A stretch of DNA of 64,000 bases. Origin: Mesorhizobium loti R88b. Its GTDB lineage: Bacteria > Pseudomonadota > Alphaproteobacteria > Rhizobiales > Rhizobiaceae. The stretch lies in NCBI RefSeq assembly GCF_013170845.1, contig NZ_CP033367.1, positions 2,853,001 to 2,917,000 on the forward strand. Direction: 5' to 3'. Below the pieces are notes generated by a model that ran no database searches, was not told where the DNA came from, and saw only the letters and a program-made list of their open reading frames with translations. The translations under genes and the position numbers were made by a program. Each line of letters starts with the position of its first letter. Positions within the stretch are counted from its first letter, which is position 1. This document shows, piece after piece, positions 1 to 64,000 of this stretch.

Positions 1-1553
1 TGACGAAATCCGGAAAGCATCGCGTGCTTTTGCTGGAAGCTGGCGGCAGTGACCGTCGCTTCATGGTCCGCATGCCGATCGGCTACGGCCACAGCTTCTA
101 CAATCCGCGCGTCAACTGGATGTTCTGGTCAGGCGCGCAGGAGGCGCTGGCCGGCCGCAGGATCTACTTTCCGCGCGGCAAGCTGCTGGGTGGTTCGAGT
201 TCGATCAACGCCATGGTTTTCGTGCGCGGACAGCACCGCGATTTCGACGATTGGCGCGATGCCGGCAACCCCGGCTGGGGCTGGGATGATGTTCTGCCCC
301 ACTTCAAATCGTTCGAAAGATTTCATGGCAAGGCGAGCGTCGAGCGCGGGACCGACGGGGCGCTTGATGTCATCGACATGGCCGGCGGCGTGCATCCCAT
401 GAGCCACGGCTTTCTTGCCGCAGCCGGGCAGGCTGGCTTTGCAGCGACACCGGATTACAACGGGTCTCAGCAGGAAGGTGTCGGCATCTACCAGATCACC
501 ACACGCAATGGCATGCGGGCGTCCTCGGCAACCGCATTCCTTCACCCGGCATTGAAACGCGACAATCTCCAGCTTGTGACCGGCGCAGTGGCTGCCAGGC
601 TTGTTTTCGACGGTCGCAAGGTCATCGGCGTCGACTATTCCACGGGCGCTACAAAACACACGGCCAGGGCACGTCGCGAGGTGATCCTCTCGGCAGGGGC
701 GGTCGGTTCGCCAACCCTGATGCAGCGCTCGGGCGTTGGCGCGGGCGATAGGCTTCGAACGCTGGGCATCCCTGTCGTCCACGACCTGCCGGCGGTCGGC
801 GAGCATCTGCAGGACCACCTCGGTATCGATTATCTCTATCGCTCCCGCAAACCGACATTGAACGGTCAATTGCGGTCGTGGACCGGTCGCCTGATGCTGG
901 GCATGCGTTATCTTGCGTTCCGCGACGGGCCGCTGTCACTCAGCGTCAACCAGGCCGGCGGCTTCGTGCGTTCCGATCCCGCGCGCGATTATGTCGACAC
1001 CCAGCTCTACTTCTCGCCGGTCAGCTACAGCAAACCGATATCGGGCGTCCGGCGTCTGACCCTGCCCGACCCGTTCCCGGGGTTTTTCATCGGCATCTCG
1101 CACTGCCGGCCAAGGAGCTGGGGCAGCATTCGCATCGCCTCGGCCGATCCAGATACGGCCCCGGTCATAGACCCCAACTATCTCTCCCACCCAGCGGATT
1201 TGGCGGAAATGCTGGCGGGTGTGCGGCTGATACGCAAAATCGCGGCGCAGCCGGCGATGGCGGAGCTGATCGAAGAAGAGTTCGAGCCCGGCGTTGCAGT
1301 GACGACCGACGAGGAACTGTGTGACGACATTCGCCGCCGCTCGGGCAGCATTTTCCACGCCTCCTGCACCTGCCGCATGGGCCCGGATCCGCAGTCTTCG
1401 GTCGTCGACCATCGCCTCAAGGTCCACGGTCTGTCGGGACTGCGGGTGATCGACGCTTCGATATTCCCCCAGGTCACATCGGGCAACACCAACGCGCCGA
1501 CGTTCATGGTGGCGGAGAAGGGTGCTGCGATGGTGCTTGAGAACCACGCCTGA
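1..1553 (+). CDS. GMC-family (choline dehydrogenase-like) FAD oxidoreductase, 5' end outside window
   Basis: FAD-dependent alcohol oxidoreductase of the glucose-methanol-choline family. The gene enters from the left edge: the frame is open from base 3 and reads directly into VLLLEAGG, which is the second part of the N-terminal FAD-binding fold, so roughly the first 30 residues (with the GxGxxG) lie outside the window. The family signature RGKLLGGSSSINAMVFVRG follows at about residues 57-75. The C-terminal catalytic region has a His in FHASCTCRMGPD and an Asn in SGNTNAPT. The last 50 bases overlap the convergent MocR gene. The substrate cannot be told from sequence; an alcohol or amino-alcohol is typical. 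No conserved choline-specific context (betI, betB) is visible. Confidence 0.93.
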   Translation, partial: TKSGKHRVLLLEAGGSDRRFMVRMPIGYGHSFYNPRVNWMFWSGAQEALAGRRIYFPRGKLLGGSSSINAMVFVRGQHRDFDDWRDAGNPGWGWDDVLPHFKSFERFHGKASVERGTDGALDVIDMAGGVHPMSHGFLAAAGQAGFAATPDYNGSQQEGVGIYQITTRNGMRASSATAFLHPALKRDNLQLVTGAVAARLVFDGRKVIGVDYSTGATKHTARARREVILSAGAVGSPTLMQRSGVGAGDRLRTLGIPVVHDLPAVGEHLQDHLGIDYLYRSRKPTLNGQLRSWTGRLMLGMRYLAFRDGPLSLSVNQAGGFVRSDPARDYVDTQLYFSPVSYSKPISGVRRLTLPDPFPGFFIGISHCRPRSWGSIRIASADPDTAPVIDPNYLSHPADLAEMLAGVRLIRKIAAQPAMAELIEEEFEPGVAVTTDEELCDDIRRRSGSIFHASCTCRMGPDPQSSVVDHRLKVHGLSGLRVIDASIFPQVTSGNTNAPTFMVAEKGAAMVLENHA

Positions 1554-3039
1554 TCGATGACTGCTCCAACACGTTCGCCAGCAACTCGACCCCCTTGCGG
1601 ATGCTGCGCGGGTCGATGGCGCTGACGCCGAGCACGAGACCCTGATCGGCGACGGGGTCGATGCAAAATCGCCCGATCGTGGAGACGAGGACGCCGGCGG
1701 CTTCCGCTGCGGTCTGCACCGCATCTTCCCTGTGCCCCGGCTGGGCGAACCGCGCGACGACGTGAAACCCGGCGTTGGAGCGCGCCGTGTCGAGCAGGCC
1801 GCCGAGCAGCCGGTCGGCCGCGTCGTGGAAAACCTCATGCCTTTCCCGATAGATATCGCGCATGCGGCGAAGGTGGGTCGAGAAATGCCCCTCGTTGATG
1901 AAGGCCGCCATCACCGCCTGGACGCTCGACGGGACCCCTTGGAGGAAGGCGCCGGAAACTCTCTGAAAGACCGCGACCAGCGGCCGTGGGGCGACATAGA
2001 AGCCGAGCCGCAGCGACGGGAACATCGACTTGGAGAACGTGCCGACATAGATCACGCGCTCGGCATTGTCGGCGCTCTTCAGCGTCGGCAGCGGCCGGCC
2101 GTCGTAACGGAATTCGCCATCATAGTCGTCCTCGATGATCCAGGCATCGCGGTCGTTGACGACGCGCAACAGGTGCGCTCTGCGCCGCAGGCTCATCTCC
2201 ACGCCCAAAGGGTGCTGGTGTGACGGCGTCACGAACGCCAGGCGGAAGTCTGGCGCCTTGCTCAGTCCCGCCTCCACGGACAGGCCTTCGGCATCGACCG
2301 GAACCGGAACCATCGTGGCGCCGCAGGCGATCAGCGAGTTGCGCGCGCCGATCGCGCCGGGGTTCTCGAACCACACCGCATCGCCGCGATTGAGCAGCAC
2401 GCGGCCGATCAGGTCGAATGCCTGCTGTGCGCCGTTGACGATGAAGATTTGCTCGGCCTCGCAGACCACACCGCGGCTGGCGCGCAGATGCTCGGCGATC
2501 GCCTGCCGAAGCTGCGGCAAGCCATTCGGGTCGGAGTAGCCCATGATCGCGTCGCGCGGCTGGCGCCAGTGCTTGGCCGACAGCCGCGACCAGATGGCCA
2601 GAGGAAACGCGTCGAACGCCGGCATTCCGGTGACGAAGGCGCGTGGCTTTTGCGGGTGCGACAGACGCTGCAGGAAGCGCGGCGAAGCTTCGGCGATAAG
2701 GTCCGCCAGCTTTGTCGTGGCCGGGCGTTCGTTGCCCACCGTCACCGTGGCGCGTGGGCGCTGGGCTTCCGCGACATCAGACACGAACGAGCCTGAGCCG
2801 GTGTGCGACACGATCAGGCCTTCAGCCGCCAGCCGTTCGAACACGGCGATCGCCGTTGTGCGCGACACGGCGAGTTCCCTGGCAAAGGTGCGGCTGGATG
2901 GCAGACGCTTGCCGACCGCCAGATCGCCAGAGACGATCATCTGCTTCACGGCGCTGTAAACCTGCGCGGTGATTGACCGTGTGGAGCTGCGATCGATGGC
3001 GATCGCAAACAGCAACTCGCCCCCTGACCGCTTGACCAT
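1504..3039 (-). CDS. MocR/PdxR-type GntR regulator with aminotransferase domain
   Basis: Transcriptional regulator of 511 residues in the MocR subfamily. Residues about 20-90 form a GntR winged helix-turn-helix (SITAQVYSAVKQMI, RLPSSRTFARELAVSRTTA), followed by a linker and a class I aminotransferase-like domain. The PLP-binding lysine is visible as K337 in YVGTFSKSMFPSLRLGF, with the partner motifs IIEDDYDGEF and NGAQQAF, so it is probably able to bind PLP. It is convergent with the GMC gene (50-bp overlap of 3' ends) and divergent from the MR/MLE enzyme and ABC importer, which it may regulate. The 3040-3260 intergenic region also holds two palindromic repeats. The effector is unknown. Confidence 0.93.
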   Translation of the reverse strand: MVKRSGGELLFAIAIDRSSTRSITAQVYSAVKQMIVSGDLAVGKRLPSSRTFARELAVSRTTAIAVFERLAAEGLIVSHTGSGSFVSDVAEAQRPRATVTVGNERPATTKLADLIAEASPRFLQRLSHPQKPRAFVTGMPAFDAFPLAIWSRLSAKHWRQPRDAIMGYSDPNGLPQLRQAIAEHLRASRGVVCEAEQIFIVNGAQQAFDLIGRVLLNRGDAVWFENPGAIGARNSLIACGATMVPVPVDAEGLSVEAGLSKAPDFRLAFVTPSHQHPLGVEMSLRRRAHLLRVVNDRDAWIIEDDYDGEFRYDGRPLPTLKSADNAERVIYVGTFSKSMFPSLRLGFYVAPRPLVAVFQRVSGAFLQGVPSSVQAVMAAFINEGHFSTHLRRMRDIYRERHEVFHDAADRLLGGLLDTARSNAGFHVVARFAQPGHREDAVQTAAEAAGVLVSTIGRFCIDPVADQGLVLGVSAIDPRSIRKGVELLANVLEQSSIRRGSQAPSQHPSPPP

Positions 3040-3131
3040 TTCGCTCGCTCCATCGATGACGAGCTATATCGGCTCGCGCATTTTTCGATAATGGACCTTA
3101 TACGCGCGGTCCGTCAGGTTGATAGACCTAA

Positions 3132-3176
3132 GCAGGTTCCGCAAAAGTGTCCTGCGGTTTTGCGACAAGAACCTGC
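3132..3176. repeat. Palindromic intergenic repeat with AAAAGTGT-N3-GCGGTTTT core
   Basis: Two nested inverted repeats: GCAGGTTC (3132-3139) pairs with GAACCTGC (3169-3176), and CGCAAAA (3140-3146) pairs with TTTTGCG (3158-3164). The centre AAAAGTGT-CCT-GCGGTTTT resembles, in reverse, parts of the elements at 47721-47801 and 53657-53738, so all three probably belong to one rhizobial intergenic repeat family. Confidence 0.7.
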
Positions 3177-3189
3177 GACAAACAAAGAA

Positions 3190-3236
3190 ACCTAGGCAGA
3201 CGACGCGTTGGCGAAGCCAGCGGAGTCTGCCTAGGT
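3190..3236. repeat. Perfect 12-bp inverted repeat (CCTAGG-ended palindrome)
   Basis: ACCTAGGCAGAC (3190-3201) and GTCTGCCTAGGT (3225-3236) are exact reverse complements separated by 23 bases. The element ends 24 bases before the ATG of the MR/MLE gene, so it would lie in its leader. The CCTAGG ends recall the repeats at 26501, 26943, 38992 and 39162, but the interior differs. Confidence 0.75.
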
Positions 3237-3260
3237 ATCGAGATCGACCGGGCTGGCCAC

Positions 3261-4364
3261 ATGCGTATCGACTGTATCGAGACTTTCACGACCCGCGACA
3301 TCGGTTTCGTTCGCATCACCACCGCCGACGGCGGTCACGGCATCGGCCAGGTATCGACCTACCACTCCGACGTAACCTCGACGGTGCTGCACCGCCAGGT
3401 CGCGCCGTGGGTGCTCGGCGTCGAGTTTGACGATGTCGATGCGCTCACCGACAAGGTGATCGAGCGCGAGCACAAATTCCCCGGCTCGTACATGAAGCGC
3501 GCCCTGGGCGGGCTCGACACGGCGATCTGGGATTGCCGTGGCAAACAGGCCGGCAAGCCCGTGGTCGAGCTTCTCGGCGGCACGCCGGGCAAGCTGCGGG
3601 CCTATGCCTCCTCGATGAAGCGCGATATCACGCCGGAAGCCGAAGCCCGGCGTTTCAAGCGGCTGCAAGGCGAGTTCGGTTTCGATGCATTCAAGTTTCG
3701 CGTCGCGGCAGAGTATGGCCACGATGTCGACGAATGGCCCGGCCGCACGGAGCAGATCGTGCCGACGATCCGCAAGGCGCTTGGCACGTCGGCGTCCCTT
3801 CTCGTCGACGCCAACAGCGGCTTCTCGCCGGCGCGGGCGATCGAGGTCGGCTCCATCCTTGCCGATAACGGCATCGAGCATTTCGAGGAGCCGTGCCTCT
3901 ACTGGGAGCTCGAGCAGACCAAGGAGGTGGCGGACGCATTAGACGTTGCCGTCACCGGCGGCGAGCAAGATTGCGAGATCGCTACCTGGCGGCGGATGAT
4001 CGAGATGCGCGCCGTCGACATCGTCCAGCCGGATATCCTCTATCTTGGGGGTATGAGCCGTACCATGCGGGTGTGCAAGATGGCGAAGGCCGCCGGCCTG
4101 CCGGTCACGCCGCACTCGGCCAATCTCGGACTGGTGACGTTGTTCACGATGCACTTGCTGCGTGCCATCGATGGCGCCGGCAAATATCTCGAATTCTCTA
4201 TCGAGGGTCCGGACTACTATCCCTGGCAGGAAGGCCTGTTCGTGAAATCGCCCTACGGCGTCGAGGATGGGCAGGTCTGCGTCTCCGACGAACCCGGATG
4301 GGGTGTCGAGATCTGCCCGGAGTGGCTGGCCAAGTCCGCCTACCAGAAGAGCGAACTGAGCTGA
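3261..4364 (+). CDS. Mandelate racemase/muconate lactonizing enzyme family protein
   Basis: Enolase-superfamily enzyme of 367 residues (sugar-acid dehydratase, racemase or cycloisomerase). The ATG at 3261 gives the typical N-terminal strand MRIDCIETFTTRDIGFVRI; longer in-frame starts would run through the upstream palindrome. The C-terminal barrel shows the metal-binding acids in VDANSG, FEEPC and TGGEQD, the catalytic His in VTPHSANLG, and a K-x-R pair in FKFRVAAEYG where family members often have KxK. It precedes a PotDABC-type importer on the same strand after a 451-base gap and is divergent from the MocR gene. The exact substrate is not deducible; an acid sugar or betaine-type acid is possible. 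Confidence 0.9.
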   Translation: MRIDCIETFTTRDIGFVRITTADGGHGIGQVSTYHSDVTSTVLHRQVAPWVLGVEFDDVDALTDKVIEREHKFPGSYMKRALGGLDTAIWDCRGKQAGKPVVELLGGTPGKLRAYASSMKRDITPEAEARRFKRLQGEFGFDAFKFRVAAEYGHDVDEWPGRTEQIVPTIRKALGTSASLLVDANSGFSPARAIEVGSILADNGIEHFEEPCLYWELEQTKEVADALDVAVTGGEQDCEIATWRRMIEMRAVDIVQPDILYLGGMSRTMRVCKMAKAAGLPVTPHSANLGLVTLFTMHLLRAIDGAGKYLEFSIEGPDYYPWQEGLFVKSPYGVEDGQVCVSDEPGWGVEICPEWLAKSAYQKSELS

Positions 4365-4815
4365 CGGATATGCTTGGTGCGGCGCGATCTTTGGATCGGC
4401 TCGCCGGCTTGCCCGACAGCCATTTCATCGACGAAGGCTGTGGCTGCCGCAATCGGCGCTCCGGCATCGGCCGGAAAAAGGGGCTGATCGCCTTGGCCAG
4501 CCAATGCAAGACCAAATCGGTCACGATCCGCATAGGACGGCCTTGGCCACATCCGCCGCGCGGGTATCTCGGTCGCCGACACTTCAGCGACTCGACGGAT
4601 GGCGAATGGTCTGCCATTTTGTTGAGAATGGCAGTGTCCTGGGACAATTCAGGCCCTAACACTGTCGGATGGCAAGCTGCGCCGGCTTGCAAGGAAGCCT
4701 CCCGGCATCGTTTCGGTGTGCCGGTAAGAAAACAAAATTCAGGGGAATCCCGCTTCCGAGAACGCCGGCCGGCCGAAACGTGAACGATCAACGTTGGGAA
4801 AATGGGAGAATTGAC
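4365..4815 (+). other. Intergenic region upstream of the ABC binding-protein gene
   Basis: No convincing gene is seen. It contains one clean inverted repeat, CTGCCATT (4611-4618) with AATGGCAG (4627-4634) around an 8-base loop, which could be an operator or a leader hairpin for the importer. An in-frame GTG at 4780 would be an alternative start of the next gene. Confidence 0.5.
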
Positions 4816-5952
4816 TTGAACAGGTTCACCACATCAGTGAGCCGCCGCACCTTGTTGAAGGTGACGGCGGTAGGCGCAGGCGCTCTCGCGGCTCCTGCTT
4901 TCATCTCGCGAGCAGCACTCGCCTCGTCGGGCGAGTTGAACTTCATGGGCTGGGCGGGCTATCCCGACCTCGCCGCAAAGGTCTTCCCGGCCTTCGAAAA
5001 GGCGACCGGCATCAAGGTTAACTTCAACGAGCAGCCTGACCAGGATGCAATGTTTGCCCAGGCCAAGCTGTCGCTGCAGACCGGTGCCATCGACGTCGCC
5101 GAGCCGACCGTCGACCGCATCGGCGGCTGGGCTTCGAACGGGCTCACCCAGGGCTGGGACGTCAGCAAGCTGAACATCGACAACTATCTGCCCGGCCTGG
5201 CCGACGGCAAAATGGGTGAGATGGCGACAGTCGGCGGCAAGCGCATGATCGTGCTGAGCGTCTGGGGCACCGAGGCGATCGTCTATTCCAAGGCCGATGC
5301 GCCGACCGAATACGGCAAGGCGAGCCTCGGCGATCTGTTCGATCCGAAGTTCGTGGGCAAGGTCTGCCTGCGCCCGCATTCGGCGCTGGCCGCCATGGGG
5401 CGCTACCTCGAAAGCGAAGGCAAGCTGCCCAAGCCATGGCTCGACGGCTACAAGGACGAAGCCACCATGAAGCAGCTTTGGGACATCGCGCTCGCCGAGG
5501 CGGTCAAGACCAAGTCGAATGTCGTCCAGTTCTGGTCGGGCGAAAATGAAGCCCAGGCAGCCTACCGCACCAACGGCGCGGTGATCGGCCTCAACTGGGA
5601 CTCCACCGGCTATAATCTGCGTGCCGACGGGTTTGGCTACATCGCGCCGAAGGAAGGCGCGTTCGCCTGGAATCAGGGTTTTGCCCTGCTGTCCAACGCC
5701 AAGAACGTCGAACAGGCGCATGAATTCGCCAAATGGGTCGCCACGCCCGAAGGGTCGGCAGGATGGGCTGCCGCTTTCTCGGCCAACCCGGTCGCCAAGG
5801 GTGCGATCGACCTGGCCAGCGCCGAGGTGAAGGCGTTCTACACTTCAGCGCTTCCGAGCGACGCGACGCAGAAGCTGTGGTGGTGGCCGGAACAGCAGGC
5901 CTGGTTCATCAAGCTGCGCGGCGAGTATGCCGACAAGTACAAGGCGGCCTAG
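4816..5952 (+). CDS. PotD-type ABC transporter substrate-binding protein, Tat-exported
   Basis: Periplasmic solute receptor of about 378 residues, spermidine/putrescine (PotD) type. The chosen TTG at 4816 has GGGAG at 4804-4808, seven bases upstream. The N-terminus contains a twin-arginine signal (SRRTLLKVTAVGAGALAAPA), so export is probably by the Tat pathway. The mature protein begins near ELNFMGWAGYPD and has the typical receptor elements ATGIKVNF and a Trp-rich C-terminus (QKLWWWPEQQAWFIKLR). It is the first gene of a four-gene importer and is separated from the ATPase gene by a strong terminator-like hairpin. The ligand is unknown: polyamines, or other cations and opine-like compounds, fit the family. 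Confidence 0.92.
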   Translation: MNRFTTSVSRRTLLKVTAVGAGALAAPAFISRAALASSGELNFMGWAGYPDLAAKVFPAFEKATGIKVNFNEQPDQDAMFAQAKLSLQTGAIDVAEPTVDRIGGWASNGLTQGWDVSKLNIDNYLPGLADGKMGEMATVGGKRMIVLSVWGTEAIVYSKADAPTEYGKASLGDLFDPKFVGKVCLRPHSALAAMGRYLESEGKLPKPWLDGYKDEATMKQLWDIALAEAVKTKSNVVQFWSGENEAQAAYRTNGAVIGLNWDSTGYNLRADGFGYIAPKEGAFAWNQGFALLSNAKNVEQAHEFAKWVATPEGSAGWAAAFSANPVAKGAIDLASAEVKAFYTSALPSDATQKLWWWPEQQAWFIKLRGEYADKYKAA

Positions 5953-5967
5953 TCAGTTCGCGACAAA

Positions 5968-6000
5968 CCGCCGGATTCTGACGGAATCCGGCGGTTTTTT
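5968..6000 (+). terminator. Rho-independent terminator/attenuator after the binding-protein gene
   Basis: Perfect 11-bp stem CCGCCGGATTC (5968-5978) / GAATCCGGCGG (5984-5994), five-base loop, then six T. It lies between the receptor gene and the ATPase gene of the same operon, so it probably lets receptor mRNA accumulate over transporter mRNA by partial read-through. Confidence 0.9.
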
Positions 6001-6061
6001 GCTGCACTGCGGCAATCTGGACTAGCATATTTCTCTTGAATTGGGGCAGACTACGCACAGC

Positions 6062-7162
6062 ATGAGCGCGGGCGTCGATCTCGACAACGTATGTGCGGAC
6101 TTCGGTTCCTTCCGGGCCGTCGACCGCGTAACCGTTCACATAAAGCCGGGTGAGTTCTTCTCGTTCCTGGGTCCGTCGGGCTGCGGCAAGACGACGATCC
6201 TTCGCATGGTCTCCGGATTCATCAGGCCGAGCGAGGGGAAAATCACGATCGGTGGCCAGGACATGCGCGACATCCGCCCGAATCAGCGGCCGACTGCGCT
6301 GATCTTCCAGAACCTGGCGCTGTTTCCGTTGATGCCGGTCTGGGAGAACATCGCCTTCGGGCTGGAAGTACGCGGTGTCGACAGGAAGGCGCGGCGCGAC
6401 AGGGCCGAAGAGCTGCTGCGTCTGGTCGACCTGCCGGGAGCCGCGGACAAGACGATCAGCCAGCTTTCGGGCGGGCAGAAGCAGCGCGTCGCCATCGCGC
6501 GTGCGCTTGCCGTCGAGCCGAAGGTGATGCTGCTCGACGAGCCATTGTCAGCGCTCGACCTCAAACTCAGGCAGCACATGCGCGCCGAGCTGCGCGCCAT
6601 CCAGAAGCGCACCAACGTGACCTTCATCTACATCACCCACGACCAGGGCGAGGCGCTGGCCATGTCCGACCGCGTCGGCGTGATGTCGCAAGGCCGGCTA
6701 CAGCAAGTGTCCGTGCCTCAGGACATCTACAACCAGCCGGTCAACGGCTTTGTTGCGTCGTTCGTCGGCGAAAACAACATCTTTGCCGGCAAGATCGGCA
6801 ATATCTCCAGCAACATGGCGCAGTTCGAGACCAGCGTCGGCACGTTCAGGGCGACCGTCGGCCCGGATGCGGGAACTGCCCACAATCCAAAGCTCTATGT
6901 CAGGCCCGAGCACGCCAGGCTCGTAGCCAAGCCGGTCAATGGCGAGAACGCGATCGCCGTCGAGATCGCCGATGTCGCCTTCGAGGGCAATTTCATCAGC
7001 ATCCAGGCCCGTGATGCGCATGGCGGCATTCTCGTGGCCGAGGCCCGCAACGACGGCCAGGGCTCGGTGCCGTCGCCGGGCGAGAAGCTGCACATGGTCT
7101 TCGACGCCGAGCGAGCCGTTATTCTGGCCGACGAGACGCCGGCCGCGAACGCCGCGCCATGA
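6062..7162 (+). CDS. PotA-type ABC transporter ATPase
   Basis: Cytoplasmic ATPase of about 366 residues energising the importer. Walker A is GPSGCGKTT, the ABC signature is LSGGQKQRVAIARA, Walker B is VMLLDEPLSALD, and the H-loop lies in YITHDQGEA. A C-terminal TOBE-like domain spans about residue 240 to the end (VRPEHARLV), as in PotA/CysA-type ATPases. ATG 6062 is preferred because it starts at the conserved domain; a TTG at 6041 in the same frame would add seven residues. The stop codon overlaps the ATG of the next permease (ATGA), indicating translational coupling. Confidence 0.95.
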   Translation: MSAGVDLDNVCADFGSFRAVDRVTVHIKPGEFFSFLGPSGCGKTTILRMVSGFIRPSEGKITIGGQDMRDIRPNQRPTALIFQNLALFPLMPVWENIAFGLEVRGVDRKARRDRAEELLRLVDLPGAADKTISQLSGGQKQRVAIARALAVEPKVMLLDEPLSALDLKLRQHMRAELRAIQKRTNVTFIYITHDQGEALAMSDRVGVMSQGRLQQVSVPQDIYNQPVNGFVASFVGENNIFAGKIGNISSNMAQFETSVGTFRATVGPDAGTAHNPKLYVRPEHARLVAKPVNGENAIAVEIADVAFEGNFISIQARDAHGGILVAEARNDGQGSVPSPGEKLHMVFDAERAVILADETPAANAAP

Positions 7163-8043
7163 ACGATCTCCTGCGCCGCTACGGACCCGTGCTTTCTATT
7201 CTGTTCGCGGCGCTGACGGCGTTCTGGCTGCTGGCGCTGGTGGTGCTGCCAGACCTGTATCTGTTCGAGAATTCGTTCCGGCCCTATTTGCCGATTTCCG
7301 AAGTTGGCGGGCCGAAGGATTTCTACAGCTTCGACAACTACCTGACCTTCTTTCACAGCCCGATCCACATCCAGGTGTTCGTCTGGACGATCGTCTACAG
7401 CACGGTCGTCACGGTCCTCTGCTTCGTGATCGCCTATCCGCTCGCCTACTATCTGTCCAAGGTGGCGCGCAGCAATCTGCTGCCGACGCTGTTCCTGCTC
7501 ATCCTTGTTCCGTTGTGGGTGAGCGAGGTGCTGCGGTCGTTTGCCTGGTTCATCATCCTGGCGCTCAAGGGGCCGCTCAATATCCTGTTGCTCGGCATCG
7601 GTGTCATCGACCAGCCTATCCGCTGGCTTACAGGCTTTCGCGGCGTCATCATCGGCCTGGTGTATACCTACGTGCTGTTCATGCTGTTTCCGCTTTACAA
7701 CGCCATCCAGTCGCTCGACACCAACCAGATCGAGGCCGCCGAAGATCTGGGGTCACCGTGGTGGCGAACGCATTGGCGGGTGATCCTGCCGCACGCCAAG
7801 CCGGGTATCGCATCGGGGTCGGTGATGGTGTTCATGCTGTCGGCCGGCTCGATCCTGGTGCCGACGCTGCTGGCATCCACGTCGTCGCGGTGGTTCACGG
7901 AGATCATCCAGCAATGGATGTTCGAATCGCAGGACTGGAACACCGGCTCGGCCTATGCCTTCATGCTGCTGCTGCTGTGCACGATCTTTGTCTCGGTGGT
8001 GATGCGGCTGTTCCGCGTCAAACTGTCGGACATCGCGAAATGA
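7159..8043 (+). CDS. PotB-type ABC transporter permease
   Basis: Inner-membrane permease of 294 residues. Hydrophobic segments are spaced as in PotB/CysT-type binding-protein-dependent permeases, and the cytoplasmic EAA loop that docks on the ATPase is visible (EAAEDLGSPWWRTHWRVILP). It has an overlapping start with the ATPase gene and seven bases separate it from the second permease, so the three are one transcription unit. It forms the heterodimeric channel with the downstream permease. Specificity is set by the receptor at 4816 and is unknown. Confidence 0.95.
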   Translation: MNDLLRRYGPVLSILFAALTAFWLLALVVLPDLYLFENSFRPYLPISEVGGPKDFYSFDNYLTFFHSPIHIQVFVWTIVYSTVVTVLCFVIAYPLAYYLSKVARSNLLPTLFLLILVPLWVSEVLRSFAWFIILALKGPLNILLLGIGVIDQPIRWLTGFRGVIIGLVYTYVLFMLFPLYNAIQSLDTNQIEAAEDLGSPWWRTHWRVILPHAKPGIASGSVMVFMLSAGSILVPTLLASTSSRWFTEIIQQWMFESQDWNTGSAYAFMLLLLCTIFVSVVMRLFRVKLSDIAK

Positions 8044-8050
8044 GTCCGTC

Positions 8051-8860
8051 ATGAGCCAGGCGCGCCGATCCGATTGGCTGTTCCACGCCTACATGGTGGT
8101 GTTCCTGCTCTATATGCTGCTGCCGCTGGTGGTGATGGGCGGTGCCGCCTTCAACGATTCCCGCTTCCCGTCCGTCTATCCGTGGGTCGGCTTCACCGAT
8201 CGCTGGTTCGTCGAGTTGTGGAATGACGGGCGGCTGTGGGGTGCGTTCCGCAACACGCTGTTCGTGGCGCTCGCGGTCGTTGGATTGTCCATTCCCATCG
8301 GAACCGCTGCCGCCATCCTGATCAACAGCCTGTCCGGCGCCGCACGCTCGGTCCTCTATGGCCTGATGGTCGCGCCGGTGCTGACGCCCGGCGCCGTGAT
8401 CGGTATCTCGACCCTGCTGTTCTGGAACAAGTTCTCGGTTCCGGCCGGGCTGCATTTGTCGGTGCTCGGCCAGGTCTCCTATATCGCCGCCTTTGTCATG
8501 CTTCTCGTGCTGGCCCGGCTGCAGAGTTTCGACCGGCAGTTGGAGGAGGCAGCGCTCGACCTCGGCGCAAGCCACGCGCAGGTGCTGCGGCGCATCTTGC
8601 TGCCGCATCTCTACCCGGCGATCGGCGCGGGTGCGGCGATCGCTTTCTTTCAGTCGATCGAGAATTTCAACACGACGCTGTTCACGCGCGGAACTTACGA
8701 CACGCTGACCGTCTATGTGTTCTCCAAGGTGCGCAGCGGCATCACGCCGACCATCAATGCACTGGCGCTGATCCTGATCAGCGTGACGCTCGCCTGCGCG
8801 ATCTGCTATGAAATTTCTCGCCGGCGTTCCGAGAAACGCGCGGCCAGGACAGCTGAGTAG
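8051..8860 (+). CDS. PotC-type ABC transporter permease
   Basis: Second inner-membrane permease, 269 residues, with about six predicted transmembrane segments and an EAA loop (EEAALDLGASHAQVLRRILLP). It pairs with the PotB-type protein encoded seven bases upstream. The C-terminus is short and basic (SRRRSEKRAARTAE), typical of a cytoplasmic tail. It is the last gene of the importer operon; no clear terminator follows in the 114 bases before the acetyltransferase gene, so read-through is possible. Confidence 0.95.
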   Translation: MSQARRSDWLFHAYMVVFLLYMLLPLVVMGGAAFNDSRFPSVYPWVGFTDRWFVELWNDGRLWGAFRNTLFVALAVVGLSIPIGTAAAILINSLSGAARSVLYGLMVAPVLTPGAVIGISTLLFWNKFSVPAGLHLSVLGQVSYIAAFVMLLVLARLQSFDRQLEEAALDLGASHAQVLRRILLPHLYPAIGAGAAIAFFQSIENFNTTLFTRGTYDTLTVYVFSKVRSGITPTINALALILISVTLACAICYEISRRRSEKRAARTAE

Positions 8861-8974
8861 CGCAGAGTGGGGGGCGAGGTTTGTTGGCGACCTTCAGCGA
8901 AAACTTGACTGCTCCCCATGCCAGACGTGAGCTGCTTCGCCTTTCCCTGACCGATTCACGATGAGGATTCTGAC

Positions 8975-9427
8975 GTGACCGATGGGCTCCGCATCGCTGT
9001 CGAGGAAGACCTGCCTTTTGTCGAGGCGATCGTCGAGGCCGCCTACTCTCACTATATCCCCATCATTGGCCAAAAGCCGGGGCCGATGGTCGACGACTAT
9101 GCCGCGCTGATCGGCGATCGGCGGGTCCATGTGCTGCAAAGCGACGGGGTCATCAAAGGCGTCCTCGTGTTGATTCCCGAAGAGAACGCCATGCTCCTGG
9201 ACAACATTGCCGTCATTCCCGCCGCCAAGGGGGCGGGCCTTGGCCGAGAGATGTTGATGTTCGCCGAGCAGTCGGCCCGAGACGCCGGCTACAAATCGAT
9301 CCGGCTCTACACGCACGAGAAGATGACGCAAAATATCGCACTTTATTCTCGCATTGGTTATGTCGAGACGCACCGAGGCGAGGAGAAGGGGCTGCGCCGG
9401 GTCTACATGACCAAAGCGCTCGATTGA
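8975..9427 (+). CDS. GNAT-family N-acetyltransferase
   Basis: Small (150-residue) acetyl-CoA-dependent N-acetyltransferase. The GTG at 8975 has TGAGGA at 8962-8967. The acetyl-CoA-binding motif A is visible as LLDNIAVIPAAKGAGLGREML (Q/R-x-x-G-x-G/A form), followed by a helix and YKSIRLYTHEKM and YSRIGYVETHRG, the usual motif B region. The acceptor amine is unknown. Its position directly after a polyamine-type importer makes acetylation of the imported compound conceivable, but GNAT genes are often unrelated to neighbours. Confidence 0.88.
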   Translation: MTDGLRIAVEEDLPFVEAIVEAAYSHYIPIIGQKPGPMVDDYAALIGDRRVHVLQSDGVIKGVLVLIPEENAMLLDNIAVIPAAKGAGLGREMLMFAEQSARDAGYKSIRLYTHEKMTQNIALYSRIGYVETHRGEEKGLRRVYMTKALD

Positions 9428-9751
9428 AATCGGCATCGGGAATGGCATCGGGCGGGGCAGGGATGGCCAGATGCCGCTGGGAAACACCGTCCCGCGATAG
9501 ATAATCAGCACAACGGCATTTTGAAGGTTTGCTGGCTTCTTGCCGTACCTCTGCCGCTTGCGGTCCTTTTGGCCGGAGTCCTCTGCTGGAGGTGTCGGCT
9601 TTTTTGTCTCGCCCTGGAACAGGCCTGATCTTTTCGTCCAGTTGAAGGAGATATCTTTTCGACCTGTGTACCAGGTGCCTGAGGCACCTGGGGTGCCTCA
9701 GGTAGCGCCCGAAATCATATTCAGCGTCAAAAAAGCGAAGCGGGATTGCGC
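9428..9751 (+). other. Intergenic region before the hydrolase/peptide-importer operon
   Basis: No supported gene. Around 9542-9607 an imperfect stem (GCCGTACCTC with GAGGTGTCGGC, large loop) followed by seven T could be a weak terminator for the acetyltransferase. Further on are the two alternative hairpins at 9671-9702, then the long palindrome at 9752. Confidence 0.45.
9671..9702 (+). repeat. Two mutually exclusive hairpins sharing one arm
   Basis: CCAGGTGCC (9671-9679) pairs with GGCACCTGG (9683-9691), while CCTGAGGCACC (9678-9688) pairs perfectly with GGTGCCTCAGG (9692-9702). The two stems compete for the same bases. This could be attenuator-like or simply a compound palindromic repeat. 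Confidence 0.6.
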
Positions 9752-9795
9752 CGCAAATGCTCTTGTTGTACGAACGTTCAACAAGAGCATTTGCG
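9752..9795. promoter_or_regulatory. 44-bp palindrome upstream of the CocE-type hydrolase (copy 1)
   Basis: Arms CGCAAATGCTCTTGTTG (9752-9768) and its exact reverse complement (9779-9795) flank a ten-base centre, TACGAACGTT, in which three further pairs match. It ends ten bases before the GTG at 9806. A second copy with the same core, CTTGTTG-(A/T)ACGA(A/T)CGT(A/T)-CAACAAG, lies at 21677-21718, nine bases before the start of the TMADH-like gene. Most likely an operator shared by both arms of the island, with the TetR product of 17248-17928 as candidate binder; an RNA hairpin role is also possible. Confidence 0.8.
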
Positions 9796-9805
9796 GGTAC
9801 CTGCC

Positions 9806-11815
9806 GTGGTACGAACCGAGTTTCCCGTTGCCGTCGAAACCGTCGATCCGCTGTGGATCACGCTGGCCGACGGCACCCGTATTGCCGCGACGCTGTGGCG
9901 TCCGCGCACCGAGGGCAAGGTGCCTGTCGTCGTCGAGATGGTGCCCTATCGCCGCCGTGACGGCACCGTTGCCCGCGACATCGACATCCATCCCTGGCTC
10001 GCCGGCCACGGCATTGCCTGCGCCCGCATAGACATTCGCGGCAGCGGCGATTCCGACGGTGACCTGGCCGACGAATATCTGCCGCGCGAACAGGAAGATG
10101 CCTGCGAGATCATCGCGCATCTCGCCGCACTTCCCTGGTGCAACGGCAATGTCGGCATGACCGGCATTTCCTGGGGCGGCTTCAACGCGCTGCAGGTCGC
10201 GGCGCGCCGGCCGCCGGCCCTGAAGGCGATCATCGCCAACTGCGCCACCGACGACCGCTACGCCGACGACATCCACTATATGGGCGGCGCGCTGCTGACC
10301 GAGCAGGAGATGTGGTCGAACTTCATGCTGGTGAAGAAGGCGATGGCGCCCGACCCGCAGATCGTCGGCGACGCCTGGCGCGCCATGTGGGAAAGCCGGC
10401 TTGCGGCGACGAGCTCGCTGTCGGAGGTCTGGCTCGCGCATCAGCGCCGCGACGATTACTGGCGGCAGGGCTCGGTCTGCGAGGATCATTCCGCGATCGA
10501 ATGCGCCGTCATGGCCGTCTGCGGCTGGGAGGACAGCTATTCCAACTTCGTGCCGCGCCTGCTCGAGCATCTGCCGGGGCCTAAGCTCGGCATCGTCGGG
10601 CCTTGGTCACATGCCTATCCCTGCCGCGGCGCGCCGGGGCCGCTGATCGGCTATCTGCAGGAGGTGCTGCGCTGGTGGCGTCACTGGCTCGTCGGCGAAG
10701 ACACCGGCATCATGAATGAGCCGCTCTACCGGGTCTGGGTGACGGGCGAGGAGCGGCCGCAGCCCTTCTATCTCCCCGACCATGCCGGAAGCTGGGCCGC
10801 CGAGGACCAATGGCCGTCGCCGCGCATCGAGCGCCGCGCGCTGCATCTGAACGCTGGCGGGTTGAGCAGTGAACCTGCACCGGGCGCGGTGCTTTCGGTA
10901 CAATCGCCCGCCACCGCCGGGCGCGATTGCGGCCGCTGGGGCGGCTATGGCGGCTCCTGTCCTGATATGCCCATCGACCAGCGCCGCGAAGACGGCATGG
11001 CGCTGTGCTTCGACACGCCAGCGCTCGACGACGACCTGATCTTGCTCGGCGCGGTTGAACTTGACCTACTCGTCAGCGTCGACCAGCCGCATGTCAATCT
11101 CGCCGCCCGGCTCTGCGATGTCTATCCCGACGGCACCTCGGCGCTGATGACCTATGGCGTGCTCAATCTCAGCCACCGCGACAGCCACGAGCACCCGACG
11201 CCGTGTCCCGTGGGAACGCCATTTCGCGTCAAGCTCAAGCTCAACGATTTCGCCCGCACGGTGCCCAAGGGCCATCGCATCCGGCTGGCGCTGGCCAACC
11301 AGCATTGGCCGATCCTGTGGCCGCAGCCGCATTTGTCGACGCTGTCGGTCGTAACCGGCGACAGCGCGGTGATGCTGCCGATGCGCCCGCCGTCACCTCG
11401 CGATCGCGACGTCCGCTTCGAGCCGGCCGAAACCGCGCCGCCGGTTCCGACCACGACATTGGACGAGGGATTTGATCGCCGCATCGTCACCGACGATGTC
11501 GGCTCGGGCGTGCAGACCATCGCGTTGAATTCAGACCATGGACGCCGGCGCTATGACGATCGCGCCATCACTGTCTCCTCGGCCAACAGCGACACGATGA
11601 GCATCAGCAGTGACGACCCGCTATCGGCAAAACTCGTCACCGAATATCGCTGGGCGATTGCCAGCGGCGAGGCCGACACCGAAGTGATCGCCGTGACCGA
11701 ACTGACGTCAGATGAAACGCATTTCAACCTGAGTTGGCGGCTCGAGGCGCGAGAACGGGGCACGCTCGTCCACAGCGCCTCGGCGACACGGCGCATCAGG
11801 CGCGATTTTGCCTGA
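9806..11815 (+). CDS. CocE/NonD-type (X-Pro dipeptidyl-peptidase S15 family) hydrolase
   Basis: Alpha/beta hydrolase of about 669 residues in the cocaine esterase / X-Pro dipeptidyl peptidase family, hydrolysing ester or amide bonds. The nucleophile is Ser122 in GMTGISWGGFNA; a likely acid is in VCGWEDSY and the His in GPWSHAYP. A C-terminal jelly-roll region (from about residue 330) carries the usual LDLLVSVDQPHVNLAARLCDVYPDG. The GTG at 9806 is preferred over a TTG at 9746 because the longer form would read through the palindrome, and because the start-to-palindrome spacing then matches that at 21667. No Shine-Dalgarno is evident. It leads a seven-gene rightward set with a peptide importer, suggesting an imported amide or dipeptide-like substrate. 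Confidence 0.88.
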   Translation: MVRTEFPVAVETVDPLWITLADGTRIAATLWRPRTEGKVPVVVEMVPYRRRDGTVARDIDIHPWLAGHGIACARIDIRGSGDSDGDLADEYLPREQEDACEIIAHLAALPWCNGNVGMTGISWGGFNALQVAARRPPALKAIIANCATDDRYADDIHYMGGALLTEQEMWSNFMLVKKAMAPDPQIVGDAWRAMWESRLAATSSLSEVWLAHQRRDDYWRQGSVCEDHSAIECAVMAVCGWEDSYSNFVPRLLEHLPGPKLGIVGPWSHAYPCRGAPGPLIGYLQEVLRWWRHWLVGEDTGIMNEPLYRVWVTGEERPQPFYLPDHAGSWAAEDQWPSPRIERRALHLNAGGLSSEPAPGAVLSVQSPATAGRDCGRWGGYGGSCPDMPIDQRREDGMALCFDTPALDDDLILLGAVELDLLVSVDQPHVNLAARLCDVYPDGTSALMTYGVLNLSHRDSHEHPTPCPVGTPFRVKLKLNDFARTVPKGHRIRLALANQHWPILWPQPHLSTLSVVTGDSAVMLPMRPPSPRDRDVRFEPAETAPPVPTTTLDEGFDRRIVTDDVGSGVQTIALNSDHGRRRYDDRAITVSSANSDTMSISSDDPLSAKLVTEYRWAIASGEADTEVIAVTELTSDETHFNLSWRLEARERGTLVHSASATRRIRRDFA

Positions 11816-11830
11816 GGGGAGGAGGAGACC

Positions 11831-12781
11831 ATGCTCGCATATGCAGTGAAGCGCATCGGTCTCGGCCTCCTGATCCTCATCCTCGTCATGATCGCCATGT
11901 ATGCGGCGGTCTTCCTGGTTCCCGGCGACCCGGCGACTGTCGCGCTCGGCCCGCGCGCCACGCCGGAACTGAAGCGGCTGCTGATCGAACGCATGGGGCT
12001 CGACCAGCCGGTGTGGTGGCAGATCATCGAATTCTTCCGCAACGCGCTGACCGGCAATCTCGGCTACGACGTCTGGTCGAACCGGCCGGTCTCGACGCTG
12101 GTGCTGGAGGCGCTGCCGAACACGCTGATCCTCGGCCTGACCGCGCTTGCCGTAGCTCTCCTCATCGGCGTGCCGCTCGGCTGCCTGTCGGTGATGCGGC
12201 GCGGCACGGCGGCCGATGCCGTCATCGGCGTGCTTTCGGTCGGCGTCATTGCCGTGCCGTCCTTCGTCGTCGCCATCTATTCGCTGCTGCTGTTTGCGGT
12301 CACGCTGCGCTGGCTGCCGGCGATCGGCGCCGGCGAGGCCGGCGACTTCGTCAGCCAGGCCAAGGCGCTGGTCATGCCGGCGGCGGCGATCGCGCTCGGC
12401 TGGATCGGCTACATCGCCCGCATGGTGCGCGCCTCGATGATGGAGGTGATGGGCGAGCCGCATATCCGCACGGCGCGCTCGTTTGGTCTGCCCGAGTGGA
12501 AGATCGTCTCCAAATACGCGTTGCGCATCGCCATCATCCCGACCATCTCGCTGGTCGCCGTCGGGCTCGGCAGCATCCTGTCCAGCGCCGTCTTCGTCGA
12601 GGCGGTGTTTGCTCGGCCCGGCATCGGCAAGCTGATCACCGACGCCGTCAATACCCGCAACTATCCGGTGGTCATGGGCACGGTGCTGATCATGACGGCC
12701 ATCTATGTCTCCATCACCATTGCCGCCGATCTGCTGATCGCGCGGCTCGACCCGAGGGTGCGCGATGTCTTCCGTGGCTGA
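11831..12781 (+). CDS. DppB/OppB-type ABC transporter permease
   Basis: Inner-membrane permease of 316 residues. The N-terminus MLAYAVKRIGLGLLILILVM is the standard first membrane helix of DppB proteins, and the conserved cytoplasmic loop with PGIGKLITDAV lies near the C-terminus. GGAGGAG at 11819-11825 precedes the ATG. The gene follows the hydrolase by 15 bases and overlaps the next permease by 17. With the DppC, DppD, DppF and binding-protein genes it forms a complete peptide/nickel-type importer. Confidence 0.95.
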   Translation: MLAYAVKRIGLGLLILILVMIAMYAAVFLVPGDPATVALGPRATPELKRLLIERMGLDQPVWWQIIEFFRNALTGNLGYDVWSNRPVSTLVLEALPNTLILGLTALAVALLIGVPLGCLSVMRRGTAADAVIGVLSVGVIAVPSFVVAIYSLLLFAVTLRWLPAIGAGEAGDFVSQAKALVMPAAAIALGWIGYIARMVRASMMEVMGEPHIRTARSFGLPEWKIVSKYALRIAIIPTISLVAVGLGSILSSAVFVEAVFARPGIGKLITDAVNTRNYPVVMGTVLIMTAIYVSITIAADLLIARLDPRVRDVFRG

Positions 12782-13652
12782 GGCCTCCCTGTCCACGCCC
12801 GATCGACAACGGTTCGCGCTGCTGCGCGCACTGCTTGCCGATCCGTTCACTTGCGTGGCGTTGATCCTGGTCACCGGCTTCCTCGTCACCGCTGTCTTCG
12901 CGCCGTTTCTGGCGCCCTATTCGCCGGTCAAGATCGACGTGCTGCACAAGCTGCAGCCACCATCGATGGAGCATTGGTTCGGCACCGATCATCTCGGCCG
13001 CGATCTCTTGTCGCGCGTTATCTATGGCGCGCGCACGGCGCTGACGATCGCCATCGTGTCGGTGGCGATTGCCGGCGCCATCGGACTGATCCTTGGTCTC
13101 ATCGCCGGCTACGGCCCGCGCTGGCTCGACGCCATCCTGGTGCTCAGTTTCGACAGCCTGAATTCGCTGCCGATGATCATGTTCGCGCTCGCCATCATCA
13201 CCGTGCTCGGCGCCGGCACCGGCACGCTGATCATCGTCATCGCCGCGACCTCATTCCCGAGCTATGCCCGGCTGATCCGGGCGCAGACGCTGGCGCTGAA
13301 GAACAGCGACTACATCCTCGCCGAGCGCCTGATCGATGCCAGTGCGGCGCGCATCATCTTCATCCATCTTCTGCCCAATGTGGTGGGACCGCTGATCATC
13401 CTTTTGTCGATGGACATTCCGGTCGTCATCATGGTCGAGGCTGGCCTGAGCTTCCTTGGCCTAGGTGTCCGGCCACCGACGCCATCCTGGGGCTCGATCC
13501 TCTATGACGGCTACACCTCGATCCGCTCGGCCCCCTTCATGGTCATCTTCGGAGGCCTGCCACTGGTGCTCGCCACGCTCGGCTTCACCTTTCTCGGTGA
13601 AGGCCTGCGCGACTATCTCGACCCACGGCTGCAATTGCGGAGGCCGGCATGA
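12765..13652 (+). CDS. DppC/OppC-type ABC transporter permease
   Basis: Second permease, 295 residues. It shows the DppC hallmarks: a first helix after a short cytoplasmic N-terminus, then HWFGTDHLGRDLLSRVIYGAR, and the loop AGLSFLGLGVRPPTPSWG near the C-terminus. The start lies inside the end of dppB-like gene (17-bp overlap) and its stop overlaps the ATG of the ATPase gene (ATGA), so expression is probably coupled. It partners the DppB-type protein in the membrane. Confidence 0.95.
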   Translation: MSSVAEASLSTPDRQRFALLRALLADPFTCVALILVTGFLVTAVFAPFLAPYSPVKIDVLHKLQPPSMEHWFGTDHLGRDLLSRVIYGARTALTIAIVSVAIAGAIGLILGLIAGYGPRWLDAILVLSFDSLNSLPMIMFALAIITVLGAGTGTLIIVIAATSFPSYARLIRAQTLALKNSDYILAERLIDASAARIIFIHLLPNVVGPLIILLSMDIPVVIMVEAGLSFLGLGVRPPTPSWGSILYDGYTSIRSAPFMVIFGGLPLVLATLGFTFLGEGLRDYLDPRLQLRRPA

Positions 13653-14614
13653 GCGGTTCACTCGCCGCCAGCGATCTCAGCGTCCGCTACGAGACGCCGC
13701 ATGGCGCGGTGCATGCTCTGCGCCACGTCGACATCGAGGCGCATCCGGGCGAGGTCATCGGCATTGTCGGCGAGAGCGGCTGTGGCAAGTCCACGCTGGT
13801 CACCGCTCTGGCCAATCTGTTGCCGGCTAACGCCCGCGTCGACGGATCGATCCGTTACAACGGCGTAGACCTGGCCAAGCTCGACGCGCACCGCCAGCGC
13901 CTGCTGCGCGGCGACGAGATCGCGCTGGTCAGCCAGGATCCGATGACGGCGTTCAACCCGGTGCTGACCATCGGCGACCAGCTCGTCGATTTCCAGCACC
14001 ACCGCAAGGACCTTGGCCGGGCGCAGAAGCGGGCGCGCATCGCCGCCATGCTTGGCCGCGTCGGCATCGCCGACGCCGAACGGCGCATGCAGAGCTATCC
14101 TCATGAACTCTCCGGCGGCATGCGCCAGCGCGTCGCCATTGCCGCCGCTTTGTTGACCGATCCCGGCCTGCTCATCGCCGACGAACCGACAACGGCGCTC
14201 GATGTCACCATGGAAGCGCAGATCATCCATCTGCTGCGCGAACTGCGGCGCGAGTATAACGGCATCATCATCGTCATCTCGCATCATCTCGGCGTCATCG
14301 CCGAACTCTGCGACCGGGTCTATGTCATGTATGCCGGCGAGGTGGTCGAAGGCGGCGAGGTCGACACCATCTTCCACGATGCGCGCCACCCCTATACCCA
14401 AGCGTTGCTCGCCTGCGACCCCGCCCGTTTCCATGAGCGGCTGGACAGGCTGCCGACCATTCCGGGCTCGTTGCCCAATTTGACCCAGCCGCCGTCGGGA
14501 TGCGTCTACGCACCGCGCTGCGACCGCGCCTTCGCACCGTGCGGCTCCATTGCTCCACCGCTGGTGAAACTCGCCGATGCCCATGTCGCGCGCTGCCATG
14601 CGGTGACGCCATGA
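13649..14614 (+). CDS. DppD/OppD-type ABC transporter ATPase
   Basis: ATPase of 321 residues. Walker A is GESGCGKST, the signature is [15 protein letters not shown], Walker B is [12 protein letters not shown]. The C-terminal oligopeptide-transporter extension carries the cysteine-containing segment [14 protein letters not shown], typical of the Fe-S-like cysteines in OppD/DppD proteins. Both ends overlap neighbours by four bases (ATGA), showing a tightly coupled operon. It would form a heterodimer with the DppF-type ATPase downstream. Confidence 0.95.
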
Positions 14615-15639
14615 GCCCGCTGCTTGCCGTGGAAGACCTCTCTGTGAGCTTCGCTCGTGGCGGCTTGCTCAACCGGCTGATCAATCCGTTCCCGCTGCCC
14701 GGCTTCAACGTCATCGACGGCGTGACGCTGTCGCTGATGCCGGGCGAGACGCTCGGGCTGGTGGGCGAATCCGGCTCGGGCAAGACGACGCTGGCCCGCA
14801 CCATCCTAGGCCTTATCAGGGCCGCCGCCGGCCGCATCATCTTCGAGGGTAGGGACGTGGCGACGCCTGCCGATTTCCGCGCCATGCGGCGGCGCTCGGC
14901 GATGATGTTCCAGGATCCGGTGGCATCGCTCAGCCCGCGCCTGCGCATAGGCACGCTGCTCACCGAACCGCAAATCATCCAGGGCCTGCCGATGCCGGAT
15001 CGCCGCGCTGCCGCCAAGGCACTGCTGGCGCTGGTCGGGTTGCCGGCCTCCTTCGTCGACCGCTTTCCGCACGAGCTGTCGGGCGGACAGGCGCGCCGCG
15101 TTGGCGTTGCGCGGGCTTTGGCAATGAAGCCGCATCTTCTGCTCGCCGACGAGCCGACCGCAGGCCTCGATGTCTCGGTGCAGGGTGATGTGCTGAACCT
15201 CATCGGTGAACTGAAGCGCGAGCTCGGTTTCGCCGCCATGATCGTCACCCACAACCTGGCGATGATCCGCCATGTCAGCGATCGGCTGGCCATCATGTAT
15301 CTGGGACGGCTGGTCGAGACGGGGCCGACGCAGGAGGTTTTCTCCGCGCCGATGCATCCCTATACCGCGACGCTGATACAGTCCGAGCCTATTCCCGATC
15401 CGCGCCGGCGCAGCCACAACCCTGCCGTCACCGGCGAGATCCCGAGCGTGTTCCGGCGGCCTTCGGGCTGCGAGTTTCACACGCGCTGCCCGATCGCGCG
15501 CGACCGTTGCAAGACCGAGGCGCCAGCCTATCGGCCGATGGGCGCCGATCGCATGGTGCGCTGCCATTTCCCGCTGGAGACAGGCGGGCAAGAACGGGAA
15601 GCCTTCTCACGTGCTTCCACAAATCAAAGGGGAAATTGA
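14611..15639 (+). CDS. DppF/OppF-type ABC transporter ATPase
   Basis: ATPase of 342 residues. Walker A is GESGSGKTT, signature LSGGQARRVGVARAL, Walker B LLLADEPTAGLD, then the C-terminal oligopeptide extension with CEFHTRCPIARDRC. ATG 14611 overlaps the upstream stop and starts at the family's usual N-terminus [14 protein letters not shown]; a longer in-frame reading would only overlap the DppD gene. The stop (15639) is one base before the ATG of the binding-protein gene, so all transporter genes read as one unit. Confidence 0.95.
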   Translation: MSPLLAVEDLSVSFARGGLLNRLINPFPLPGFNVIDGVTLSLMPGETLGLVGESGSGKTTLARTILGLIRAAAGRIIFEGRDVATPADFRAMRRRSAMMFQDPVASLSPRLRIGTLLTEPQIIQGLPMPDRRAAAKALLALVGLPASFVDRFPHELSGGQARRVGVARALAMKPHLLLADEPTAGLDVSVQGDVLNLIGELKRELGFAAMIVTHNLAMIRHVSDRLAIMYLGRLVETGPTQEVFSAPMHPYTATLIQSEPIPDPRRRSHNPAVTGEIPSVFRRPSGCEFHTRCPIARDRCKTEAPAYRPMGADRMVRCHFPLETGGQEREAFSRASTNQRGN

Positions 15640-15640
15640 C

Positions 15641-17203
15641 ATGACAGAATGGTCCATCAACAGACGTGCATTCCTGAAAGCGGCCGGCGCACTAGGCGCC
15701 GGCGTGGCGATGAAGCCGGGCTTTGCCTGGTCGGCCGCCGGCGACACGTTGCGCATTCGCATGGAGGGCGATCTGCAGTGCCTCGATCCGGCCTTCATGA
15801 ATGGCGGCATCGAGGATGTCATGATGCGCGGCATCTATGTCTCGCTCAACCATTTCGGCGACATCCGCAAGGGCTCGCCCTGGTCGCTGTGGGGCGCGGA
15901 AAAGCTTGAACAGAAAGACCCCAAGACCATCGCCTTCACGCTGATCGACGGGTTGAAATGGTCTGGTGGATTCGGCGCGGTCACCGCTGACGACGTAAAA
16001 TTCTCGTTCGAGCGCATCGCCGACAAGGCGCTGGCATCGCCGTGGGCCTACCAGTTCGAGAAACTCGATCGCGTCGAGGTGGTCGATGCGCGCAACGGCA
16101 TCATCCATCTGAAAGAACCCTACCAGCCGATCTTCGTCACCAGCCTGCCTTACTATGGCGGCCACATCATCAGCCGCGCCGGCACCGAGAAGGCGGGCGG
16201 CAAGTTCACCACGCAGCCGCCGGCGACCTGCGGTCCCTATCTCTTCTCGGACTGGCAGCAGAAGCAGAAGGTGACGCTGACCGCCAATCCGGATTGGCCG
16301 GGACCGAAGCCGGATTTCTCAAAGGTCGAAATCTATGTCGTGTCGGACGATCAGGCAGCGCAACTCGCCTACGAGGCCGATGCCTTCGACTACACCAAGA
16401 TCGCGATTTCGGCGACCAAGGCGGTCAAGGCCAGCCCACCCGCCGACACGACCCTGATCGAGGCGCAATCGACCCGCTATGTCTGGTTGACCATCAACAT
16501 GCTGAGCCCACGCCTCAAGGATTTGAAGGTCCGCCAGGCGGTGCAGTATGGCGTCGATGTCGGGCAGGTTCTCACCGGCGTTTATGACGACCTCACCAAG
16601 CGCTCCACCGGTGTCGTCCAGCCTGGCACGAAGTTCGCTCGTGCCAGCAATCTGATCGCGTCGCCCGACTATGAGAAGTCGATCGCGTTGCTTAAGGAAG
16701 CAGGTGTCGGCGATCTGTCGCTGACCTTGACAGTGATGAACGATTCCATCCGCACAGCCACAGCACAGATCATCCAGGCCAGTCTCGAACAGGCCGGCAT
16801 CAACGTCGAAATCCAGCCTTATGACGAGGCTGCCTTCTGGGGCGTTGGCGACAAGACGCAGGGCGATGGCTACAAGAATATCGACCTGGCGCTGATGGAT
16901 TTCGCCGGCGGCATCGATCCTTCCGAAAACCTGGTCTGGTTCCGCCCCGACCAGATCGGCGCCTACAATTGGTCCGGCTTCGACAGCCCCGAATTCGAGA
17001 CCAGCTACCAGCAATTGGTGGCCGAAAGCGACGATACCAAGCGCATCGCGCTGTCCAACCGCATGGAGGATCTGATGGAGCAGTCCGGCGGTTTCGTCTT
17101 CATCTGCCACCAGCCGCTGGTCGCCATCCACAAGACGGCTTTCGAGCCGGTCATCTATCCCGATGGCCATCCCAATCCGGTGCTGTTCAAGAAGAAGGCG
17201 TGA
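15641..17203 (+). CDS. Peptide-type (DppA/SBP_bac_5) substrate-binding protein, Tat-exported
   Basis: Periplasmic receptor of 520 residues, family 5 extracellular solute-binding protein. The N-terminus has a twin-arginine signal (INRRAFLKAAGALGAGVAM). AAAGGGGA lies eight bases before ATG 15641. Conserved features include the segment with FVTSLPYYGG, TCGPYLFSDW (the G-T/C-G-P-Y motif) and VRQAVQYGVDV. It delivers the ligand to the DppBCDF-type complex encoded upstream. The ligand could be a di- or oligopeptide or another amide or betaine conjugate; the hydrolase co-encoded in this operon would act on it in the cytoplasm. Confidence 0.94.
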   Translation: MTEWSINRRAFLKAAGALGAGVAMKPGFAWSAAGDTLRIRMEGDLQCLDPAFMNGGIEDVMMRGIYVSLNHFGDIRKGSPWSLWGAEKLEQKDPKTIAFTLIDGLKWSGGFGAVTADDVKFSFERIADKALASPWAYQFEKLDRVEVVDARNGIIHLKEPYQPIFVTSLPYYGGHIISRAGTEKAGGKFTTQPPATCGPYLFSDWQQKQKVTLTANPDWPGPKPDFSKVEIYVVSDDQAAQLAYEADAFDYTKIAISATKAVKASPPADTTLIEAQSTRYVWLTINMLSPRLKDLKVRQAVQYGVDVGQVLTGVYDDLTKRSTGVVQPGTKFARASNLIASPDYEKSIALLKEAGVGDLSLTLTVMNDSIRTATAQIIQASLEQAGINVEIQPYDEAAFWGVGDKTQGDGYKNIDLALMDFAGGIDPSENLVWFRPDQIGAYNWSGFDSPEFETSYQQLVAESDDTKRIALSNRMEDLMEQSGGFVFICHQPLVAIHKTAFEPVIYPDGHPNPVLFKKKA

Positions 17204-17247
17204 TCCCTTCCGTGGACAGGAAGGGCGCAATCGATTAGCTGAGGTCC

Positions 17248-17928
17248 ATGACGGAAGCCCAACCAGACGGTGCAAAAAGGAAGCGCGGCGCGAAGAAGGC
17301 TCCGCCGCGCTTCAGCCGCGAACAGGCTGACGTGCGCCGCTCCATGCTGATCGAAGCGGCGACGCGCTGCCTGTCGGTCGGCGGTATCGGCGCCTTCACC
17401 ATCGATCGCATCTGCAAGGAGGCTGGCGTCTCGCGCGGCCTCATCAACCACCATTTCGAAAGCCTCGACGGGCTGCTGGTCGAGGTCTACAAATCCTCGC
17501 TCTATGCCAGCGTCAACAACCAGATCGCCGAAGCCAAGCGCCGCCGCGCCGAAACATCGGACTGGTCGCCGCAGGCAGCCCTTGCCGCCCTGGTGCATTC
17601 CAACTTTTCACCGGAGTATTTCAGCCGCGAGAACCTGCTGATCTGGCTGTCGCTGTGGGGCGAGATCGCCGTCAATCCGCGCCTTAAGGCGGCGCACCGC
17701 GAACTCTACGATGCCTATCGGGCGGAGCTTGCCGAGGACATCGCCGCAGTCGCGGTGCCGCGCGGCAGGCACGTCGATGCTCCGGCGCTGGCCCGCAATT
17801 TCATCGCGCTTGTCGATGGGCTGTGGCTGGAGTGGTGTCTTGATGAAAGCGTTGTGACGCCACAGGGGGCGGAGGCGGCGGGGTTTGAGATGCTCGAGGC
17901 GCAGGTGGGGCCTTTGCGGGGCGAGTAA
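17248..17928 (+). CDS. TetR-family regulator, BetI-like
   Basis: Regulator of 226 residues. After a basic N-terminal tail, residues about 32-80 form the TetR helix-turn-helix (LIEAATRCLSVGGIGAFTID, then RICKEAGVSRGLINHHFES). The rest is a helical ligand-binding domain with FIALVDGLWLEWCLDE near the end, which resembles the BetI subgroup. It is the last gene of the rightward arm and faces the MttB-like gene. No other regulator lies inside the 9.8-26.5 kb island, so it is the natural candidate to bind the palindromes at 9752 and 21677. That link is inference. Confidence 0.9.
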   Translation: MTEAQPDGAKRKRGAKKAPPRFSREQADVRRSMLIEAATRCLSVGGIGAFTIDRICKEAGVSRGLINHHFESLDGLLVEVYKSSLYASVNNQIAEAKRRRAETSDWSPQAALAALVHSNFSPEYFSRENLLIWLSLWGEIAVNPRLKAAHRELYDAYRAELAEDIAAVAVPRGRHVDAPALARNFIALVDGLWLEWCLDESVVTPQGAEAAGFEMLEAQVGPLRGE

Positions 17929-17949
17929 CGATTGCAGGTCGGCGCTGCA

Positions 17950-17981
17950 CCCCCCTCTGCCCTGCCGGGCAGAGAGGGGGG
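17950..17981. terminator. Probable bidirectional terminator between convergent genes
   Basis: CCCCCCTCTGCCC pairs with GGGCAGA-GA-GGGGGG around a short loop (one two-base bulge). It lies between the 3' ends of the TetR gene and the MttB-like gene. There is no strong T-run, so factor-independent action is uncertain. Confidence 0.5.
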
Positions 17982-18017
17982 CTCGTGCTGACCTCGAAAA
18001 TCAGCTTCGCCCCCTCA

Positions 18018-19556
18018 TCAATTCAGCGGCGAACCGCCCTCGCGTTTGCGCCGCTCCATATAGTCGCGCAGCGCCTCGTCGATGCCGGGATCGATCGGCG
18101 GCTGTTCGTATTCGGCGACCATGCGCTTCCACACGACATTGGCGCGCTCGCGCGCGGTGACCTGGCCGCGCTCCATCCAGGTGTCGTAATTGTCCCAGTT
18201 GGACACCATCGGCGAATAGAAGGCGCGCTCGTAGCGCTGCATGGTGTGCGCGGCGCCGAAGAAATGTCCGGCCGGGCCGACCTCGCGCACCGCTTCCAGC
18301 GCCAGCGTGTCGATGTCGACCACCGGCGGGTCGAAATAGGCAGACATCATCTGCAGCATCTCGGCATCGATGACCAGTTTCTCGAACGACGCGGTCAGCC
18401 CGCCGCCGAGCCAGCCGGCGGCATGCAGCACGAGGTTGGCGCCACCCATCAGGCAGCCCCACAGCGACATGGCGCTCTCATAGGCGGCCTGCGCGTCGAC
18501 CGAATTGGCGGCGGTGACATTGCTAGAGCGGAACGGCACGCCGATCAGCCGGCAGAGCTGCCCGGTGATCTGCGCGGCTTGCGTGTATTCGGGCGTGCCG
18601 AAGGCCGGCGCGCCGGTCTTCATGTCGACATTGGATGTGAAGCCGCCATACATCACCGGCACGCCGGGGCGCACGATCTGCGTCAGCACGATGCCAGCCA
18701 GCGCCTCGGCATGCTGCTGCGACAGTGCACCGGCAAGCGTCACCGGGCTCATCGCGCCGGCCAGTGTGAACGGCGTGATGACATTGACCTGGCCGTGCTC
18801 GGCCAGCGTGATCAACCCCTCCGCCATCGGTTCGTCGAGCTGCAGCGGCGAATTGGTGTTGATGATGCCGGTGAAGACCGGCATTTCCCGCGCCAGCTTC
18901 TCGCGCGTCGTGCCGAGCGAAATCGCCACCATTTCCAGCGCGTCGGTGGCACGACCCCGGCCAAGGGTTTGCGGTTGCCAATTCTTGTCGAGCAAGGTGA
19001 TCTCGGCGTAGTAGAGGTCGAGATGGCGGGTGTTCTGGTGCAGGTCGAGCGGCTCGAACGGTCCGCCGCCTTCCTGATGCAGCACGTTGAACGACTGGAT
19101 CAGCTTCAAATAATCGCACATCTCGGCATAGGTGCCAGGGCGGCGTCCCTTATCATTGTCCATGACATAGGCCGGACCGCCGACCGACGACAGGATGCAG
19201 TGCCGTCCACCGACCTTGACGTTCTTCGCGGGATTGCGGGCGCGCAGCTCGAACGATGACGGCGCCATGGCGACCCGCTCCATGACCATGGCGCGGTCGA
19301 AGCGCACACGCATCTCGCCTTCGTCGATATCGCAGCCGGCCGAGCGATAGAACTGCCGCGCCTGCGGCTGCAGCACGCGCATGCCGATCTCTTCGAGAAT
19401 GGTGAGGCCCATTTCGTGGATCGTCTGGACCTGGTCGGCCGACAGGATCTCGATCGGCGCATAGGGACGTGTCAGCTGCTTCCAAGGCCGCTGCTCGATG
19501 CCGCCGATCTCGCGTTGCGGACGGCCGGGTCTGCGACGTGCAGCGATACGCTCCAT
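18018..19556 (-). CDS. MttB-family (trimethylamine methyltransferase-like) protein, non-pyrrolysine
   Basis: Methyltransferase of 512 residues in the MttB superfamily, which transfers a methyl group from quaternary or tertiary amines to a corrinoid protein. The frame has no internal amber codon, so it belongs to the non-pyrrolysine branch that includes glycine betaine:corrinoid methyltransferases. Family-like segments include ILSADQVQTIHEMGLTILEE, the central VMYGGFTSNVDMKTGAP and the Gly-rich GGANLVLHAAGWLGGGL. AGGAGAGG precedes the ATG, and it follows the TMADH-like gene by eight bases. No corrinoid-protein or activase gene is in the window, so partners must be elsewhere. The substrate is unknown; a methylated amine or betaine is likely. 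Confidence 0.88.
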   Translation of the reverse strand: MERIAARRRPGRPQREIGGIEQRPWKQLTRPYAPIEILSADQVQTIHEMGLTILEEIGMRVLQPQARQFYRSAGCDIDEGEMRVRFDRAMVMERVAMAPSSFELRARNPAKNVKVGGRHCILSSVGGPAYVMDNDKGRRPGTYAEMCDYLKLIQSFNVLHQEGGGPFEPLDLHQNTRHLDLYYAEITLLDKNWQPQTLGRGRATDALEMVAISLGTTREKLAREMPVFTGIINTNSPLQLDEPMAEGLITLAEHGQVNVITPFTLAGAMSPVTLAGALSQQHAEALAGIVLTQIVRPGVPVMYGGFTSNVDMKTGAPAFGTPEYTQAAQITGQLCRLIGVPFRSSNVTAANSVDAQAAYESAMSLWGCLMGGANLVLHAAGWLGGGLTASFEKLVIDAEMLQMMSAYFDPPVVDIDTLALEAVREVGPAGHFFGAAHTMQRYERAFYSPMVSNWDNYDTWMERGQVTARERANVVWKRMVAEYEQPPIDPGIDEALRDYMERRKREGGSPLN

Positions 19557-19564
19557 AACCTCTC

Positions 19565-21667
19565 CTATTCAGCAGCTGTGCGCATATCGAAATCCGCCAC
19601 CGCATCGACGATCGACGTGTCGCGGCGGTAGGGCCGCACGTGGATTTCTGCACCGATCTCTCGCGCAAGCTTGTGGCCGCTGTGCACGGCATGGGCGATG
19701 GCGCCGGGCGCCAGCGTGTCGCCGATGCGATCGACGCTGCGGATGCCGGCAGCGGTGAGCGCCTCCGCGCGTTCCGTCAGCGCCTCGAACAGCTCGTTGC
19801 GCGGCAAGCGCAGCCCGACGATCAGCACCGAGCGGCAGGCGATGAGGGTCTCCTCGCCGGTGAACAGATGCGCCAGCGTCGCCGTCTCGCCGTCGAAGGA
19901 TTTCAAGAGATGCAGCGTCGTTACCGGCACCTTGCGCCGCGCCAGCGCGCGATGCACCAGCGGCAGCTCGTTGGTCATGATCGTCCAGGCCGACGCCTGG
20001 CCTGCCGGGGTCACGTAGCTGACCGGAATACCCTGCGCGGCAAGATGCTCGGTCAGCACGCCGCCCATGTAGTAATTATCGAAATCGAAGACGAGTGTTG
20101 GCCCTTGCGGAAGCCGACCGGCGGCGATGTCGTCGGGCGTGAACACTTCCGGGTGGTCGAGCCGGCCGACCGGAATCTCCATCGAGGAATAGAGCATGTT
20201 GGTCCAGCGCGCGCCGGTGGCCAGCACCACACGGTCGGGCGCCAGATCGATGATCTCGTCAACGCCCAACGCACTCTCGGGGTAGAGCGAGACATTGCTC
20301 ATCTCGCCGAGGCGGCCGAGACGGTAGTCGACGACCCGGTTCCACGCCGACAGGCCGGGCAGGGTCTTCTCGAAGGTCAGCCGTCCGCCAAAGTTGCGGC
20401 TTTTGTCGGCGAGCATCACTTCATGGCCGCGACGGCCAAGCGTCAGTGCGCATTCGAGCCCGGCCGGTCCGCCGCCGACGATCAGGATGCGCTCCGGTCT
20501 GTCGGTACGGTCGGTGCGTTCGGGGTGCCAGCCGCGCCGCCATTCCTCGCCGGCGGTCGGGTTCTGCGTGCAGCGCACCGGCACGCCGTCATGCCAGCTC
20601 GAAATGCAGATGTTGCAGCCGATGCATTCGCGGATTTCGGCCTCGCGGCCTTCGCGGATCTTGGCCGGCAGGAAGGGGTCGGCGATCGAGGGACGCGCGC
20701 CGCCGATGAAGTCGAGCACGCCGCGTTTGATCTGCGACACCATCGTGTCGGGCGAGGTGAAGCGGCCGACGCCGACCACCGGCTTTTTGGTCAGCGATTT
20801 GACGAAATCGATGACCGGCTCATGGCTGCCTTCGCCGGTGAAGCGCGACGCCGAACAGTCGGTCGGGCTGGAATCCATCTTGACGTCGAACAGGTCAGGC
20901 AGGTCGGCCAAAAGCTCGATCAGTTCGTGCGCTTCCGAGGGCTGGTTGCGGCCGGGCCGGCCGCGCAGTTCTTCGAGACTGACCCGCAAGGCGACGCCGC
21001 AATCCTTGCCGACGGCATCCTTGGTGACCTCGATCATCTCGCGCACGAAGCGCACCCGGTTCGCGATCGGTCCGCCGTATTCGTCCGAGCGGTGATTGTA
21101 TTCGGGCAGCAGGAATTCGTAGCCGAGATAGCCCATGCCGGCATAGACGTAGACCACATCGAAGCCGGCCGTGCGCGCCTTGCGCGCCGCTTCGGCCTGG
21201 CACCGCAGCACCTCGCGGATATCAGCCTTGTCCATGGTCTTGGGCCGCAGATTGCCCATGAAGCCGACATGGGTGGCCATCCAGGGAATTCCCGACGGTG
21301 ACAGCGGCGGCAGGCGGCTGGTCCTGTTCATGACGGATGCGCCGCCGTGCCAGAGTTCCACCCCTGCAAGCGAACCATGGCGGTGCACGGCCTCCGTCAT
21401 CAGCGCATGGGCGCGGATGTCATTGTCGTCCCACAGCGTGGCGAAAGGGAGCGGCGCGTCGTCCGAGCTCGGATCGATCGAACAGGCGCCGGTGCAGATC
21501 ACCCCCCAGCCGCCCTCGGCCTTGGCTTCGCGAAAGGCGGCGCGGACGCGCGGCAGCGCGTTGGTCATGCCGCTTGCATGCGGCACCTGATAGAAGCGGT
21601 TCGGCGCGGTGACCGGCCCGATCCGCATCGGCTCGAACAGGATTTCGTAGCGGGGATTGCATGTCAT
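19565..21667 (-). CDS. Trimethylamine-dehydrogenase-like FMN/4Fe-4S/NAD(P)-fold oxidoreductase
   Basis: Flavoprotein of 700 residues with the layout of trimethylamine/dimethylamine dehydrogenase: an Old Yellow Enzyme-like FMN barrel (about 1-340), a 4Fe-4S site (C348, C351, C354, C366 in CIGCNICISSW and VRCTQNPTAGEEW), then nucleotide-binding domains (ILIVGGGPAGLECALTLGRRG). Compared with trimethylamine dehydrogenase as I recall it, the Cys that bonds FMN (PHC) is replaced (PHA, A31), Tyr60 of the aromatic bowl is Ala, Trp264 has no match, and only Trp355 remains (W358). Substrate choice has therefore probably changed, perhaps to an N-methyl amino acid or betaine product. The start follows the palindrome by nine bases. 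Confidence 0.9.
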   Translation of the reverse strand: MTCNPRYEILFEPMRIGPVTAPNRFYQVPHASGMTNALPRVRAAFREAKAEGGWGVICTGACSIDPSSDDAPLPFATLWDDNDIRAHALMTEAVHRHGSLAGVELWHGGASVMNRTSRLPPLSPSGIPWMATHVGFMGNLRPKTMDKADIREVLRCQAEAARKARTAGFDVVYVYAGMGYLGYEFLLPEYNHRSDEYGGPIANRVRFVREMIEVTKDAVGKDCGVALRVSLEELRGRPGRNQPSEAHELIELLADLPDLFDVKMDSSPTDCSASRFTGEGSHEPVIDFVKSLTKKPVVGVGRFTSPDTMVSQIKRGVLDFIGGARPSIADPFLPAKIREGREAEIRECIGCNICISSWHDGVPVRCTQNPTAGEEWRRGWHPERTDRTDRPERILIVGGGPAGLECALTLGRRGHEVMLADKSRNFGGRLTFEKTLPGLSAWNRVVDYRLGRLGEMSNVSLYPESALGVDEIIDLAPDRVVLATGARWTNMLYSSMEIPVGRLDHPEVFTPDDIAAGRLPQGPTLVFDFDNYYMGGVLTEHLAAQGIPVSYVTPAGQASAWTIMTNELPLVHRALARRKVPVTTLHLLKSFDGETATLAHLFTGEETLIACRSVLIVGLRLPRNELFEALTERAEALTAAGIRSVDRIGDTLAPGAIAHAVHSGHKLAREIGAEIHVRPYRRDTSIVDAVADFDMRTAAE

Positions 21668-21676
21668 CAGGGCTTC

Positions 21677-21718
21677 GCGAATATGCTTGTTGAACGATCG
21701 TACAACAAGCATATTCGC
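21677..21718. promoter_or_regulatory. 42-bp palindrome upstream of the TMADH-like gene (copy 2)
   Basis: Arms GCGAATATGCTTGTTG (21677-21692) and its exact reverse complement (21703-21718) flank AACGATCGTA, which is itself palindromic except for its outermost pair. The inner 24 bases match copy 1 at 9752-9795 except at three A/T positions. Relative to copy 1, four pairs in the outer arms differ, and each change is matched on the opposite arm. It ends nine bases before the start codon of the leftward gene and lies 98 bases or more downstream of the hydroxyacid dehydrogenase gene. Confidence 0.8.
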
Positions 21719-21815
21719 TGATATGGCAGAACGCAATGGCCCAAAGCACCGGGACAGTCGGAGGCCCGAAAAAGCAGTGAACGTGCGATGGATACTGGGC
21801 TGATGCGTGGCCTTG

Positions 21816-22955
21816 TCACGCGATCAGGTCGGGACCGATCTGGCTGAACGCGGGCGTGCCGGCGAGCTTGAGGCCGTTGGCGATGTCCTCCAACAGGATG
21901 TCGAGCACCCTGGCCACGCCGGCTTCTCCGGCCGTGGCGCCGAACAGCGCGGCCCGGCCGATCGCCGCCGCGGAGGCGCCAAGCGCCCCGGCCTTTATGA
22001 TGTCCATGCCGGTGCGGATGCCGGAATCGATGAGGATCGGCACCTGGGAACCCAGCGCATGGCGGATAGCGGGCAGGGCATCGATGCTGGAAATGGCGCC
22101 GTCGAGCTGGCGGCCGCCATGGTTGGACACCCAGATGCCGTCGGCGCCGGCCGCCACCAGGCTTGCCGCATCCGTGGGGTGCAGAACGCCCTTCACCAGC
22201 AGCCGGCCCTTCCACCAGTCGCGGATCCGGCGGAAATCATCCCAGTCGAAACCGGCATGGAGATTGGAGCCGACCCTTGCGGCGATGGTCAGTCCGGCGC
22301 TGGTGTCGCCGAGATAGCCGCGGACATTCTCGAACCGCGGCAGCCCGCCGCGCAGCAGACGCAGCGACCAGCCGGGATGAGCCAAGCCTTCCAAGAGGTG
22401 GCGAGGCGAGGGGCGCAGCGGGATCGAGATGCCGTTCCGCAGGTCCTTCTCGCGCCTGCCGCCAGCCTGCAGGTCGACGGTTACCACCAGCGTCGAATAG
22501 CCGAATTTTTCCGCCCGCCGCACCAGCTGGAGGTTGAAGTCGAAATCCTTCAAGACATAGAGCTGGAACCAGAGCGGTCCCTCGACCGCTTTGGCCATGC
22601 GCTCGATGCTGGTCGTGGCCATGGTGGAGAGCGTGTAAGGAATGCCACGCGCGCTCGCCGCCTTGGCGATGGCGATGTCGGCCCCGGGCCTGACCAGCGC
22701 GCAGGAGCCCATCGGGCTGATCACCAGCGGCGTCGGCAAGGTCTGCGACCACAACGACGTGGAAAGGTCTGGCCGGGAGACGTCGGTGAGCACGCGCGGT
22801 ATGAGCCGGATCCGCTCGAAGTCAGCGCGGTTGGCGGCGAGCGTCAGTTCCTGTCCTGACCCGCCATCGACAAATTCGAAGATCGATTTCGGCAGCCGGC
22901 GGCGCGCAAGTCTGCGGAAATCCTCGACCGAAATCATGCGATCGAGCGCAGCCAT
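21816..22955 (-). CDS. FMN-dependent alpha-hydroxy-acid dehydrogenase (LldD-like)
   Basis: Flavoenzyme of 379 residues oxidising L-2-hydroxy acids to 2-oxo acids. The barrel shows the family motifs: FVDGGSGQELT near residue 28 for FMN binding, VISPMGSCALVRPGAD, WFQLYVLKD, and the active-site signature GADGIWVSNHGGRQLDG with catalytic His and Arg, then ILIDSGIRTG. It is in the leftward gene set, 35 bases downstream of the IPMDH-like gene. Lactate, glycolate, mandelate or a longer hydroxy acid could be the substrate. It is probably transcribed from upstream of the SDR at 24844 rather than from the promoter at the 21677 palindrome. Confidence 0.92.
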   Translation of the reverse strand: MAALDRMISVEDFRRLARRRLPKSIFEFVDGGSGQELTLAANRADFERIRLIPRVLTDVSRPDLSTSLWSQTLPTPLVISPMGSCALVRPGADIAIAKAASARGIPYTLSTMATTSIERMAKAVEGPLWFQLYVLKDFDFNLQLVRRAEKFGYSTLVVTVDLQAGGRREKDLRNGISIPLRPSPRHLLEGLAHPGWSLRLLRGGLPRFENVRGYLGDTSAGLTIAARVGSNLHAGFDWDDFRRIRDWWKGRLLVKGVLHPTDAASLVAAGADGIWVSNHGGRQLDGAISSIDALPAIRHALGSQVPILIDSGIRTGMDIIKAGALGASAAAIGRAALFGATAGEAGVARVLDILLEDIANGLKLAGTPAFSQIGPDLIA

Positions 22956-22990
22956 CTCAGGCGTCTCCCGCTGGCCTGGTCATGGCCGCT

Positions 22991-24091
22991 TCATGCCGGG
23001 ACCATCGCCAGCCCGTCGCAGACGGCATGGGTGATCGCACGGGTCGACGCGCTGCCTTTCAGGTCGGCGCTCAAGAGCCCGCTGGCCAGGCAGTCTTCCG
23101 TCACGCGGCGGATGCGATCGGCGGCCTGGTTGAGCCTGCCGTCGCCGTGCTTGTGGCCGAGCCAGTCGAGCATCGAGGCGCCCGACAGGATCGTGCCATA
23201 GGGATTGGCGATGCCCTTGCCGGCAATGTCGGGCGCCGAGCCATGCGCGGCCTGGAAGAAGCCGTTCGCCGCGCCGATCTCGGCCGACGGCGCCATGCCC
23301 ATGCCGCCGACGGTCGCGGCGGCGAGGTCGGACAGGATGTCGCCGAACATGTTCTCGCTGACGATGACATTGAAATGGCCGGGCTTCAGCACGAGGTGCA
23401 TCGCCATGGCGTCGACCAGCGCATGTTCGGTCGCAATGTCGGGATAGTCCTGCGCCACCTCGTCGAAGACGGAGCGGAAGAAGGCATAGCTGCGCAGCAC
23501 GTTCGCCTTGTCGCAGCAGGTGACCCGGCGCACGCCGTCGCGCGGCGCGCCGCTGGACTGGCGCGCCAGTTCGAAGGCCTTGCGCACGATGCGCTCTATG
23601 CCGGATCGGGTCTGCACCAGCGTGTCGACAGCGACCTCGCCGCGCAGCATGGCGCCCGAGCCGCGCGCGGCGTAAAGCCCCTCGCTGTTCTCGCGCAGGA
23701 TGATGTAGTCGATGTCGCCAGCCTTCACGCCGTTCAACGGACTCGGCACGCCTTCGAACAGCCTGATGGGGCGGATGTTGGCGTAGAGGTCGAGCTCGAA
23801 GCGCAGCCTCAGCGTGAAATCGAGCCCGGCTTCGGTGCCGTCCGGGTGCACCACGCCGGGCAGGCCGCCGGCGCCATGCAGGATCGCGTCCGCGGCCCGG
23901 CAAGCCTGGAAGGTCGGCTCGGGAAAGCTCTGGCCGGTTTTCAGAAAGTGCTCCGCGCCGGCCGGATATTCGGTGAAGCGCAGCGGGCTCTCAGCCCCGA
24001 GCGCGGCCTTCACCACTTCGACCGTGGCGGCGCAGACTTCCGGGCCGATGCCGTCGCCATGCACCACCGCGATTTCGTAGATATCTTTCAT
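22991..24091 (-). CDS. Isocitrate/isopropylmalate dehydrogenase family protein
   Basis: NAD(P)-dependent beta-decarboxylating dehydrogenase of 366 residues. The N-terminus IAVVHGDGIGPEV and the metal and cofactor signature NMFGDILSDLAAATVGGMGM (about residues 238-257) are diagnostic, with YIILRENSEGLYAA in the substrate region. It is not in a leucine or TCA context, and such paralogues act on tartrate, malate or other 2-hydroxy acids. It lies nine bases downstream of an SDR and upstream of the FMN hydroxyacid dehydrogenase, so the three could process one hydroxy acid in steps. The exact substrate is unknown. Confidence 0.9.
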   Translation of the reverse strand: MKDIYEIAVVHGDGIGPEVCAATVEVVKAALGAESPLRFTEYPAGAEHFLKTGQSFPEPTFQACRAADAILHGAGGLPGVVHPDGTEAGLDFTLRLRFELDLYANIRPIRLFEGVPSPLNGVKAGDIDYIILRENSEGLYAARGSGAMLRGEVAVDTLVQTRSGIERIVRKAFELARQSSGAPRDGVRRVTCCDKANVLRSYAFFRSVFDEVAQDYPDIATEHALVDAMAMHLVLKPGHFNVIVSENMFGDILSDLAAATVGGMGMAPSAEIGAANGFFQAAHGSAPDIAGKGIANPYGTILSGASMLDWLGHKHGDGRLNQAADRIRRVTEDCLASGLLSADLKGSASTRAITHAVCDGLAMVPA

Positions 24092-24100
24092 CGGGATGCC

Positions 24101-24844
24101 TCAGATGCATTTGCCGCCATCGACATTGAGGTCGACGCCGGTGATCATGCTGGCCTCGTCGGAACACAGGAACGCGGCGGCGTTGCCCATGTCCTGAGGC
24201 GTCGAAAGCCGGCCGATGGGGATGGTGGCGACGACGCGGGCGCGGTTCTCCTCGCCGGAACCGATGAAGGTGGACAGAAGCGGCGTGTCGCCGGCGACCG
24301 GGTTGATGGCGTTGACCCGGATGCCGAAAGGCGCGAGCTCCACGGCCATCGCCCGGGTGGCGGCGATCGCCCAGCCCTTGGAGGCATTATACCAGGTCAA
24401 GTTCGGGCGCGGCGAGACGCCGCCGGTCGAGGCGACGTTCAGGATCGCGCCCGATTTGATCGACTTGAAATGCGGAACGACGGCGCGGGCGCCGTTGTAG
24501 ATCGAGCGCATGTTGACGTTGGCTATCCTGTCGAACAGGTCTTCGTCCATCGTTTCGAGCGGCAGCGGCGGCTGCGCGACGCCAGCATTGTTGACCAGTA
24601 TGTCGAGACCGCCAAAGGCCGAGCGGGCCAGGTCGGCCGCTGCCTCGAAGCTGTCGAGTTTCGAGACGTCACCAGTGATCGGCCACACGTTCTTGCCGAC
24701 CTCGCCAGCAACCCTGCCGGCAGCGGCTTCATCACGGTCCATCAGCACGACCAGTGCGCCCTCGGTGACGAACTTCCTGACGATGCCTTCGCCAAATCCC
24801 GAACCGCCACCGGTGACGATGGCGACCTTGCCAGCAAGTCTCAT
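24101..24844 (-). CDS. Short-chain dehydrogenase/reductase
   Basis: Classical SDR of 247 residues. The Rossmann motif VTGGGSGFGEGI is near residue 11, NNAG at about 88, and the catalytic Tyr and Lys lie in WYNASKGW (YxxxK), with Asn in ANVNM. GTGGGAAVDGG-type ends are seen as ITGVDLNVDGGKCI. It is first in the leftward set and divergent from the aldehyde dehydrogenase at 24987, with which it shares a 142-base promoter region. Cofactor preference is probably NAD(H) because VLMDRD has an Asp at the end of beta-2. The substrate alcohol is unknown. Confidence 0.92.
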   Translation of the reverse strand: MRLAGKVAIVTGGGSGFGEGIVRKFVTEGALVVLMDRDEAAAGRVAGEVGKNVWPITGDVSKLDSFEAAADLARSAFGGLDILVNNAGVAQPPLPLETMDEDLFDRIANVNMRSIYNGARAVVPHFKSIKSGAILNVASTGGVSPRPNLTWYNASKGWAIAATRAMAVELAPFGIRVNAINPVAGDTPLLSTFIGSGEENRARVVATIPIGRLSTPQDMGNAAAFLCSDEASMITGVDLNVDGGKCI

Positions 24845-24986
24845 ATCTGTTCCTCCGTTGCCGGCACCATCGGGGAAGTCGCTTGCATTGCACAGTCCGA
24901 TTATCTGAACGCCCTTTTAGCTTTCCTTGTTTGAGGTCGCCGGCAGCGGGAGTAAGAGTCGCCCCGGAATTCGTGAGGAGGACGCC

Positions 24987-26483
24987 ATGACGCTGAATTT
25001 CGACCCGAGGGCGAAGGCCACGACGCTCTACCGTGGCGAATTCCGGCCGATGTTCATCGGCGGAAAATGGGTTGCGGCGCAGTCCGGTGAGGTGATGCAG
25101 GCGCTGAACCCGGCGACGGGCGAGGTGCTGGCGACCGTGCCGCGAAGCTCGGCGGCCGATGTCGATGCTGCGGTGGCTGCGGCGCGTGCGGCCTTCGAAG
25201 GGCCGTGGTCCAAATTCTCGCCCTACGAACGGCAGTGCGTGCTGTTGCGCATCGCCGATCTGTTCGAGACGCATTGGGAAGAGCTCAGCGTTTCCGACAC
25301 GCTCGACATGGGGCTGCCGATCACCCGCACGCTGGCCAACCGGCGCCGCGTCATCGGCATGCTGCGCTTCTATGCCGGCATGGCGACGGCGCTGCATGGC
25401 GAATCCATCGACAATTCCATCCCTGGCGAGATCGTCTCCTTCACAAGGCGCGAGCCGGTCGGCGTCGTCGGTGCGATCATTCCCTGGAATGCGCCGACCG
25501 CCGCCTCGATCTGGAAGATCGCGCCGGCGCTCGCCACCGGCTGCACCATCGTGCTGAAACCTTCGGAGGATGCCTCACTGACGCCGTTGCTGATCGCGCG
25601 GCTGATGCAGGAAGCCGGCGTTCCCGACGGCGTCGTCAACATCGTCACCGGCACTGGCGGCGAGGCCGGCGCGCGGCTCGCCGAACATCCCGACGTCAAC
25701 AAGATCGTCTTCACCGGCTCGACGCTTACTGGACAAGCGATCGCGCGGGCAGGCGTGACCAACCTCAAGCGCGTTTCGCTCGAGCTCGGCGGCAAATCGC
25801 CGATCATCGTCTGCCGCGACGCCGACATCGACAAGGCGGTTCCCGTCGCGGCGATGGCGGTGTTCATACATTCGGGCCAGATCTGCATCGCCGGCTCGCG
25901 GCTGTTCGTGGCGCGCGAAATCCATGACGAATTCGTGCGCCGCGTCGCCGAATTCGCCGGCAAATTGCGCATCGGCCATGGCATCGAGGCGGAGACCGAA
26001 ATAGGGCCGCTGATCAATGCCAGGCAGGCCGGCAAGGTGGAAGGCTATATCAAGGCCGGCAGCGACGAGGGCGCGGAACTGGTCACCGGCGGCTCGCGGC
26101 TGACAGGCGCGCTCTATGATGGCGGCAACTTCATCGCGCCCACCGTATTCGGCCAGGTGTCGGACAAGATGACCATCGCACGCGAAGAAATCTTCGGGCC
26201 GGTCATTTCGGCGATGCCGTTCGACACGCTGGACGAGGCCGTCGCGCGCGCCAATGCCACGCCCTATGGCTTGGCCGCCGGCATCTTCACCACCCATCTC
26301 GGCACCGCGCACAAGCTGGCGCGGCGCATCAAGGCCGGCTCGGTCTGGGTCAACATGTACCACGCCATCGACCCGGCGGTGCCGTTCGGCGGCATGAAGA
26401 TGTCCGGCTACGGCCGCGAAGGCGGCATCGAACATCTGCATGAGTATATGGAGACCAAGTCAGTCTGGATCCAGACCGACTGA
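24987..26483 (+). CDS. NAD(P)-dependent aldehyde dehydrogenase
   Basis: Aldehyde dehydrogenase superfamily member of 498 residues. The catalytic Glu is in LELGGKSPIIV and the Cys in HSGQICIAGSRLF; the Asn of the oxyanion hole is in IPWNAPT. GAGGAG at 24975-24980 fixes the ATG at 24987. The gene is divergent from the SDR and the leftward gene set, so it probably belongs to the same catabolic island, for example oxidising an aldehyde released by amine oxidation. It is followed by the inverted-repeat element at 26501. Confidence 0.93.
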   Translation: MTLNFDPRAKATTLYRGEFRPMFIGGKWVAAQSGEVMQALNPATGEVLATVPRSSAADVDAAVAAARAAFEGPWSKFSPYERQCVLLRIADLFETHWEELSVSDTLDMGLPITRTLANRRRVIGMLRFYAGMATALHGESIDNSIPGEIVSFTRREPVGVVGAIIPWNAPTAASIWKIAPALATGCTIVLKPSEDASLTPLLIARLMQEAGVPDGVVNIVTGTGGEAGARLAEHPDVNKIVFTGSTLTGQAIARAGVTNLKRVSLELGGKSPIIVCRDADIDKAVPVAAMAVFIHSGQICIAGSRLFVAREIHDEFVRRVAEFAGKLRIGHGIEAETEIGPLINARQAGKVEGYIKAGSDEGAELVTGGSRLTGALYDGGNFIAPTVFGQVSDKMTIAREEIFGPVISAMPFDTLDEAVARANATPYGLAAGIFTTHLGTAHKLARRIKAGSVWVNMYHAIDPAVPFGGMKMSGYGREGGIEHLHEYMETKSVWIQTD

Positions 26484-26500
26484 GCCTGTGTCCACCACTT

Positions 26501-27006
26501 CGTCATCCTAGGGCGAAGCAAGGAGCGAAGCGACGCGCGCAGACCCTAGGATCCATTCCGTGACCTCAAGGCGTTGCAACAGCGCAGAACGCTCACCACC
26601 CGGTTCCACGGAAAAGCTCAAACCAATCCGGATTCGCTTTCTCGATGAGCTCAATCTTCCACTGCCTTAGCCAGCGTTTCAGCGATTTCTCTCGCTGAAT
26701 AGCATCGGTGATATCGAAATATTCTTCATACCAGACCAGCCGCTGCACGCCGTATCGACTTGTGAACTGCGACCCTTGCCCGGACTTGTGTTCGGGCATG
26801 CGGCGGCCAAGATCATTGGTGACGCCGATATAGATCGTGCCGCGCTTCTTACTTGAGGTCATGTAGACATAACCGGTCATGGATGTACGTTAGCTGTCAA
26901 AGCGAACGCCTTCTATCCTGGACCGCTGCATTTTTGACTGATGTCACGGAATGGATCCTAGGGTCTGCGCGCGTCGCTTCGCTCCTTGCTTCGCCCTAGG
27001 ATGACG
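26501..27006. mobile_element. GIY-YIG gene bracketed by perfect 64-bp inverted repeats
   Basis: Bases 26501-26564 and 26943-27006 are exact reverse complements over 64 bp. Together with the 378 bases between them, which hold only the GIY-YIG gene, they make a 506-bp unit. Each repeat contains an internal CCTAGG palindrome (TCCTAGGG ... CCCTAGGA) and GCGAAGC direct repeats. The unit sits between convergent genes (aldehyde dehydrogenase and LysR). A related gene-less unit is at 38992-39226. It resembles the REP/RAYT pattern but with a GIY-YIG nuclease; mobility is inferred. Confidence 0.65.
26593..26880 (-). CDS. Single-domain GIY-YIG endonuclease
   Basis: Small nuclease-fold protein of 95 residues. 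The GIY-YIG core is seen as YVYMTSS ... TIYIGVTNDLGRRMPEHKSG, with a conserved Arg (GRRMPEH), Tyr in LVWYEEY, and the Glu in AIQREKSLKRW. That matches the stand-alone bacterial GIY-YIG family (COG2827 type). In that family the role is generally unknown, with DNA repair or recombination suggested. Here the gene is entirely enclosed by 64-bp inverted repeats, which suggests it may act on them or be carried by them. It is not part of a transporter or catabolic operon. Confidence 0.92.
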   Translation of the reverse strand: MTGYVYMTSSKKRGTIYIGVTNDLGRRMPEHKSGQGSQFTSRYGVQRLVWYEEYFDITDAIQREKSLKRWLRQWKIELIEKANPDWFELFRGTGW

Positions 27007-27032
27007 ACGTGGGGGATGCTTACTGACCTTAA

Positions 27033-27929
27033 TCAATGCGCCAGTTCGCGCAGGTTGGTGCGGATCAGGTTCATCAGCTGTTCGGAGAAGGAGTGATGCA
27101 CATAGCCCCGGGCGGTGATGATACCGACCGAGCGGTGAGCGTCGCGGTGGTCGATCGGCGCGACGCGCATACGCTCGTCGTTGCGCGAGATGGCGATGCG
27201 GGGCACGACGCAGACGCCGAGCCCCGATGAAGCCAACGCCACCGCCGTCTGCGCGCTCTCGACCTCGTATTGCGGCTTGAGCTCGATGCCTTCGGCCGCC
27301 GTCAGCCGGTCGACAAGGCCGCGCACGGCGGTCTTGCGGTTGAGCAGGATGAGGGGATAACGCAAGAGGTCGGAGAGCAGCAGCTTCTTTTCGCCGCCGT
27401 AGATTTCCGTGGGAATGCAGGCCATCAGCGGATCGTCGAGGATGGACTCGAACTGGAAGTCGCTCAGGTTCGGCAGTTCGGGGCCGATGTAGAACTCGAC
27501 TTCCTGCTGCTGCAGCAGGCCAAGTGCCGCCTGCGGCGGGGTCTCGATGACCTCGACGATCGAACGGGGATAGCGCAGCTTGAAGGTCGCCAATATGTCG
27601 CCCAGCCGGCTTGCCGCGAGCGTCGGGGCGCAGGCGATCTGGACCTTTCCCTTGCGCCGCGCCGCGATCTCGGTCAGCCGGTCGAGGCTGCCCTGCACCT
27701 GCGACATCGCATTGGCGATCTCCTCGAACAGGATCTGGCCTTCCGGTGTCAGGCTGGCACGCTGCGCGGTGCGGATGAACAGCGAGATGCCGATCTGTTC
27801 CTCGAGGTCGCGGATCTGCATCGAGACCGCCGATGGCGAGCGGTTGCTCTCTTCGGCAGCACGACGGAAGCTGCCGTTTTCAGCGGCAAGCAGGAACGTC
27901 TGCAGAAGTTTGAGGTTGATGCTGGACAT
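27033..27929 (-). CDS. LysR-family transcriptional regulator
   Basis: Regulator of 298 residues. The N-terminal winged HTH (LLQTFLLAAENGSFRRAAEE, then SPSAVSMQIRDLEEQIGISLF) is followed by a periplasmic-binding-protein-like effector domain from about residue 90. It lies downstream of and on the same strand as the ribose-type ABC operon (124 bases after the ATPase gene) and is convergent with the aldehyde dehydrogenase across the GIY-YIG element. A role in controlling the ABC operon is possible, but there is no divergent target as is usual for LysR proteins. Confidence 0.93.
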   Translation of the reverse strand: MSSINLKLLQTFLLAAENGSFRRAAEESNRSPSAVSMQIRDLEEQIGISLFIRTAQRASLTPEGQILFEEIANAMSQVQGSLDRLTEIAARRKGKVQIACAPTLAASRLGDILATFKLRYPRSIVEVIETPPQAALGLLQQQEVEFYIGPELPNLSDFQFESILDDPLMACIPTEIYGGEKKLLLSDLLRYPLILLNRKTAVRGLVDRLTAAEGIELKPQYEVESAQTAVALASSGLGVCVVPRIAISRNDERMRVAPIDHRDAHRSVGIITARGYVHHSFSEQLMNLIRTNLRELAH

Positions 27930-28053
27930 GTCCGCTCGGGCAGGTGATCTGACCTCCTGACCTATTCAGACGCGGAAGTGATTGCAAGGCAATAGGCCGG
28001 GCCAGCCATTGGTCCTGGCTTAGCCAGCAAAGATATTGCTCTTCAGCCCGGGA

Positions 28054-29550
28054 TCAGTGGACGGCGGCGAACATAACCCGTTCCTCGGTGGCATCGGACA
28101 GCATCATCTCTTCCACCACGCGGCCGCGCTTGACGACCAGGATGCGGTCCGAAACGGCAAGGATTTCAGGCAAATAGGACGAGATGACGACGACGGCCAT
28201 GCCCTGGTCGGCGAGATCGCTGATGAGCTGGTGGATCTCGACGATGGCGCCGACATCGACGCCGCGCGTCGGCTCGTCGAAGATCACCAGCTTCGGCTTC
28301 TGGATCAGCGACTTGGCGATCACGACCTTTTGCTGATTGCCGCCGGAGAGTTCGATCATTCGGGCGCGGTCGCTGGTTTGCCGCAGGCTGAGGCGCTCGC
28401 CCCATTCGCGGGCCAGCTGCCTCGCGCGGCTCAACGACACCATCGAGATCGGGTTGGAACCCTCGGTCAGCTCGCCCATCTGCAGGTTCTCGCCGGCCGT
28501 CATGGTCTCGAAGAAACCGTCGAGCTTGCGATCCTCGGTGACATAGACGATGCCGTCGCGCACCGCCGGCCTCGGCACGCGGTAGCGCACCGATTTGCCG
28601 AGCAGGCGAATTTCGCCGCCATGGAAGATGTTGCGCTTCAACAGGCCGGCAACAACCTTGGCCATCTCGGTGCGGCCGGCGCCGACGAGGCCGAACATGC
28701 CCGTGACCTGGCCCGAAAAGGCCGAGAAGGACGAGTTGCGCACCAGGCCGGCGCAGGACAGGTTCTCCACCGAAAGCACCTTGTCGCCATAGGGCCGCGC
28801 CGTGCGCTTGACCTCGCCATGCAGCGTTTCGGTCAGTGTGCGGCCGACCATGGCCTGCACGATCGAAGCGCGGGTGAAGCCCTTGGCGTCCCCCGAAGCG
28901 ACGATCTCGCCGTCGCGCATGACGGTGATGCGGTCGGCGACCGCAAGCGCTTCTTCCAGCGCATGGCTGATGAAGATGATGGCGATGCCTTCCCTAACCA
29001 GCCGATGCAGAAGGTTGAAGAAGTGGCTCTTCTCCTCCGGCGTCAATGTGGCGGTCGGCTCGTCGAAGATGATGACGCGCGCCTTGTGGTGGACGGCGCG
29101 GGCGATTTCCACCATCTGCTTGTGCGCCGCGCCCAGCGTGCTGACCTGCGCGGTCGGGTCGACCTGAAACCCCATGCCGGCGAGGAACTGCCGCGCCTGG
29201 ATGTAGAGGCCGCGCAGCCGGTTGAACATCTTCTCTTCGCCGAGATAGAGGTTCTGCGCGACCGTCATGGCCGGCACCAGATTGGTTTCCTGGAACACCA
29301 TGGCGATGCCGGCGCGCAGTGCTTCGGCGGGTGACGCGAAGGACACGTCCTTGCCGTCGAAGGTCATCTTGCCCTCGGTCAGCTTGAACACGCCCGCCAT
29401 GACCTTGGTCAAAGTGGATTTGCCGGCGCCGTTTTCGCCAAGCAGCGCGTGGATCTCGCCCTTGCGCAAGTCGAAATTGACGTTCTTGAAGGCCGGAATG
29501 CGCGAGAAGGCCTTGGTCGCATCCTTGAGTTCGATGATGTTATCCGACAT
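28054..29550 (-). CDS. Ribose/sugar-type ABC ATPase with two nucleotide-binding domains
   Basis: RbsA/MglA-type ATPase of 498 residues with two fused domains. Domain 1 has Walker A GENGAGKST and Walker B VIIFDEPTATL, but a degenerate signature (STLGAAHKQMVEI). Domain 2 has GLVGAGRTE in place of a normal Walker A, signature LSGGNQQKVVIAKSL and Walker B LVIFDEPTRGVD. This asymmetry is normal for the family. It lies at the 3' end of the operon, three bases after the SMP-30-like gene. It would power the permeases at 33828 and 30645. Confidence 0.94.
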   Translation of the reverse strand: MSDNIIELKDATKAFSRIPAFKNVNFDLRKGEIHALLGENGAGKSTLTKVMAGVFKLTEGKMTFDGKDVSFASPAEALRAGIAMVFQETNLVPAMTVAQNLYLGEEKMFNRLRGLYIQARQFLAGMGFQVDPTAQVSTLGAAHKQMVEIARAVHHKARVIIFDEPTATLTPEEKSHFFNLLHRLVREGIAIIFISHALEEALAVADRITVMRDGEIVASGDAKGFTRASIVQAMVGRTLTETLHGEVKRTARPYGDKVLSVENLSCAGLVRNSSFSAFSGQVTGMFGLVGAGRTEMAKVVAGLLKRNIFHGGEIRLLGKSVRYRVPRPAVRDGIVYVTEDRKLDGFFETMTAGENLQMGELTEGSNPISMVSLSRARQLAREWGERLSLRQTSDRARMIELSGGNQQKVVIAKSLIQKPKLVIFDEPTRGVDVGAIVEIHQLISDLADQGMAVVVISSYLPEILAVSDRILVVKRGRVVEEMMLSDATEERVMFAAVH

Positions 29551-29553
29551 CGC

Positions 29554-30648
29554 TTAACCCCGCTTGCCGCTGGCGGCGCCGGTCACGCGCACGATCCTGG
29601 CGCCGCCGCGCGAGGCGACCAGCAGATCGTCGCCCGTCTCGCAGGCGCTGACCGTGCCGTGCACCGTGCCGTCGGCGCGCGAATGGAAACTCGACAGCGG
29701 TTTCATGTTCTGGTCGCAATGCACCACCAGCCCGTAGGACCGGGTGACCGCGTAGGGCTTGAGCACATTCATCTGCTTGAGCTGGCTGCCTTGCATCGGC
29801 TCGCGGTAATCGCGCCATGAACTCAGCGACGGCGCCATCCAATAGGCTTCCGGGACTTCGGCCAGCATACGCTTGCGGTAGGTCTCTTCGCGCAGGATGA
29901 ATTCCACCAGCTGGTTGCGGACGGAATAGAAGGTCAGCCAGTAGCCGGCATTGAAGGCGGGCGCGATGCGGGCGGGATAGGCTGGCAGATGTTCCAGCAC
30001 CGGCGCCGTTGCCCTGGTGGCGAGGTCGATCGCCAGCACGCGGTGGACCCAGGCTTCGGTGACGTAGATGCGGTTGGAGCCGGTGGTGGCGATGCCGGCG
30101 GGCCAGGCGAGGCCGTCGCGGATCAGCTCCAGCCGGCCGCTCTTGAGGTCGAGACGCCAGAGCGAACCGGAAGCGTTCTTCTGCATCAGGTCGCGGCGCC
30201 AGCCGCTTGCCGGCAGCGAGGCCGAGCCATTGGCGATCAGCAGGCTGTTGCTGTCGAGGAAGGTGAGGGCGGTGATGCAGGAGAGCCGCAGCGCCTCGTC
30301 GCCCGTCGCTTCGCGCCCGTCATGCAGGCCGCCCCGTATGACGACGCCCTTGCCGTCGATCGCGATCGCCGTCATGCCGCGGGCATGGGCAAGCGCGGTG
30401 ATCTCGCCGGGAAACTCCTGCAGCACCTCTGCCTGGGCCTCAGTGCCGAAACGCATCAGCGAAGCGGCGCTGCTCGCCAGCACGCCCTTGTCGGTGCGCA
30501 CGAGATTGTCGGCGTCGGCGAGGCTGGCAAAAGTCTCGGCTTCCTCGAGGCCCTGGTTGGGCAGCAGGGGGCCGTCGAGCGTCGGCACCGTCACCGCCCA
30601 GTCGCCACGGCCGAGAAAACGGTCGAAAAACTGGCTCACGGCGCTCAT
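29554..30648 (-). CDS. SMP-30/gluconolactonase/strictosidine-synthase-like beta-propeller protein
   Basis: Protein of 364 residues. Segments such as GEITALAHARGMTAIAIDGKG, LAWPAGIATTGSNRIYVTEAW and the repeated short blade motifs point to a six-bladed beta-propeller lactonase or esterase-like fold. The ATG at 30648 overlaps the stop of the permease-fusion gene by four bases (ATGA). No signal peptide is apparent, so it is probably cytoplasmic. It resembles the C-terminal half of the protein encoded just upstream, so the operon carries two related propellers. A lactone intermediate of sugar oxidation is the likely type of substrate. Confidence 0.8.
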   Translation of the reverse strand: MSAVSQFFDRFLGRGDWAVTVPTLDGPLLPNQGLEEAETFASLADADNLVRTDKGVLASSAASLMRFGTEAQAEVLQEFPGEITALAHARGMTAIAIDGKGVVIRGGLHDGREATGDEALRLSCITALTFLDSNSLLIANGSASLPASGWRRDLMQKNASGSLWRLDLKSGRLELIRDGLAWPAGIATTGSNRIYVTEAWVHRVLAIDLATRATAPVLEHLPAYPARIAPAFNAGYWLTFYSVRNQLVEFILREETYRKRMLAEVPEAYWMAPSLSSWRDYREPMQGSQLKQMNVLKPYAVTRSYGLVVHCDQNMKPLSSFHSRADGTVHGTVSACETGDDLLVASRGGARIVRVTGAASGKRG

Positions 30649-32765
30649 GCCTTTTTGCCCCAGTAGGAGTCCGAGCTGAACCAGGTCTGGTCGACACCCT
30701 TCAAGGGCAAGGTGCCCATACGGTTGTTGAAGATGCCGCAGAGATAGAGCACGCCCTTGTGCTCGCGCATCGAGGTGATCATCGGATGTTTTTCGCCGGC
30801 GCGGTCCCACAGACTTTCGAGGATCTGGCCGTTCTCGTCGAAGCGCAGCACGCAGCCGGTGTTGAGGTTGGGCATCAGCCAGGCATCTTCCGAGACGCGC
30901 CGCGCCATGCGGCGGCGGAAGCCCGGCATTTCCAGCGAGAGATCCAGCGCCGGCGTGCGCATGCCCATCAGAGCCAGCCAATAGGTCCCGTCCGAGGCGC
31001 GGTTGATGTTGTCGGGATAGCCGGGCAGGCCCTCGATGACGCGTTCGACCTTGCCCTTCTTGGGACCGTCGAAATAGTAGCGGCTGATGCGGCAGGCCCA
31101 GCTTTCGGCGAACAGCACGGACTGGCCGTCGAAGGCCGTGCAGATGCCATTGGGGAAGACCAGGTTCGACAGCAGCGTGTGGGTCGAACCCGATTTCGGG
31201 TCGTGCACGATGATGCGTCCGTTGCCGCGACTTTCCAGGGCATCGGCGTACCAGTCGTGCATTTCGAAGCGCACGGTGGCTTCGGAGAAGACAATGCGGC
31301 CGTCCGGAAGGATGTCGCAATCGTCGGCGAGCTTCATGGTCGAGTCGTCGACGACCGAGGTCAGCGAGCGGTTGGTCTCGGCGGTCAGCAGCTTCACCGC
31401 GCCGTCCGGTGCCACGCGGTAGAGACCCATTCCGGCGACGCAGATGACCAGATTGTCGTCGCGGTCGAAGGCCATGCCGAGCGGCGAGCCACCAATATGG
31501 GCGAACACTTCACTCTCAGTATAATGCGGCGGCTGGAAGCGCAGGATGTCGCCCTGGCGGGTGCCGGTGTAGAGCCGGTCCTTGCGGTCGAAGATGACGT
31601 CCTCGGCGCCGTCGAGGACACCAAGGCCGATGACGCCGACATCCTTCAGCCGGTCGTTCACGGCGATCGGCGTGCCTGGCGCGGTGGAGATCGGCTCGCG
31701 CATCTTGGCGAAGGTCGGCGAGATGTAGACGCTGCGCAGGATCTTGTGGCGGTTCTTCACCCAGCGCACGTCGAGCAGGACCGAGAAAAGCAGCACGAGG
31801 CCGAGGATCAGGGAGTTGACCGGGCCGGACACGGACAGAGCGAGCAGGCTGTTGGACAGGATGAGCACGAAGATCGTGCCCATCAGCGCCTTGGCGACCG
31901 AGCCGCGCCCGCCGCCCAGCGAGATGCCGCCGAGCACGGTCGCGGTCAGCACCTGCAGTTCGAGGCCGGTGCCGATATCGGAAGCAGCGCTGCCGATGCG
32001 GGCCGAGAAGAAGAAGCCGGAGAGCGCGACCAGCACCGAGCAGATGACATAGGCGCTGAACAGTGTGAAGCGCACATTGATGCCGGCGTTGTAGGCGGAG
32101 CGGCGCGCGCCGCCGACCGCGAACAGCCGCCAGCCATAGCGGGCGCGCGACAGTACGAGGTGGATCACCAGCGCGATGACGGCGAAGACGACGAAGGAGG
32201 TCGGCACGCCCCAGACCGTGCCGAAACCGAGGAAATCATAGGTCGGTGAATTGGGGCCGCTCGTGACGATCGGTGTCGAGACCTGCGGGAAGATGACGTC
32301 GAAGGTCGAGCGGTAGATGATGAGCGTGACCAGCGTGGTCAGGAAGGCCCGCATGCGCAGGAAGCCGACCAGGAAGCCGTTGATGGCGCCACAAACGACG
32401 CCAAGTCCAAGGCAGGCCAGCAGGCCGGTGCCGAAACTCCATTGCCCGACATTCATGCCGTAGAGCGTCACCAGCACGGCCAGCGCGAAGGTCGAGCCGA
32501 CCGAAAGATCGATGCCGCCCGAGACCATGACGATGGTCATGCCAAGCACGACCAGGCCAAGCTCGGCGGTCTGGCCGCTGAGGTTGGTCAGCGTCGCAAC
32601 GCTCCAGAAGCCCGGCACGATCGAGCCGAAGATCACGCACAAAATGATCAGCGCCGTGAAGGGGATGACGCTATCGATCCACTTCTTGGTGAGAATCTCC
32701 CCGACCACGTGGTCGGGGAGCAAGCGGTAGCGCCAGCGTACAAGGCTTTCGGCCATGCTCATCAA
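30645..32765 (-). CDS. ABC sugar permease fused to SMP-30/gluconolactonase-like domain
   Basis: Protein of 706 residues with two parts. Residues 1 to about 338 are an RbsC-type permease with multiple membrane helices and the family motif VMVSGGIDLSVGS, plus TATVLGGISLGGGRGSV. Residues about 345-706 form a beta-propeller of the SMP-30/strictosidine-synthase type (VFAHIGGSPLGMAFDRDDNL, ESWACRISRYYFDG, LPGYPDNINRASDGTYW). No stop or frame change separates the halves. The C-terminal end of an RbsC permease is normally short and cytoplasmic, so the propeller would sit at the inner membrane face, linking uptake to lactone hydrolysis. Start 32765 or 32756. Confidence 0.88.
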   Translation of the reverse strand: MMSMAESLVRWRYRLLPDHVVGEILTKKWIDSVIPFTALIILCVIFGSIVPGFWSVATLTNLSGQTAELGLVVLGMTIVMVSGGIDLSVGSTFALAVLVTLYGMNVGQWSFGTGLLACLGLGVVCGAINGFLVGFLRMRAFLTTLVTLIIYRSTFDVIFPQVSTPIVTSGPNSPTYDFLGFGTVWGVPTSFVVFAVIALVIHLVLSRARYGWRLFAVGGARRSAYNAGINVRFTLFSAYVICSVLVALSGFFFSARIGSAASDIGTGLELQVLTATVLGGISLGGGRGSVAKALMGTIFVLILSNSLLALSVSGPVNSLILGLVLLFSVLLDVRWVKNRHKILRSVYISPTFAKMREPISTAPGTPIAVNDRLKDVGVIGLGVLDGAEDVIFDRKDRLYTGTRQGDILRFQPPHYTESEVFAHIGGSPLGMAFDRDDNLVICVAGMGLYRVAPDGAVKLLTAETNRSLTSVVDDSTMKLADDCDILPDGRIVFSEATVRFEMHDWYADALESRGNGRIIVHDPKSGSTHTLLSNLVFPNGICTAFDGQSVLFAESWACRISRYYFDGPKKGKVERVIEGLPGYPDNINRASDGTYWLALMGMRTPALDLSLEMPGFRRRMARRVSEDAWLMPNLNTGCVLRFDENGQILESLWDRAGEKHPMITSMREHKGVLYLCGIFNNRMGTLPLKGVDQTWFSSDSYWGKKA

Positions 32766-32774
32766 GAATGTCCG

Positions 32775-33791
32775 TTACTTGAGCTCGTCCAGCTTCCAGC
32801 AGTTCCTGCCGGTGGCGTTGGTCTTGTCGACACGGGTGATCGGACCGAAGAAGATGGTCTTCTCGCTGCCCGCCTGCCGATCAGGATGCTGCAGCAATTC
32901 CGAAATCTGCTGTGCGGCGATCTCCGCCTGGATCGGCGAGTTGAAGTTGAAAATCACATCGAGCAGGCCGTTCTTGATGCTTTCGCAGCCGGTGGCGCTG
33001 CCGGCGCCATTGGTGACGATGGTGACCTGGTCCTGCTTGCCGGCGGCAGCGACCGCGGCACCGGCGCCGACTTCGGCGTTGTCCCAGATGCCCATGATGC
33101 CGCAGAGGTCCGGATGCTGCTGGAGCACCGTCTCGGTGATCTGGCGGGCCTTCTCGCTCATATAGTCGGCCGGCTGGTCGGAGACGAGCTGCAGCTCGGG
33201 ATTGGCTTTGAGTACCTCGTCGATGCCGGTGCGCATGTAGATGTTGGCGGCGCCCGTCTGGACGCCGGCAAGCCAGACGACCTTGTGTGAGACGGCGTTC
33301 GGCCCGGTGCAGTGCTTGGCCAGTTCGCCCATTTCGAGGCGGCCCATCTCGATCCAGTCATTGCCGACATAGGAATCGGTCTGCGTCGCCGACTGCATGT
33401 TGACCTGCAGCACCTTGATGCCGGCGGCCTGCGCCTGCTTCAGCAGGCGAGCATAGGTCTGGACATCGGGGTTCTGGACGATGATCAGGTCCGGCTTCTC
33501 GGCGATGGCGCCCTGCATGGCGCGGATGCCGGCATTGGTGTCGCCGTTGGGGTCACGCACGTCGAGGCTGAAGCCGTAGCGGGCAGCGTGACGCTGCCAC
33601 ACCACCACCCAGGACTGGTTGAGGTCCATGCCTTGCGAGATCGGTATGAAGATGACCTTCTTGCCCTTGAGCGATTCCAGATAGGGCGCGCGCCCGACCT
33701 GATCGGTTTCCTGTGCGGTGGTGACGTTGGCCACGCTGAGCAGCGCCAGCGCCGTCAGGCCCGCGAACAGGCAATTCTTGAACAACTTCAT
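32775..33791 (-). CDS. Ribose-type ABC substrate-binding protein
   Basis: Periplasmic receptor of 338 residues (peripla_BP_4 type). A Sec signal peptide is visible (MKLFKNCLFAGLTALALLSV, cleavage near VTTAQE). The fold motifs IFIPISQGMDLNQSW, PDLIIVQNPDVQTYARLLKQ and IMGIWDNAEVGAG follow. It lies between the two permease genes: 36 bases after the upstream permease and nine bases before the permease fusion. The ligand is probably a sugar or polyol-type compound because of the ribose-type transporter, but it is not identified. Confidence 0.93.
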   Translation of the reverse strand: MKLFKNCLFAGLTALALLSVANVTTAQETDQVGRAPYLESLKGKKVIFIPISQGMDLNQSWVVVWQRHAARYGFSLDVRDPNGDTNAGIRAMQGAIAEKPDLIIVQNPDVQTYARLLKQAQAAGIKVLQVNMQSATQTDSYVGNDWIEMGRLEMGELAKHCTGPNAVSHKVVWLAGVQTGAANIYMRTGIDEVLKANPELQLVSDQPADYMSEKARQITETVLQQHPDLCGIMGIWDNAEVGAGAAVAAAGKQDQVTIVTNGAGSATGCESIKNGLLDVIFNFNSPIQAEIAAQQISELLQHPDRQAGSEKTIFFGPITRVDKTNATGRNCWKLDELK

Positions 33792-33827
33792 GGTTTCCTC
33801 CCTGATTGATGTTTCGGGTTTCTTGTT

Positions 33828-34826
33828 TCAGATGTCGCCGCTCTGCGAGGTCTGCTCGTCGCGCGGATTGATGATGGCGTCGATGGCCAGCGCACCCAGC
33901 AGGATCACGCTCTTGATCAGGTTCTGGCTGGTGTAGCTGAAGTTCAGGATGGTCATGCCGTTGGTCAGGATGCCGACCAGGATGGTGCCGACAATGACGT
34001 TGCGTACGCCGCCCTGGCCGCCGGAGAGGCCGATGCCGCCAAGCACCACGACCAGCAGCACGTCGTAGATCAGGCTGGAATTGTAGAGGCGCGTGTCGAT
34101 GCCGGTGACCAGCCCCAGCATGATGATGCCGGCGGTAAAGGCGATGAGCGCGCTCAGCACATATTGCGTCACGATGATCGGGCGCGTCGGCAGGCCGGTG
34201 GTGCGGGCCGCGTTGGGGTTGTCGCCCGTGGCATAGACCAGCCGACCAAAGCGGGTCTTTCTCAGGAAGAAGCCCATCAGTGCCGCGACCGCGCCGAAGA
34301 TGACGACGGACATTGGGATGCCGAGGATGGTGCCGCTGCCGACGAATTTCAGCCAGGCGATGTTTGACGGGGCATAGAGCACGTCGGAGGCAAAGACGAT
34401 GCGGCCGGACCCGTAGACCGAGGAGGCGATGGCAAGCGTGGCGAAGATCGGCGGGATTTCGGCCACCGCCACCATGATGCCGGTGAACAGGCCGATGGCA
34501 GCGGCAAGTAGCGCGCCGCAGACCACCGCCAGCGTGAAGTCGATGCCCCAGGTGGAAATCCAGATGCTGAAGGCGACGCCGACGACCATCACCGCCACCA
34601 TGGTCAGATCAATGCCGCGGCCAACGACGATGAAGCCCATGCCGACGGCCAGCGTGCCGAGGATCGAGACGTTCTTGAGGATGGCAATGATGTTGCCCTG
34701 GGTCAGGAAATTGTTGAGCGTCGCCGAGAACACGACGAAGAGGATGACCGAGATCGCGACGACGACCAGCTCCTGGGACATTTTGATGCCCATGCGCGCG
34801 CCGTCGGATTTGCCCGAACCAGCCAA
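33828..34826 (-). CDS. RbsC-type ABC transporter permease
   Basis: Permease of about 332 residues with the usual RbsC membrane helices, VVGRGIDLTMVAVMVVGVAF and LVVVLGGIGLSGGQGGVRNV. A TTG at 34826 is chosen as start because GGGAGGA lies just upstream on the coding strand and the protein then begins with a short tail (LAGSGKSDGARMGIKMSQ); a longer reading to 34958 has unlike composition. It is the first gene of the operon. Having two distinct RbsC-type permeases suggests a heterodimeric channel with the fusion permease at 30645. Confidence 0.88.
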   Translation of the reverse strand: MAGSGKSDGARMGIKMSQELVVVAISVILFVVFSATLNNFLTQGNIIAILKNVSILGTLAVGMGFIVVGRGIDLTMVAVMVVGVAFSIWISTWGIDFTLAVVCGALLAAAIGLFTGIMVAVAEIPPIFATLAIASSVYGSGRIVFASDVLYAPSNIAWLKFVGSGTILGIPMSVVIFGAVAALMGFFLRKTRFGRLVYATGDNPNAARTTGLPTRPIIVTQYVLSALIAFTAGIIMLGLVTGIDTRLYNSSLIYDVLLVVVLGGIGLSGGQGGVRNVIVGTILVGILTNGMTILNFSYTSQNLIKSVILLGALAIDAIINPRDEQTSQSGDI

Positions 34827-35126
34827 GTCTCTTCCTCCCTCGCTGCCAGCTTCAAGCGGCAGCTTGCCCGAGCAGCGTTGCCGCTCCGGCTCGTCCTCCA
34901 CAGCCACCAAGCCGGCTGCCTCCGTAGAGACCATTGCGGCTGGAGCCGGCAGGGGCAATTTCGTTTTTCTGATGCGCTGTGCAGTTCGCTCCGGCGGCGG
35001 GGTCGGGCAGCCGGCAAATCACGGGGAGGTGAAAGCGCGGCCAAGCAGCCGTGACTGGGGAACCTTTGCCCGGCTGGCGGTTTTGCCTATATATCCGTAT
35101 ATGGAATGGCCAGGAGGGTGTTGCCG
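34827..35126. other. Intergenic region with divergent promoters
   Basis: No gene is supported. It must hold the promoter of the leftward sugar ABC operon and that of the rightward His-rich protein gene. AGGAGGG at 35112-35118 serves the latter. No obvious operator symmetry was found. Confidence 0.4.
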
Positions 35127-35438
35127 ATGACGACGAAACGCTTTGCGATCTGTGCCCTGGCTCTCGTCATGGGCTGCGTGGTGTCTTCGTCGGCCTTGGC
35201 TGGGGCCAAGCACCGTCATCATCACAGACATCACCACCATCGGGAGCAGCACTACAGTCAGACCGGGACTGAACGCTATGTTCCCGCCGATGACGATCTT
35301 ATCGGCTTCCTGTTCGGCGGCCCGCGCTATTACGACCAGCAGCTGTTCACCACCGCCGCCGGCCCCTGTGCGTACGATCGGGTGGGGCCGGACGCCAACG
35401 CATCGAACATGATCAACGGTCACTATTGCGGGAAGTAG
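35127..35438 (+). CDS. Small secreted His-rich protein of unknown function
   Basis: Protein of 103 residues. A Sec signal peptide (MTTKRFAICALALVMGCVVS, cleavage after SSALA) is followed by a strongly histidine-rich stretch (KHRHHHRHHHHREQHYS) and then an acidic or neutral tail with two cysteines (GPCAYDRVG and GHYCGK). AGGAGGG lies nine bases before ATG 35127. It is probably periplasmic, and the His block suggests metal (Zn, Ni or Cu) binding or buffering. No family was recognised. It stands alone between two leftward operons. Confidence 0.75.
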   Translation: MTTKRFAICALALVMGCVVSSSALAGAKHRHHHRHHHHREQHYSQTGTERYVPADDDLIGFLFGGPRYYDQQLFTTAAGPCAYDRVGPDANASNMINGHYCGK

Positions 35439-35486
35439 CGGCAAGGCGCATCGTTCGCGGCTCGGAATGCCTGCGCCAGGCTTGGG

Positions 35487-35981
35487 TTAGCGCATCAGTT
35501 TGTCGTAGCGTTTGACCAGGCGGTCGCGCTTCAGGCGCGACAATCTGTGCGTCCAGAAGAGCCCGTCGAGCTGATCGATCTCATGCTGGTGGCAAACGGC
35601 CAGCAGACCGTCGGCGTCCTCATATTGCTCGATACCATCCAGATCCTGATAGCGGATGCGGACGCTTGCATGCCGCTCGACGTCTTCCGTGACGCCAGGC
35701 ATCGAAACGCTGCCTTCCACATGACGGATCATGTCGGTGGAGGCATGGATGACAGATGGATTGACGTAAATCCCCGGCTTTGCGGCGGATGGCAGCTGGA
35801 TCACGACCAGGCGCAGCAAGATGCCGACATGCGGGCCGGTGATGCCGATCCCCGGCGCCGCGTGCATGGTGTCGATGAGATCACCTGCCAGTCGCTGCAA
35901 TTCGGCGTCGAACAGCGTCACCGGCTCCGCGACAGCGCGGAGAAGGGGGTTGGGGAATTTGATGATCGGCCGAACCGCCAT
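35487..35981 (-). CDS. Peptide deformylase homologue with degenerate active site
   Basis: Protein of 164 residues with the peptide deformylase fold (KFPNPLLRAVAEPV, LIDTMHAAPGIGITGPHVGI, IYVNPSVI). The three catalytic motifs are altered: GxGxAAxQ reads GIGITGPH, EGCLS reads EGSVS (the metal-binding Cys is S91), and HExDH reads HEIDQ (H133 and E134 kept, second His is Q137). Two of three metal ligands are therefore lost and normal deformylase activity is unlikely. It is not next to fmt or other translation genes. The intact frame and conserved fold suggest a retained non-catalytic or altered role rather than a pseudogene. Confidence 0.88.
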   Translation of the reverse strand: MAVRPIIKFPNPLLRAVAEPVTLFDAELQRLAGDLIDTMHAAPGIGITGPHVGILLRLVVIQLPSAAKPGIYVNPSVIHASTDMIRHVEGSVSMPGVTEDVERHASVRIRYQDLDGIEQYEDADGLLAVCHQHEIDQLDGLFWTHRLSRLKRDRLVKRYDKLMR

Positions 35982-36035
35982 GGACCTCGTCCTAACTCCT
36001 TCGTCGAGTGCCGCGGGCGACGCTTCACGACATTG

Positions 36036-37121
36036 TCACGGTTCCGTCAAGCCCGCGCGAATCTCGGCGTCATGCTCGCCGCGCGCCGGACTTTTCGCCG
36101 GCGTCCACGTGGTGCGACCGGAAAAGCGCGGCGCGGCCGCCGCCTGAAGGGTACCGTCCGCAGTCAGCCAGGAGCCGCGCGCGGCCATGTGCGGATGCTG
36201 CGCCGCCTGCCATGGATTGAGCACCGGGGAGACACAAGCGTCCGAACCCTCAAACAGACTGGTCCATTCGTCGCGCGGTTTTGCGGCAAAGATCGCGGCC
36301 AGCCGGTTGCCGAGCTCCGGCCAGAGATCGCGATCGAATTGGTCGGCGAATTGCGGATCGGCGGCGAGGCCAAGCCGGTCGAGGAACAGCGCATAGAATT
36401 TCGGCTCGATGCACTGGACGCTGATGAAGCCGCCATCGGAGGTGCGGTAGACGCGGCACCAATGCGGCCCGTCGAGAAGGCTGGTGCCTCGCTCTGCTGC
36501 GAGGCCGCCGATTTGGCCGAGCGCCATCAACAGGTTCATCATGTGGGCCGAGCCGTCGACGATTGCCGCATCGACAACGGTGCCCTGGCCGTTGGCACGC
36601 GCGTTCATGCTGGCGGCCAGCATGCCGATCACCAGATAGAGCGCGCCACCGCCTATGTCGCCAACCAGTGTGGGCGGCGCCATGGGCGGCTCGCCCGGCA
36701 AGGAGGCGTACCAGAGTGCGCCCGAGACGCCGGTATAGTTCATGTCGTGCCCGGCGGTATGGGCCAGTGGACCGTTCTGGCCCCAGCCGGTCATGCGCCC
36801 ATAGACGAGGCGTGGGTTGGCTGCGTGGCAGGCATCGGGGCCGAGCCCGAGGCGCTCCATCACGCCTGGCCGAAACCCTTCGATCAGACCGTCGGCGGTG
36901 GCGATCAGGCGCATCAGCAGGGCGACATCCCCGGCATCCCTTAGGTCGAGCGCGATGGAGCGCTTGCCGCGATCGAGCAGCGAGCGTTCGGGCAGGCCCG
37001 GCACGGGCGCCTGCTTGCGGTGGACGACGATGACATCGGCACCAAGATCGGCGAGCAGCATGCCGGCGAAGGGTGCAGGCCCCAGCGCCTCGATCTCGAT
37101 GATGCGCGTCCCCTTCAGCAT
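36036..37121 (-). CDS. CaiB/BaiF-type (family III) CoA-transferase or alpha-methylacyl-CoA racemase-like
   Basis: Enzyme of 361 residues. GGAGGGTGGA precedes the ATG at 37121, which starts at the family N-terminus MLKGTRIIEIEALGPAPFAGM. The motifs LLADLGADVIVVHRK and RSIALDLRDAGD, and the Asp in TGWGQNGPLAHTAGHDMNYTG (as in AMACR), are visible. AMACR-type racemases and CoA-transferases cannot be separated by eye, but GHDMNYTG favours the racemase group. It acts on 2-methylacyl-CoA or carnitine-like CoA esters. It lies 54 bases downstream of the PDF-like gene's far end and divergent from the LLM gene. Confidence 0.9.
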   Translation of the reverse strand: MLKGTRIIEIEALGPAPFAGMLLADLGADVIVVHRKQAPVPGLPERSLLDRGKRSIALDLRDAGDVALLMRLIATADGLIEGFRPGVMERLGLGPDACHAANPRLVYGRMTGWGQNGPLAHTAGHDMNYTGVSGALWYASLPGEPPMAPPTLVGDIGGGALYLVIGMLAASMNARANGQGTVVDAAIVDGSAHMMNLLMALGQIGGLAAERGTSLLDGPHWCRVYRTSDGGFISVQCIEPKFYALFLDRLGLAADPQFADQFDRDLWPELGNRLAAIFAAKPRDEWTSLFEGSDACVSPVLNPWQAAQHPHMAARGSWLTADGTLQAAAAPRFSGRTTWTPAKSPARGEHDAEIRAGLTEP

Positions 37122-37241
37122 TCCACCCTCCACGGCGTTCAACCCTTTGGCATGGCGCACTTTTGGCGTGCACGGGGCGACAGTGTGTAACCCCGCTGTT
37201 TTGGCATTGAAGCACGTGTCGCTCGCCTATACTTCAGGGCC

Positions 37242-38264
37242 ATGAAAAAAATCGGTTTCCTGTCATTCGGGCATTGGACGCCCTCGTCGCAATCGCAGGT
37301 GCGCTCGGCTTCGGACGCGCTGCTGCAGTCCATCGATCTGGCCGTCGCGGCCGAGCAGCTGGGCGCGGATGGCGCCTATTTCCGCGTGCATCATTTTGCC
37401 CGCCAGCTCGCTTCGCCATTTCCGCTGCTGGCGGCGGTCGGCGCCAAGACCAGCCGCATCGAGATCGGCACGGCGGTCATCGACATGCGCTACGAAAATC
37501 CGCTCTACTTGGCCGAGGATGCGGGGGCGGCCGACATCATCGCCGGCGGGCGCCTGCAGCTCGGCATCAGCCGTGGCTCGCCCGAACAGGTGATCGATGG
37601 CTGGCGCTATTTCGGCTACCAGCCGCAGGAAGGCCAGACCGACGCCGACATGGCGCGGCATCATGCCGAGGTTTTTCTCGACACGCTGCGCGGCGAGGGT
37701 TTTGCCCAACCCAATCCACGGCCGATGTTCCCCAACCCGCCAGGGCTGCTCAGGCTCGAGCCGCATTCGGAAGGCCTGCGCGAGCGCATCTGGTGGGGTG
37801 CGGCCACCAACGCCACTTCGGAATGGGCGGCCAAGCTCGGCATGAATTTGCAGAGTTCGACGCTCAAATTCGACGAGACCGGCAAGCCCTTTCACATCCA
37901 GCAGGCTGAGCAGATCCGCATCTATCGCGAGGCCTGGAAGGCGGCCGGCCACGAGCGCGAGCCGCGCGTCTCGGTCAGCCGCAGCATTTTCGCGCTGGTC
38001 GATGATCGCGACCGCGCCTATTTCGGGCGCGGCAATGAGAGCCGCGACCAGATCGGTTTCATCGAAGAGAATACGCGGGCGATCTTCGGCCGCAGCTATG
38101 CCGCCGAGCCGGATGTGCTGATCAAGGAATTGGCGCAGGACGAGGCGATCGCCGAGGCCGACACGCTGCTGCTCACCGTGCCCAACCAGCTCGGCGTCGA
38201 CTACAACGCCCATGTCATCGAGGCGATCCTGAAGCACGTCGCGCCTGGGCTGGGCTGGCGCTGA
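37242..38264 (+). CDS. LLM-class (luciferase-like) flavin-dependent oxidoreductase
   Basis: FMN-dependent monooxygenase-like protein of 340 residues with the bacterial luciferase barrel: MKKIGFLSFGHWTP, LAVAAEQLGADGAYFRVHHF, IEIGTAVIDMRYENPLYLAEDA and GGRLQLGISRGSPEQV. The reduced flavin would come from a separate reductase, which is not adjacent. It is followed by a ThuA-like gene 54 bases on and is divergent from the CoA-transferase gene. The substrate is unknown; members oxidise alkanesulfonates, aldehydes, or act as F420/FMN reductases. Confidence 0.9.
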   Translation: MKKIGFLSFGHWTPSSQSQVRSASDALLQSIDLAVAAEQLGADGAYFRVHHFARQLASPFPLLAAVGAKTSRIEIGTAVIDMRYENPLYLAEDAGAADIIAGGRLQLGISRGSPEQVIDGWRYFGYQPQEGQTDADMARHHAEVFLDTLRGEGFAQPNPRPMFPNPPGLLRLEPHSEGLRERIWWGAATNATSEWAAKLGMNLQSSTLKFDETGKPFHIQQAEQIRIYREAWKAAGHEREPRVSVSRSIFALVDDRDRAYFGRGNESRDQIGFIEENTRAIFGRSYAAEPDVLIKELAQDEAIAEADTLLLTVPNQLGVDYNAHVIEAILKHVAPGLGWR

Positions 38265-38318
38265 CCGCCGCACCGTGTAACCATCCGCCATGGCGGGCGG
38301 TTCACGGAGGTTCACGGT

Positions 38319-38966
38319 ATGGCGAAGAAGGCCTTGATTGCCTGGGGCGGCTGGGAAGGCCATACGCCGGAACGCAGCGCCAACGTCATCCGGGCGCTGC
38401 TTCAGCGCAACGGCTTTGATGTCACGCTGGGCGCGGGCACGGCGCTATTCGCCGATCCGGAGCTTTCCTCATTCGATCTCATCGTGCCGGTCATCACCAT
38501 GTCGACGATCGAAAAGGCCGAGCTGCAAAACCTGACGCAGGCGGTTCGCGCGGGAAGCGGGCTCGGCGGCTTTCACGGCACGATGGGCGACAGTTTCCGC
38601 AACGAGCCGGATTATCAGTTCATGACCGGCGGCCAATGGGTCGCGCATCCCGGCAACATCATCGATTACAGAGTGGCCATCACCCGGCAGGACGACCCGA
38701 TAACCAGAGGCATCAGTGATTTCGCCTACCGCTCCGAGCAGTATTACATGCATGTCGACCCGAGCAACGAGGTGCTGGCGACCACAACTTTCACCGACGC
38801 GCATTTCCCCGGCATTGGCGGGGTTGTCATGCCGGTGGTGTGGAAGCGCAGGTATGGCGCGGGGAAGGTGTTTTACAGCTCGCTTGGGCATACGGCGGAT
38901 GAGTTCGCGGTGCCGGAAATGGCGCTGATCATGGAGCGCGGTTTGCTTTGGGCGGCGCGGGGGTAG
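38319..38966 (+). CDS. ThuA-like domain protein
   Basis: Protein of 215 residues with the ThuA (trehalose utilisation) fold, a glutamine amidotransferase-like domain: KALIAWGGWEGHTPERSANVI, then FDLIVPVITMSTIEK, GGFHGTMGDSF and VVWKRRYGAGKVFYSSLGHT near the end. The role in rhizobial sugar catabolism is proposed for thuA itself, but biochemical function is weakly defined. It follows the LLM gene by 54 bases, probably co-transcribed. It ends just before a palindromic doublet that lies between it and the convergent amidase gene. Confidence 0.92.
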   Translation: MAKKALIAWGGWEGHTPERSANVIRALLQRNGFDVTLGAGTALFADPELSSFDLIVPVITMSTIEKAELQNLTQAVRAGSGLGGFHGTMGDSFRNEPDYQFMTGGQWVAHPGNIIDYRVAITRQDDPITRGISDFAYRSEQYYMHVDPSNEVLATTTFTDAHFPGIGGVVMPVVWKRRYGAGKVFYSSLGHTADEFAVPEMALIMERGLLWAARG

Positions 38967-38991
38967 CGGTGAGGGCGGCTTCCCACGCCTT

Positions 38992-39226
38992 CGTCATCCT
39001 AGGGCGTAGCAGTCGCGAAGCGACGTCGCGGAGACCCTAGGATCCATGCCGCGACTTTCGAGCGATGCGACGGTGCAGACGTTGGATCACTGTTGCGACG
39101 GGTCTCGACTATCTGGCGATGGGTGCCGACGATTGTTCTGGACCGTTGTGCTCGTGTGCCGGTCACGGAATGGATCCTAGGGTCTGCGCCGCGTCGCTTC
39201 GCTCCTTGCTCCGCCCTAGGATGACG
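38992..39226. repeat. Inverted-repeat doublet related to the GIY-YIG element, without a gene
   Basis: The 64-bp copy at 38992-39055 and the 65-bp inverted copy at 39162-39226 both match the repeats of the 26501-27006 element with several substitutions. The 106 bases between them also resemble the inner margins of that element (a GCG-x-TGC-x-AC block after the left repeat, and CTGGACCG before the right repeat), as if the GIY-YIG gene had been deleted. It lies between the convergent ThuA and amidase genes and may also act as a terminator. Confidence 0.75.
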
Positions 39227-39246
39227 AAGCGAGGGGGCCGCAACCC

Positions 39247-41268
39247 TCACCCAATCCCGCCCGTAACCACGTAGGCGCCAGCGCTGCGTCCATCCTCCAG
39301 CCGCACCACTGCTGTAACCATCGAGCCATACGAGCCACGCCAGACACTGTGGATCCGCTTGTGCTCGGCGGCCGGAACCAGAGCGCTTCCGCTGAAGCGC
39401 GTGCCGGCTCGCCGCATCGCGACGACCTCTCCATTGACATGCACCGTGATGCTGGCCTTCTCCGCCTCTGCGTCGCCGGGCAAGTCGAGGGTGATGGTGA
39501 TCTCGTCCTGATCGCCCGAAGTGTGCGTCTCGGCGGCAAGCGTGATTGCAAGGGTTGCCTTGCCATCGCCAGTTGGGAACGTCGGCCTCGAAAACACATC
39601 ATCCGCCAGTTCCGGCGTGCGCGGCGGACTTGTGCGGCGCTGCGTGGCGCGCTCGTAATCGCCGGCCATGCGCAGCAAGCGTTCGTCGTCATAAGCCTTG
39701 CCGGCGAAGGTCAGGCCGACCGGCATGCCGATGTCGGCCATGGTGCCCATCGGCACGGTGACGGTTGGGATGCCGAAATGGCGCCAGACCAGATTGCCGT
39801 TGGCGACCCAGGTGCCGTTGCGCCAGGCGAGGTCGGCCGAGGTCTCATTGATGTCGGCATCGGCCGGGCCGACATCGGCGGCGGCGGGCAGCACCACGGC
39901 GTCGAGGCCTTGCGCATCGAGCCAGTCCTCGAAATCGATCCGCCTCGTCGCTTCAAGCCCCTTCAGGCCCTCTTCCAGCGAGGGGATATCCCTGAAGGGC
40001 GTGACGCCCGACTTGGCGCGCTCGACATACTCCCTGAGGTCGAAGCCACCTTCATAGCGGTCGGGCAGCGTGCCGGGCGGCTGCGGGAAGATTTTCGGGC
40101 CATCAACAGAGACGAGATCGGGCAGCGCCGGATCGGCATTGGCGCGCAGGAAGCCATCCCAGCCCCAGATGCAGAGATCCCAGAGTTCGCGGTTTGCGAA
40201 CTCTTCCGGCACCAGACCGCGCTCGACCATGGTGCGCGTGCCCGGGCGATCGCGCTCATAGTTGGAGACGACGGGGAAATCGACCTCCACCACTTCGGCG
40301 CCAAGCCGTTTGAGATCCGCCGCAGCCTGCTCCCACAAGGCAAGCACTGAGGCGCGGGTTTCGATCGGCCGGTCGACCTCGCTATCGCGGCCGATATACA
40401 TGCGGGGCACGCCGAGCCGTTTGCCCTTTAGCGATCCTGCAAGAGCCAGGTCGGTGTAGCGTTGCGGCCGCACCTCGGCGCTTTTCGGCAAGTCGACCCA
40501 AGGCTGCGCGCGCCAGAAATCGCCCCGCGTTTCCTGATCATCGGCGACGATCACATCGAGCAGTTCGAGCATGTCGGGCATTGTCCGCGCGTGAGGCACC
40601 ACGACATCCATGGTCGGCACCAGCGGCCAGTTGCCGCGTACGGAAATGACGCCGCGCGACGGCGTGTAGGCGACAAGCGCGTTGTTGGTGGCCGGTGCGC
40701 GGCCGGACGACCAGGTCTCCTCGCCAAGACCGAAGGCGCAGAAGCTTGCTGAAGTCGCCGTGCCGGAGCCGTTCGACGAACCCGACGCGAAAGCGGCGGT
40801 CAGATACTCCGCATTGTAGGGGCTTTCGGCGCGACCATAGACGCCGCGCTGCATGCCGCCATTGGCCATCGGCGGCATATTGGTGAGGCCGATCAGCACG
40901 GCGCCGCCGGCCCGCAGCCGGGCGATGGTGAAGGCGTCCTCATTGGCGACGAGATGCTCGAAGGCGGGCGAGCCGGCGGCGACCGTCAGGCCTTTGACCT
41001 TGTAGCTGTCCTTGGCGGTGTAGGGGATCCCGTCGAGCAGCCCGAGCAGGGCGCCATTGCGACGCCGCTGGTCGGAAGCGGCGGCCTCCTCGAACATCGC
41101 AGGATTGAGTACGGGGACGGCATTGAGGCTGATGCCATGCCGGTCGAAATGCGCGATGCGGCGGAGATAGGCCGCGACCAGCTCGACGCTGGTGACTGTG
41201 CCGTCCTCAAGCGCGCGCCGCAATTGCTCGATCGTCGCGTCAACGAGATGAAGGCTGGCATCGGTCAT
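39247..41268 (-). CDS. Amidase (AS family) with extra C-terminal domain
   Basis: Amidase-signature hydrolase of 673 residues; the usual length is about 450-500. The Lys of the Ser-Ser-Lys triad lies in IPYTAKDSYKVKG and the Ser-rich loop is ASGSSNGSGTATS, with GEETWSSGRAPA replacing the more usual GSDTGGSIRIPA. The last 120 or so residues (after RTPELADD) form a separate beta-type domain (ITLDLPGDAEAEKASITVHV). ATG 41268 starts at the conserved N-terminus MTDASLHLVDATIEQLRR. It is at the 3' end of the sugar-type ABC operon. Substrate amide unknown. Confidence 0.9.
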   Translation of the reverse strand: MTDASLHLVDATIEQLRRALEDGTVTSVELVAAYLRRIAHFDRHGISLNAVPVLNPAMFEEAAASDQRRRNGALLGLLDGIPYTAKDSYKVKGLTVAAGSPAFEHLVANEDAFTIARLRAGGAVLIGLTNMPPMANGGMQRGVYGRAESPYNAEYLTAAFASGSSNGSGTATSASFCAFGLGEETWSSGRAPATNNALVAYTPSRGVISVRGNWPLVPTMDVVVPHARTMPDMLELLDVIVADDQETRGDFWRAQPWVDLPKSAEVRPQRYTDLALAGSLKGKRLGVPRMYIGRDSEVDRPIETRASVLALWEQAAADLKRLGAEVVEVDFPVVSNYERDRPGTRTMVERGLVPEEFANRELWDLCIWGWDGFLRANADPALPDLVSVDGPKIFPQPPGTLPDRYEGGFDLREYVERAKSGVTPFRDIPSLEEGLKGLEATRRIDFEDWLDAQGLDAVVLPAAADVGPADADINETSADLAWRNGTWVANGNLVWRHFGIPTVTVPMGTMADIGMPVGLTFAGKAYDDERLLRMAGDYERATQRRTSPPRTPELADDVFSRPTFPTGDGKATLAITLAAETHTSGDQDEITITLDLPGDAEAEKASITVHVNGEVVAMRRAGTRFSGSALVPAAEHKRIHSVWRGSYGSMVTAVVRLEDGRSAGAYVVTGGIG

Positions 41269-41373
41269 CACGGGTCCCGGGTTGTTATTTGCCTGCCATG
41301 GATGAGCGAGGCCGCCGGCTTCGGCAAGGGCCAATCAACAGTCTTTGCCGGAACATGTTGTTCCTGTGGATGC

Positions 41374-42468
41374 TCAGGCGTCTCCCGCCGTCAGTTTCAT
41401 GCGCTCGATGATCTGCGCCATCAGCGCCAGGTCGCGGCGCGAATCGGCAAGGTCGGTCAGCGGCTTCGTGCTGTCGGTAATATGGCGGTGGAAAATCTCC
41501 AGCTCATTGGAGAAGGCGTCGCCATAGAGCGGGCCGAAGCTTTTCGTCACCGGACCGAGCGGGCCGGCATCGGTCACTTCCAGTCGCGTCGGCAGGCTAC
41601 GTATATACGGCGTGTCGTAGATGATGCGCACGCGCCTGGTGTTGGAGCGCACCTCGATCATGGCGTCGAACAGGCCGAGATCGTCGACCACTGCATCATA
41701 GAGGCAAGCGAAATGGCCGTAGTCGAAAGTGATGCTGGTGTTGGCGCCGCCATTGGTGCGGTGCGCAGACACCACGCCCTTGGGCTCGCCGATCAGCCCG
41801 CGCATCGCCGAGATGTGGTGCGAGGACAGCGCTGTCAGCCCGCGATAGGCACGCACCAGGTCGGCTGGGGCATCGGCACCGACAACTTCATGGATCAGCG
41901 CGTCCCGCTCTTTGGCGCCGCGTTCCAGCAGGGCAGGGTCGATGTCCCTGGGGTAGAGGACATTCTGGCTCTTTTTGAGGAAATGCCGGCCTTCCGAGAT
42001 CAGGTCGAAGATGCGGACATGGGTGATGTCGGCATAAGCGGGTAACTCATCCCTGGCCGCTAGATATGCCGGTGCGTAGCGGCGCATGTAGCCGACGAAA
42101 AGGGTCTTCTTGTAGGCCGGCATCAGCGCCAGCAACTCATCGATCTCGCGCACCGTGAGACAAGCGGGCTTTTCCAGCAGGATGTGTTTGTCGGCTTGCA
42201 TGGCCGCGTGCACGAAGCGGCTGTGAGTGTCGTCGGACGACAGCACGAAGACCACGTCGATGTCGGGTGAAGCGATCAGCGCCTCGGCGGTTTCGAACGG
42301 TTTTGACTTCGTATGTTGCGATGTGACGAGCGACACCAGGCTCGGCGAAACATCATACACGCCCGCGATCACCCAGCGGTCGCGCTGGTCGGCCAGAACA
42401 GGCAGATGAATTGACTGCGCGACTTCTCCAAGACCCACAAGCCCGACACGAAGTGGTGCCACTCTCAA
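41374..42468 (-). CDS. Gfo/Idh/MocA-family oxidoreductase
   Basis: NAD(P)-dependent oxidoreductase of 364 residues. The Rossmann motif VGLVGLGEVAQSIHLP, the EKPACLT signature (K as the catalytic base in the EKP motif) and the C-terminal substrate domain are visible. The neighbours are a sugar-type ABC ATPase (65 bases upstream) and the amidase downstream (106 bases), so it likely oxidises the imported sugar, inositol-like or amino-sugar compound. The exact product is unknown. Confidence 0.92.
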   Translation of the reverse strand: MRVAPLRVGLVGLGEVAQSIHLPVLADQRDRWVIAGVYDVSPSLVSLVTSQHTKSKPFETAEALIASPDIDVVFVLSSDDTHSRFVHAAMQADKHILLEKPACLTVREIDELLALMPAYKKTLFVGYMRRYAPAYLAARDELPAYADITHVRIFDLISEGRHFLKKSQNVLYPRDIDPALLERGAKERDALIHEVVGADAPADLVRAYRGLTALSSHHISAMRGLIGEPKGVVSAHRTNGGANTSITFDYGHFACLYDAVVDDLGLFDAMIEVRSNTRRVRIIYDTPYIRSLPTRLEVTDAGPLGPVTKSFGPLYGDAFSNELEIFHRHITDSTKPLTDLADSRRDLALMAQIIERMKLTAGDA

Positions 42469-42533
42469 ACTCCCTTGATTTCAAGCCTGATGCCGGCCGC
42501 GCCGGCGGCGAGCCGTTCATGTGTTTCAGTCCG

Positions 42534-43286
42534 TCACGCCGCGCCGGTGACCAGCGCGACGAGCTCGTTGCCCGTTGTTTCGGAAGCGCGTACCGTCGCT
42601 GCCATCTTTCCTGCCCGCATCACCCAGATCTGGTCGGACAGGCGGCGCACCTGATCGAAATTGTGACTGACCAGGATGACCGAGACCGACTGGTCGCGCA
42701 GGCGCCGGATCAGCGCCTCGACATTGGCGGTTTCCTGAACGCCCAGTGCTGCCGTCGGCTCGTCCATCACTACCAGCTTGGCGCCGGAGCCGACGGCGCG
42801 GCAGATCGAGATCGCCTGCCGCTGGCCACCCGACAGGCGGCGCACGCGCTGGTTGATCGACGGCACGTTGATCGACAGGCGCGACAGCATCGAACGGGCC
42901 TCGCGTTTCATCGCCTTGCGGTCGAGGAAAGCGAAAGGGCCGATGCGGCGCACCAGCTCGCGATTGAGGAACAGGTTCTGCGCCACCGTCAGTTCGTCGA
43001 TCAGCGCCAGGTTCTGGTGCACGGTTTCGATGCCGGCCTTGCGGGCGCCGTCGGGATTGGAGAAGGGGTGCTCGCGGCCATCGAAGACGATCGAGCCGGT
43101 ATCCGGCACATGCACGCCGACCAGGCAGCGGATCAGCGTCGACTTGCCGGCGCCATTGTCACCGATGACGGCGGTGACTTCGCCGCGGCGTGCCTGGAAA
43201 GCGACATCGGTGAAGGCGCGCACGCCGCCGAAATGCTTGCTCAGGCCATCGCAGGCGATGATCGCCTCGGAGGAGGAGGCGCTCAT
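42534..43286 (-). CDS. Sugar-type ABC transporter ATPase, single domain
   Basis: ATPase of 250 residues. Walker A is GDNGAGKST, signature LSGGQRQAISICRAV, Walker B LVVMDEPTAAL, H-loop LVSHNFDQV. It has only one nucleotide-binding domain, unlike the two-domain RbsA form, as in FrcA-type rhizobial ATPases; a homodimer would form. It overlaps the permease gene by four bases. It serves the permease at 43283 and the receptor at 44284. Confidence 0.94.
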   Translation of the reverse strand: MSASSSEAIIACDGLSKHFGGVRAFTDVAFQARRGEVTAVIGDNGAGKSTLIRCLVGVHVPDTGSIVFDGREHPFSNPDGARKAGIETVHQNLALIDELTVAQNLFLNRELVRRIGPFAFLDRKAMKREARSMLSRLSINVPSINQRVRRLSGGQRQAISICRAVGSGAKLVVMDEPTAALGVQETANVEALIRRLRDQSVSVILVSHNFDQVRRLSDQIWVMRAGKMAATVRASETTGNELVALVTGAA

Positions 43287-44287
43287 TTCTGGTACCGCAT
43301 GATCAGGGCTGCCAGCACCACGATGGCACCCACGGCAAGCGGTTGGTAGAAGGCCGAGACGCTGAGCAGCGTCAGGCCGTTGACCAGCGCGGTCAGCATC
43401 AGGGCGCCGATGGCCGGACCAAGGATGCTGGCGCGGCCGCCGAACAGGCTGACGCTGCCCAGCACCACCGCCGCCACCGAATTGAGGAGCAGGCTGGTGT
43501 TGATCAGCGGTTCGGCCGAGCCGATGCGCGCCACCAGCAGGATTGCCGCGATGCCGGCGCAGAACCCCGAAATGGTGTAGGCGGCGATCTTGACCCGATT
43601 GGTGCGGATGCCGAGCGCGCCGGCGCTCTCGGCCTGGCCGCCGGTCGCCAGCAGATGGACGCCAAAGCGCGTATGGTAGAGTGCGACATGCGCCACGATG
43701 ACGGCACCGATCGCCACCCAGACCGGATAGCCGAATGGACCGAAGGAGCCTGAAGCGAGCTTCAGCAGGAAGGTCGAGCCGACCATGGTCGGCTCGCCGC
43801 CCGACAGGATCAGGCCAAGGCCTGTGATGGCCGACAGCGTGCCGAGCGTCACCACGAAGTCAGGGATCTTGCCAATGGTGATGATGAGGCCGTTGAGGAA
43901 GCCGATGGCGCTGGTGGCCAGAACCGCCAGCACACAGGCGATGAAGATGCCGTAGCCGGCCGCATTGACGAGACCCAGCACGATGGCGCCGAGCATGACG
44001 GAAGCTGCCAGTGAGAGGTCGATGCCCGAGGTCGCGACGACGAAGGTCTGGCCGATCGACAGCACGACCAGGATCGCCGATGCCAAAAGCAGCGCCTGCA
44101 AATTGGCGACGCTGAGAAAGACCGGCTGGGCAATGCCGAAGATGATGACGAGGCCGACCAGGCCGACGACGGATGCCCAGTCGGCCCAGAAGGAGGGATC
44201 CAGGAGGAGAGCCGACAGGGAGGTGCGGCTCTCCTCCTGCGTGCCCGCCGAATGGGCGGCGGGCGCGTTATCAGTGGAATTGCTCAC
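43283..44287 (-). CDS. RbsC-type ABC transporter permease
   Basis: Permease of 334 residues in the branched ribose/xylose family. Multiple membrane helices, the motif FVVATSGIDLSLAASVMLGA and VVLGSVSLFGGRASILGPAIG are visible. A polar N-terminal tail of about 30 residues precedes the first helix. Its start overlaps the end of the binding-protein gene by four bases and its end overlaps the ATPase gene by four, so the three are translationally coupled. Confidence 0.94.
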   Translation of the reverse strand: MSNSTDNAPAAHSAGTQEESRTSLSALLLDPSFWADWASVVGLVGLVIIFGIAQPVFLSVANLQALLLASAILVVLSIGQTFVVATSGIDLSLAASVMLGAIVLGLVNAAGYGIFIACVLAVLATSAIGFLNGLIITIGKIPDFVVTLGTLSAITGLGLILSGGEPTMVGSTFLLKLASGSFGPFGYPVWVAIGAVIVAHVALYHTRFGVHLLATGGQAESAGALGIRTNRVKIAAYTISGFCAGIAAILLVARIGSAEPLINTSLLLNSVAAVVLGSVSLFGGRASILGPAIGALMLTALVNGLTLLSVSAFYQPLAVGAIVVLAALIMRYQK

Positions 44288-45285
44288 TTCAGCAACTCAC
44301 GCAGCGGATCGGGATAGTCGCCGCCGGGGCGCGGAAAATTCTTCAGCGAGGCATCGGCATTGGCCTTGTTGATCAACAGCACAGGCGCGGGCACGTTGGC
44401 GGGCAGTTCCTTGCCCAAGACCGCCGCCTTGCATGCTTCGACCCCCATGGCGCCGACGACATAGGGGTACTGGGCGACGGTGGCCGAGAGCTCGCCTGAG
44501 GCAATCGACTTCAGCGCGTCGACAATGCCGTCGAGGCCGATCACCTTGACGTCCTTGCCCGAGGTCTGCACGGCGCGTTCGACGCCGAGCGCCATGATGT
44601 CGTTGGCGGCGAAGAAACCTGCGAGATCGGGATGGGCGGCGAGAATGTCGGTGGCCGCCGTCAGGGCCTTCTCGCGATCCCAGTCGGCGCTCACCATCAC
44701 CACCACTTCGAGCTTGCCTTCGACTGCCTGCTTGAAGCCCTTGATGCGGGCATTGGAGCCGACATCGCCGACGATACCGGCAATCAGCGCCACCTTGCCG
44801 CCCTTTGGCACCAGCTTCAGCATTTCCTCGCCGGCCAGCGCGCCGGCGGCGACATTGTCGGTGCCGATATAGGTCGAGACGGCAAAGCCGGCGGCCTTGG
44901 CCTGTTCTGCGTCGATGGTCGAGTCGATGTTGACGATCGGCTTCTTCTTCTGGGCGACCGGCACCAGTGCCTGGACAAGGTTGGAGACGCTGATCGGGTT
45001 GACCAGGTAGCAATCGAAATCCTGCATGGCCATGGCGGTCAGGCGGTCGGCCTGGCCGGTGGCGTCGCCCATATTGGCGGCGGCCTGGACGCTGACATTG
45101 ACGCCGTTGGCCTTGGCCTGCTCCTCGATGCCCTTCTGCATGGTCTGGAAGAACGGGTTGTCGAGGCCTTTGACGATGGCCGCGACCTTCGCCGTGTCCT
45201 CGGCATGGGCCGAGACAATGGTTGCCAGCAGGCCCGCGCCAAGCGTCAGGCCTGTGCCGAGCTTTAAGCCATTAAATACGCTCAT
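44284..45285 (-). CDS. Sugar-type ABC substrate-binding protein
   Basis: Periplasmic receptor of 333 residues. AGGAGGAGG precedes ATG 45285; the protein begins MSVFNGLKLGTGLTLGAGLL with a Sec signal cleaved after AHAED. The peripla_BP_4 elements AAIVKGLDNPFFQTMQKGIEEQ, DCYLVNPISVSNLVQALVP and FAANDIMALGVERAV follow. It is first gene of a five-gene leftward operon with permease, ATPase, Gfo/Idh/MocA and amidase. The ligand is not identified. Confidence 0.94.
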   Translation of the reverse strand: MSVFNGLKLGTGLTLGAGLLATIVSAHAEDTAKVAAIVKGLDNPFFQTMQKGIEEQAKANGVNVSVQAAANMGDATGQADRLTAMAMQDFDCYLVNPISVSNLVQALVPVAQKKKPIVNIDSTIDAEQAKAAGFAVSTYIGTDNVAAGALAGEEMLKLVPKGGKVALIAGIVGDVGSNARIKGFKQAVEGKLEVVVMVSADWDREKALTAATDILAAHPDLAGFFAANDIMALGVERAVQTSGKDVKVIGLDGIVDALKSIASGELSATVAQYPYVVGAMGVEACKAAVLGKELPANVPAPVLLINKANADASLKNFPRPGGDYPDPLRELLK

Positions 45286-45709
45286 AGTTTTCCTCCTCCT
45301 TATTGTTTGATGTGCCGTTGCATCAGTTTCGGTGTTCGGCGAACGAAATGGCCGACAGGACGCAAGCGACCCCAACGCTTGGTGTCACGAACCGCCGACA
45401 TGTCGCTGCCAGCCGCTGGATATGCGGCTCGTGGCCCGGTGCGGGCGCTCGTTCATGTCAGGCATTGCTCCTCCCAGAGCGCCGGCTGATGCCTTGCCGG
45501 CGTTTGCGCATGTTTCAGAAAAAATTTACACGCGTCAATATTTAAAATGCTGCGAAGCGATTTTCGCCGCTCCGCCGCACGACATCACCGGCATGTCGAC
45601 CGGCGCCAGCGGCACATCCGTTCCATGGCGAAAAAAAAAGCATCACCCGTTGCAACTTTCGGCGGGCGGTTTGCGTTGCTGGTTTTCCAGGGGGTATACG
45701 AGGTTTGCA
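45286..45709. other. Intergenic leader/promoter region of the sugar ABC operon
   Basis: No supported gene. An AT-rich tract at about 45505-45550 stands out in GC-rich DNA and holds the promoter candidate listed separately. The remaining bases show no clear repeat or operator. Confidence 0.4.
45510..45538 (-). promoter_or_regulatory. Candidate sigma-70 promoter for the sugar ABC operon
   Basis: On the minus strand TTGACG (45538-45533) is followed after 17 bases by AAACAT (45515-45510), a weak -10, in an AT-rich tract. It points to the binding-protein gene 225 bases downstream, so the leader would be long. Only the -35 is a good match. Confidence 0.3.
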
Positions 45710-45949
45710 TTGGACCGATTCGAGATCCTGAACGAGCCGCCGGGCATCTATTCCATTTTCGACACGGAAATGCCGGCAATGGCGGGAGGCGGGACACTCA
45801 TCGGGCTCTACCGGCACGAAGTGCCGCTGGCTCGGTTTGCAGCCACGGAAGCGGGCGGCAAGCCGTCGGCGCTGCCGCCGCTGTCATCGCTGAGCAACTG
45901 TCAGACAAATAATACAGATCCGACGCACCAAAACGGCTTGCAAGCGTAA
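45710..45949 (+). CDS. Possible small protein of unknown function
   Basis: Open frame of 79 codons from a TTG with GAGG at 45700-45703. The predicted peptide (LDRFEILNEPPGIYSIFDTE, then MAGGGTLIGLYRHEVPLARF) has balanced composition but matches nothing I recognise. The frame stays open further upstream, so the start is uncertain, and an overlapping frame of similar length exists. It lies between divergent transcription of the sugar ABC operon and the small protein at 46029. Reality is doubtful. Confidence 0.25.
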   Translation: MDRFEILNEPPGIYSIFDTEMPAMAGGGTLIGLYRHEVPLARFAATEAGGKPSALPPLSSLSNCQTNNTDPTHQNGLQA

Positions 45950-46028
45950 GCTATGGCTCGCAGAAGTTGCGCAAAAAGCATACCGTTGGAGAAAAACTTA
46001 TACCGTCATCCAGCATGAAAGGGGAATC

Positions 46029-46229
46029 ATGCCTGACCAGAATGCTCTGATCCAAGCGGCCATCGGACGGCTGCTTTCCGAGAAAACCGGAATGGCGGTC
46101 ATTTCCATGAGAGAGAGTATTACCGAGCTGCTGGCCATAACCGGTGCGACGCTGGCCGTCGAAACCCTGCAGGACTTGCTGCTGGAAATGGCCGAAGTGC
46201 GCGGCATGATGGTCGTGCTCGACGTTTAG
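46029..46229 (+). CDS. Small conserved-looking protein of unknown function
   Basis: Protein of 66 residues with AAAGGGGA eight or so bases before the ATG. The sequence (MPDQNALIQAAIGRLLSEKT, then VETLQDLLLEMAEVRGMMVV) is largely amphipathic helix with no signal peptide, membrane segment or known motif. It is preceded by about 80 bases without genes and followed by a palindrome shared with the convergent PhnM-like gene. No function can be assigned. Confidence 0.55.
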   Translation: MPDQNALIQAAIGRLLSEKTGMAVISMRESITELLAITGATLAVETLQDLLLEMAEVRGMMVVLDV

Positions 46230-46254
46230 AGGTCTGTTTTATGCATGCCGTTCT

Positions 46255-46278
46255 CCCAAAACCGAGGTCACTTTTGGG
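46255..46278. terminator. Palindrome between convergent genes, possible terminator
   Basis: CCCAAAA (46255-46261) pairs with TTTTGGG (46272-46278) around CCGAGGTCAC. It lies between the stop of the 66-residue protein gene and the end of the PhnM-like gene ten bases on. It may be another copy of a rhizobial palindromic repeat and could stop transcription from both sides. Confidence 0.5.
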
Positions 46279-46287
46279 CGACATTCA

Positions 46288-47502
46288 TCAGAGCGCGGCG
46301 GGTACCCGCTCAGCCATGGCATGGTCAAGGCGTCCCGCCTTCCGGGCCGACGCCAGCGTGCCGTCGCCGTAGATCATGCGGCCGGCGCGGAAGGTGGCAC
46401 GGACACGTGGCACTGGCTGGCGGTCGGCCACGACGAGATCTGCCAGAAGGCCGGGTTCGATGGCGCCGCGGTCGGCAAGCCCCAGGGCCATGGCCGGATT
46501 GGCGCTTGTGAGTGCCGCCGCCGCCGCGAGGCCATCACCCCGCAGCTTGGCCAGGCCAAGCACGGCCGGCAGGATCGAGGCTGGGTGGTAGTCGCTGGCC
46601 AGCATGTCGAGCAGTCCGGCCTGGTAGGCCTGCCGGGCGGAAAGATTGCCGGAATAGGATTCTCCGCGCAGCGCGTTGGGCGCGCCCATCGCTGTGTACA
46701 TGCCGAGCCTGCGGGCTTCCTGCGCTGCTTCCAGGGTCACCGGGAATTCCGAGAGCGCGGCACCCAGGCCATGGACCAGCTCCACCTTTTCCAGCGTGTC
46801 GTCGTCATGGGAGGCGAGCACGATGCCGGCGGCGTGCGCACGCGCCGACAGATCCTGCAGGGCGTTCAGCACATCGCCCTGGCCGTTGCGGCCGGCCATG
46901 CGCTTGCCGACGACTTCGGAGGCCGCCGCAACCGACATGCCGCGCTCCTTGGCGATGCGGGCGATGTAGAGTTCGACGTCGCGGTACTGCCCCTGTCCGG
47001 GCGTATGATCCATCAGCGAGATCAAATGAAGCCTGCCGGCGTCCATCAGCTTCTGCAGCTTGGGAATCGCAGGGGTGAAGGTCACTTCGAAGCGGGCATG
47101 GATGCGGTGATCGACCAGCAGATCGTCCTTCATACCGGCGATGGTGTCGATGATCGCAGTCGTATGATCTTCTGAGCGCATGACGCCGCTGGTGACGCTG
47201 GCGCCGATGAAGGAAAGCGCGGCATAGGCGGTGGTGACGCCGCAGGAGGCGAGCTTCTTGTCGAGCTCGGCAATGCCGATCGGCATCGGCACGTGGACGC
47301 CGATGCGCGGCTCGACTTCCCTCTCCACCATGTCGCCATGCATGTCGATGAAGCCGGGCAGCAGCAGGCGGCCGCCGCCCTCGATATCGGCATGCTCGAC
47401 AGGCTTGTCGCGGATCTCGGCGATCCGGCCATTCTCGATCCTGACCGCGCCGTTCGGGATGACGCGGTCGCGCAGGACAATTTCGAATTCACTCAGCCAC
47501 AT
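46288..47502 (-). CDS. PhnM-like amidohydrolase (ribose 1-methylphosphonate 5-triphosphate diphosphatase family)
   Basis: Amidohydrolase-superfamily protein of 404 residues. The PhnM-type metal site GFIDMHGDMVEREVEPRIGV lies near residue 60, followed by VTTAYAALSFIGAS, FEVTF, SLMDHTPGQGQY, ASHDDDT and the C-terminal LASDYHPASIL. PhnM removes diphosphate from ribose 1-methylphosphonate 5-triphosphate in the C-P lyase pathway. Here no other phn gene is present, so it may be an orphan acting on another nucleotide- or phosphate-linked ribose. ATG 47502 starts the conserved domain; longer starts to 47592 exist. Divergent on the far side of a repeat from the kinase gene it faces in tandem. Confidence 0.85.
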   Translation of the reverse strand: MWLSEFEIVLRDRVIPNGAVRIENGRIAEIRDKPVEHADIEGGGRLLLPGFIDMHGDMVEREVEPRIGVHVPMPIGIAELDKKLASCGVTTAYAALSFIGASVTSGVMRSEDHTTAIIDTIAGMKDDLLVDHRIHARFEVTFTPAIPKLQKLMDAGRLHLISLMDHTPGQGQYRDVELYIARIAKERGMSVAAASEVVGKRMAGRNGQGDVLNALQDLSARAHAAGIVLASHDDDTLEKVELVHGLGAALSEFPVTLEAAQEARRLGMYTAMGAPNALRGESYSGNLSARQAYQAGLLDMLASDYHPASILPAVLGLAKLRGDGLAAAAALTSANPAMALGLADRGAIEPGLLADLVVADRQPVPRVRATFRAGRMIYGDGTLASARKAGRLDHAMAERVPAAL

Positions 47503-47720
47503 CAGGGTTCTCGTCAATCGCGGCGACATCGTCGGGGTGTGGAAGACCGGGATCACGATGATGATGCGCCGGCTTGGCCGTGCCCCGATCATGATCCGTC
47601 CAGGACATTGCGGTGTTTTCTAGTTCACTCGAATGCCGGTTTCCATTTGATTTTTATGACATTTCCATGAAGGCCGGCCTGAGCGGCTCACCGTTTCATG
47701 GAAACGGCGGACCACTCCAA
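47503..47720. other. Intergenic region upstream of the PhnM-like gene
   Basis: No gene or symmetrical site was recognised; it should contain the leftward promoter of the PhnM-like gene unless that gene is read from the kinase gene through the repeat at 47721. Confidence 0.35.
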
Positions 47721-47801
47721 CTCTTTGTTTTGACGCAATTCCCAAGGGAAAGCGCTATGCGCTTTTCCCGGGAAAACCGTTTACACTTTTCCTGGAATTG
47801 C
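47721..47801. repeat. Intergenic palindromic repeat, copy 1
   Basis: 81-bp copy of the element at 53657-53738; the two differ by a handful of bases and one indel. Internal stem GGGAAAGCGC / GCGCTTTTCCC. The right part, AAAACCGTTTACACTTTT, is the reverse of the AAAAGTGT-N3-GCGGTTTT-type core seen at 3132-3176. It lies 15 bases past the end of the kinase gene. Confidence 0.85.
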
Positions 47802-47816
47802 TCTTGAGCGCTTGGC

Positions 47817-48629
47817 TCAGCCGGTACGGGATCGTTCCGACAGCCATTCGGCGGTTTGCTGGCTGGCCTGTTCGGCGGAAAGCTCAAGGCCAAGCCCCTG
47901 CAGCAGGCCATGCAGGAATATGCCGGTGAAGCAGTCGCCGGCACCGATCGTGTCGGGCACGGAAACCTGCTTCAGCGGCGTGACTTGTCTCAGGGCCTTG
48001 CCATCATAGAGCGAGATCGGGCGCGTTCCAACGGTCAGCACCAGCGTCTTCAGGCGCGGCCCGGCAATCCGTGACGCTCGCTCCCAGATATCTTGCGTGT
48101 CCTCGCCGGGAAAATCGGCACGCGATCCGATGACGATGTCGGCCGGGCGCGGTGAGGCGGTGCGCAGCGGGAACTGCGAAATGACCAGCGGGATCGTCTT
48201 CAGCGAGGCGACGATGCCGTCGTCAAGCACGAGGGCGTTGAGGTAGGCGGCATCGCCGGTGACGGGTTCGGGTGCGGCGTAGGGCGGGCGCATCTGGCCG
48301 CCACTGTTCAGAATGGTGCGCTCACCACTCGGCTCGAGCAGGATTTCGGTAAACTGGGTTTCGCCAGCCCGCATGGTGACATAGCCGGTATCGATGCCGC
48401 TTGCCTGCAGTGTCGCAAGGGCTGCCCGGCCATGGTCGTCGTCCATCAGATTGCTGACCAGCCGCACATCGTTGCCGAGCTTCGCCAGTTGGGTGCTGGT
48501 GTGGAAGCCGCCGCCGCCGAGCCTGACGCTGCGGTTGGAATAGACGATGCGCGCGCCCGAGGCGAGCGGCGAGGACAGTGCCCAGACCTGGTCGTAATTG
48601 ACATGGCCGACAACGATGACTGTGCTCAT
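47817..48629 (-). CDS. PfkB-family carbohydrate kinase
   Basis: Ribokinase-fold sugar kinase of 270 residues, slightly short for the family (about 300). Signature 2 is clear (DTIGAGDCFTGIFLHG, with the catalytic Asp in GAGD), and signature 1 in the N-terminus (RLGGGGFHTSTQLAKLG). It phosphorylates a sugar or nucleoside with ATP. Its ATG overlaps the stop (ATGA) of a truncated permease remnant, so it was once translationally coupled to a sugar transport operon that has been deleted. The present promoter is therefore unclear, with the GMC and ALDH genes upstream on the same strand. Confidence 0.92.
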   Translation of the reverse strand: MSTVIVVGHVNYDQVWALSSPLASGARIVYSNRSVRLGGGGFHTSTQLAKLGNDVRLVSNLMDDDHGRAALATLQASGIDTGYVTMRAGETQFTEILLEPSGERTILNSGGQMRPPYAAPEPVTGDAAYLNALVLDDGIVASLKTIPLVISQFPLRTASPRPADIVIGSRADFPGEDTQDIWERASRIAGPRLKTLVLTVGTRPISLYDGKALRQVTPLKQVSVPDTIGAGDCFTGIFLHGLLQGLGLELSAEQASQQTAEWLSERSRTG

Positions 48630-48736
48630 GGTCCCTGCTTTTCGCGCGGCGCATCGACGATGAAGCGCTGCGCGAGCAGGCTTAGCACTATGACCGGCAC
48701 CAGGGACAGCAGGCTGGCGGCCATCGGAGCGCCAGC
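48626..48736 (-). pseudogene. Remnant of the C-terminus of a MalG-type ABC permease
   Basis: The frame that ends in the TGA overlapping the kinase start reads APMAASLLSLVPVIVLSLLA then QRFIVDAPREKQGP. This is the last membrane helix and tail of MalG/UgpE-type sugar permeases (AA-S-LL-P-V-I-x-x-QR-F/Y pattern). Upstream of it the frame has no permease sequence and soon reaches the GMC gene. It is a deletion scar: everything else of the transporter operon is gone. Confidence 0.7.
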
Positions 48737-48802
48737 GGACGATACGGCCGGTTGCTCGGCGTTCTGGCGCAGGCGGCCAACGCCAAGGATTGAACAGCTG
48801 CG

Positions 48803-50401
48803 TTACCCGCCCAGGATAAAATCGGCGCAGCGGTCGGCGATCATGATCACCGGGGCGTTGGTGTTGCCGCTGATCAGGCGCGGCATGATCGAGGCATCGC
48901 AGATGCGCAGGCGCGGCACGCCGCGCACGCGCAGTTGCGGATCGACCACGGCGTCGCCGTCGCTGCCCATCCGGCAGGTGCCGCAGGGGTGATAGACCGT
49001 CTTGGCGTGTTCGAGGATGTGGTCTGATATGGATTGATCGGAAAGATCGGCGTCCTCGCCCGGCGACAGCTCCTCGGCGACCACGGCCTGCAGCGCCGGC
49101 TGGCGCAGGATAGTGCGGGCGATCTTCATGCCGGCGAGCAGCAGAGCGAGATCACTGGCATCAGACAGGAAGCCGGTTGTGAAGCGGATCGGGGCGGCCG
49201 CGTCACGCGAGCGCAGCCTGACCGTGCCGCGTGACTTTGGCCTGAGCACACAAGGGTTGAGCTCCATGCCGTGGCGCTCGATCGAGCCGTGCTCGGCGCT
49301 TTCGATCATCACCGGCAGGACGTGGAACTGGATATCGGGCCTTCCGTCGCCATCGGTGTCGAAGAAGCCGCCGCTCTCGACGACGTTGGAGGTGAGCAGG
49401 CCGGTGCGGAACATCAGGTATTGCAAGCCGTGGCGCAGCGCCCGCAGGCCGCGATCCTCACCCAGCAGCGAGATCGGCTGGCGTGTCAGCGCATAGACGG
49501 GCGCAGCGACATGGTCCTGCAGGTCGCGGCCGACCGATGGCATGTCGCGGATGACGGGAATGCCAAGCCCGGCCAGGTGTTCGGTCGGGCCAAGGCCTGA
49601 CAGCATCATCAGCTTGGGCGTCGCCAGCGCACCGGCGGCGAGGATGACTTCGGCCTTCGCCGTCGCCACATGGTTCTGGCCGTCCGACGTGGTGTAGGCG
49701 AGGCCGCTCGCCGCACCGTTTTCCAGGGTCACGCCGGTGACCAGCGCATCGGTGATCACGGTGAGGTTGGCGTTGCCGGCCAGCGGCCTCAGGAACACCT
49801 TTGCCGCCGACTGGCGTTCGCCATTGGCGGTCGTCGTCTGGTAGAAGCCGACGCCTTCCTGCCTGGCGCCGTTGAAGTCGTCATTGTAGCGGTAGCCAGC
49901 CTGCTGCGCGGCCTTGATATAGGCCAAGGAAAGCGGGTGGCGGTGGCGCGGGTCGGAGACCGGCAATGGTCCCTCGGTGCCGTGGCGCTCGCCGGCGAGG
50001 CGCTCATTGCGCTCCAGCCGCCGGAACACCGGCAGCACCTCGTCCCAGCCCCAGCCGGGGCAGCCGAGGTCGTGCCAGCCATCATAGTCCTGTGGCTGGC
50101 CCCTGATGTAGAGCATGGCGTTGATCGACGAGCCGCCGCCCAGCGTGCGGCCCTGCGGCACCGGCAGCCGGCGGCCGCCGACGCTGGGCTCAGGCTCGGA
50201 TTCATAGATCCAGCTGCGCGCCGTGCCGATCACCTTGGCGAAGGTGGCGGGAATGTCGATGAGGCGCGTGTTGTCGGCCGGGCCGGCCTCGACCACCAGC
50301 ACGCGCTTGCCCGCATTGACCAGCCGGTTGGCCAGCGTGCAGCCGGCCGAGCCGGCGCCGGCGATGATGTAGTCGTACGCAGCGCTCATCGTGTCAGGCA
50401 T
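48803..50401 (-). CDS. GMC-family (choline dehydrogenase-like) oxidoreductase
   Basis: FAD enzyme of 528-532 residues with a complete N-terminal FAD site (YDYIIAGAGSAGCTLANRLV), the signature TLGGGSSINAMLYIRGQPQDYD, and the C-terminal catalytic His and Asn in VYHPCGTCRMG and SGNTNAPV. ATG 50389 (MSAAYDY) is probably right because 50401 overlaps the aldehyde dehydrogenase by eight bases, though coupled starts are common. Directly downstream of an aldehyde dehydrogenase, it fits a two-step alcohol-to-acid conversion, as in choline to betaine, but on an unknown alcohol. It resembles the enzyme at the left window edge. Confidence 0.93.
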   Translation of the reverse strand: MPDTMSAAYDYIIAGAGSAGCTLANRLVNAGKRVLVVEAGPADNTRLIDIPATFAKVIGTARSWIYESEPEPSVGGRRLPVPQGRTLGGGSSINAMLYIRGQPQDYDGWHDLGCPGWGWDEVLPVFRRLERNERLAGERHGTEGPLPVSDPRHRHPLSLAYIKAAQQAGYRYNDDFNGARQEGVGFYQTTTANGERQSAAKVFLRPLAGNANLTVITDALVTGVTLENGAASGLAYTTSDGQNHVATAKAEVILAAGALATPKLMMLSGLGPTEHLAGLGIPVIRDMPSVGRDLQDHVAAPVYALTRQPISLLGEDRGLRALRHGLQYLMFRTGLLTSNVVESGGFFDTDGDGRPDIQFHVLPVMIESAEHGSIERHGMELNPCVLRPKSRGTVRLRSRDAAAPIRFTTGFLSDASDLALLLAGMKIARTILRQPALQAVVAEELSPGEDADLSDQSISDHILEHAKTVYHPCGTCRMGSDGDAVVDPQLRVRGVPRLRICDASIMPRLISGNTNAPVIMIADRCADFILGG

Positions 50402-51911
50402 ACCGCATGATGACGGTCTTGGTCTCGAGATAGCCGTCTATTGCCGCGCGGCCATGCTCGCGGCCGATGCCGGACTGTTTGAAGCCGCCGAACGGTGCCG
50501 CCGGGTCGAGTGTGTTGTGCGAATTGACCCAGACGGTGCCGGCCTTGAGGCCATGGATGGCGGTCATCGCCTTGCCCATGTCGCGGGTCCATATCGAGGC
50601 CGAGAGGCCGTAGCGCGTGTCGTTGGCGATGCGGATCGCCTCGTCGAGGTCGGCGACCGGCATTGCCGCCACCACCGGCCCGAACACCTCCTCGCGCATG
50701 ATCTCCATGTCAGGGCGGACATTGTGCAGGATGGTCGGCGCCACATAATGGCCCCTGGCCGGCACAGGCCGCGCGCCGCTGACCCGTTCGCCGCCCGCCG
50801 CCAGGCCGCGCTCGACAAAGCCTTCGACGCTTCTGCGGTGCTTGGCCGAGACCAGCGGGTTGATCTGCGCCCCCGCGTCGCGGCCGGCGCCCAGCGTCAT
50901 GCCATCGGCGATTTCGGCAAGGCGAGAAAGCGTGCGGTCGTAGATCGACTTTTCGATCAGCAGCCGCGACGCCGAGGTGCAGACCTGGCCCTGGTTGAAG
51001 AACATGCCGAGCCCCGCGATCAGCGGCTCGATGCCTTCCTCCATGTCGGCAAGCAGGATCATCGGCGATTTCGAGCCAAGCTCCAGCGTGAAGCGCGCAA
51101 CACGGTCGACCGCCGCATGGCCGACGCGCTTGCCGACCTCCGTCGAGCCGGTGAAGGTCAGCTTGTCGATGCCGGGATGGCGGATCAGCGCTTCGCCGGT
51201 GACGGAGCCGCTGCCGGTGACGATGTTGACGACGCCCGGCGGGAAGCCAACGGCTTCGATCAGTTCGGCCAGCCTGAGCAGGCCCAGTGGCGTTTCCTGT
51301 GGCGGCTTCAAAACCACGGTGCAGCCGCAGGCCAGCGCCGGGGCGATCTTCCACATGCCAATCAGCAGCGGGAAGTTCCACGGCACGATGGCGCCGACGA
51401 CGCCGACCGGTTCCATCACCGTCATTGCCTGGTGTTTCGCGCCCGGCGGCACGGGGATGGAGACCTGGAAGGTCGAGCCCTCGATCTTGGTCGCCCAGCC
51501 GGCATAGTAGCGCAGCCAGTCGACGGTGCCGCCGGCGCTCAGCATGCGGGCGACGCCGAGCGATTTGCCGTTCTCGATGCTTTCGATCTCGGCCAAAAGG
51601 TCGGCCTCGGCCTCGACAGCATCGGCGAGTTTCAGCATCAGGTTCTGGCGATCGACCGGGCGCATCGAGGCCCATGGGCCTTCGAGCGCCGCGCGTGCCG
51701 CACGCACCGCCTGGTCGACCAGTTCGACGCCGCTCTCGGGAACATGCGCTACGATTTCGCCGGAGGCGGAATCATCAACGGCGAGGCCTTCGCCGGCCAA
51801 GCCACCCATAAAGGGCCCGTCGACGAAGCGGCCATTGATGAATGGGCGGTGCGAACGCGCCAGGAAAGCGGCGGCCGCTGCGCTGATCGGCGGCACAATT
51901 CTCTCGTTCAC
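50394..51911 (-). CDS. NAD(P)-dependent aldehyde dehydrogenase, betaine aldehyde dehydrogenase-like
   Basis: Enzyme of 505 residues. GAGGAGGA precedes GTG 51911. Catalytic Glu in LELGSKSPMILL, Cys in FFNQGQVCTSASRLLI, Asn in VPWNFPLLI. It has the common oxidation fold for betaine aldehyde or aromatic aldehydes. It overlaps or abuts the GMC gene that follows. No regulator is directly adjacent. The pair may take an alcohol to its acid. A longer reading to 51965 lacks a good ribosome site. Confidence 0.93.
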   Translation of the reverse strand: MNERIVPPISAAAAAFLARSHRPFINGRFVDGPFMGGLAGEGLAVDDSASGEIVAHVPESGVELVDQAVRAARAALEGPWASMRPVDRQNLMLKLADAVEAEADLLAEIESIENGKSLGVARMLSAGGTVDWLRYYAGWATKIEGSTFQVSIPVPPGAKHQAMTVMEPVGVVGAIVPWNFPLLIGMWKIAPALACGCTVVLKPPQETPLGLLRLAELIEAVGFPPGVVNIVTGSGSVTGEALIRHPGIDKLTFTGSTEVGKRVGHAAVDRVARFTLELGSKSPMILLADMEEGIEPLIAGLGMFFNQGQVCTSASRLLIEKSIYDRTLSRLAEIADGMTLGAGRDAGAQINPLVSAKHRRSVEGFVERGLAAGGERVSGARPVPARGHYVAPTILHNVRPDMEIMREEVFGPVVAAMPVADLDEAIRIANDTRYGLSASIWTRDMGKAMTAIHGLKAGTVWVNSHNTLDPAAPFGGFKQSGIGREHGRAAIDGYLETKTVIMRYA

Positions 51912-51994
51912 GCCATCCTCCTCGATGCTTGATGAACATTTCACACGGAGGGTTATGGAGCGCATCGATTGTCTTCAAGGCGAAGGCGGCGCGA

Positions 51995-52037
51995 GTGCGC
52001 GTTCAGTCAAAACAAAGTTCCCGCTCGGACAAGACGC
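51995..52037. repeat. 43-bp direct repeat, copy 1
   Basis: Identical to 53801-53843 except for one base (GTGCGCGTTCAG versus GTGCGCGCTCAG, then AGTTCCCGCTCGGACAAGAC). The two copies are direct repeats about 1.8 kb apart enclosing the broken membrane gene and the YceI gene. Confidence 0.85.
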
Positions 52038-52121
52038 AGCGCGATCGGCTCGCCAAAATCAAGGTCACATCAAGCCGCGCGTTTCGCGCAGACCTTCCTG
52101 GTGTCGAAGAGGTGTCGGCCA

Positions 52122-53015
52122 TTGAGCGCATTGCTGGGCAATCCGATGGTCACCACGGCGGCGCTGCCGTTTGTGCTCGGCATGGTCATGGCGCTGCTGG
52201 CGCGATTTGCGCTGGCGCCGCCTGTTCTTTCGCTGGTGTCGGCCGCTCTGCTGCTGTTCTTCTACTGGGACACGCTTGGTCCGCCGGTGGTGCCGCCGGT
52301 CGCCGCCAGCCAGAAGCTGATCTATCTCGCCTTTGCCGGCATCGTCATGGGTCTGTTGCCTGACCGCCTGCTCGGCGCTTCCTTGGCGAGCAAGCTTGTC
52401 GCCGCAGCGCTCGCGGCCGCGCTGCTGTGGCTTGGCTGGCGCCGCCTTGCCGGCGGCTCGCTCGACCTGCAGATGATCGCCGCTCTCATCACCGGCCTGC
52501 TGGCGATCGTTGGCGCCGCGATGCTGCTGTCCCTGAAAGCTTCGCCATCGCCTCCAACCGAGGAGCCGTTCCTGGTGCCGGCTGCGGTGCTCGCCCTTTG
52601 CCTGGCCGGCGCCATCGTCTCGGTGCTCGGCGCCTCGATCGTCACCGGGCAATTGCTGGGCTCACTGGCAGCGCTCGCCGGCGGTTGGTGCCTTGTCCAG
52701 TACATCGCGGTGCTGCGCGGCGGCTCGGCCGCCAGCTGGAGCAAAGGCACCTAGCTCGTCCTCATCTTCGCCGCCGCCACCGTGCTGATCCAGGTGGCGC
52801 TGCTGGCACCGAAGGCGAACCCGGTGGCGCTCATGCTTTCGCCTCTGCCGCTCGCCGTGGCCGCGCTGGTGCCCGGTCCGCTGCAAGGGCTTGTTCCCGG
52901 TGCCCGGCCGTTGCGGCCGCTGGTTGCCGGCCTGCTGATCGCCATGCCGGCGATATTGGCCATCCTGACGGCGATCGTTTGGGCGCCGCATGGGGCCGCT
53001 CTCGGCTTTTCCTGA
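52122..53015 (+). pseudogene. Integral membrane protein gene interrupted by an in-frame amber codon
   Basis: From TTG 52122 (GAAGAGG at 52106-52112) the frame runs 210 codons of hydrophobic sequence (VTTAALPFVLGMVMALLARF, LASKLVAAALAAALLWLG) to TAG at 52752-52754. The same frame then continues without shift for 86 more codons of the same kind (LVLIFAAATVLIQVALLAPK) to TGA at 53013. Together they would make a protein of about 297 residues with eight to ten membrane helices. No family was recognised. The simplest reading is a nonsense mutation. It is 41 bases upstream of the YceI gene. Confidence 0.75.
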
Positions 53016-53056
53016 GCCGGATTCGAAGAACGACAACCAACAATGGGGAGAGTTAC

Positions 53057-53644
53057 GTGAGAACAAGAAAACTGACGGCCGCGCTGGCCTTTGCCTCGAT
53101 ATGCGCTTTCGCATCGGCAGCACACGCCGACAATTACGAGATCGATGGCCAGCATGCGTGGGTTACCTTCACCATCAAGCACGGCATCTATGGCACCGCG
53201 CACGGCCAGTTCGATGCGGTGAAGGGCGCGATCGTCATGGACAAAGCCGATCCGTCGAAGAGCAGCGTCAAAGCCGAGATCGAGGTCGGCTCGGTGCACA
53301 CCGCCTATGACCAGCGCGACAGCGATCTGAAGGGCCCCGACTTCTTCAACGCGGCCGAATTCCCGGCGATCTCGTTTGAAAGCACCAAGGTCGAGAAGGT
53401 CAGCGATATCAAAGGCAAGGTCACCGGCAACCTCACCATCAGCGGTGTGTCCAAGGAGATCACGCTCGATGTGACGCTGGTCAACGAGGCGCCGGCGCCG
53501 TGGGACGCGACACTGACCAAGGCGGCGTTCACCGCCACAGGAAAAGTCAGCACGGCTGATTTCCCGATGGCCAATGCCGCCGCCGGTTTCGGCCTTGGGC
53601 CTGACGTTAACATCGTCATAGATCTCGAAGCGGTGAAGAAATAG
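53057..53644 (+). CDS. YceI-family periplasmic lipocalin-like protein
   Basis: Protein of 195 residues. GGGGAG at 53044-53049 sets the GTG at 53057. A Sec signal (VRTRKLTAALAFASICAFAS, cleavage after AHA) is followed by the YceI beta-barrel: NYEIDGQHAWVTFTIKHGIYG, then FFNAAEFPAISFESTKVEKV and TGNLTISGVSKEITLDV. YceI proteins bind polyisoprenoids or amphiphilic molecules in the periplasm. In other bacteria they often follow a cytochrome b561; here the preceding gene is a different, broken membrane protein, so a partner link is possible but unproven. Confidence 0.93.
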   Translation: MRTRKLTAALAFASICAFASAAHADNYEIDGQHAWVTFTIKHGIYGTAHGQFDAVKGAIVMDKADPSKSSVKAEIEVGSVHTAYDQRDSDLKGPDFFNAAEFPAISFESTKVEKVSDIKGKVTGNLTISGVSKEITLDVTLVNEAPAPWDATLTKAAFTATGKVSTADFPMANAAAGFGLGPDVNIVIDLEAVKK

Positions 53645-53656
53645 GCCGCCGACATT

Positions 53657-53738
53657 CTCTTTGGTTTGGCGCAATTCCCAAGGGAAAGCGCTGTGCGCTT
53701 TTCCCGGGAAAACCGCTTCACACTTTTTCTGGAATTGC
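53657..53738. repeat. Intergenic palindromic repeat, copy 2
   Basis: 82-bp copy of the 47721-47801 element, in the same orientation, 12 bases after the YceI stop codon. Internal stem GGGAAAGCGC / GCGCTTTTCCC. Probably mRNA-stabilising or inert repetitive DNA typical of rhizobia. Confidence 0.85.
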
Positions 53739-53800
53739 ATTGGTGTGGCGTCCGCCGCGCGACCGATAGGTCGCGCGGCACTTCACCAGGCCGGCGCGAA

Positions 53801-53843
53801 GTGCGCGCTCAGTCAAAACAAAGTTCCCGCTCGGACAAGACGC
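53801..53843. repeat. 43-bp direct repeat, copy 2
   Basis: Direct repeat of 51995-52037 with one difference. It lies between the YceI gene and the SDR gene at 53918. Confidence 0.85.
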
Positions 53844-53917
53844 GAAAACGGTGATGCCGCACTATCCCCAGCGAAGATCGGCGCATAGCCGGCGCACTCA
53901 CCAATCGGGATGGATCC

Positions 53918-54706
53918 ATGCGATTTCTTGGAAAAACGGCTTTCATCACTGGCGGCGGCACCGGCATCGGTGCGGCGGTCGCCAGGCGCATGGCGGCCGA
54001 CGGCGCCAAAGTGGTGCTGATGGGCCGGCGGCGCGAGCCGCTGGAGGCCGTGACCAGGGACATTGGCGGCCTGGTCGTGCAGGGCGATGCCGCCGACCCC
54101 AAGGCGGTGCGGGCGGCGCTGGCCGACGTGCATGAGAAAATCGGGCCGGTCGACATTCTCGTTGCCAATGCCGGCGGCCATGGCGTCGGCCCGACCATTT
54201 CGATGAGCGACGAGACCTGGAGCCTGGCGACGCGCAGCAATCTCGACACCGCCTTCGTCTGCGCCCGTGAATGTCTGCCGGACCTGATTGCGCAGAAGGG
54301 CAACATCGTCGTCGTCGCCTCGATCGCCGGCCTGTTTGCTGGCCCCGACGCGGCCGGCTACGTCACCATGAAACATGCCTGCATCGGCTTCGGCAAATCG
54401 CTGGCGCGCGACTATGGCCGCAAGGGCGTGCGCACCAACATCATCTGCCCGGGCTGGGTGTCGACCGACATGGCCGACGAGCAGATGGAGGTGATCGTCG
54501 AAAAGCACGGGCTTGGCTCGATCGAGGAAGCCTACCGGCTGGTGACCAAGGACGTCCCGCTCGGCCGGCCGGCGACGCCGGAAGAGGTCTCCAACGTCAT
54601 CTGTTTCGTCGCCTCCAGCGAGGCGGCGATGATGAACGGTTCGATCCTGACGGTGGATGGCGGCGCCACCGTCGTCGACCTGCCCACGCTTGCCTTTGTC
54701 GATTGA
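53918..54706 (+). CDS. Short-chain dehydrogenase/reductase
   Basis: SDR of 262 residues. Motifs: FITGGGTGIGAAVARR at residue 9, NAGG at about 86, catalytic Tyr and Lys in AAGYVTMKHACIG, and the C-terminal NGSILTVDGGATV. VVLMGRR after beta-2 (Arg pair) suggests NADP(H). It is the first gene of a seven-gene rightward set with a MoaF-like protein, a SnoaL-like protein and a Liv-type importer. The substrate is unknown, probably the imported carboxylic or cyclic compound after partial breakdown. Confidence 0.93.
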   Translation: MRFLGKTAFITGGGTGIGAAVARRMAADGAKVVLMGRRREPLEAVTRDIGGLVVQGDAADPKAVRAALADVHEKIGPVDILVANAGGHGVGPTISMSDETWSLATRSNLDTAFVCARECLPDLIAQKGNIVVVASIAGLFAGPDAAGYVTMKHACIGFGKSLARDYGRKGVRTNIICPGWVSTDMADEQMEVIVEKHGLGSIEEAYRLVTKDVPLGRPATPEEVSNVICFVASSEAAMMNGSILTVDGGATVVDLPTLAFVD

Positions 54707-54719
54707 TGTGGAGAGTGCG

Positions 54720-55514
54720 ATGAACGACCAGAACAGACCGGCCGATTGGAAGCATTTTGACGATTTCGCCACCGGGATCGCCGCCAACCGGCTGGCGACG
54801 ACGGATGCGCTGCGCGGCCAGACCTTCAAGATCACGCTCGACACCGGCCGCACCATCGACCTTGCCTTCACATCTGATGACACGGTGGCGTGGAGCGAAG
54901 GCAGCGAGGCGGGTGCCGACTGGTACGAGGCGCTGGAAGTCGCTTCCAACGTGTTCTTCATCAACATGATCTTCTCGGCGCGGCCAACGGAAGACGAGGC
55001 CTTCATCGTCAACACAAGCACGCGCCGCGTCCTGTCGGTGCGCGAACGGGTGCGCGATGCCAGTGAAGCGCCCGGCGAGCCGCTCGTGGCGCAGACCTGG
55101 TCGGCCGGCGTGCTCGGCGATCCCTCGGTTGCGCCGACCGGCATCGCGCCGGCGCCGACCCGCGACCTGATCGGGCTGACCGCGCACTACACATACAGCC
55201 CTAACCACGTCTACGAGCACATCTATCTCTCCTCCGAGCGCTATGCCTGGCAGAACCTCGTCGGCATCCAGCGCGGCCATGGCGATGTCGATTTGGCGAC
55301 GACCTGGAAGTTCGCCGAGAACCAGTATGTGTTCGGCTTCCGCGAGTTCATCATCCCCGTCGCCTCGCTGTTTTTCTACAATTGGGACGTCATGCACTCG
55401 ACAGGGAAATTCCTCGGCGTCACCAGCCAGGGCAAGATCGAGAACAAGCCGGCCGGCGCCCGGATCGAGAAGAAATCCAGAACCGCCTACGACAAGGGCA
55501 AGGCGCCGGTTTGA
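54720..55514 (+). CDS. MoaF-like (lipocalin-fold) protein
   Basis: Protein of 264 residues. ATG 54720 follows GAGAGTGC and opens with MNDQNRPADWKHFDDFATGI; the segments LRGQTFKITLDTGRTIDLAF and a second half (LIGLTAHYTYSPNHVYEHIY, then FREFIIPVASLFFYNWDVMH) suggest the two-domain MoaF fold, a lipocalin-like barrel first seen in a monoamine regulon. Enzyme or carrier function is not settled. It is 13 bases after the SDR and 18 before the SnoaL-like gene, so co-transcribed. Confidence 0.75.
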   Translation: MNDQNRPADWKHFDDFATGIAANRLATTDALRGQTFKITLDTGRTIDLAFTSDDTVAWSEGSEAGADWYEALEVASNVFFINMIFSARPTEDEAFIVNTSTRRVLSVRERVRDASEAPGEPLVAQTWSAGVLGDPSVAPTGIAPAPTRDLIGLTAHYTYSPNHVYEHIYLSSERYAWQNLVGIQRGHGDVDLATTWKFAENQYVFGFREFIIPVASLFFYNWDVMHSTGKFLGVTSQGKIENKPAGARIEKKSRTAYDKGKAPV

Positions 55515-55532
55515 GCGCGCGGGGAGAAAGCC

Positions 55533-55922
55533 GTGAATAAAAACTACGAAGCGATCAAGGCGCATTACGCCGGCTCCGACGCCAAGGATCTCTCGGCGAT
55601 GATGGCGCCGGTCACCAGCTGCACTGCCTGGACCGAGATGGCAGGGTTTCCCTATGCCGGCACCTATGTCGGCCCTGACGCCATCATCGAAGGCGTGTTC
55701 AAGCGCATCGGCGAGGAGTGGGACGGCTACGCCCTGAAGCTCGAAAAACTGGTCGATGGCGGCACCACCATTGTCGGCATCGGCACCTATTCGGGCACCT
55801 ACAAAAAGACCGGCAAGCCGATGTCGGCGCGCGTCGTCCATGTCTGGGAAATGGAGGACGGCAAGGCGCTCAGTTTCGAGCAGTTCACCGACACCAGGCT
55901 GGTCGCGGCAGCGACGGCCTGA
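55533..55922 (+). CDS. SnoaL-like / NTF2-superfamily protein
   Basis: Protein of 129 residues with an NTF2-like cone fold of the SnoaL/ketosteroid isomerase type: NYEAIKAHYAGSDAKDLSAM, TEMAGFPYAGTYVGPDAIIE, VVHVWEMEDGKALSFEQFTD. GTG 55533 follows GGGGAGAAAG. Members are small polyketide cyclases, isomerases or hydratases, or non-catalytic. In context with an SDR and a MoaF-like protein it may process the substrate imported by the Liv-type transporter. No catalytic residue can be named with confidence. Confidence 0.8.
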   Translation: MNKNYEAIKAHYAGSDAKDLSAMMAPVTSCTAWTEMAGFPYAGTYVGPDAIIEGVFKRIGEEWDGYALKLEKLVDGGTTIVGIGTYSGTYKKTGKPMSARVVHVWEMEDGKALSFEQFTDTRLVAAATA

Positions 55923-55965
55923 GGCATGGACACCGTCCGCATGATCCAAAACCTGGGAGGATGAA

Positions 55966-57171
55966 ATGGGAAACAGTCTGAAGGCAATGCTGGCAGGCCT
56001 GGTCCTGTCGGCCGCGTTCGCGGCCGGCACCGGTTTGGCGAATGCCGGCGACACCGAGATCGTCATCGGCGCGCCGATCTCCCTGACCGGGCCGCTGGCC
56101 GGCGACGGCAAGGAGCAGAAATGGGCCTATGAGCAGGCCGTGGCCGACATCAACAAGGCCGGCGGCATCATGGTGAAATCGGCCGGCAAGAAGCTGCCGG
56201 TGCGGCTCGTCATCGCCGACGATGAAAGCTCCGAAGGCAAGGTTGCGTCCGCGCTGGAAAACCTGATCAAGGTGCAGAAGGTCGATGCGCTGTTGTCGAC
56301 CCATTCGGGACCGATGAACATCGCTGGCGCCATCGTCGCCGAGAAGTACAAGAAATTCTACATGATCACGACGGCCTTCCCGTTCGAATGGCAGCCGCTG
56401 AAGCTGAAATATTCAGCCCTGTTCTTCTTCCATCCGGGGCCTGGCGCGGAAGTGCCATTCGAGATCTGGGACAAGCTGCCGGCCAACGAGAAGCCCAAGA
56501 ACCCGGCGCTGGTCACCGAGGATTCGCCTGACGGCAAGGGCTTTGGCGGCGCCTTCGAGGCGGCGGCCAAGAAGTATGGCTACACCTTCGCCGTCGACGA
56601 TCCCTGGGCGATTGGCGCGACGGATTATTCGGCGCTGATCACCAAGCTCAAGGCCGCCAATGTCGACGCCATGCTGGTGTTCGGCTCACCGGCCGACACG
56701 GTGACGCTGCTGCGCCAGATGAAGGAGCTCGGCTTCTCCGTGCCTTATCTGCATGGCTGGAAGGGCACCTGGACGGGCGAGTTCCACGAAGCGCTCGGGC
56801 CGGATTCCGATTATATCCTGACCGACGGTTTCTGGTCGGCGAGCTATCCCTACAAGGGCGCCAAGGAGCTTGGCGACCGCTACGAGGCCGAGTTCAAGAA
56901 GGACTCCGTCACCGTCGGCGCCTTCTACGCCAATGCGCAGGTGCTGGCGCAGGCAATCGAGAAGGCCGGCTCCACCGATGCCGGTGCGCTGCATGACGCA
57001 ATCTTCGGCCAGGAGTTCAAGGACACGGTGGTCGGCGATCTCAAATTCGACCAGACCGGCTTTGCCCTCATCCCCAGCGTCGCCACGCAATGGTGGCAAG
57101 GCAAGCACCAGCTGATCTTCCCGAACGGCAACTGGACCTACAAACCGGCGCCGGCCTGGGACAAGCGCTGA
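55966..57171 (+). CDS. Branched-chain amino acid-type (LivK) substrate-binding protein
   Basis: Periplasmic receptor of 401 residues. Sec signal MGNSLKAMLAGLVLSAAFAA, cleavage near ANAGD; GGGAGG precedes ATG 55966. Family elements: EIVIGAPISLTGPLAGDGKE, YEQAVADINKAGGIMV, then YDALLSTHS-type core seen as DALLSTHSGPMNIAGAIVAE, and GATDYSALITKLKAANVDAM. Despite the name, receptors of this class bind amides, aromatic acids or carboxylates. The gene for the ATPase follows after an 85-base gap with a strong hairpin. Confidence 0.94.
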   Translation: MGNSLKAMLAGLVLSAAFAAGTGLANAGDTEIVIGAPISLTGPLAGDGKEQKWAYEQAVADINKAGGIMVKSAGKKLPVRLVIADDESSEGKVASALENLIKVQKVDALLSTHSGPMNIAGAIVAEKYKKFYMITTAFPFEWQPLKLKYSALFFFHPGPGAEVPFEIWDKLPANEKPKNPALVTEDSPDGKGFGGAFEAAAKKYGYTFAVDDPWAIGATDYSALITKLKAANVDAMLVFGSPADTVTLLRQMKELGFSVPYLHGWKGTWTGEFHEALGPDSDYILTDGFWSASYPYKGAKELGDRYEAEFKKDSVTVGAFYANAQVLAQAIEKAGSTDAGALHDAIFGQEFKDTVVGDLKFDQTGFALIPSVATQWWQGKHQLIFPNGNWTYKPAPAWDKR

Positions 57172-57184
57172 CAGCGGCGGGCGA

Positions 57185-57226
57185 GGCAGGCCGGTGCCTG
57201 ATCGCGAAGCCAGGCACCCGCCTGCC
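57185..57226 (+). promoter_or_regulatory. Intercistronic hairpin between receptor and ATPase genes
   Basis: GGCAGG (57185-57190) and GGTGCCTG (57193-57200) pair with CAGGCACC (57211-57218) and CCTGCC (57221-57226) around a ten-base loop and a 2x2 internal loop. No T-run follows. It probably protects the receptor mRNA 3' end or limits read-through, giving more receptor than transporter. Confidence 0.55.
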
Positions 57227-57256
57227 GGCCTGACGACTTGGAGAAACGGAAACACG

Positions 57257-57994
57257 ATGCAGCCTGACGAGATCCTGCTTCGCCTCGAGGCGGTCCAGAA
57301 GCGGTTCGGCGGGCTGGTCGTGCTCAACGACATCGACATCGCTGTTCGTGCCAATGAGCTGATCGGGCTGATCGGGCCCAATGGTGCCGGCAAGTCGACG
57401 CTGTTCAACCTGATCACCGCGCTCTACACGCCGACACAAGGGCGCATCCACTTTCGTGGCCAGGACATCACCGGCACGGCACCGCACCGCATCTGCCGGC
57501 TGGGCATCGCGCGCACCTTCCAGCTGGTGCGCACCTTCCTCACCATGACCGCCTTCGAGAACGTCATGGTCGGTGCCGTCTATGGCGGCGGTGGGCGCGT
57601 CAAGCATGCGACAGTCGCTGCCGAGGAAGCGCTGGAACTGGTCGGGCTGACGGCCAAGCGCGACGTCAAGACCGCGCACATGACGCTCTCCGATCGGCGC
57701 CTGCTGGAAATCGCGCGGGCGGTCGCCTCCAGCCCGGCGCTGCTTCTGCTCGACGAGCCGATGGCGGGGCTGAACCCGACCGAGATTCAGCGCACGGTCG
57801 ATGTCATCCGCCGCGTGCGCGGCGAAAAGGGCGTGTCGATCCTGTGGGTCGAGCACAAGGTCGACGCCATCATGAAAGTGTGCAGCCGGGTGATCGTGCT
57901 CGACCATGGCGAGAAGATCGCCGACGGCACGCCCCGCGAAATCGTCGCCAACCGCAAAGTGATCGAGGCCTATCTTGGCGAACCGGCTGCTTGA
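57257..57994 (+). CDS. LivG-type ABC transporter ATPase
   Basis: ATPase of 245 residues. Walker A GPNGAGKST, Walker B LLLLDEPMAGLNP, H-loop ILWVEHKVD. The usual LivG signature LSYGxQ is LSDRRLLEIARAV here, an altered ABC signature that lacks the SGG; related family members vary at this place, so activity is likely but possibly changed. It overlaps the LivF-type gene by 20 bases. It pairs with LivF to drive the LivHM channel. Confidence 0.93.
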   Translation: MQPDEILLRLEAVQKRFGGLVVLNDIDIAVRANELIGLIGPNGAGKSTLFNLITALYTPTQGRIHFRGQDITGTAPHRICRLGIARTFQLVRTFLTMTAFENVMVGAVYGGGGRVKHATVAAEEALELVGLTAKRDVKTAHMTLSDRRLLEIARAVASSPALLLLDEPMAGLNPTEIQRTVDVIRRVRGEKGVSILWVEHKVDAIMKVCSRVIVLDHGEKIADGTPREIVANRKVIEAYLGEPAA

Positions 57995-58700
57995 CGTCAA
58001 AAACCTGGAAGTCGCCTATGGCGATGTCGGTGCTCTGTGGGGCGTTTCGATCCATGTCGACGCCGGCAGCATCGTGTCCATTGTCGGCGCCAATGGGGCG
58101 GGTAAGACGACGCTGTTGAAGACCATCTCCGGCCTGCTCAAGCCGAAGCGCGGCGAGATCTTTCTCGCCGGCATGCCGCTGGCCGGCAAGGCGCCGGAGG
58201 AGATCGCCGGCATGGGCATTGCGCATGTGCCGGAAGGGCGCGGCCTGTTCCGGCAGATGACGGTGCTGGAAAACCTCGAACTCGGTGCCTTCCAGCCCAA
58301 GGTGCGCAAGCATTTCAAACAGTCGCTGGAGAAAGCCTACACGCTGTTTCCGCGGCTCAAGGAGCGGGCAGGGCAGAAGGCCGGCTCGCTCTCCGGCGGC
58401 GAGCAGCAGATGCTGGCGATCGCGCGCGCCACCATGTCGGACCCGTCGCTGCTCATCCTCGACGAACCGTCGCTGGGCCTGAGCCCGATCGTCGTGCAGC
58501 AGATGTTCGCGCTGATCGAGACCTTGCACAAACAGGGCGTCACCATCCTGCTGGTCGAACAGAACATCCACCAGGCGCTGAAGGTGGCCGACTACGGCTT
58601 CGTGCTGAAGACCGGGGAACTCGCCATGCAAGGCACGGGCGCCGAGCTCATCGCCGACCCCGAAATCCAGAAGGCCTATATGGGCGTGTTGGAGGTATAG
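57975..58700 (+). CDS. LivF-type ABC transporter ATPase
   Basis: ATPase of 241 residues. Walker A GANGAGKTT, signature LSGGEQQMLAIARA, Walker B LLILDEPSLGLSP, and the LivF-type H-loop LLVEQNIHQAL. The TTG at 57975 lies inside the end of livG and begins at the conserved MANRLLDVKNLEVAYGDV; no better start fits. Its last base is the first base of the next start codon, so all four transporter genes are closely coupled. Confidence 0.93.
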   Translation: MANRLLDVKNLEVAYGDVGALWGVSIHVDAGSIVSIVGANGAGKTTLLKTISGLLKPKRGEIFLAGMPLAGKAPEEIAGMGIAHVPEGRGLFRQMTVLENLELGAFQPKVRKHFKQSLEKAYTLFPRLKERAGQKAGSLSGGEQQMLAIARATMSDPSLLILDEPSLGLSPIVVQQMFALIETLHKQGVTILLVEQNIHQALKVADYGFVLKTGELAMQGTGAELIADPEIQKAYMGVLEV

Positions 58701-59596
58701 TGATGGTCAACCTGCCGCCTCCCGAAATCCTGCTGCAGCTGTCGCTCAACGGCGCGCTGGGCGGCGCCATGTATGGCGTCGCCGCCGTGGGTTTGAGCCT
58801 CATCTTCGGCACCATGCGGCTGATCTTCCTGGCGCAGGGCGCCATGATCATTTTGGCTGCCTATTTCGCGCGTGCGCTGTTCTACGGGCTGGGCATCGAC
58901 CCGTTCCTGTCGCTGCTGATCGTCGTGCCGGTCGGGCTGGTCGTCGGCTGGCTGGTCTACCAGGGCCTGTTCCGCCGCGCGGCGGCCGCGGAGGACCGCA
59001 ACATCTCGCTTTTGATCGCCGTCGGCCTGATGTTCCTGGTCCAGAATCTGATGACGGTTATCTGGGGCGGCAACACCGCCGCGATCGTCACCTCCTACAC
59101 GGCGAGCGGCATCGAGATATTGGGCGTGCGCACCTCGTTCACGCGCTCGATGGGTTTTCTCATCGCGCTCGCCGGCACCGGGCTGGTGGTGCTGTTCCTG
59201 CGCCAGACGATTGTCGGCAAGGCGGTGCGCGCGGCCTCCGAGGACATGGAGGCGGCGACGCTGATGGGCATCAGCCCGCACCGCGTCAACGCCATTGCCT
59301 TTGCCATCGGCATCGCGCTGGCGGGTGCCGCTGGCGTGGCGGTGGCAACCACATTCCCATTCAATCCCTTTGCCGGGTTCATCTTCAGCCTCAAGGCGCT
59401 GGTGGCGCTGGCGCTGGGTGGCATCGGCAATGTCGCGGGCGCGCTGGCCGGCGGCATCATCCTTGGTCTCATCGAAGCCTATGTGCAGTATTTTATCTCA
59501 GGCGGCTGGACCAACGCCATCGCCTACGGCGTGTTCCTGGCGGTGCTGATGTTCAAGCCGGAAGGCCTGTTCAGCCGGCCTTACAAGAAGGCTTGA
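58700..59596 (+). CDS. LivH-type ABC transporter permease
   Basis: Permease of 297-298 residues with about eight membrane helices. Family pattern: LQLSLNGALGGAMYGVAAVGL in the first helix, GMSPHRVN-like cytoplasmic loop (LMGISPHRVNAIAFAIGIAL) and SLKALVALALGGIGNVAGALAGG near the end. GTG 58700 or ATG 58703 may start it. It forms the channel with the LivM-type protein whose start overlaps its stop. Confidence 0.94.
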   Translation: MMVNLPPPEILLQLSLNGALGGAMYGVAAVGLSLIFGTMRLIFLAQGAMIILAAYFARALFYGLGIDPFLSLLIVVPVGLVVGWLVYQGLFRRAAAAEDRNISLLIAVGLMFLVQNLMTVIWGGNTAAIVTSYTASGIEILGVRTSFTRSMGFLIALAGTGLVVLFLRQTIVGKAVRAASEDMEAATLMGISPHRVNAIAFAIGIALAGAAGVAVATTFPFNPFAGFIFSLKALVALALGGIGNVAGALAGGIILGLIEAYVQYFISGGWTNAIAYGVFLAVLMFKPEGLFSRPYKKA

Positions 59597-60603
59597 ACAG
59601 CATGTTGAAACAAGCCTTTTTGGAACGAGCCTGGCCAAGACAAGCCTGGATAGGGATCGCGATTGCCGTCGTCGCGGCGCTCGCCCTGCTGCCGCTGCTG
59701 CCCGGCGCGATCGACAGCTACACCTTCTCGTTCCTGTTCTTCGTCTTCATCTACGCCATCATGGCGCAAGGCTGGAACCTGGTTGCCGGCTTCGGTGGCC
59801 AGATCAGCCTGGGTAATCACGCTTTCTTCGGGCTCGGCGCCTACACCACCGCGATCCTGTGGAGCGGCAACTATCTCTGGGGCTCGCTCTATGACGCTTA
59901 CCCGCGCCTCTACTATTTCGATCCGGTGACGATGGTGCTGGGCGGGCTGGTGGCGGCGCTCGCCGCTGTCATCATCGGCCTGCCGCTGCTGTCAAAACTG
60001 CGCGGCGACTATTTTGCCTTGGGCACGCTCGGCTTCGGCGAGATCGTCAAGGTGATGTTCATCAATGGCGGCGACTTCACCGGCGGCGCCTTCGGCGTCG
60101 TCGCGCCCGCCGGCACCTTCGACACGCTCTTGCCGCACTATGTGGTCGGGCTCGGCCTGATGGTGGGCACGGCACTCGCCATCCATTTGCTGATGCGCTC
60201 GCGCTACGGGCTGGCGCTGATCGCCGTGCGTGACGACGAGATGGCGGCGTCGGCCAACGGCATCAATGTGCTCAGGGTCAAGGTATCAGCCTTCGCCGGC
60301 AGCGCCTTCATCGCCGGCATCGCCGGCAGCCTCTACACCTACTACATCTTCCATGTCGGCCCGGATTCGGTCTTCGACCTCGACTGGATGCTGCTGCCCC
60401 TCATGATGACCGTCGCCGGCGGCACCGGCACGCTGCTCGGGCCGATCCTGGGGGCGTTCGTGATGTATGCAGTGTTTGATCTGGCGCGCATCGTGGTGCC
60501 GGATTACCACCCGGTGATTTCGGGGCTGACGATTATCCTGGCGATGCTGTTTTTGCCGAAGGGGCTGATGCGGAGTTTTGGGGGCAGGGTGCGAGTGGTG
60601 TGA
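59593..60603 (+). CDS. LivM-type ABC transporter permease
   Basis: Permease of about 336 residues. Typical elements: NLVAGFGGQISLGNHAFFGLGAY, LRGDYFALGTLGFGEIVKV and DEMAASANGINVLRVKVSAFAGSAF, then a C-terminal helix. The start is a TTG at 59593 overlapping the LivH stop, or ATG 59602. Its last 507 bases (60097-60603) occur again, with decay, at 62118-62614. It is the last gene of the importer operon, and the Rieske gene follows after 356 bases. Confidence 0.94.
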   Translation: MNSMLKQAFLERAWPRQAWIGIAIAVVAALALLPLLPGAIDSYTFSFLFFVFIYAIMAQGWNLVAGFGGQISLGNHAFFGLGAYTTAILWSGNYLWGSLYDAYPRLYYFDPVTMVLGGLVAALAAVIIGLPLLSKLRGDYFALGTLGFGEIVKVMFINGGDFTGGAFGVVAPAGTFDTLLPHYVVGLGLMVGTALAIHLLMRSRYGLALIAVRDDEMAASANGINVLRVKVSAFAGSAFIAGIAGSLYTYYIFHVGPDSVFDLDWMLLPLMMTVAGGTGTLLGPILGAFVMYAVFDLARIVVPDYHPVISGLTIILAMLFLPKGLMRSFGGRVRVV

Positions 60604-60959
60604 GGAGGGCAGGGCTCAAATCGACGGGTTGCTGAAGTCAGGAATGGGGCCGTGTCCGGACGGCCTGCTTCCAGCAAGCGCTCGTCGGTAAGCTGCGGTT
60701 CGAGTTCGCAGTCATCGGGCAAAGTTTGCCTTGTCAGCTGACGACGAACTGGGCTCGAAGTCGGCCTGGAACCTATGCTGCGGTTAAGGCATCCGACGTG
60801 TTGATCGCGGTCGACAACCAGGTCGGCGAATTGGAAATGAACCGCAACTCCAACAAATCTGCGTTAGATTGCACGCCGGCTTTGCTGTGCGCAGCAGAGC
60901 CAATTCCCTTGCGATGTGGCCCCGCTTGCGACAGGATTGCCGCAACTGGAGCTTAGCCT
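60604..60959 (+). other. Intergenic region between livM-like and Rieske genes
   Basis: An open frame of 76 codons at 60726-60956 exists but has no recognisable motif or codon bias supporting it. No terminator was seen after the permease. The region must contain any promoter of the Rieske gene. Confidence 0.4.
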
Positions 60960-62021
60960 ATGACGCCAGATACCTTGCGACGCGACCACCCGCCACTCGA
61001 CACTCCGCCCGTGCAATACCTGAACCTGGACCCGTCGCTTTATGTCCGCGATGATATCTGGCAGCAGGAACGGCGCAGCATCTTCGCGCGCACCTGGCAG
61101 TTCATGGGGCCTGTCGCCTCGGTCGCGATATCAGGTCAATACCTTGCCATCGACATCGCCGGCACGCCGGTCTTCGCCATCCGGGGCCGGGACGGGACCT
61201 TGCGCGGATTCAAGAATGTCTGCCGCCACCGGGGGGCGAAACTTCTGGCCGATGGCGCGGGCAAATGCGGGCTGATCGTTTGTCCCTATCACAAATGGTC
61301 CTTTGCCGACACCGGACGGCTGGTGCAGGCCCCATGGTATGGCAAGGATCCCTCGATCATCGCCGAAGACTGGCCGCTGGAGACAGTGCAGTTGTCCGAA
61401 TGGCGCGGGCTGCTCTTCGCGGCACTCGACCCGAAGGAAAGTCTTCTGGATCAACTTGGCTCTCTGCCCGCCGAACTGGCGGACGAGCCGTTGGAGACCT
61501 ATGCCGCCACCGATCAGGCCACTGTCAGCTTTGCGGCGAACTGGAAGATCTACACCGACAATTTTGTCGAAGGCTACCACATCCCCGGCACGCATCCCTC
61601 GTTTTACGCTGCCATCGACTTCGAAGCTTTCCAGACCACCGCCCATCCCGGTTATGTCCGGATGACCGCACCGCCGAAAGACGGTCTGTTCTATCGCGGC
61701 AAATGGCTTTGGATGTGGCCGAACTGGACGCTGTCGCTTTTCGAGGGCGGCATGAACGTTAGCCGCATCAATCCGACCTCACCGCATCACACGGACCAGC
61801 ACTACCATTTCTTCTTTGCCGACACCTCTGCAGAAGCAGCCGAGAGCAGGGCGAAATCCGTGCAAGGCACCCTGGCCGTGGTACGCGAGGACTATACCAT
61901 CTGCGCCGATACGCATCGCAACTATGCCGCGGGGGCCTATAGCTCCGGCCCGCTCTCGGGGCGGCATGAGCGGGGCGTGCAGTATTTCCAGGAACGGGTC
62001 GCCGCGGCACTGGGGCTGTGA
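60960..62021 (+). CDS. Rieske-type aromatic-ring/betaine oxygenase, alpha subunit-like
   Basis: Oxygenase of 353 residues. The 2Fe-2S Rieske site is C88-x-H90 and C108-x2-H111 (NVCRHRGAKLL and CPYHKWSF). The mononuclear iron site is H207 and H212 in NFVEGYHIPGTHP, with D311 in VREDYTIC as the likely third ligand. This single-gene architecture matches oxygenases that demethylate or cleave betaines, carnitine or small aromatics (GbcA, CntA and stachydrine demethylase types). No reductase gene is adjacent. It lies between two copies of livM 3' sequence, suggesting insertion by recombination. Confidence 0.9.
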   Translation: MTPDTLRRDHPPLDTPPVQYLNLDPSLYVRDDIWQQERRSIFARTWQFMGPVASVAISGQYLAIDIAGTPVFAIRGRDGTLRGFKNVCRHRGAKLLADGAGKCGLIVCPYHKWSFADTGRLVQAPWYGKDPSIIAEDWPLETVQLSEWRGLLFAALDPKESLLDQLGSLPAELADEPLETYAATDQATVSFAANWKIYTDNFVEGYHIPGTHPSFYAAIDFEAFQTTAHPGYVRMTAPPKDGLFYRGKWLWMWPNWTLSLFEGGMNVSRINPTSPHHTDQHYHFFFADTSAEAAESRAKSVQGTLAVVREDYTICADTHRNYAAGAYSSGPLSGRHERGVQYFQERVAAALGL

Positions 62022-62117
62022 CCGCCCCTGGCGTCCTCGTGCGCCGGCTCGGCGCCGGCACGAGAGCCCCGGGCCAATCGAGGGTATAGGGCGGGCACGG
62101 TGAGACGAGTTACGACC

Positions 62118-62614
62118 GTCGCGGCGCCCGCCGGCACCTTCGACACGCTGTTGCCGCACTATCTGGTCGGGCTCGGCCTGATGGTGGCACGGCGCTCGCC
62201 ATCCATTTGCTGATGCGCTCGCGTTACGGGCTGGCGTTGATCGCGGTGCGCGACGACGAGATGGCAGCGTCGGCCAACGGCATCGATGTGTTCAGAGTCA
62301 AGATATCAGCCTTCGCCGGCAGCGCCTTCATCGCCGGCAGCCTCTACACCTACTACATCTTCCATGTCGGCCCGGACTCGGTCTTCGACCTCGACTGGAT
62401 GCTGCTGCCGCTGATGATGACCGTGGTCGGCGGCACCGGCACGCTGCTCGGGCCGATCCTGGGGGCGTTCGTGATGTATGCGGTGTTCGACCTGGCGCGC
62501 ATCGTGGTGCCCGACTACCACCCGGTGATTTCAGGGCTGACGATTATCCTGGCGATGCTGTTTCTGCCGAACGGGCTGATGCGGAGTTTTGGGGGTGGGG
62601 TGCGGGTGGTGTGA
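62118..62614 (+). pseudogene. Decayed partial copy of the livM-like gene 3' end
   Basis: Bases 62118-62614 match 60097-60603, the last 507 bases of the LivM-type gene, with scattered substitutions, one missing G in a GGG run near 62186, and loss of one nine-base unit (ATCGCCGGC) near 62337. The 10-base length difference equals these two indels. The frameshift removes continuity with any upstream start; a 135-codon frame remains open from 62207 but has no function without the rest. It directly follows the Rieske gene by 96 bases. Confidence 0.88.
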
Positions 62615-62768
62615 GGGGGAGCGCAGAGTCCATAATTTGTGCGCTGCCCAATCGCTCAGAAGGAGTGAGCAGGCACTAATCATTTGCGGCTTGCCGACAA
62701 TGTGCTGCTAGCCCCGAATGCTTACTCCAGATACAGTGCAAAAAGTTTGAATCCTGAAGCGAGTTGCC

Positions 62769-64000
62769 GTGCCCAAGAACGATAATCTTCCTGTTGTCGA
62801 GCCCAATCAGCCCCAGCCTGAGCAACCCGCCAAGGTCGAGACCAAAAAAGCCGCCAAAGAGCCGAAACTCGAACAAGCGGTGCCCGTAAAAGACGCGGGG
62901 ATTGATATGTTTCTTTTAGAGAAATTGTTTCCGGATGCCCGTGATGTTTTTCGCTCGAGCTCATTGCCAGACCCCAACACCGATTGTCTTGTGGCGCTCG
63001 ATACCAATGCCCTCCTGCTTCCTTATTCAGTGGGAAAGGACGACCTTAAGAGCCTTGGAGACGTGTATTCAAAGATCGCCGGCGAAAGTAGACTTTTTCT
63101 ACCCGAGCGGGTCGCAAGGGAGTTTATTAAACACCGGGACCGCAAGCTTGCCGAAATGGTTCAGGCCATCGGGGATGTAAAGTCGAGAATCAATATCGGT
63201 CAAGCTCGGATATCACCACTCTTAGAGGGACTTGATGCACACGACAGCTTGGCGAAAGCGAGCGAGGATTTGGCTGCCGCAAGGAAGGCATACGTGGCGG
63301 CTCTCGAAGGCTTATCGTCCCAGATAAGATCGTGGCGTGGGAACGATCCAGTGACTTCGCTTTATGCAAGTCTATTTGGAACGGACCAGCTGATCGGCCC
63401 CGTCGGGTCGCAGGCTGCGCTTGAGGCCGAATTGGCTTACCGCTTTCGGAATAAGGTGCCCCCAGGTTACAAAGACGGCGGGAAACCAGATGGAGGCATT
63501 GGAGACTTTGCTATTTGGAAGGCGTTGCTCAATCTCGGCCAGACAAAGAAGAAGGATCTGATCTTTGTGACAGGCGAAGAGAAGGCAGATTGGTTTATCA
63601 GGATGGGCGGCGAATCGGTTTATCCTCGTCCGGAACTCGTCGATGAGTATCGTCGAGCATCAGGTGGGTGCACCATCCGGCTCTCTAGCCTACACGATCT
63701 TCTCCGAGAAATGGCCGCTCCAGATGATCTAGTGGCTGAGGTAAAAGCGGCAGAAATTAGCGCGAATACGGCCGTTCTGCAGGCATCTGCCTCGTCTCCG
63801 GTAGGCGCTTTTGCTAGCTCCTCCCATACCTCTCTTCCGGTTCAAAAACTGACCTTCGATTATTCGACAAACGACGGTAAGATTACGATCAATTTTCTTG
63901 GAAAGAGCTTCGATCTGTCATTCTCGAAAGCTAGCGACGTAAACATCCATTTGTATCGCTCTGGCACTACAAAACGGATTGCGCGCGTTAAGGAGATGGT
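62769..64000 (+). CDS. PIN-domain-like (DUF4935-type) protein, 3' end outside window
   Basis: At least 410 residues from GTG 62769; the frame is open to the window edge. A Pro/Gln/Lys-rich N-terminus is followed by a PIN-nuclease-like core with acidic residues in the usual spacing: VALDTNALLLPYSVG (Asp), FLPERVAREFIKHRD (Glu), KPDGGIGDFAIWKALL (Asp/Asp) and DLIFVTGEEKADWF. After about residue 320 comes a low-complexity Ser/Ala linker and a further domain. Lower GC content and different codon use than its neighbours suggest recent acquisition. Such proteins occur in accessory and defence-type regions; the target RNA or DNA is unknown. An ATG at 62908 is an alternative start. Confidence 0.72.
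   Translation, partial: MPKNDNLPVVEPNQPQPEQPAKVETKKAAKEPKLEQAVPVKDAGIDMFLLEKLFPDARDVFRSSSLPDPNTDCLVALDTNALLLPYSVGKDDLKSLGDVYSKIAGESRLFLPERVAREFIKHRDRKLAEMVQAIGDVKSRINIGQARISPLLEGLDAHDSLAKASEDLAAARKAYVAALEGLSSQIRSWRGNDPVTSLYASLFGTDQLIGPVGSQAALEAELAYRFRNKVPPGYKDGGKPDGGIGDFAIWKALLNLGQTKKKDLIFVTGEEKADWFIRMGGESVYPRPELVDEYRRASGGCTIRLSSLHDLLREMAAPDDLVAEVKAAEISANTAVLQASASSPVGAFASSSHTSLPVQKLTFDYSTNDGKITINFLGKSFDLSFSKASDVNIHLYRSGTTKRIARVKEM

Follow-up and report, generated by a model that had tools for sequence, protein, structure and literature searches.

Two convergent gene arms, each headed by a long palindrome

The window, by which we mean the whole 64,000-nucleotide stretch of Mesorhizobium loti R88b DNA that was analysed, holds two long palindromes, A and B, each situated 5' of the first gene of one of two convergent gene arms. 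Arm A runs from a hydrolase through an importer to a TetR regulator, and arm B consists of a TMADH-like gene followed by an MttB-like gene. The genes, the palindromes, and the core that the palindromes share are located as follows (taxa are those of the gene tree described further below):

9751..9796, plus strand: palindrome A, 5' of the CocE-type hydrolase gene, with orthologous sites in relatives
9762..9785, plus strand: putative 24-bp operator core of site A, near-invariant in 38 taxa
9806..11815, plus strand: CocE/NonD-type hydrolase, first gene of arm A
11831..17203, plus strand: peptide-type ABC importer of arm A (two permeases, two ATPases, binding protein)
17248..17928, plus strand: BetI-type TetR regulator, final gene of arm A (PF00440 and PF13977 above cut-off)
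18018..19556, minus strand: MttB-like methyltransferase, second gene of arm B (PF06253; nearest solved chains)
19565..21667, minus strand: TMADH/histamine-dehydrogenase-like flavoprotein, first gene of arm B
21677..21718, minus strand: palindrome B, 5' of the TMADH-like gene, with orthologous sites in relatives
21686..21709, minus strand: putative 24-bp operator core of site B, conserved in 38 taxa

Among the 19 inverted pairs listed for the window (arms of at least 14 nt, at most 60 nt apart), palindromes A and B are the longest near-perfect ones. The arms of A (9751-9772 and 9775-9796) are 22 nt long, pair at 21/22 positions (95%), and are separated by a 2-nt spacer, and those of B (21677-21697 and 21698-21718) are 21 nt long and pair at 20/21; by our arithmetic, the chance of 20/21 pairing is ~1.5e-11 per position. 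Read in gene orientation, the 24-base core is CTTGTTGTACGAWCGTTCAACAAG. Its two copies are identical at 23/24 positions, the exception being one central base (A or T), and in both sites all of the core is paired apart from one fixed position. Both palindromes stop nine bases 5' of a start codon that is kept in relatives, GTG at 9806 for A and ATG at 21667 (minus strand) for B. Exactly four arm pairs, at outward positions 1, 2, 3, and 7, are not the same in A as in B, and all four are compensated; the arm triplets read GCT/AGC at A and ATG/CAT at B.

An earlier note, made from the sequence of this locus, had described two near-perfect palindromes with a common 24-base core that end nine or ten bases 5' of the first-gene start codons and differ in four compensated outer pairs, all of which is borne out here. 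Palindrome A, which it had given as 44 bp (9752-9795), is present as described but extends by one pair more at each end. The note had also placed a single TetR gene between two opposite-facing arms. The two arms stand, but they are convergent, and the gene for TetR, at 17248-17928, is not free-standing: it closes the hydrolase/importer arm. The hydrolase and TMADH-like genes stand back to back in seven distant loci (L041, L043-L046, L050, and L051), so the two-site layout may have originated by the split of a divergent unit.

The arm B enzymes are matched by solved chains of MttB-like glycine betaine methyltransferases and of TMADH/histamine dehydrogenases; the MttB-like protein scores below the cut-off for pyrrolysine MttB. 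One report describes an mttB of Mesorhizobium alhagi that is strongly up under salt and a mutant of it without a salt phenotype (PMC4302635).

Some relatives vary in the composition of arm B. The TMADH-like protein of L019, L028, L033, and L034 is only ~53% identical to that of the window and adjoins an MttB-like protein that is 93-95% identical; L112, grouped with these four at site B, likewise has a TMADH-like protein of only ~53% identity. As the predicted operator is kept in all five, the enzyme has apparently been swapped under the same switch. L017 has ~3.2 kb extra between the TetR and MttB-like genes (10753-13662), comprising a gene of LysR type along with two frames for which Pfam gives no match, and similar spacing is found in L019 and L026. 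L016 has a GGGAAAACCG-like palindrome between its TMADH-like and MttB-like genes, around 12276.

Elsewhere in the window, a second, weaker palindrome of the GGGAAAACCG type (47747-47792; 72% complementary) lies upstream of the gene at 46288-47592. A hairpin with 19-nt arms (89%) at 5960-6002, directly 3' of a frame ending at 5952, is terminator-like in appearance. One frame (30645-32765, minus strand) joins branched-chain-type permease and strictosidine-synthase-like domains, and a gene for a Rieske-type ring-hydroxylating oxygenase alpha subunit (60960-62021, plus strand) directly follows two branched-chain-type permease genes.

The core and its candidate regulator in Mesorhizobium and beyond

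Allowing up to three mismatches, the 24-bp core occurs at only two places in the genome (chromosome of 7,207,166 bp). We surveyed 146 Mesorhizobium genomes for exact or one-mismatch copies of the inner core, GTTGTACGNNNGTTCAAC, and for the locus TetR at E up to 1e-40. The inner core was found in 50/146 genomes and the TetR in 40/146; all 40 of the latter have the core, which is exact in 38 and has one mismatch in two (G368 and G425). Exact matches fall at 63 places by our count, in 38 genomes, all encoding the locus TetR. The remaining 10 genomes with a core hit have one-mismatch matches only and lack the TetR, and five TetR genomes have an additional one-mismatch match elsewhere; the reversed pattern, a control devoid of this role, is commoner than these stray one-mismatch matches. 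In 40/40 stretches from the other 39 TetR genomes, the core lies directly 5' of the CocE gene, the TMADH gene, or both. A search of related genomes, proposed in the earlier note as a check on whether the core clusters at orthologues, has thus placed it at the orthologous hydrolase start, the TMADH-like start, or both in all the stretches from TetR genomes. With this co-occurrence and positioning, the two-armed TetR regulon that the note had put forward is well supported at the level of genome comparison.

A family-wide pattern search gave matches in 3/297 genomes, our own genome included, and an order-wide TetR search at E up to 1e-60 gave 5/397, of which three are outside the family. These three genomes, from two other families of the order, have a TetR of 51-67% identity together with cores, which precede the TMADH-like gene in two genomes and CocE in one. 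For the five cores in the three extra-family stretches, only two to six of the first nine arm positions match. Three distant rows (L051 at A; L046 and L051 at B) are below the core-match limit.

The locus TetR has a TetR_N helix-turn-helix (PF00440, 46.1 bits, cut-off 24), and its AlphaFold model (mean pLDDT 87), all-helical and with a ligand domain of the TetR type, finds TetR-family chains as its structural matches. Structures near the model include 4kwa (with choline), 4nel (with a ligand whose name we read as 'N,N-dimethylmet...'), and 8svd, a TetR-family dimer-of-dimers with DNA. Taken with the arm B enzymes, the ligands of 4kwa and 4nel would fit a methylated-amine inducer.

The regulator can be compared to BetI, the choline-responsive TetR-family repressor, with which it has the BetI-type C-terminal domain (PF13977) in common. 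The E. coli K-12 betI-betT gap contains a related sequence, TTGATTGGACGTTCAA, that has 12/14 positions in common with the core but is without long symmetric arms. Unlike BetI, the locus TetR scores below the cut-off of the BetI equivalog NCBIfam TIGR03384 (92.8 bits against 201.3), has different predicted target genes, and carries a basic N-terminal arm. Two other genes of its own genome are above that equivalog cut-off, and the 3.5-4 kb around them contain no motif match of at least 11/14; the motif is therefore not simply that of every BetI. No BetI operator paper was among the literature matches listed. The core is most likely the operator of the BetI-like TetR of this locus, as judged from comparative sequence data.

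The same genome has another BetI-like TetR below the BetI cut-off (L134, C1:1718252-1725480). A TTGAACGGACATTCAA site lies ~6.6 kb away from it, between two divergent frames and without exact long arms, and a weaker site stands before the adjoining gene.

Covariation and turnover of the palindrome arms

Orthologous sites were compared on a gene tree of 38 taxa, obtained from 60 loci holding CocE and a TetR >70% identical, with 22 loci that were >99.95% identical to another merged. Some loci are listed but stand outside the tree counts, since CocE or TetR is absent in the stretch (e.g. L013, L023, L037, L038, L060/L090, L084/L126, L115, L122, L124, and L125). Site B of L007 was read from L097, another contig of presumably the same genome. 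Information is high in the core and in a TTGC box (see below), a separate peak lies 16-18 bp from the centre, and the other arm positions vary. The separate peak corresponds to A/T triplets at these positions:

9756..9758, plus strand: left A/T triplet AAT of site A, 16-18 bp from the centre (84-97% A/T, 38 taxa)
9789..9791, plus strand: right A/T triplet ATT of site A (87-97% A/T, 38 taxa)
21680..21682, minus strand: A/T triplet in the downstream arm of site B (87-97% A/T, 38 taxa)
21713..21715, minus strand: A/T triplet in the upstream arm of site B (89-97% A/T, 38 taxa)

Among the 15 distant site rows, by our reading, none has A/T at all three right-arm positions 4-6. In Mesorhizobium TetRs, the helix-turn-helix is preceded by a basic stretch (KRKRGAKK or similar), and residues 1-17 of the locus TetR are disordered, with low model confidence. 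Relatives at ~50% identity or less are mostly without the basic stretch in the frames read, for which the start codons are uncertain. In the repressor SimR, an N-terminal extension contacts the minor groove; the locus TetR likewise has a disordered basic extension along with a conserved flanking A/T triplet. The basic arm and the triplet are perhaps related, the two being linked here by correlation only.

The covariation of the compensated outer arms is real. At each of arm positions 1-3, 4-6, and 7-9, there are more matched cells than in any of 5000 shuffles (64 distinct arm pairs, kinship ignored by the shuffles), and positions 10-14 have no excess matching, their level being reached in 841/5000 shuffles. 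The test over orthologous sites that the earlier note had suggested thus finds covariation beyond every shuffle at positions 1-9 and not beyond. Arms that are fully symmetric (9/9) occur in 16/38 taxa at A and 14/38 at B, as compared to 0.2 and 0.5 fully symmetric taxa under independent drift on the tree from a symmetric ancestor, which reached the observed numbers in 0/400 runs. Counts of distinct symmetric forms, reached by chance drift in 12/400 runs (A, triplets), 20/400 (B, 9-mers), and 148/400 (B, triplets), are less decisive than these counts of symmetric taxa, above all at B. At the other end of the range, the arms match at no more than 4/9 positions in 9/38 taxa at A and 5/38 at B; symmetry is therefore dispensable.

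Arm changes, inferred by parsimony on the gene tree, fall in bursts, some of which rewrite one arm to match the unchanged other. On the stem of the window clade (branch 0.016), site A has three right-arm changes, all restoring pairing, and none in the left arm. At site B of L091 (branch 0.031), 3/3 right-arm changes restore pairing and the left arm is unchanged; compared to its sister L017, this locus has three right-arm differences and one leader difference in ~104 positions, which is the most striking of 28 comparisons (14 pairs, two sites) and not a test by itself. The ~4 changes at site B of L035 are all repairs, on a long branch (0.108). In the L022 clade, both arms of site B have been replaced (15 changes in 18 positions, branch 0.060), and six pairs changed on both sides are still paired. 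The L010-type clade changed 9/18 positions of site A on a branch of 0.015, for which, however, parsimony gives only one pair kept and one repair. Pairing-breaking bursts also occur, in L008 at A (~8 changes, 0 repairs) and in L025 at B (~8, 0), and a one-sided intermediate, as expected from stepwise compensation, is present in L094 at A. Tree-wide, repairs amount to 0.46 (A) and 0.55 (B) of the changes at mismatched pairs. The corresponding values are 0.21-0.35 when the pairing is slid and 0.24-0.41 in the flanks, so that the bias is moderate. Recombination between strains could mimic the bursts.

Changes are also seen at the centre of site B, where the core is reversed in L009, L031, and L105 (two point changes would look alike) and the core centre is fully symmetric in L022, L026, and L030. 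Two further candidates were set aside: L098 as a copying junction, dropped as a single later change on the tree, and L008 at site A as an intermediate, not used as proof because it sits inside a clade.

Arm copying at quasi-palindromes is a described mutation process, in which template switching homogenises several bases of an arm and possibly inverts the centre (PMC7202029, PMC8604942, PMC8794818). Arm homogenisation as described for the known systems (E. coli lacZ reporters, yeast inverted repeats, and RNA genes) is likewise seen here; the difference is that we invoke the process for the flanks of a repressor's putative operators. Among the literature matches listed, no title or abstract opening concerned template switching at repressor operator flanks.

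Six symmetric arm triplets occur across the sites, and A and B carry different ones although a single protein would serve both; the covariation at positions 1-3 is therefore not accounted for by base contact. The earlier note had argued that a simple contact-based operator would not require compensated changes, and it was right in this for arm positions 1-3 and 7. It had asked for a structural role to be considered alongside TetR binding; arm copying likely explains the compensated changes better than selection for pairing does. We tentatively propose, as a claim on which the balance is still close, that template switching keeps rewriting the operator flanks. Entire arms would then change at a single stroke and still mirror each other, and symmetry and covariation would be a mutational product, tolerated because a basic N-terminal arm needs only minor-groove A/T.

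The best-surviving alternative is an extended operator, in which the full 42-46 bp would be required by a pair of TetR dimers, or by a single dimer that makes additional contacts; affinity selection would then keep the symmetry, with the compensated changes arising as adaptive steps one after another. Several observations agree with this: the palindromes are amply long for two dimers, a dimer-of-dimers DNA complex (8svd) is among the structural matches, symmetry ends at about equal distance in different lineages, and the A/T triplet is kept at ±16-18. However, the triplet differs between the two sites of the single protein and takes six symmetric forms overall, so that no base preference accounts for positions 1-3; moreover, many taxa with an intact core and TetR have asymmetric arms, and several changes fall on very short branches. 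We therefore regard an extended operator as unlikely, although worth keeping in mind.

Promoters, transcripts, and the proposed switch

The conserved TTGC box upstream of site A, together with its counterpart at site B, allows putative promoters to be placed:

9746..9751, plus strand: putative -35 box TTGCGC of site A (TTGC in 38/38 taxa, at a fixed place)
9769..9774, plus strand: putative -10 box TACGAA within core A, 17 bp from the -35 box (TACGAA in 34/38 taxa)
21708..21713, minus strand: TATGCT, putative -10 box of site B, which overlaps the upstream palindrome arm and is spaced 17 bp from the -35 box (TATGCT in 29/38 taxa)
21731..21736, minus strand: putative -35 box TTGCGT of site B (TTGCG here in 33/38 taxa, one base off in three)

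At site B, L036 has a single such box, spaced as at site A, and L035 has both. In distant relatives, TTGAC lies within one base of the place of the site A box. A generic promoter scan found none at site A or site B, so the assignment of these promoters rests on conservation. With a fixed TTGC box 17 bp from the putative -10, the palindrome would lie over the -10 and the transcription start; the left arm would thus probably not be fully transcribed, which makes an RNA hairpin unlikely. If these promoters are right, the RNA starts no further left than the core, and the long hairpin cannot form in it.

An RNA hairpin in the 5' leader, hiding or exposing the start region, would account for the stem-like covariation and for the same distance to the start codon at the window's two sites, and the full palindromes do fold strongly as RNA (z -5.5 and -4.5), though this applies only if they are wholly transcribed. 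On the other hand, the TTGC box and putative -10 would mean that the RNA starts within the left arm or downstream of it, and RNA from the predicted starts has no more stable a fold than shuffled sequence (z +1.0 and +0.6). An Rfam search of the window gave 0 matches, and pairing has been lost in many relatives (the 9/38 taxa at A and 5/38 at B with no more than 4/9 matching arm positions). We consider such a hairpin improbable, and the same low probability applies to a supercoil-driven DNA cruciform that acts as a switch or is bound as such. The near-perfect long palindromes with their small spacer, and a sequence that varies while symmetry stays, would suit a cruciform; a pure shape signal would, however, have no need of a near-invariant core, and symmetric arms are dispensable across taxa. 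The structural role that the earlier note had raised, as RNA hairpin or cruciform, is accordingly not supported by the presumed place of the palindrome within the promoter, by the folding of the predicted transcripts, or by the many core sites without symmetric arms, and is less likely than an operator combined with arm copying. A dispersed REP/BIME-like repeat that landed twice would explain two places with similar sequence and can be rejected with hardly any doubt, as the core has just two places in 7.2 Mb at up to three mismatches, both at starts that are orthologous in relatives.

The reading that we favor, and hold to be fairly probable as a whole, is that of two TetR operators, each consisting of the core and its A/T triplets, with the other arm symmetry produced by template switching. 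It starts from the observed co-occurrence, position, conservation profile, covariation, and burst-like arm turnover, from which we infer binding and repression, the promoters, the ligand, the N-terminal contact, and template switching. The BetI-like TetR (17248-17928) would grip the 24-bp core at each palindrome as its operator, and as the core overlaps the putative -10 and start, bound TetR would block RNA polymerase at both convergent units. The importer may bring in a methylated-amine or betaine-like ligand, upon which the repressor would be released. The A/T triplet, 16-18 bp out on both sides of both sites, would probably be recognised through the minor groove, a contact perhaps made by the basic N-terminal arm, and exact mirror symmetry at the other arm positions would not be needed for binding. 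Template switching during replication of the quasi-palindrome would copy one arm onto the other, so that arms that differ between sites stay symmetric.

At heart the locus is ordinary, a TetR regulon with two predicted operators; it is the evolution of the flanks that is unusual, and it is well sampled. The locus, which has a single protein and two sites in each genome and is sampled across a tree of 38 taxa, offers a natural test case in which compensated base changes sit in probably largely untranscribed promoter DNA. If confirmed, the finding would call for caution against taking covariation as proof of RNA structure, and would provide a mutational route for operator divergence without loss of symmetry. 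For Mesorhizobium itself, the locus defines a conserved regulon in which a peptide-type importer is tied to MttB-like and TMADH-like enzymes, and which offers a testable class of inducers, presumably methylated-amine or betaine-like.
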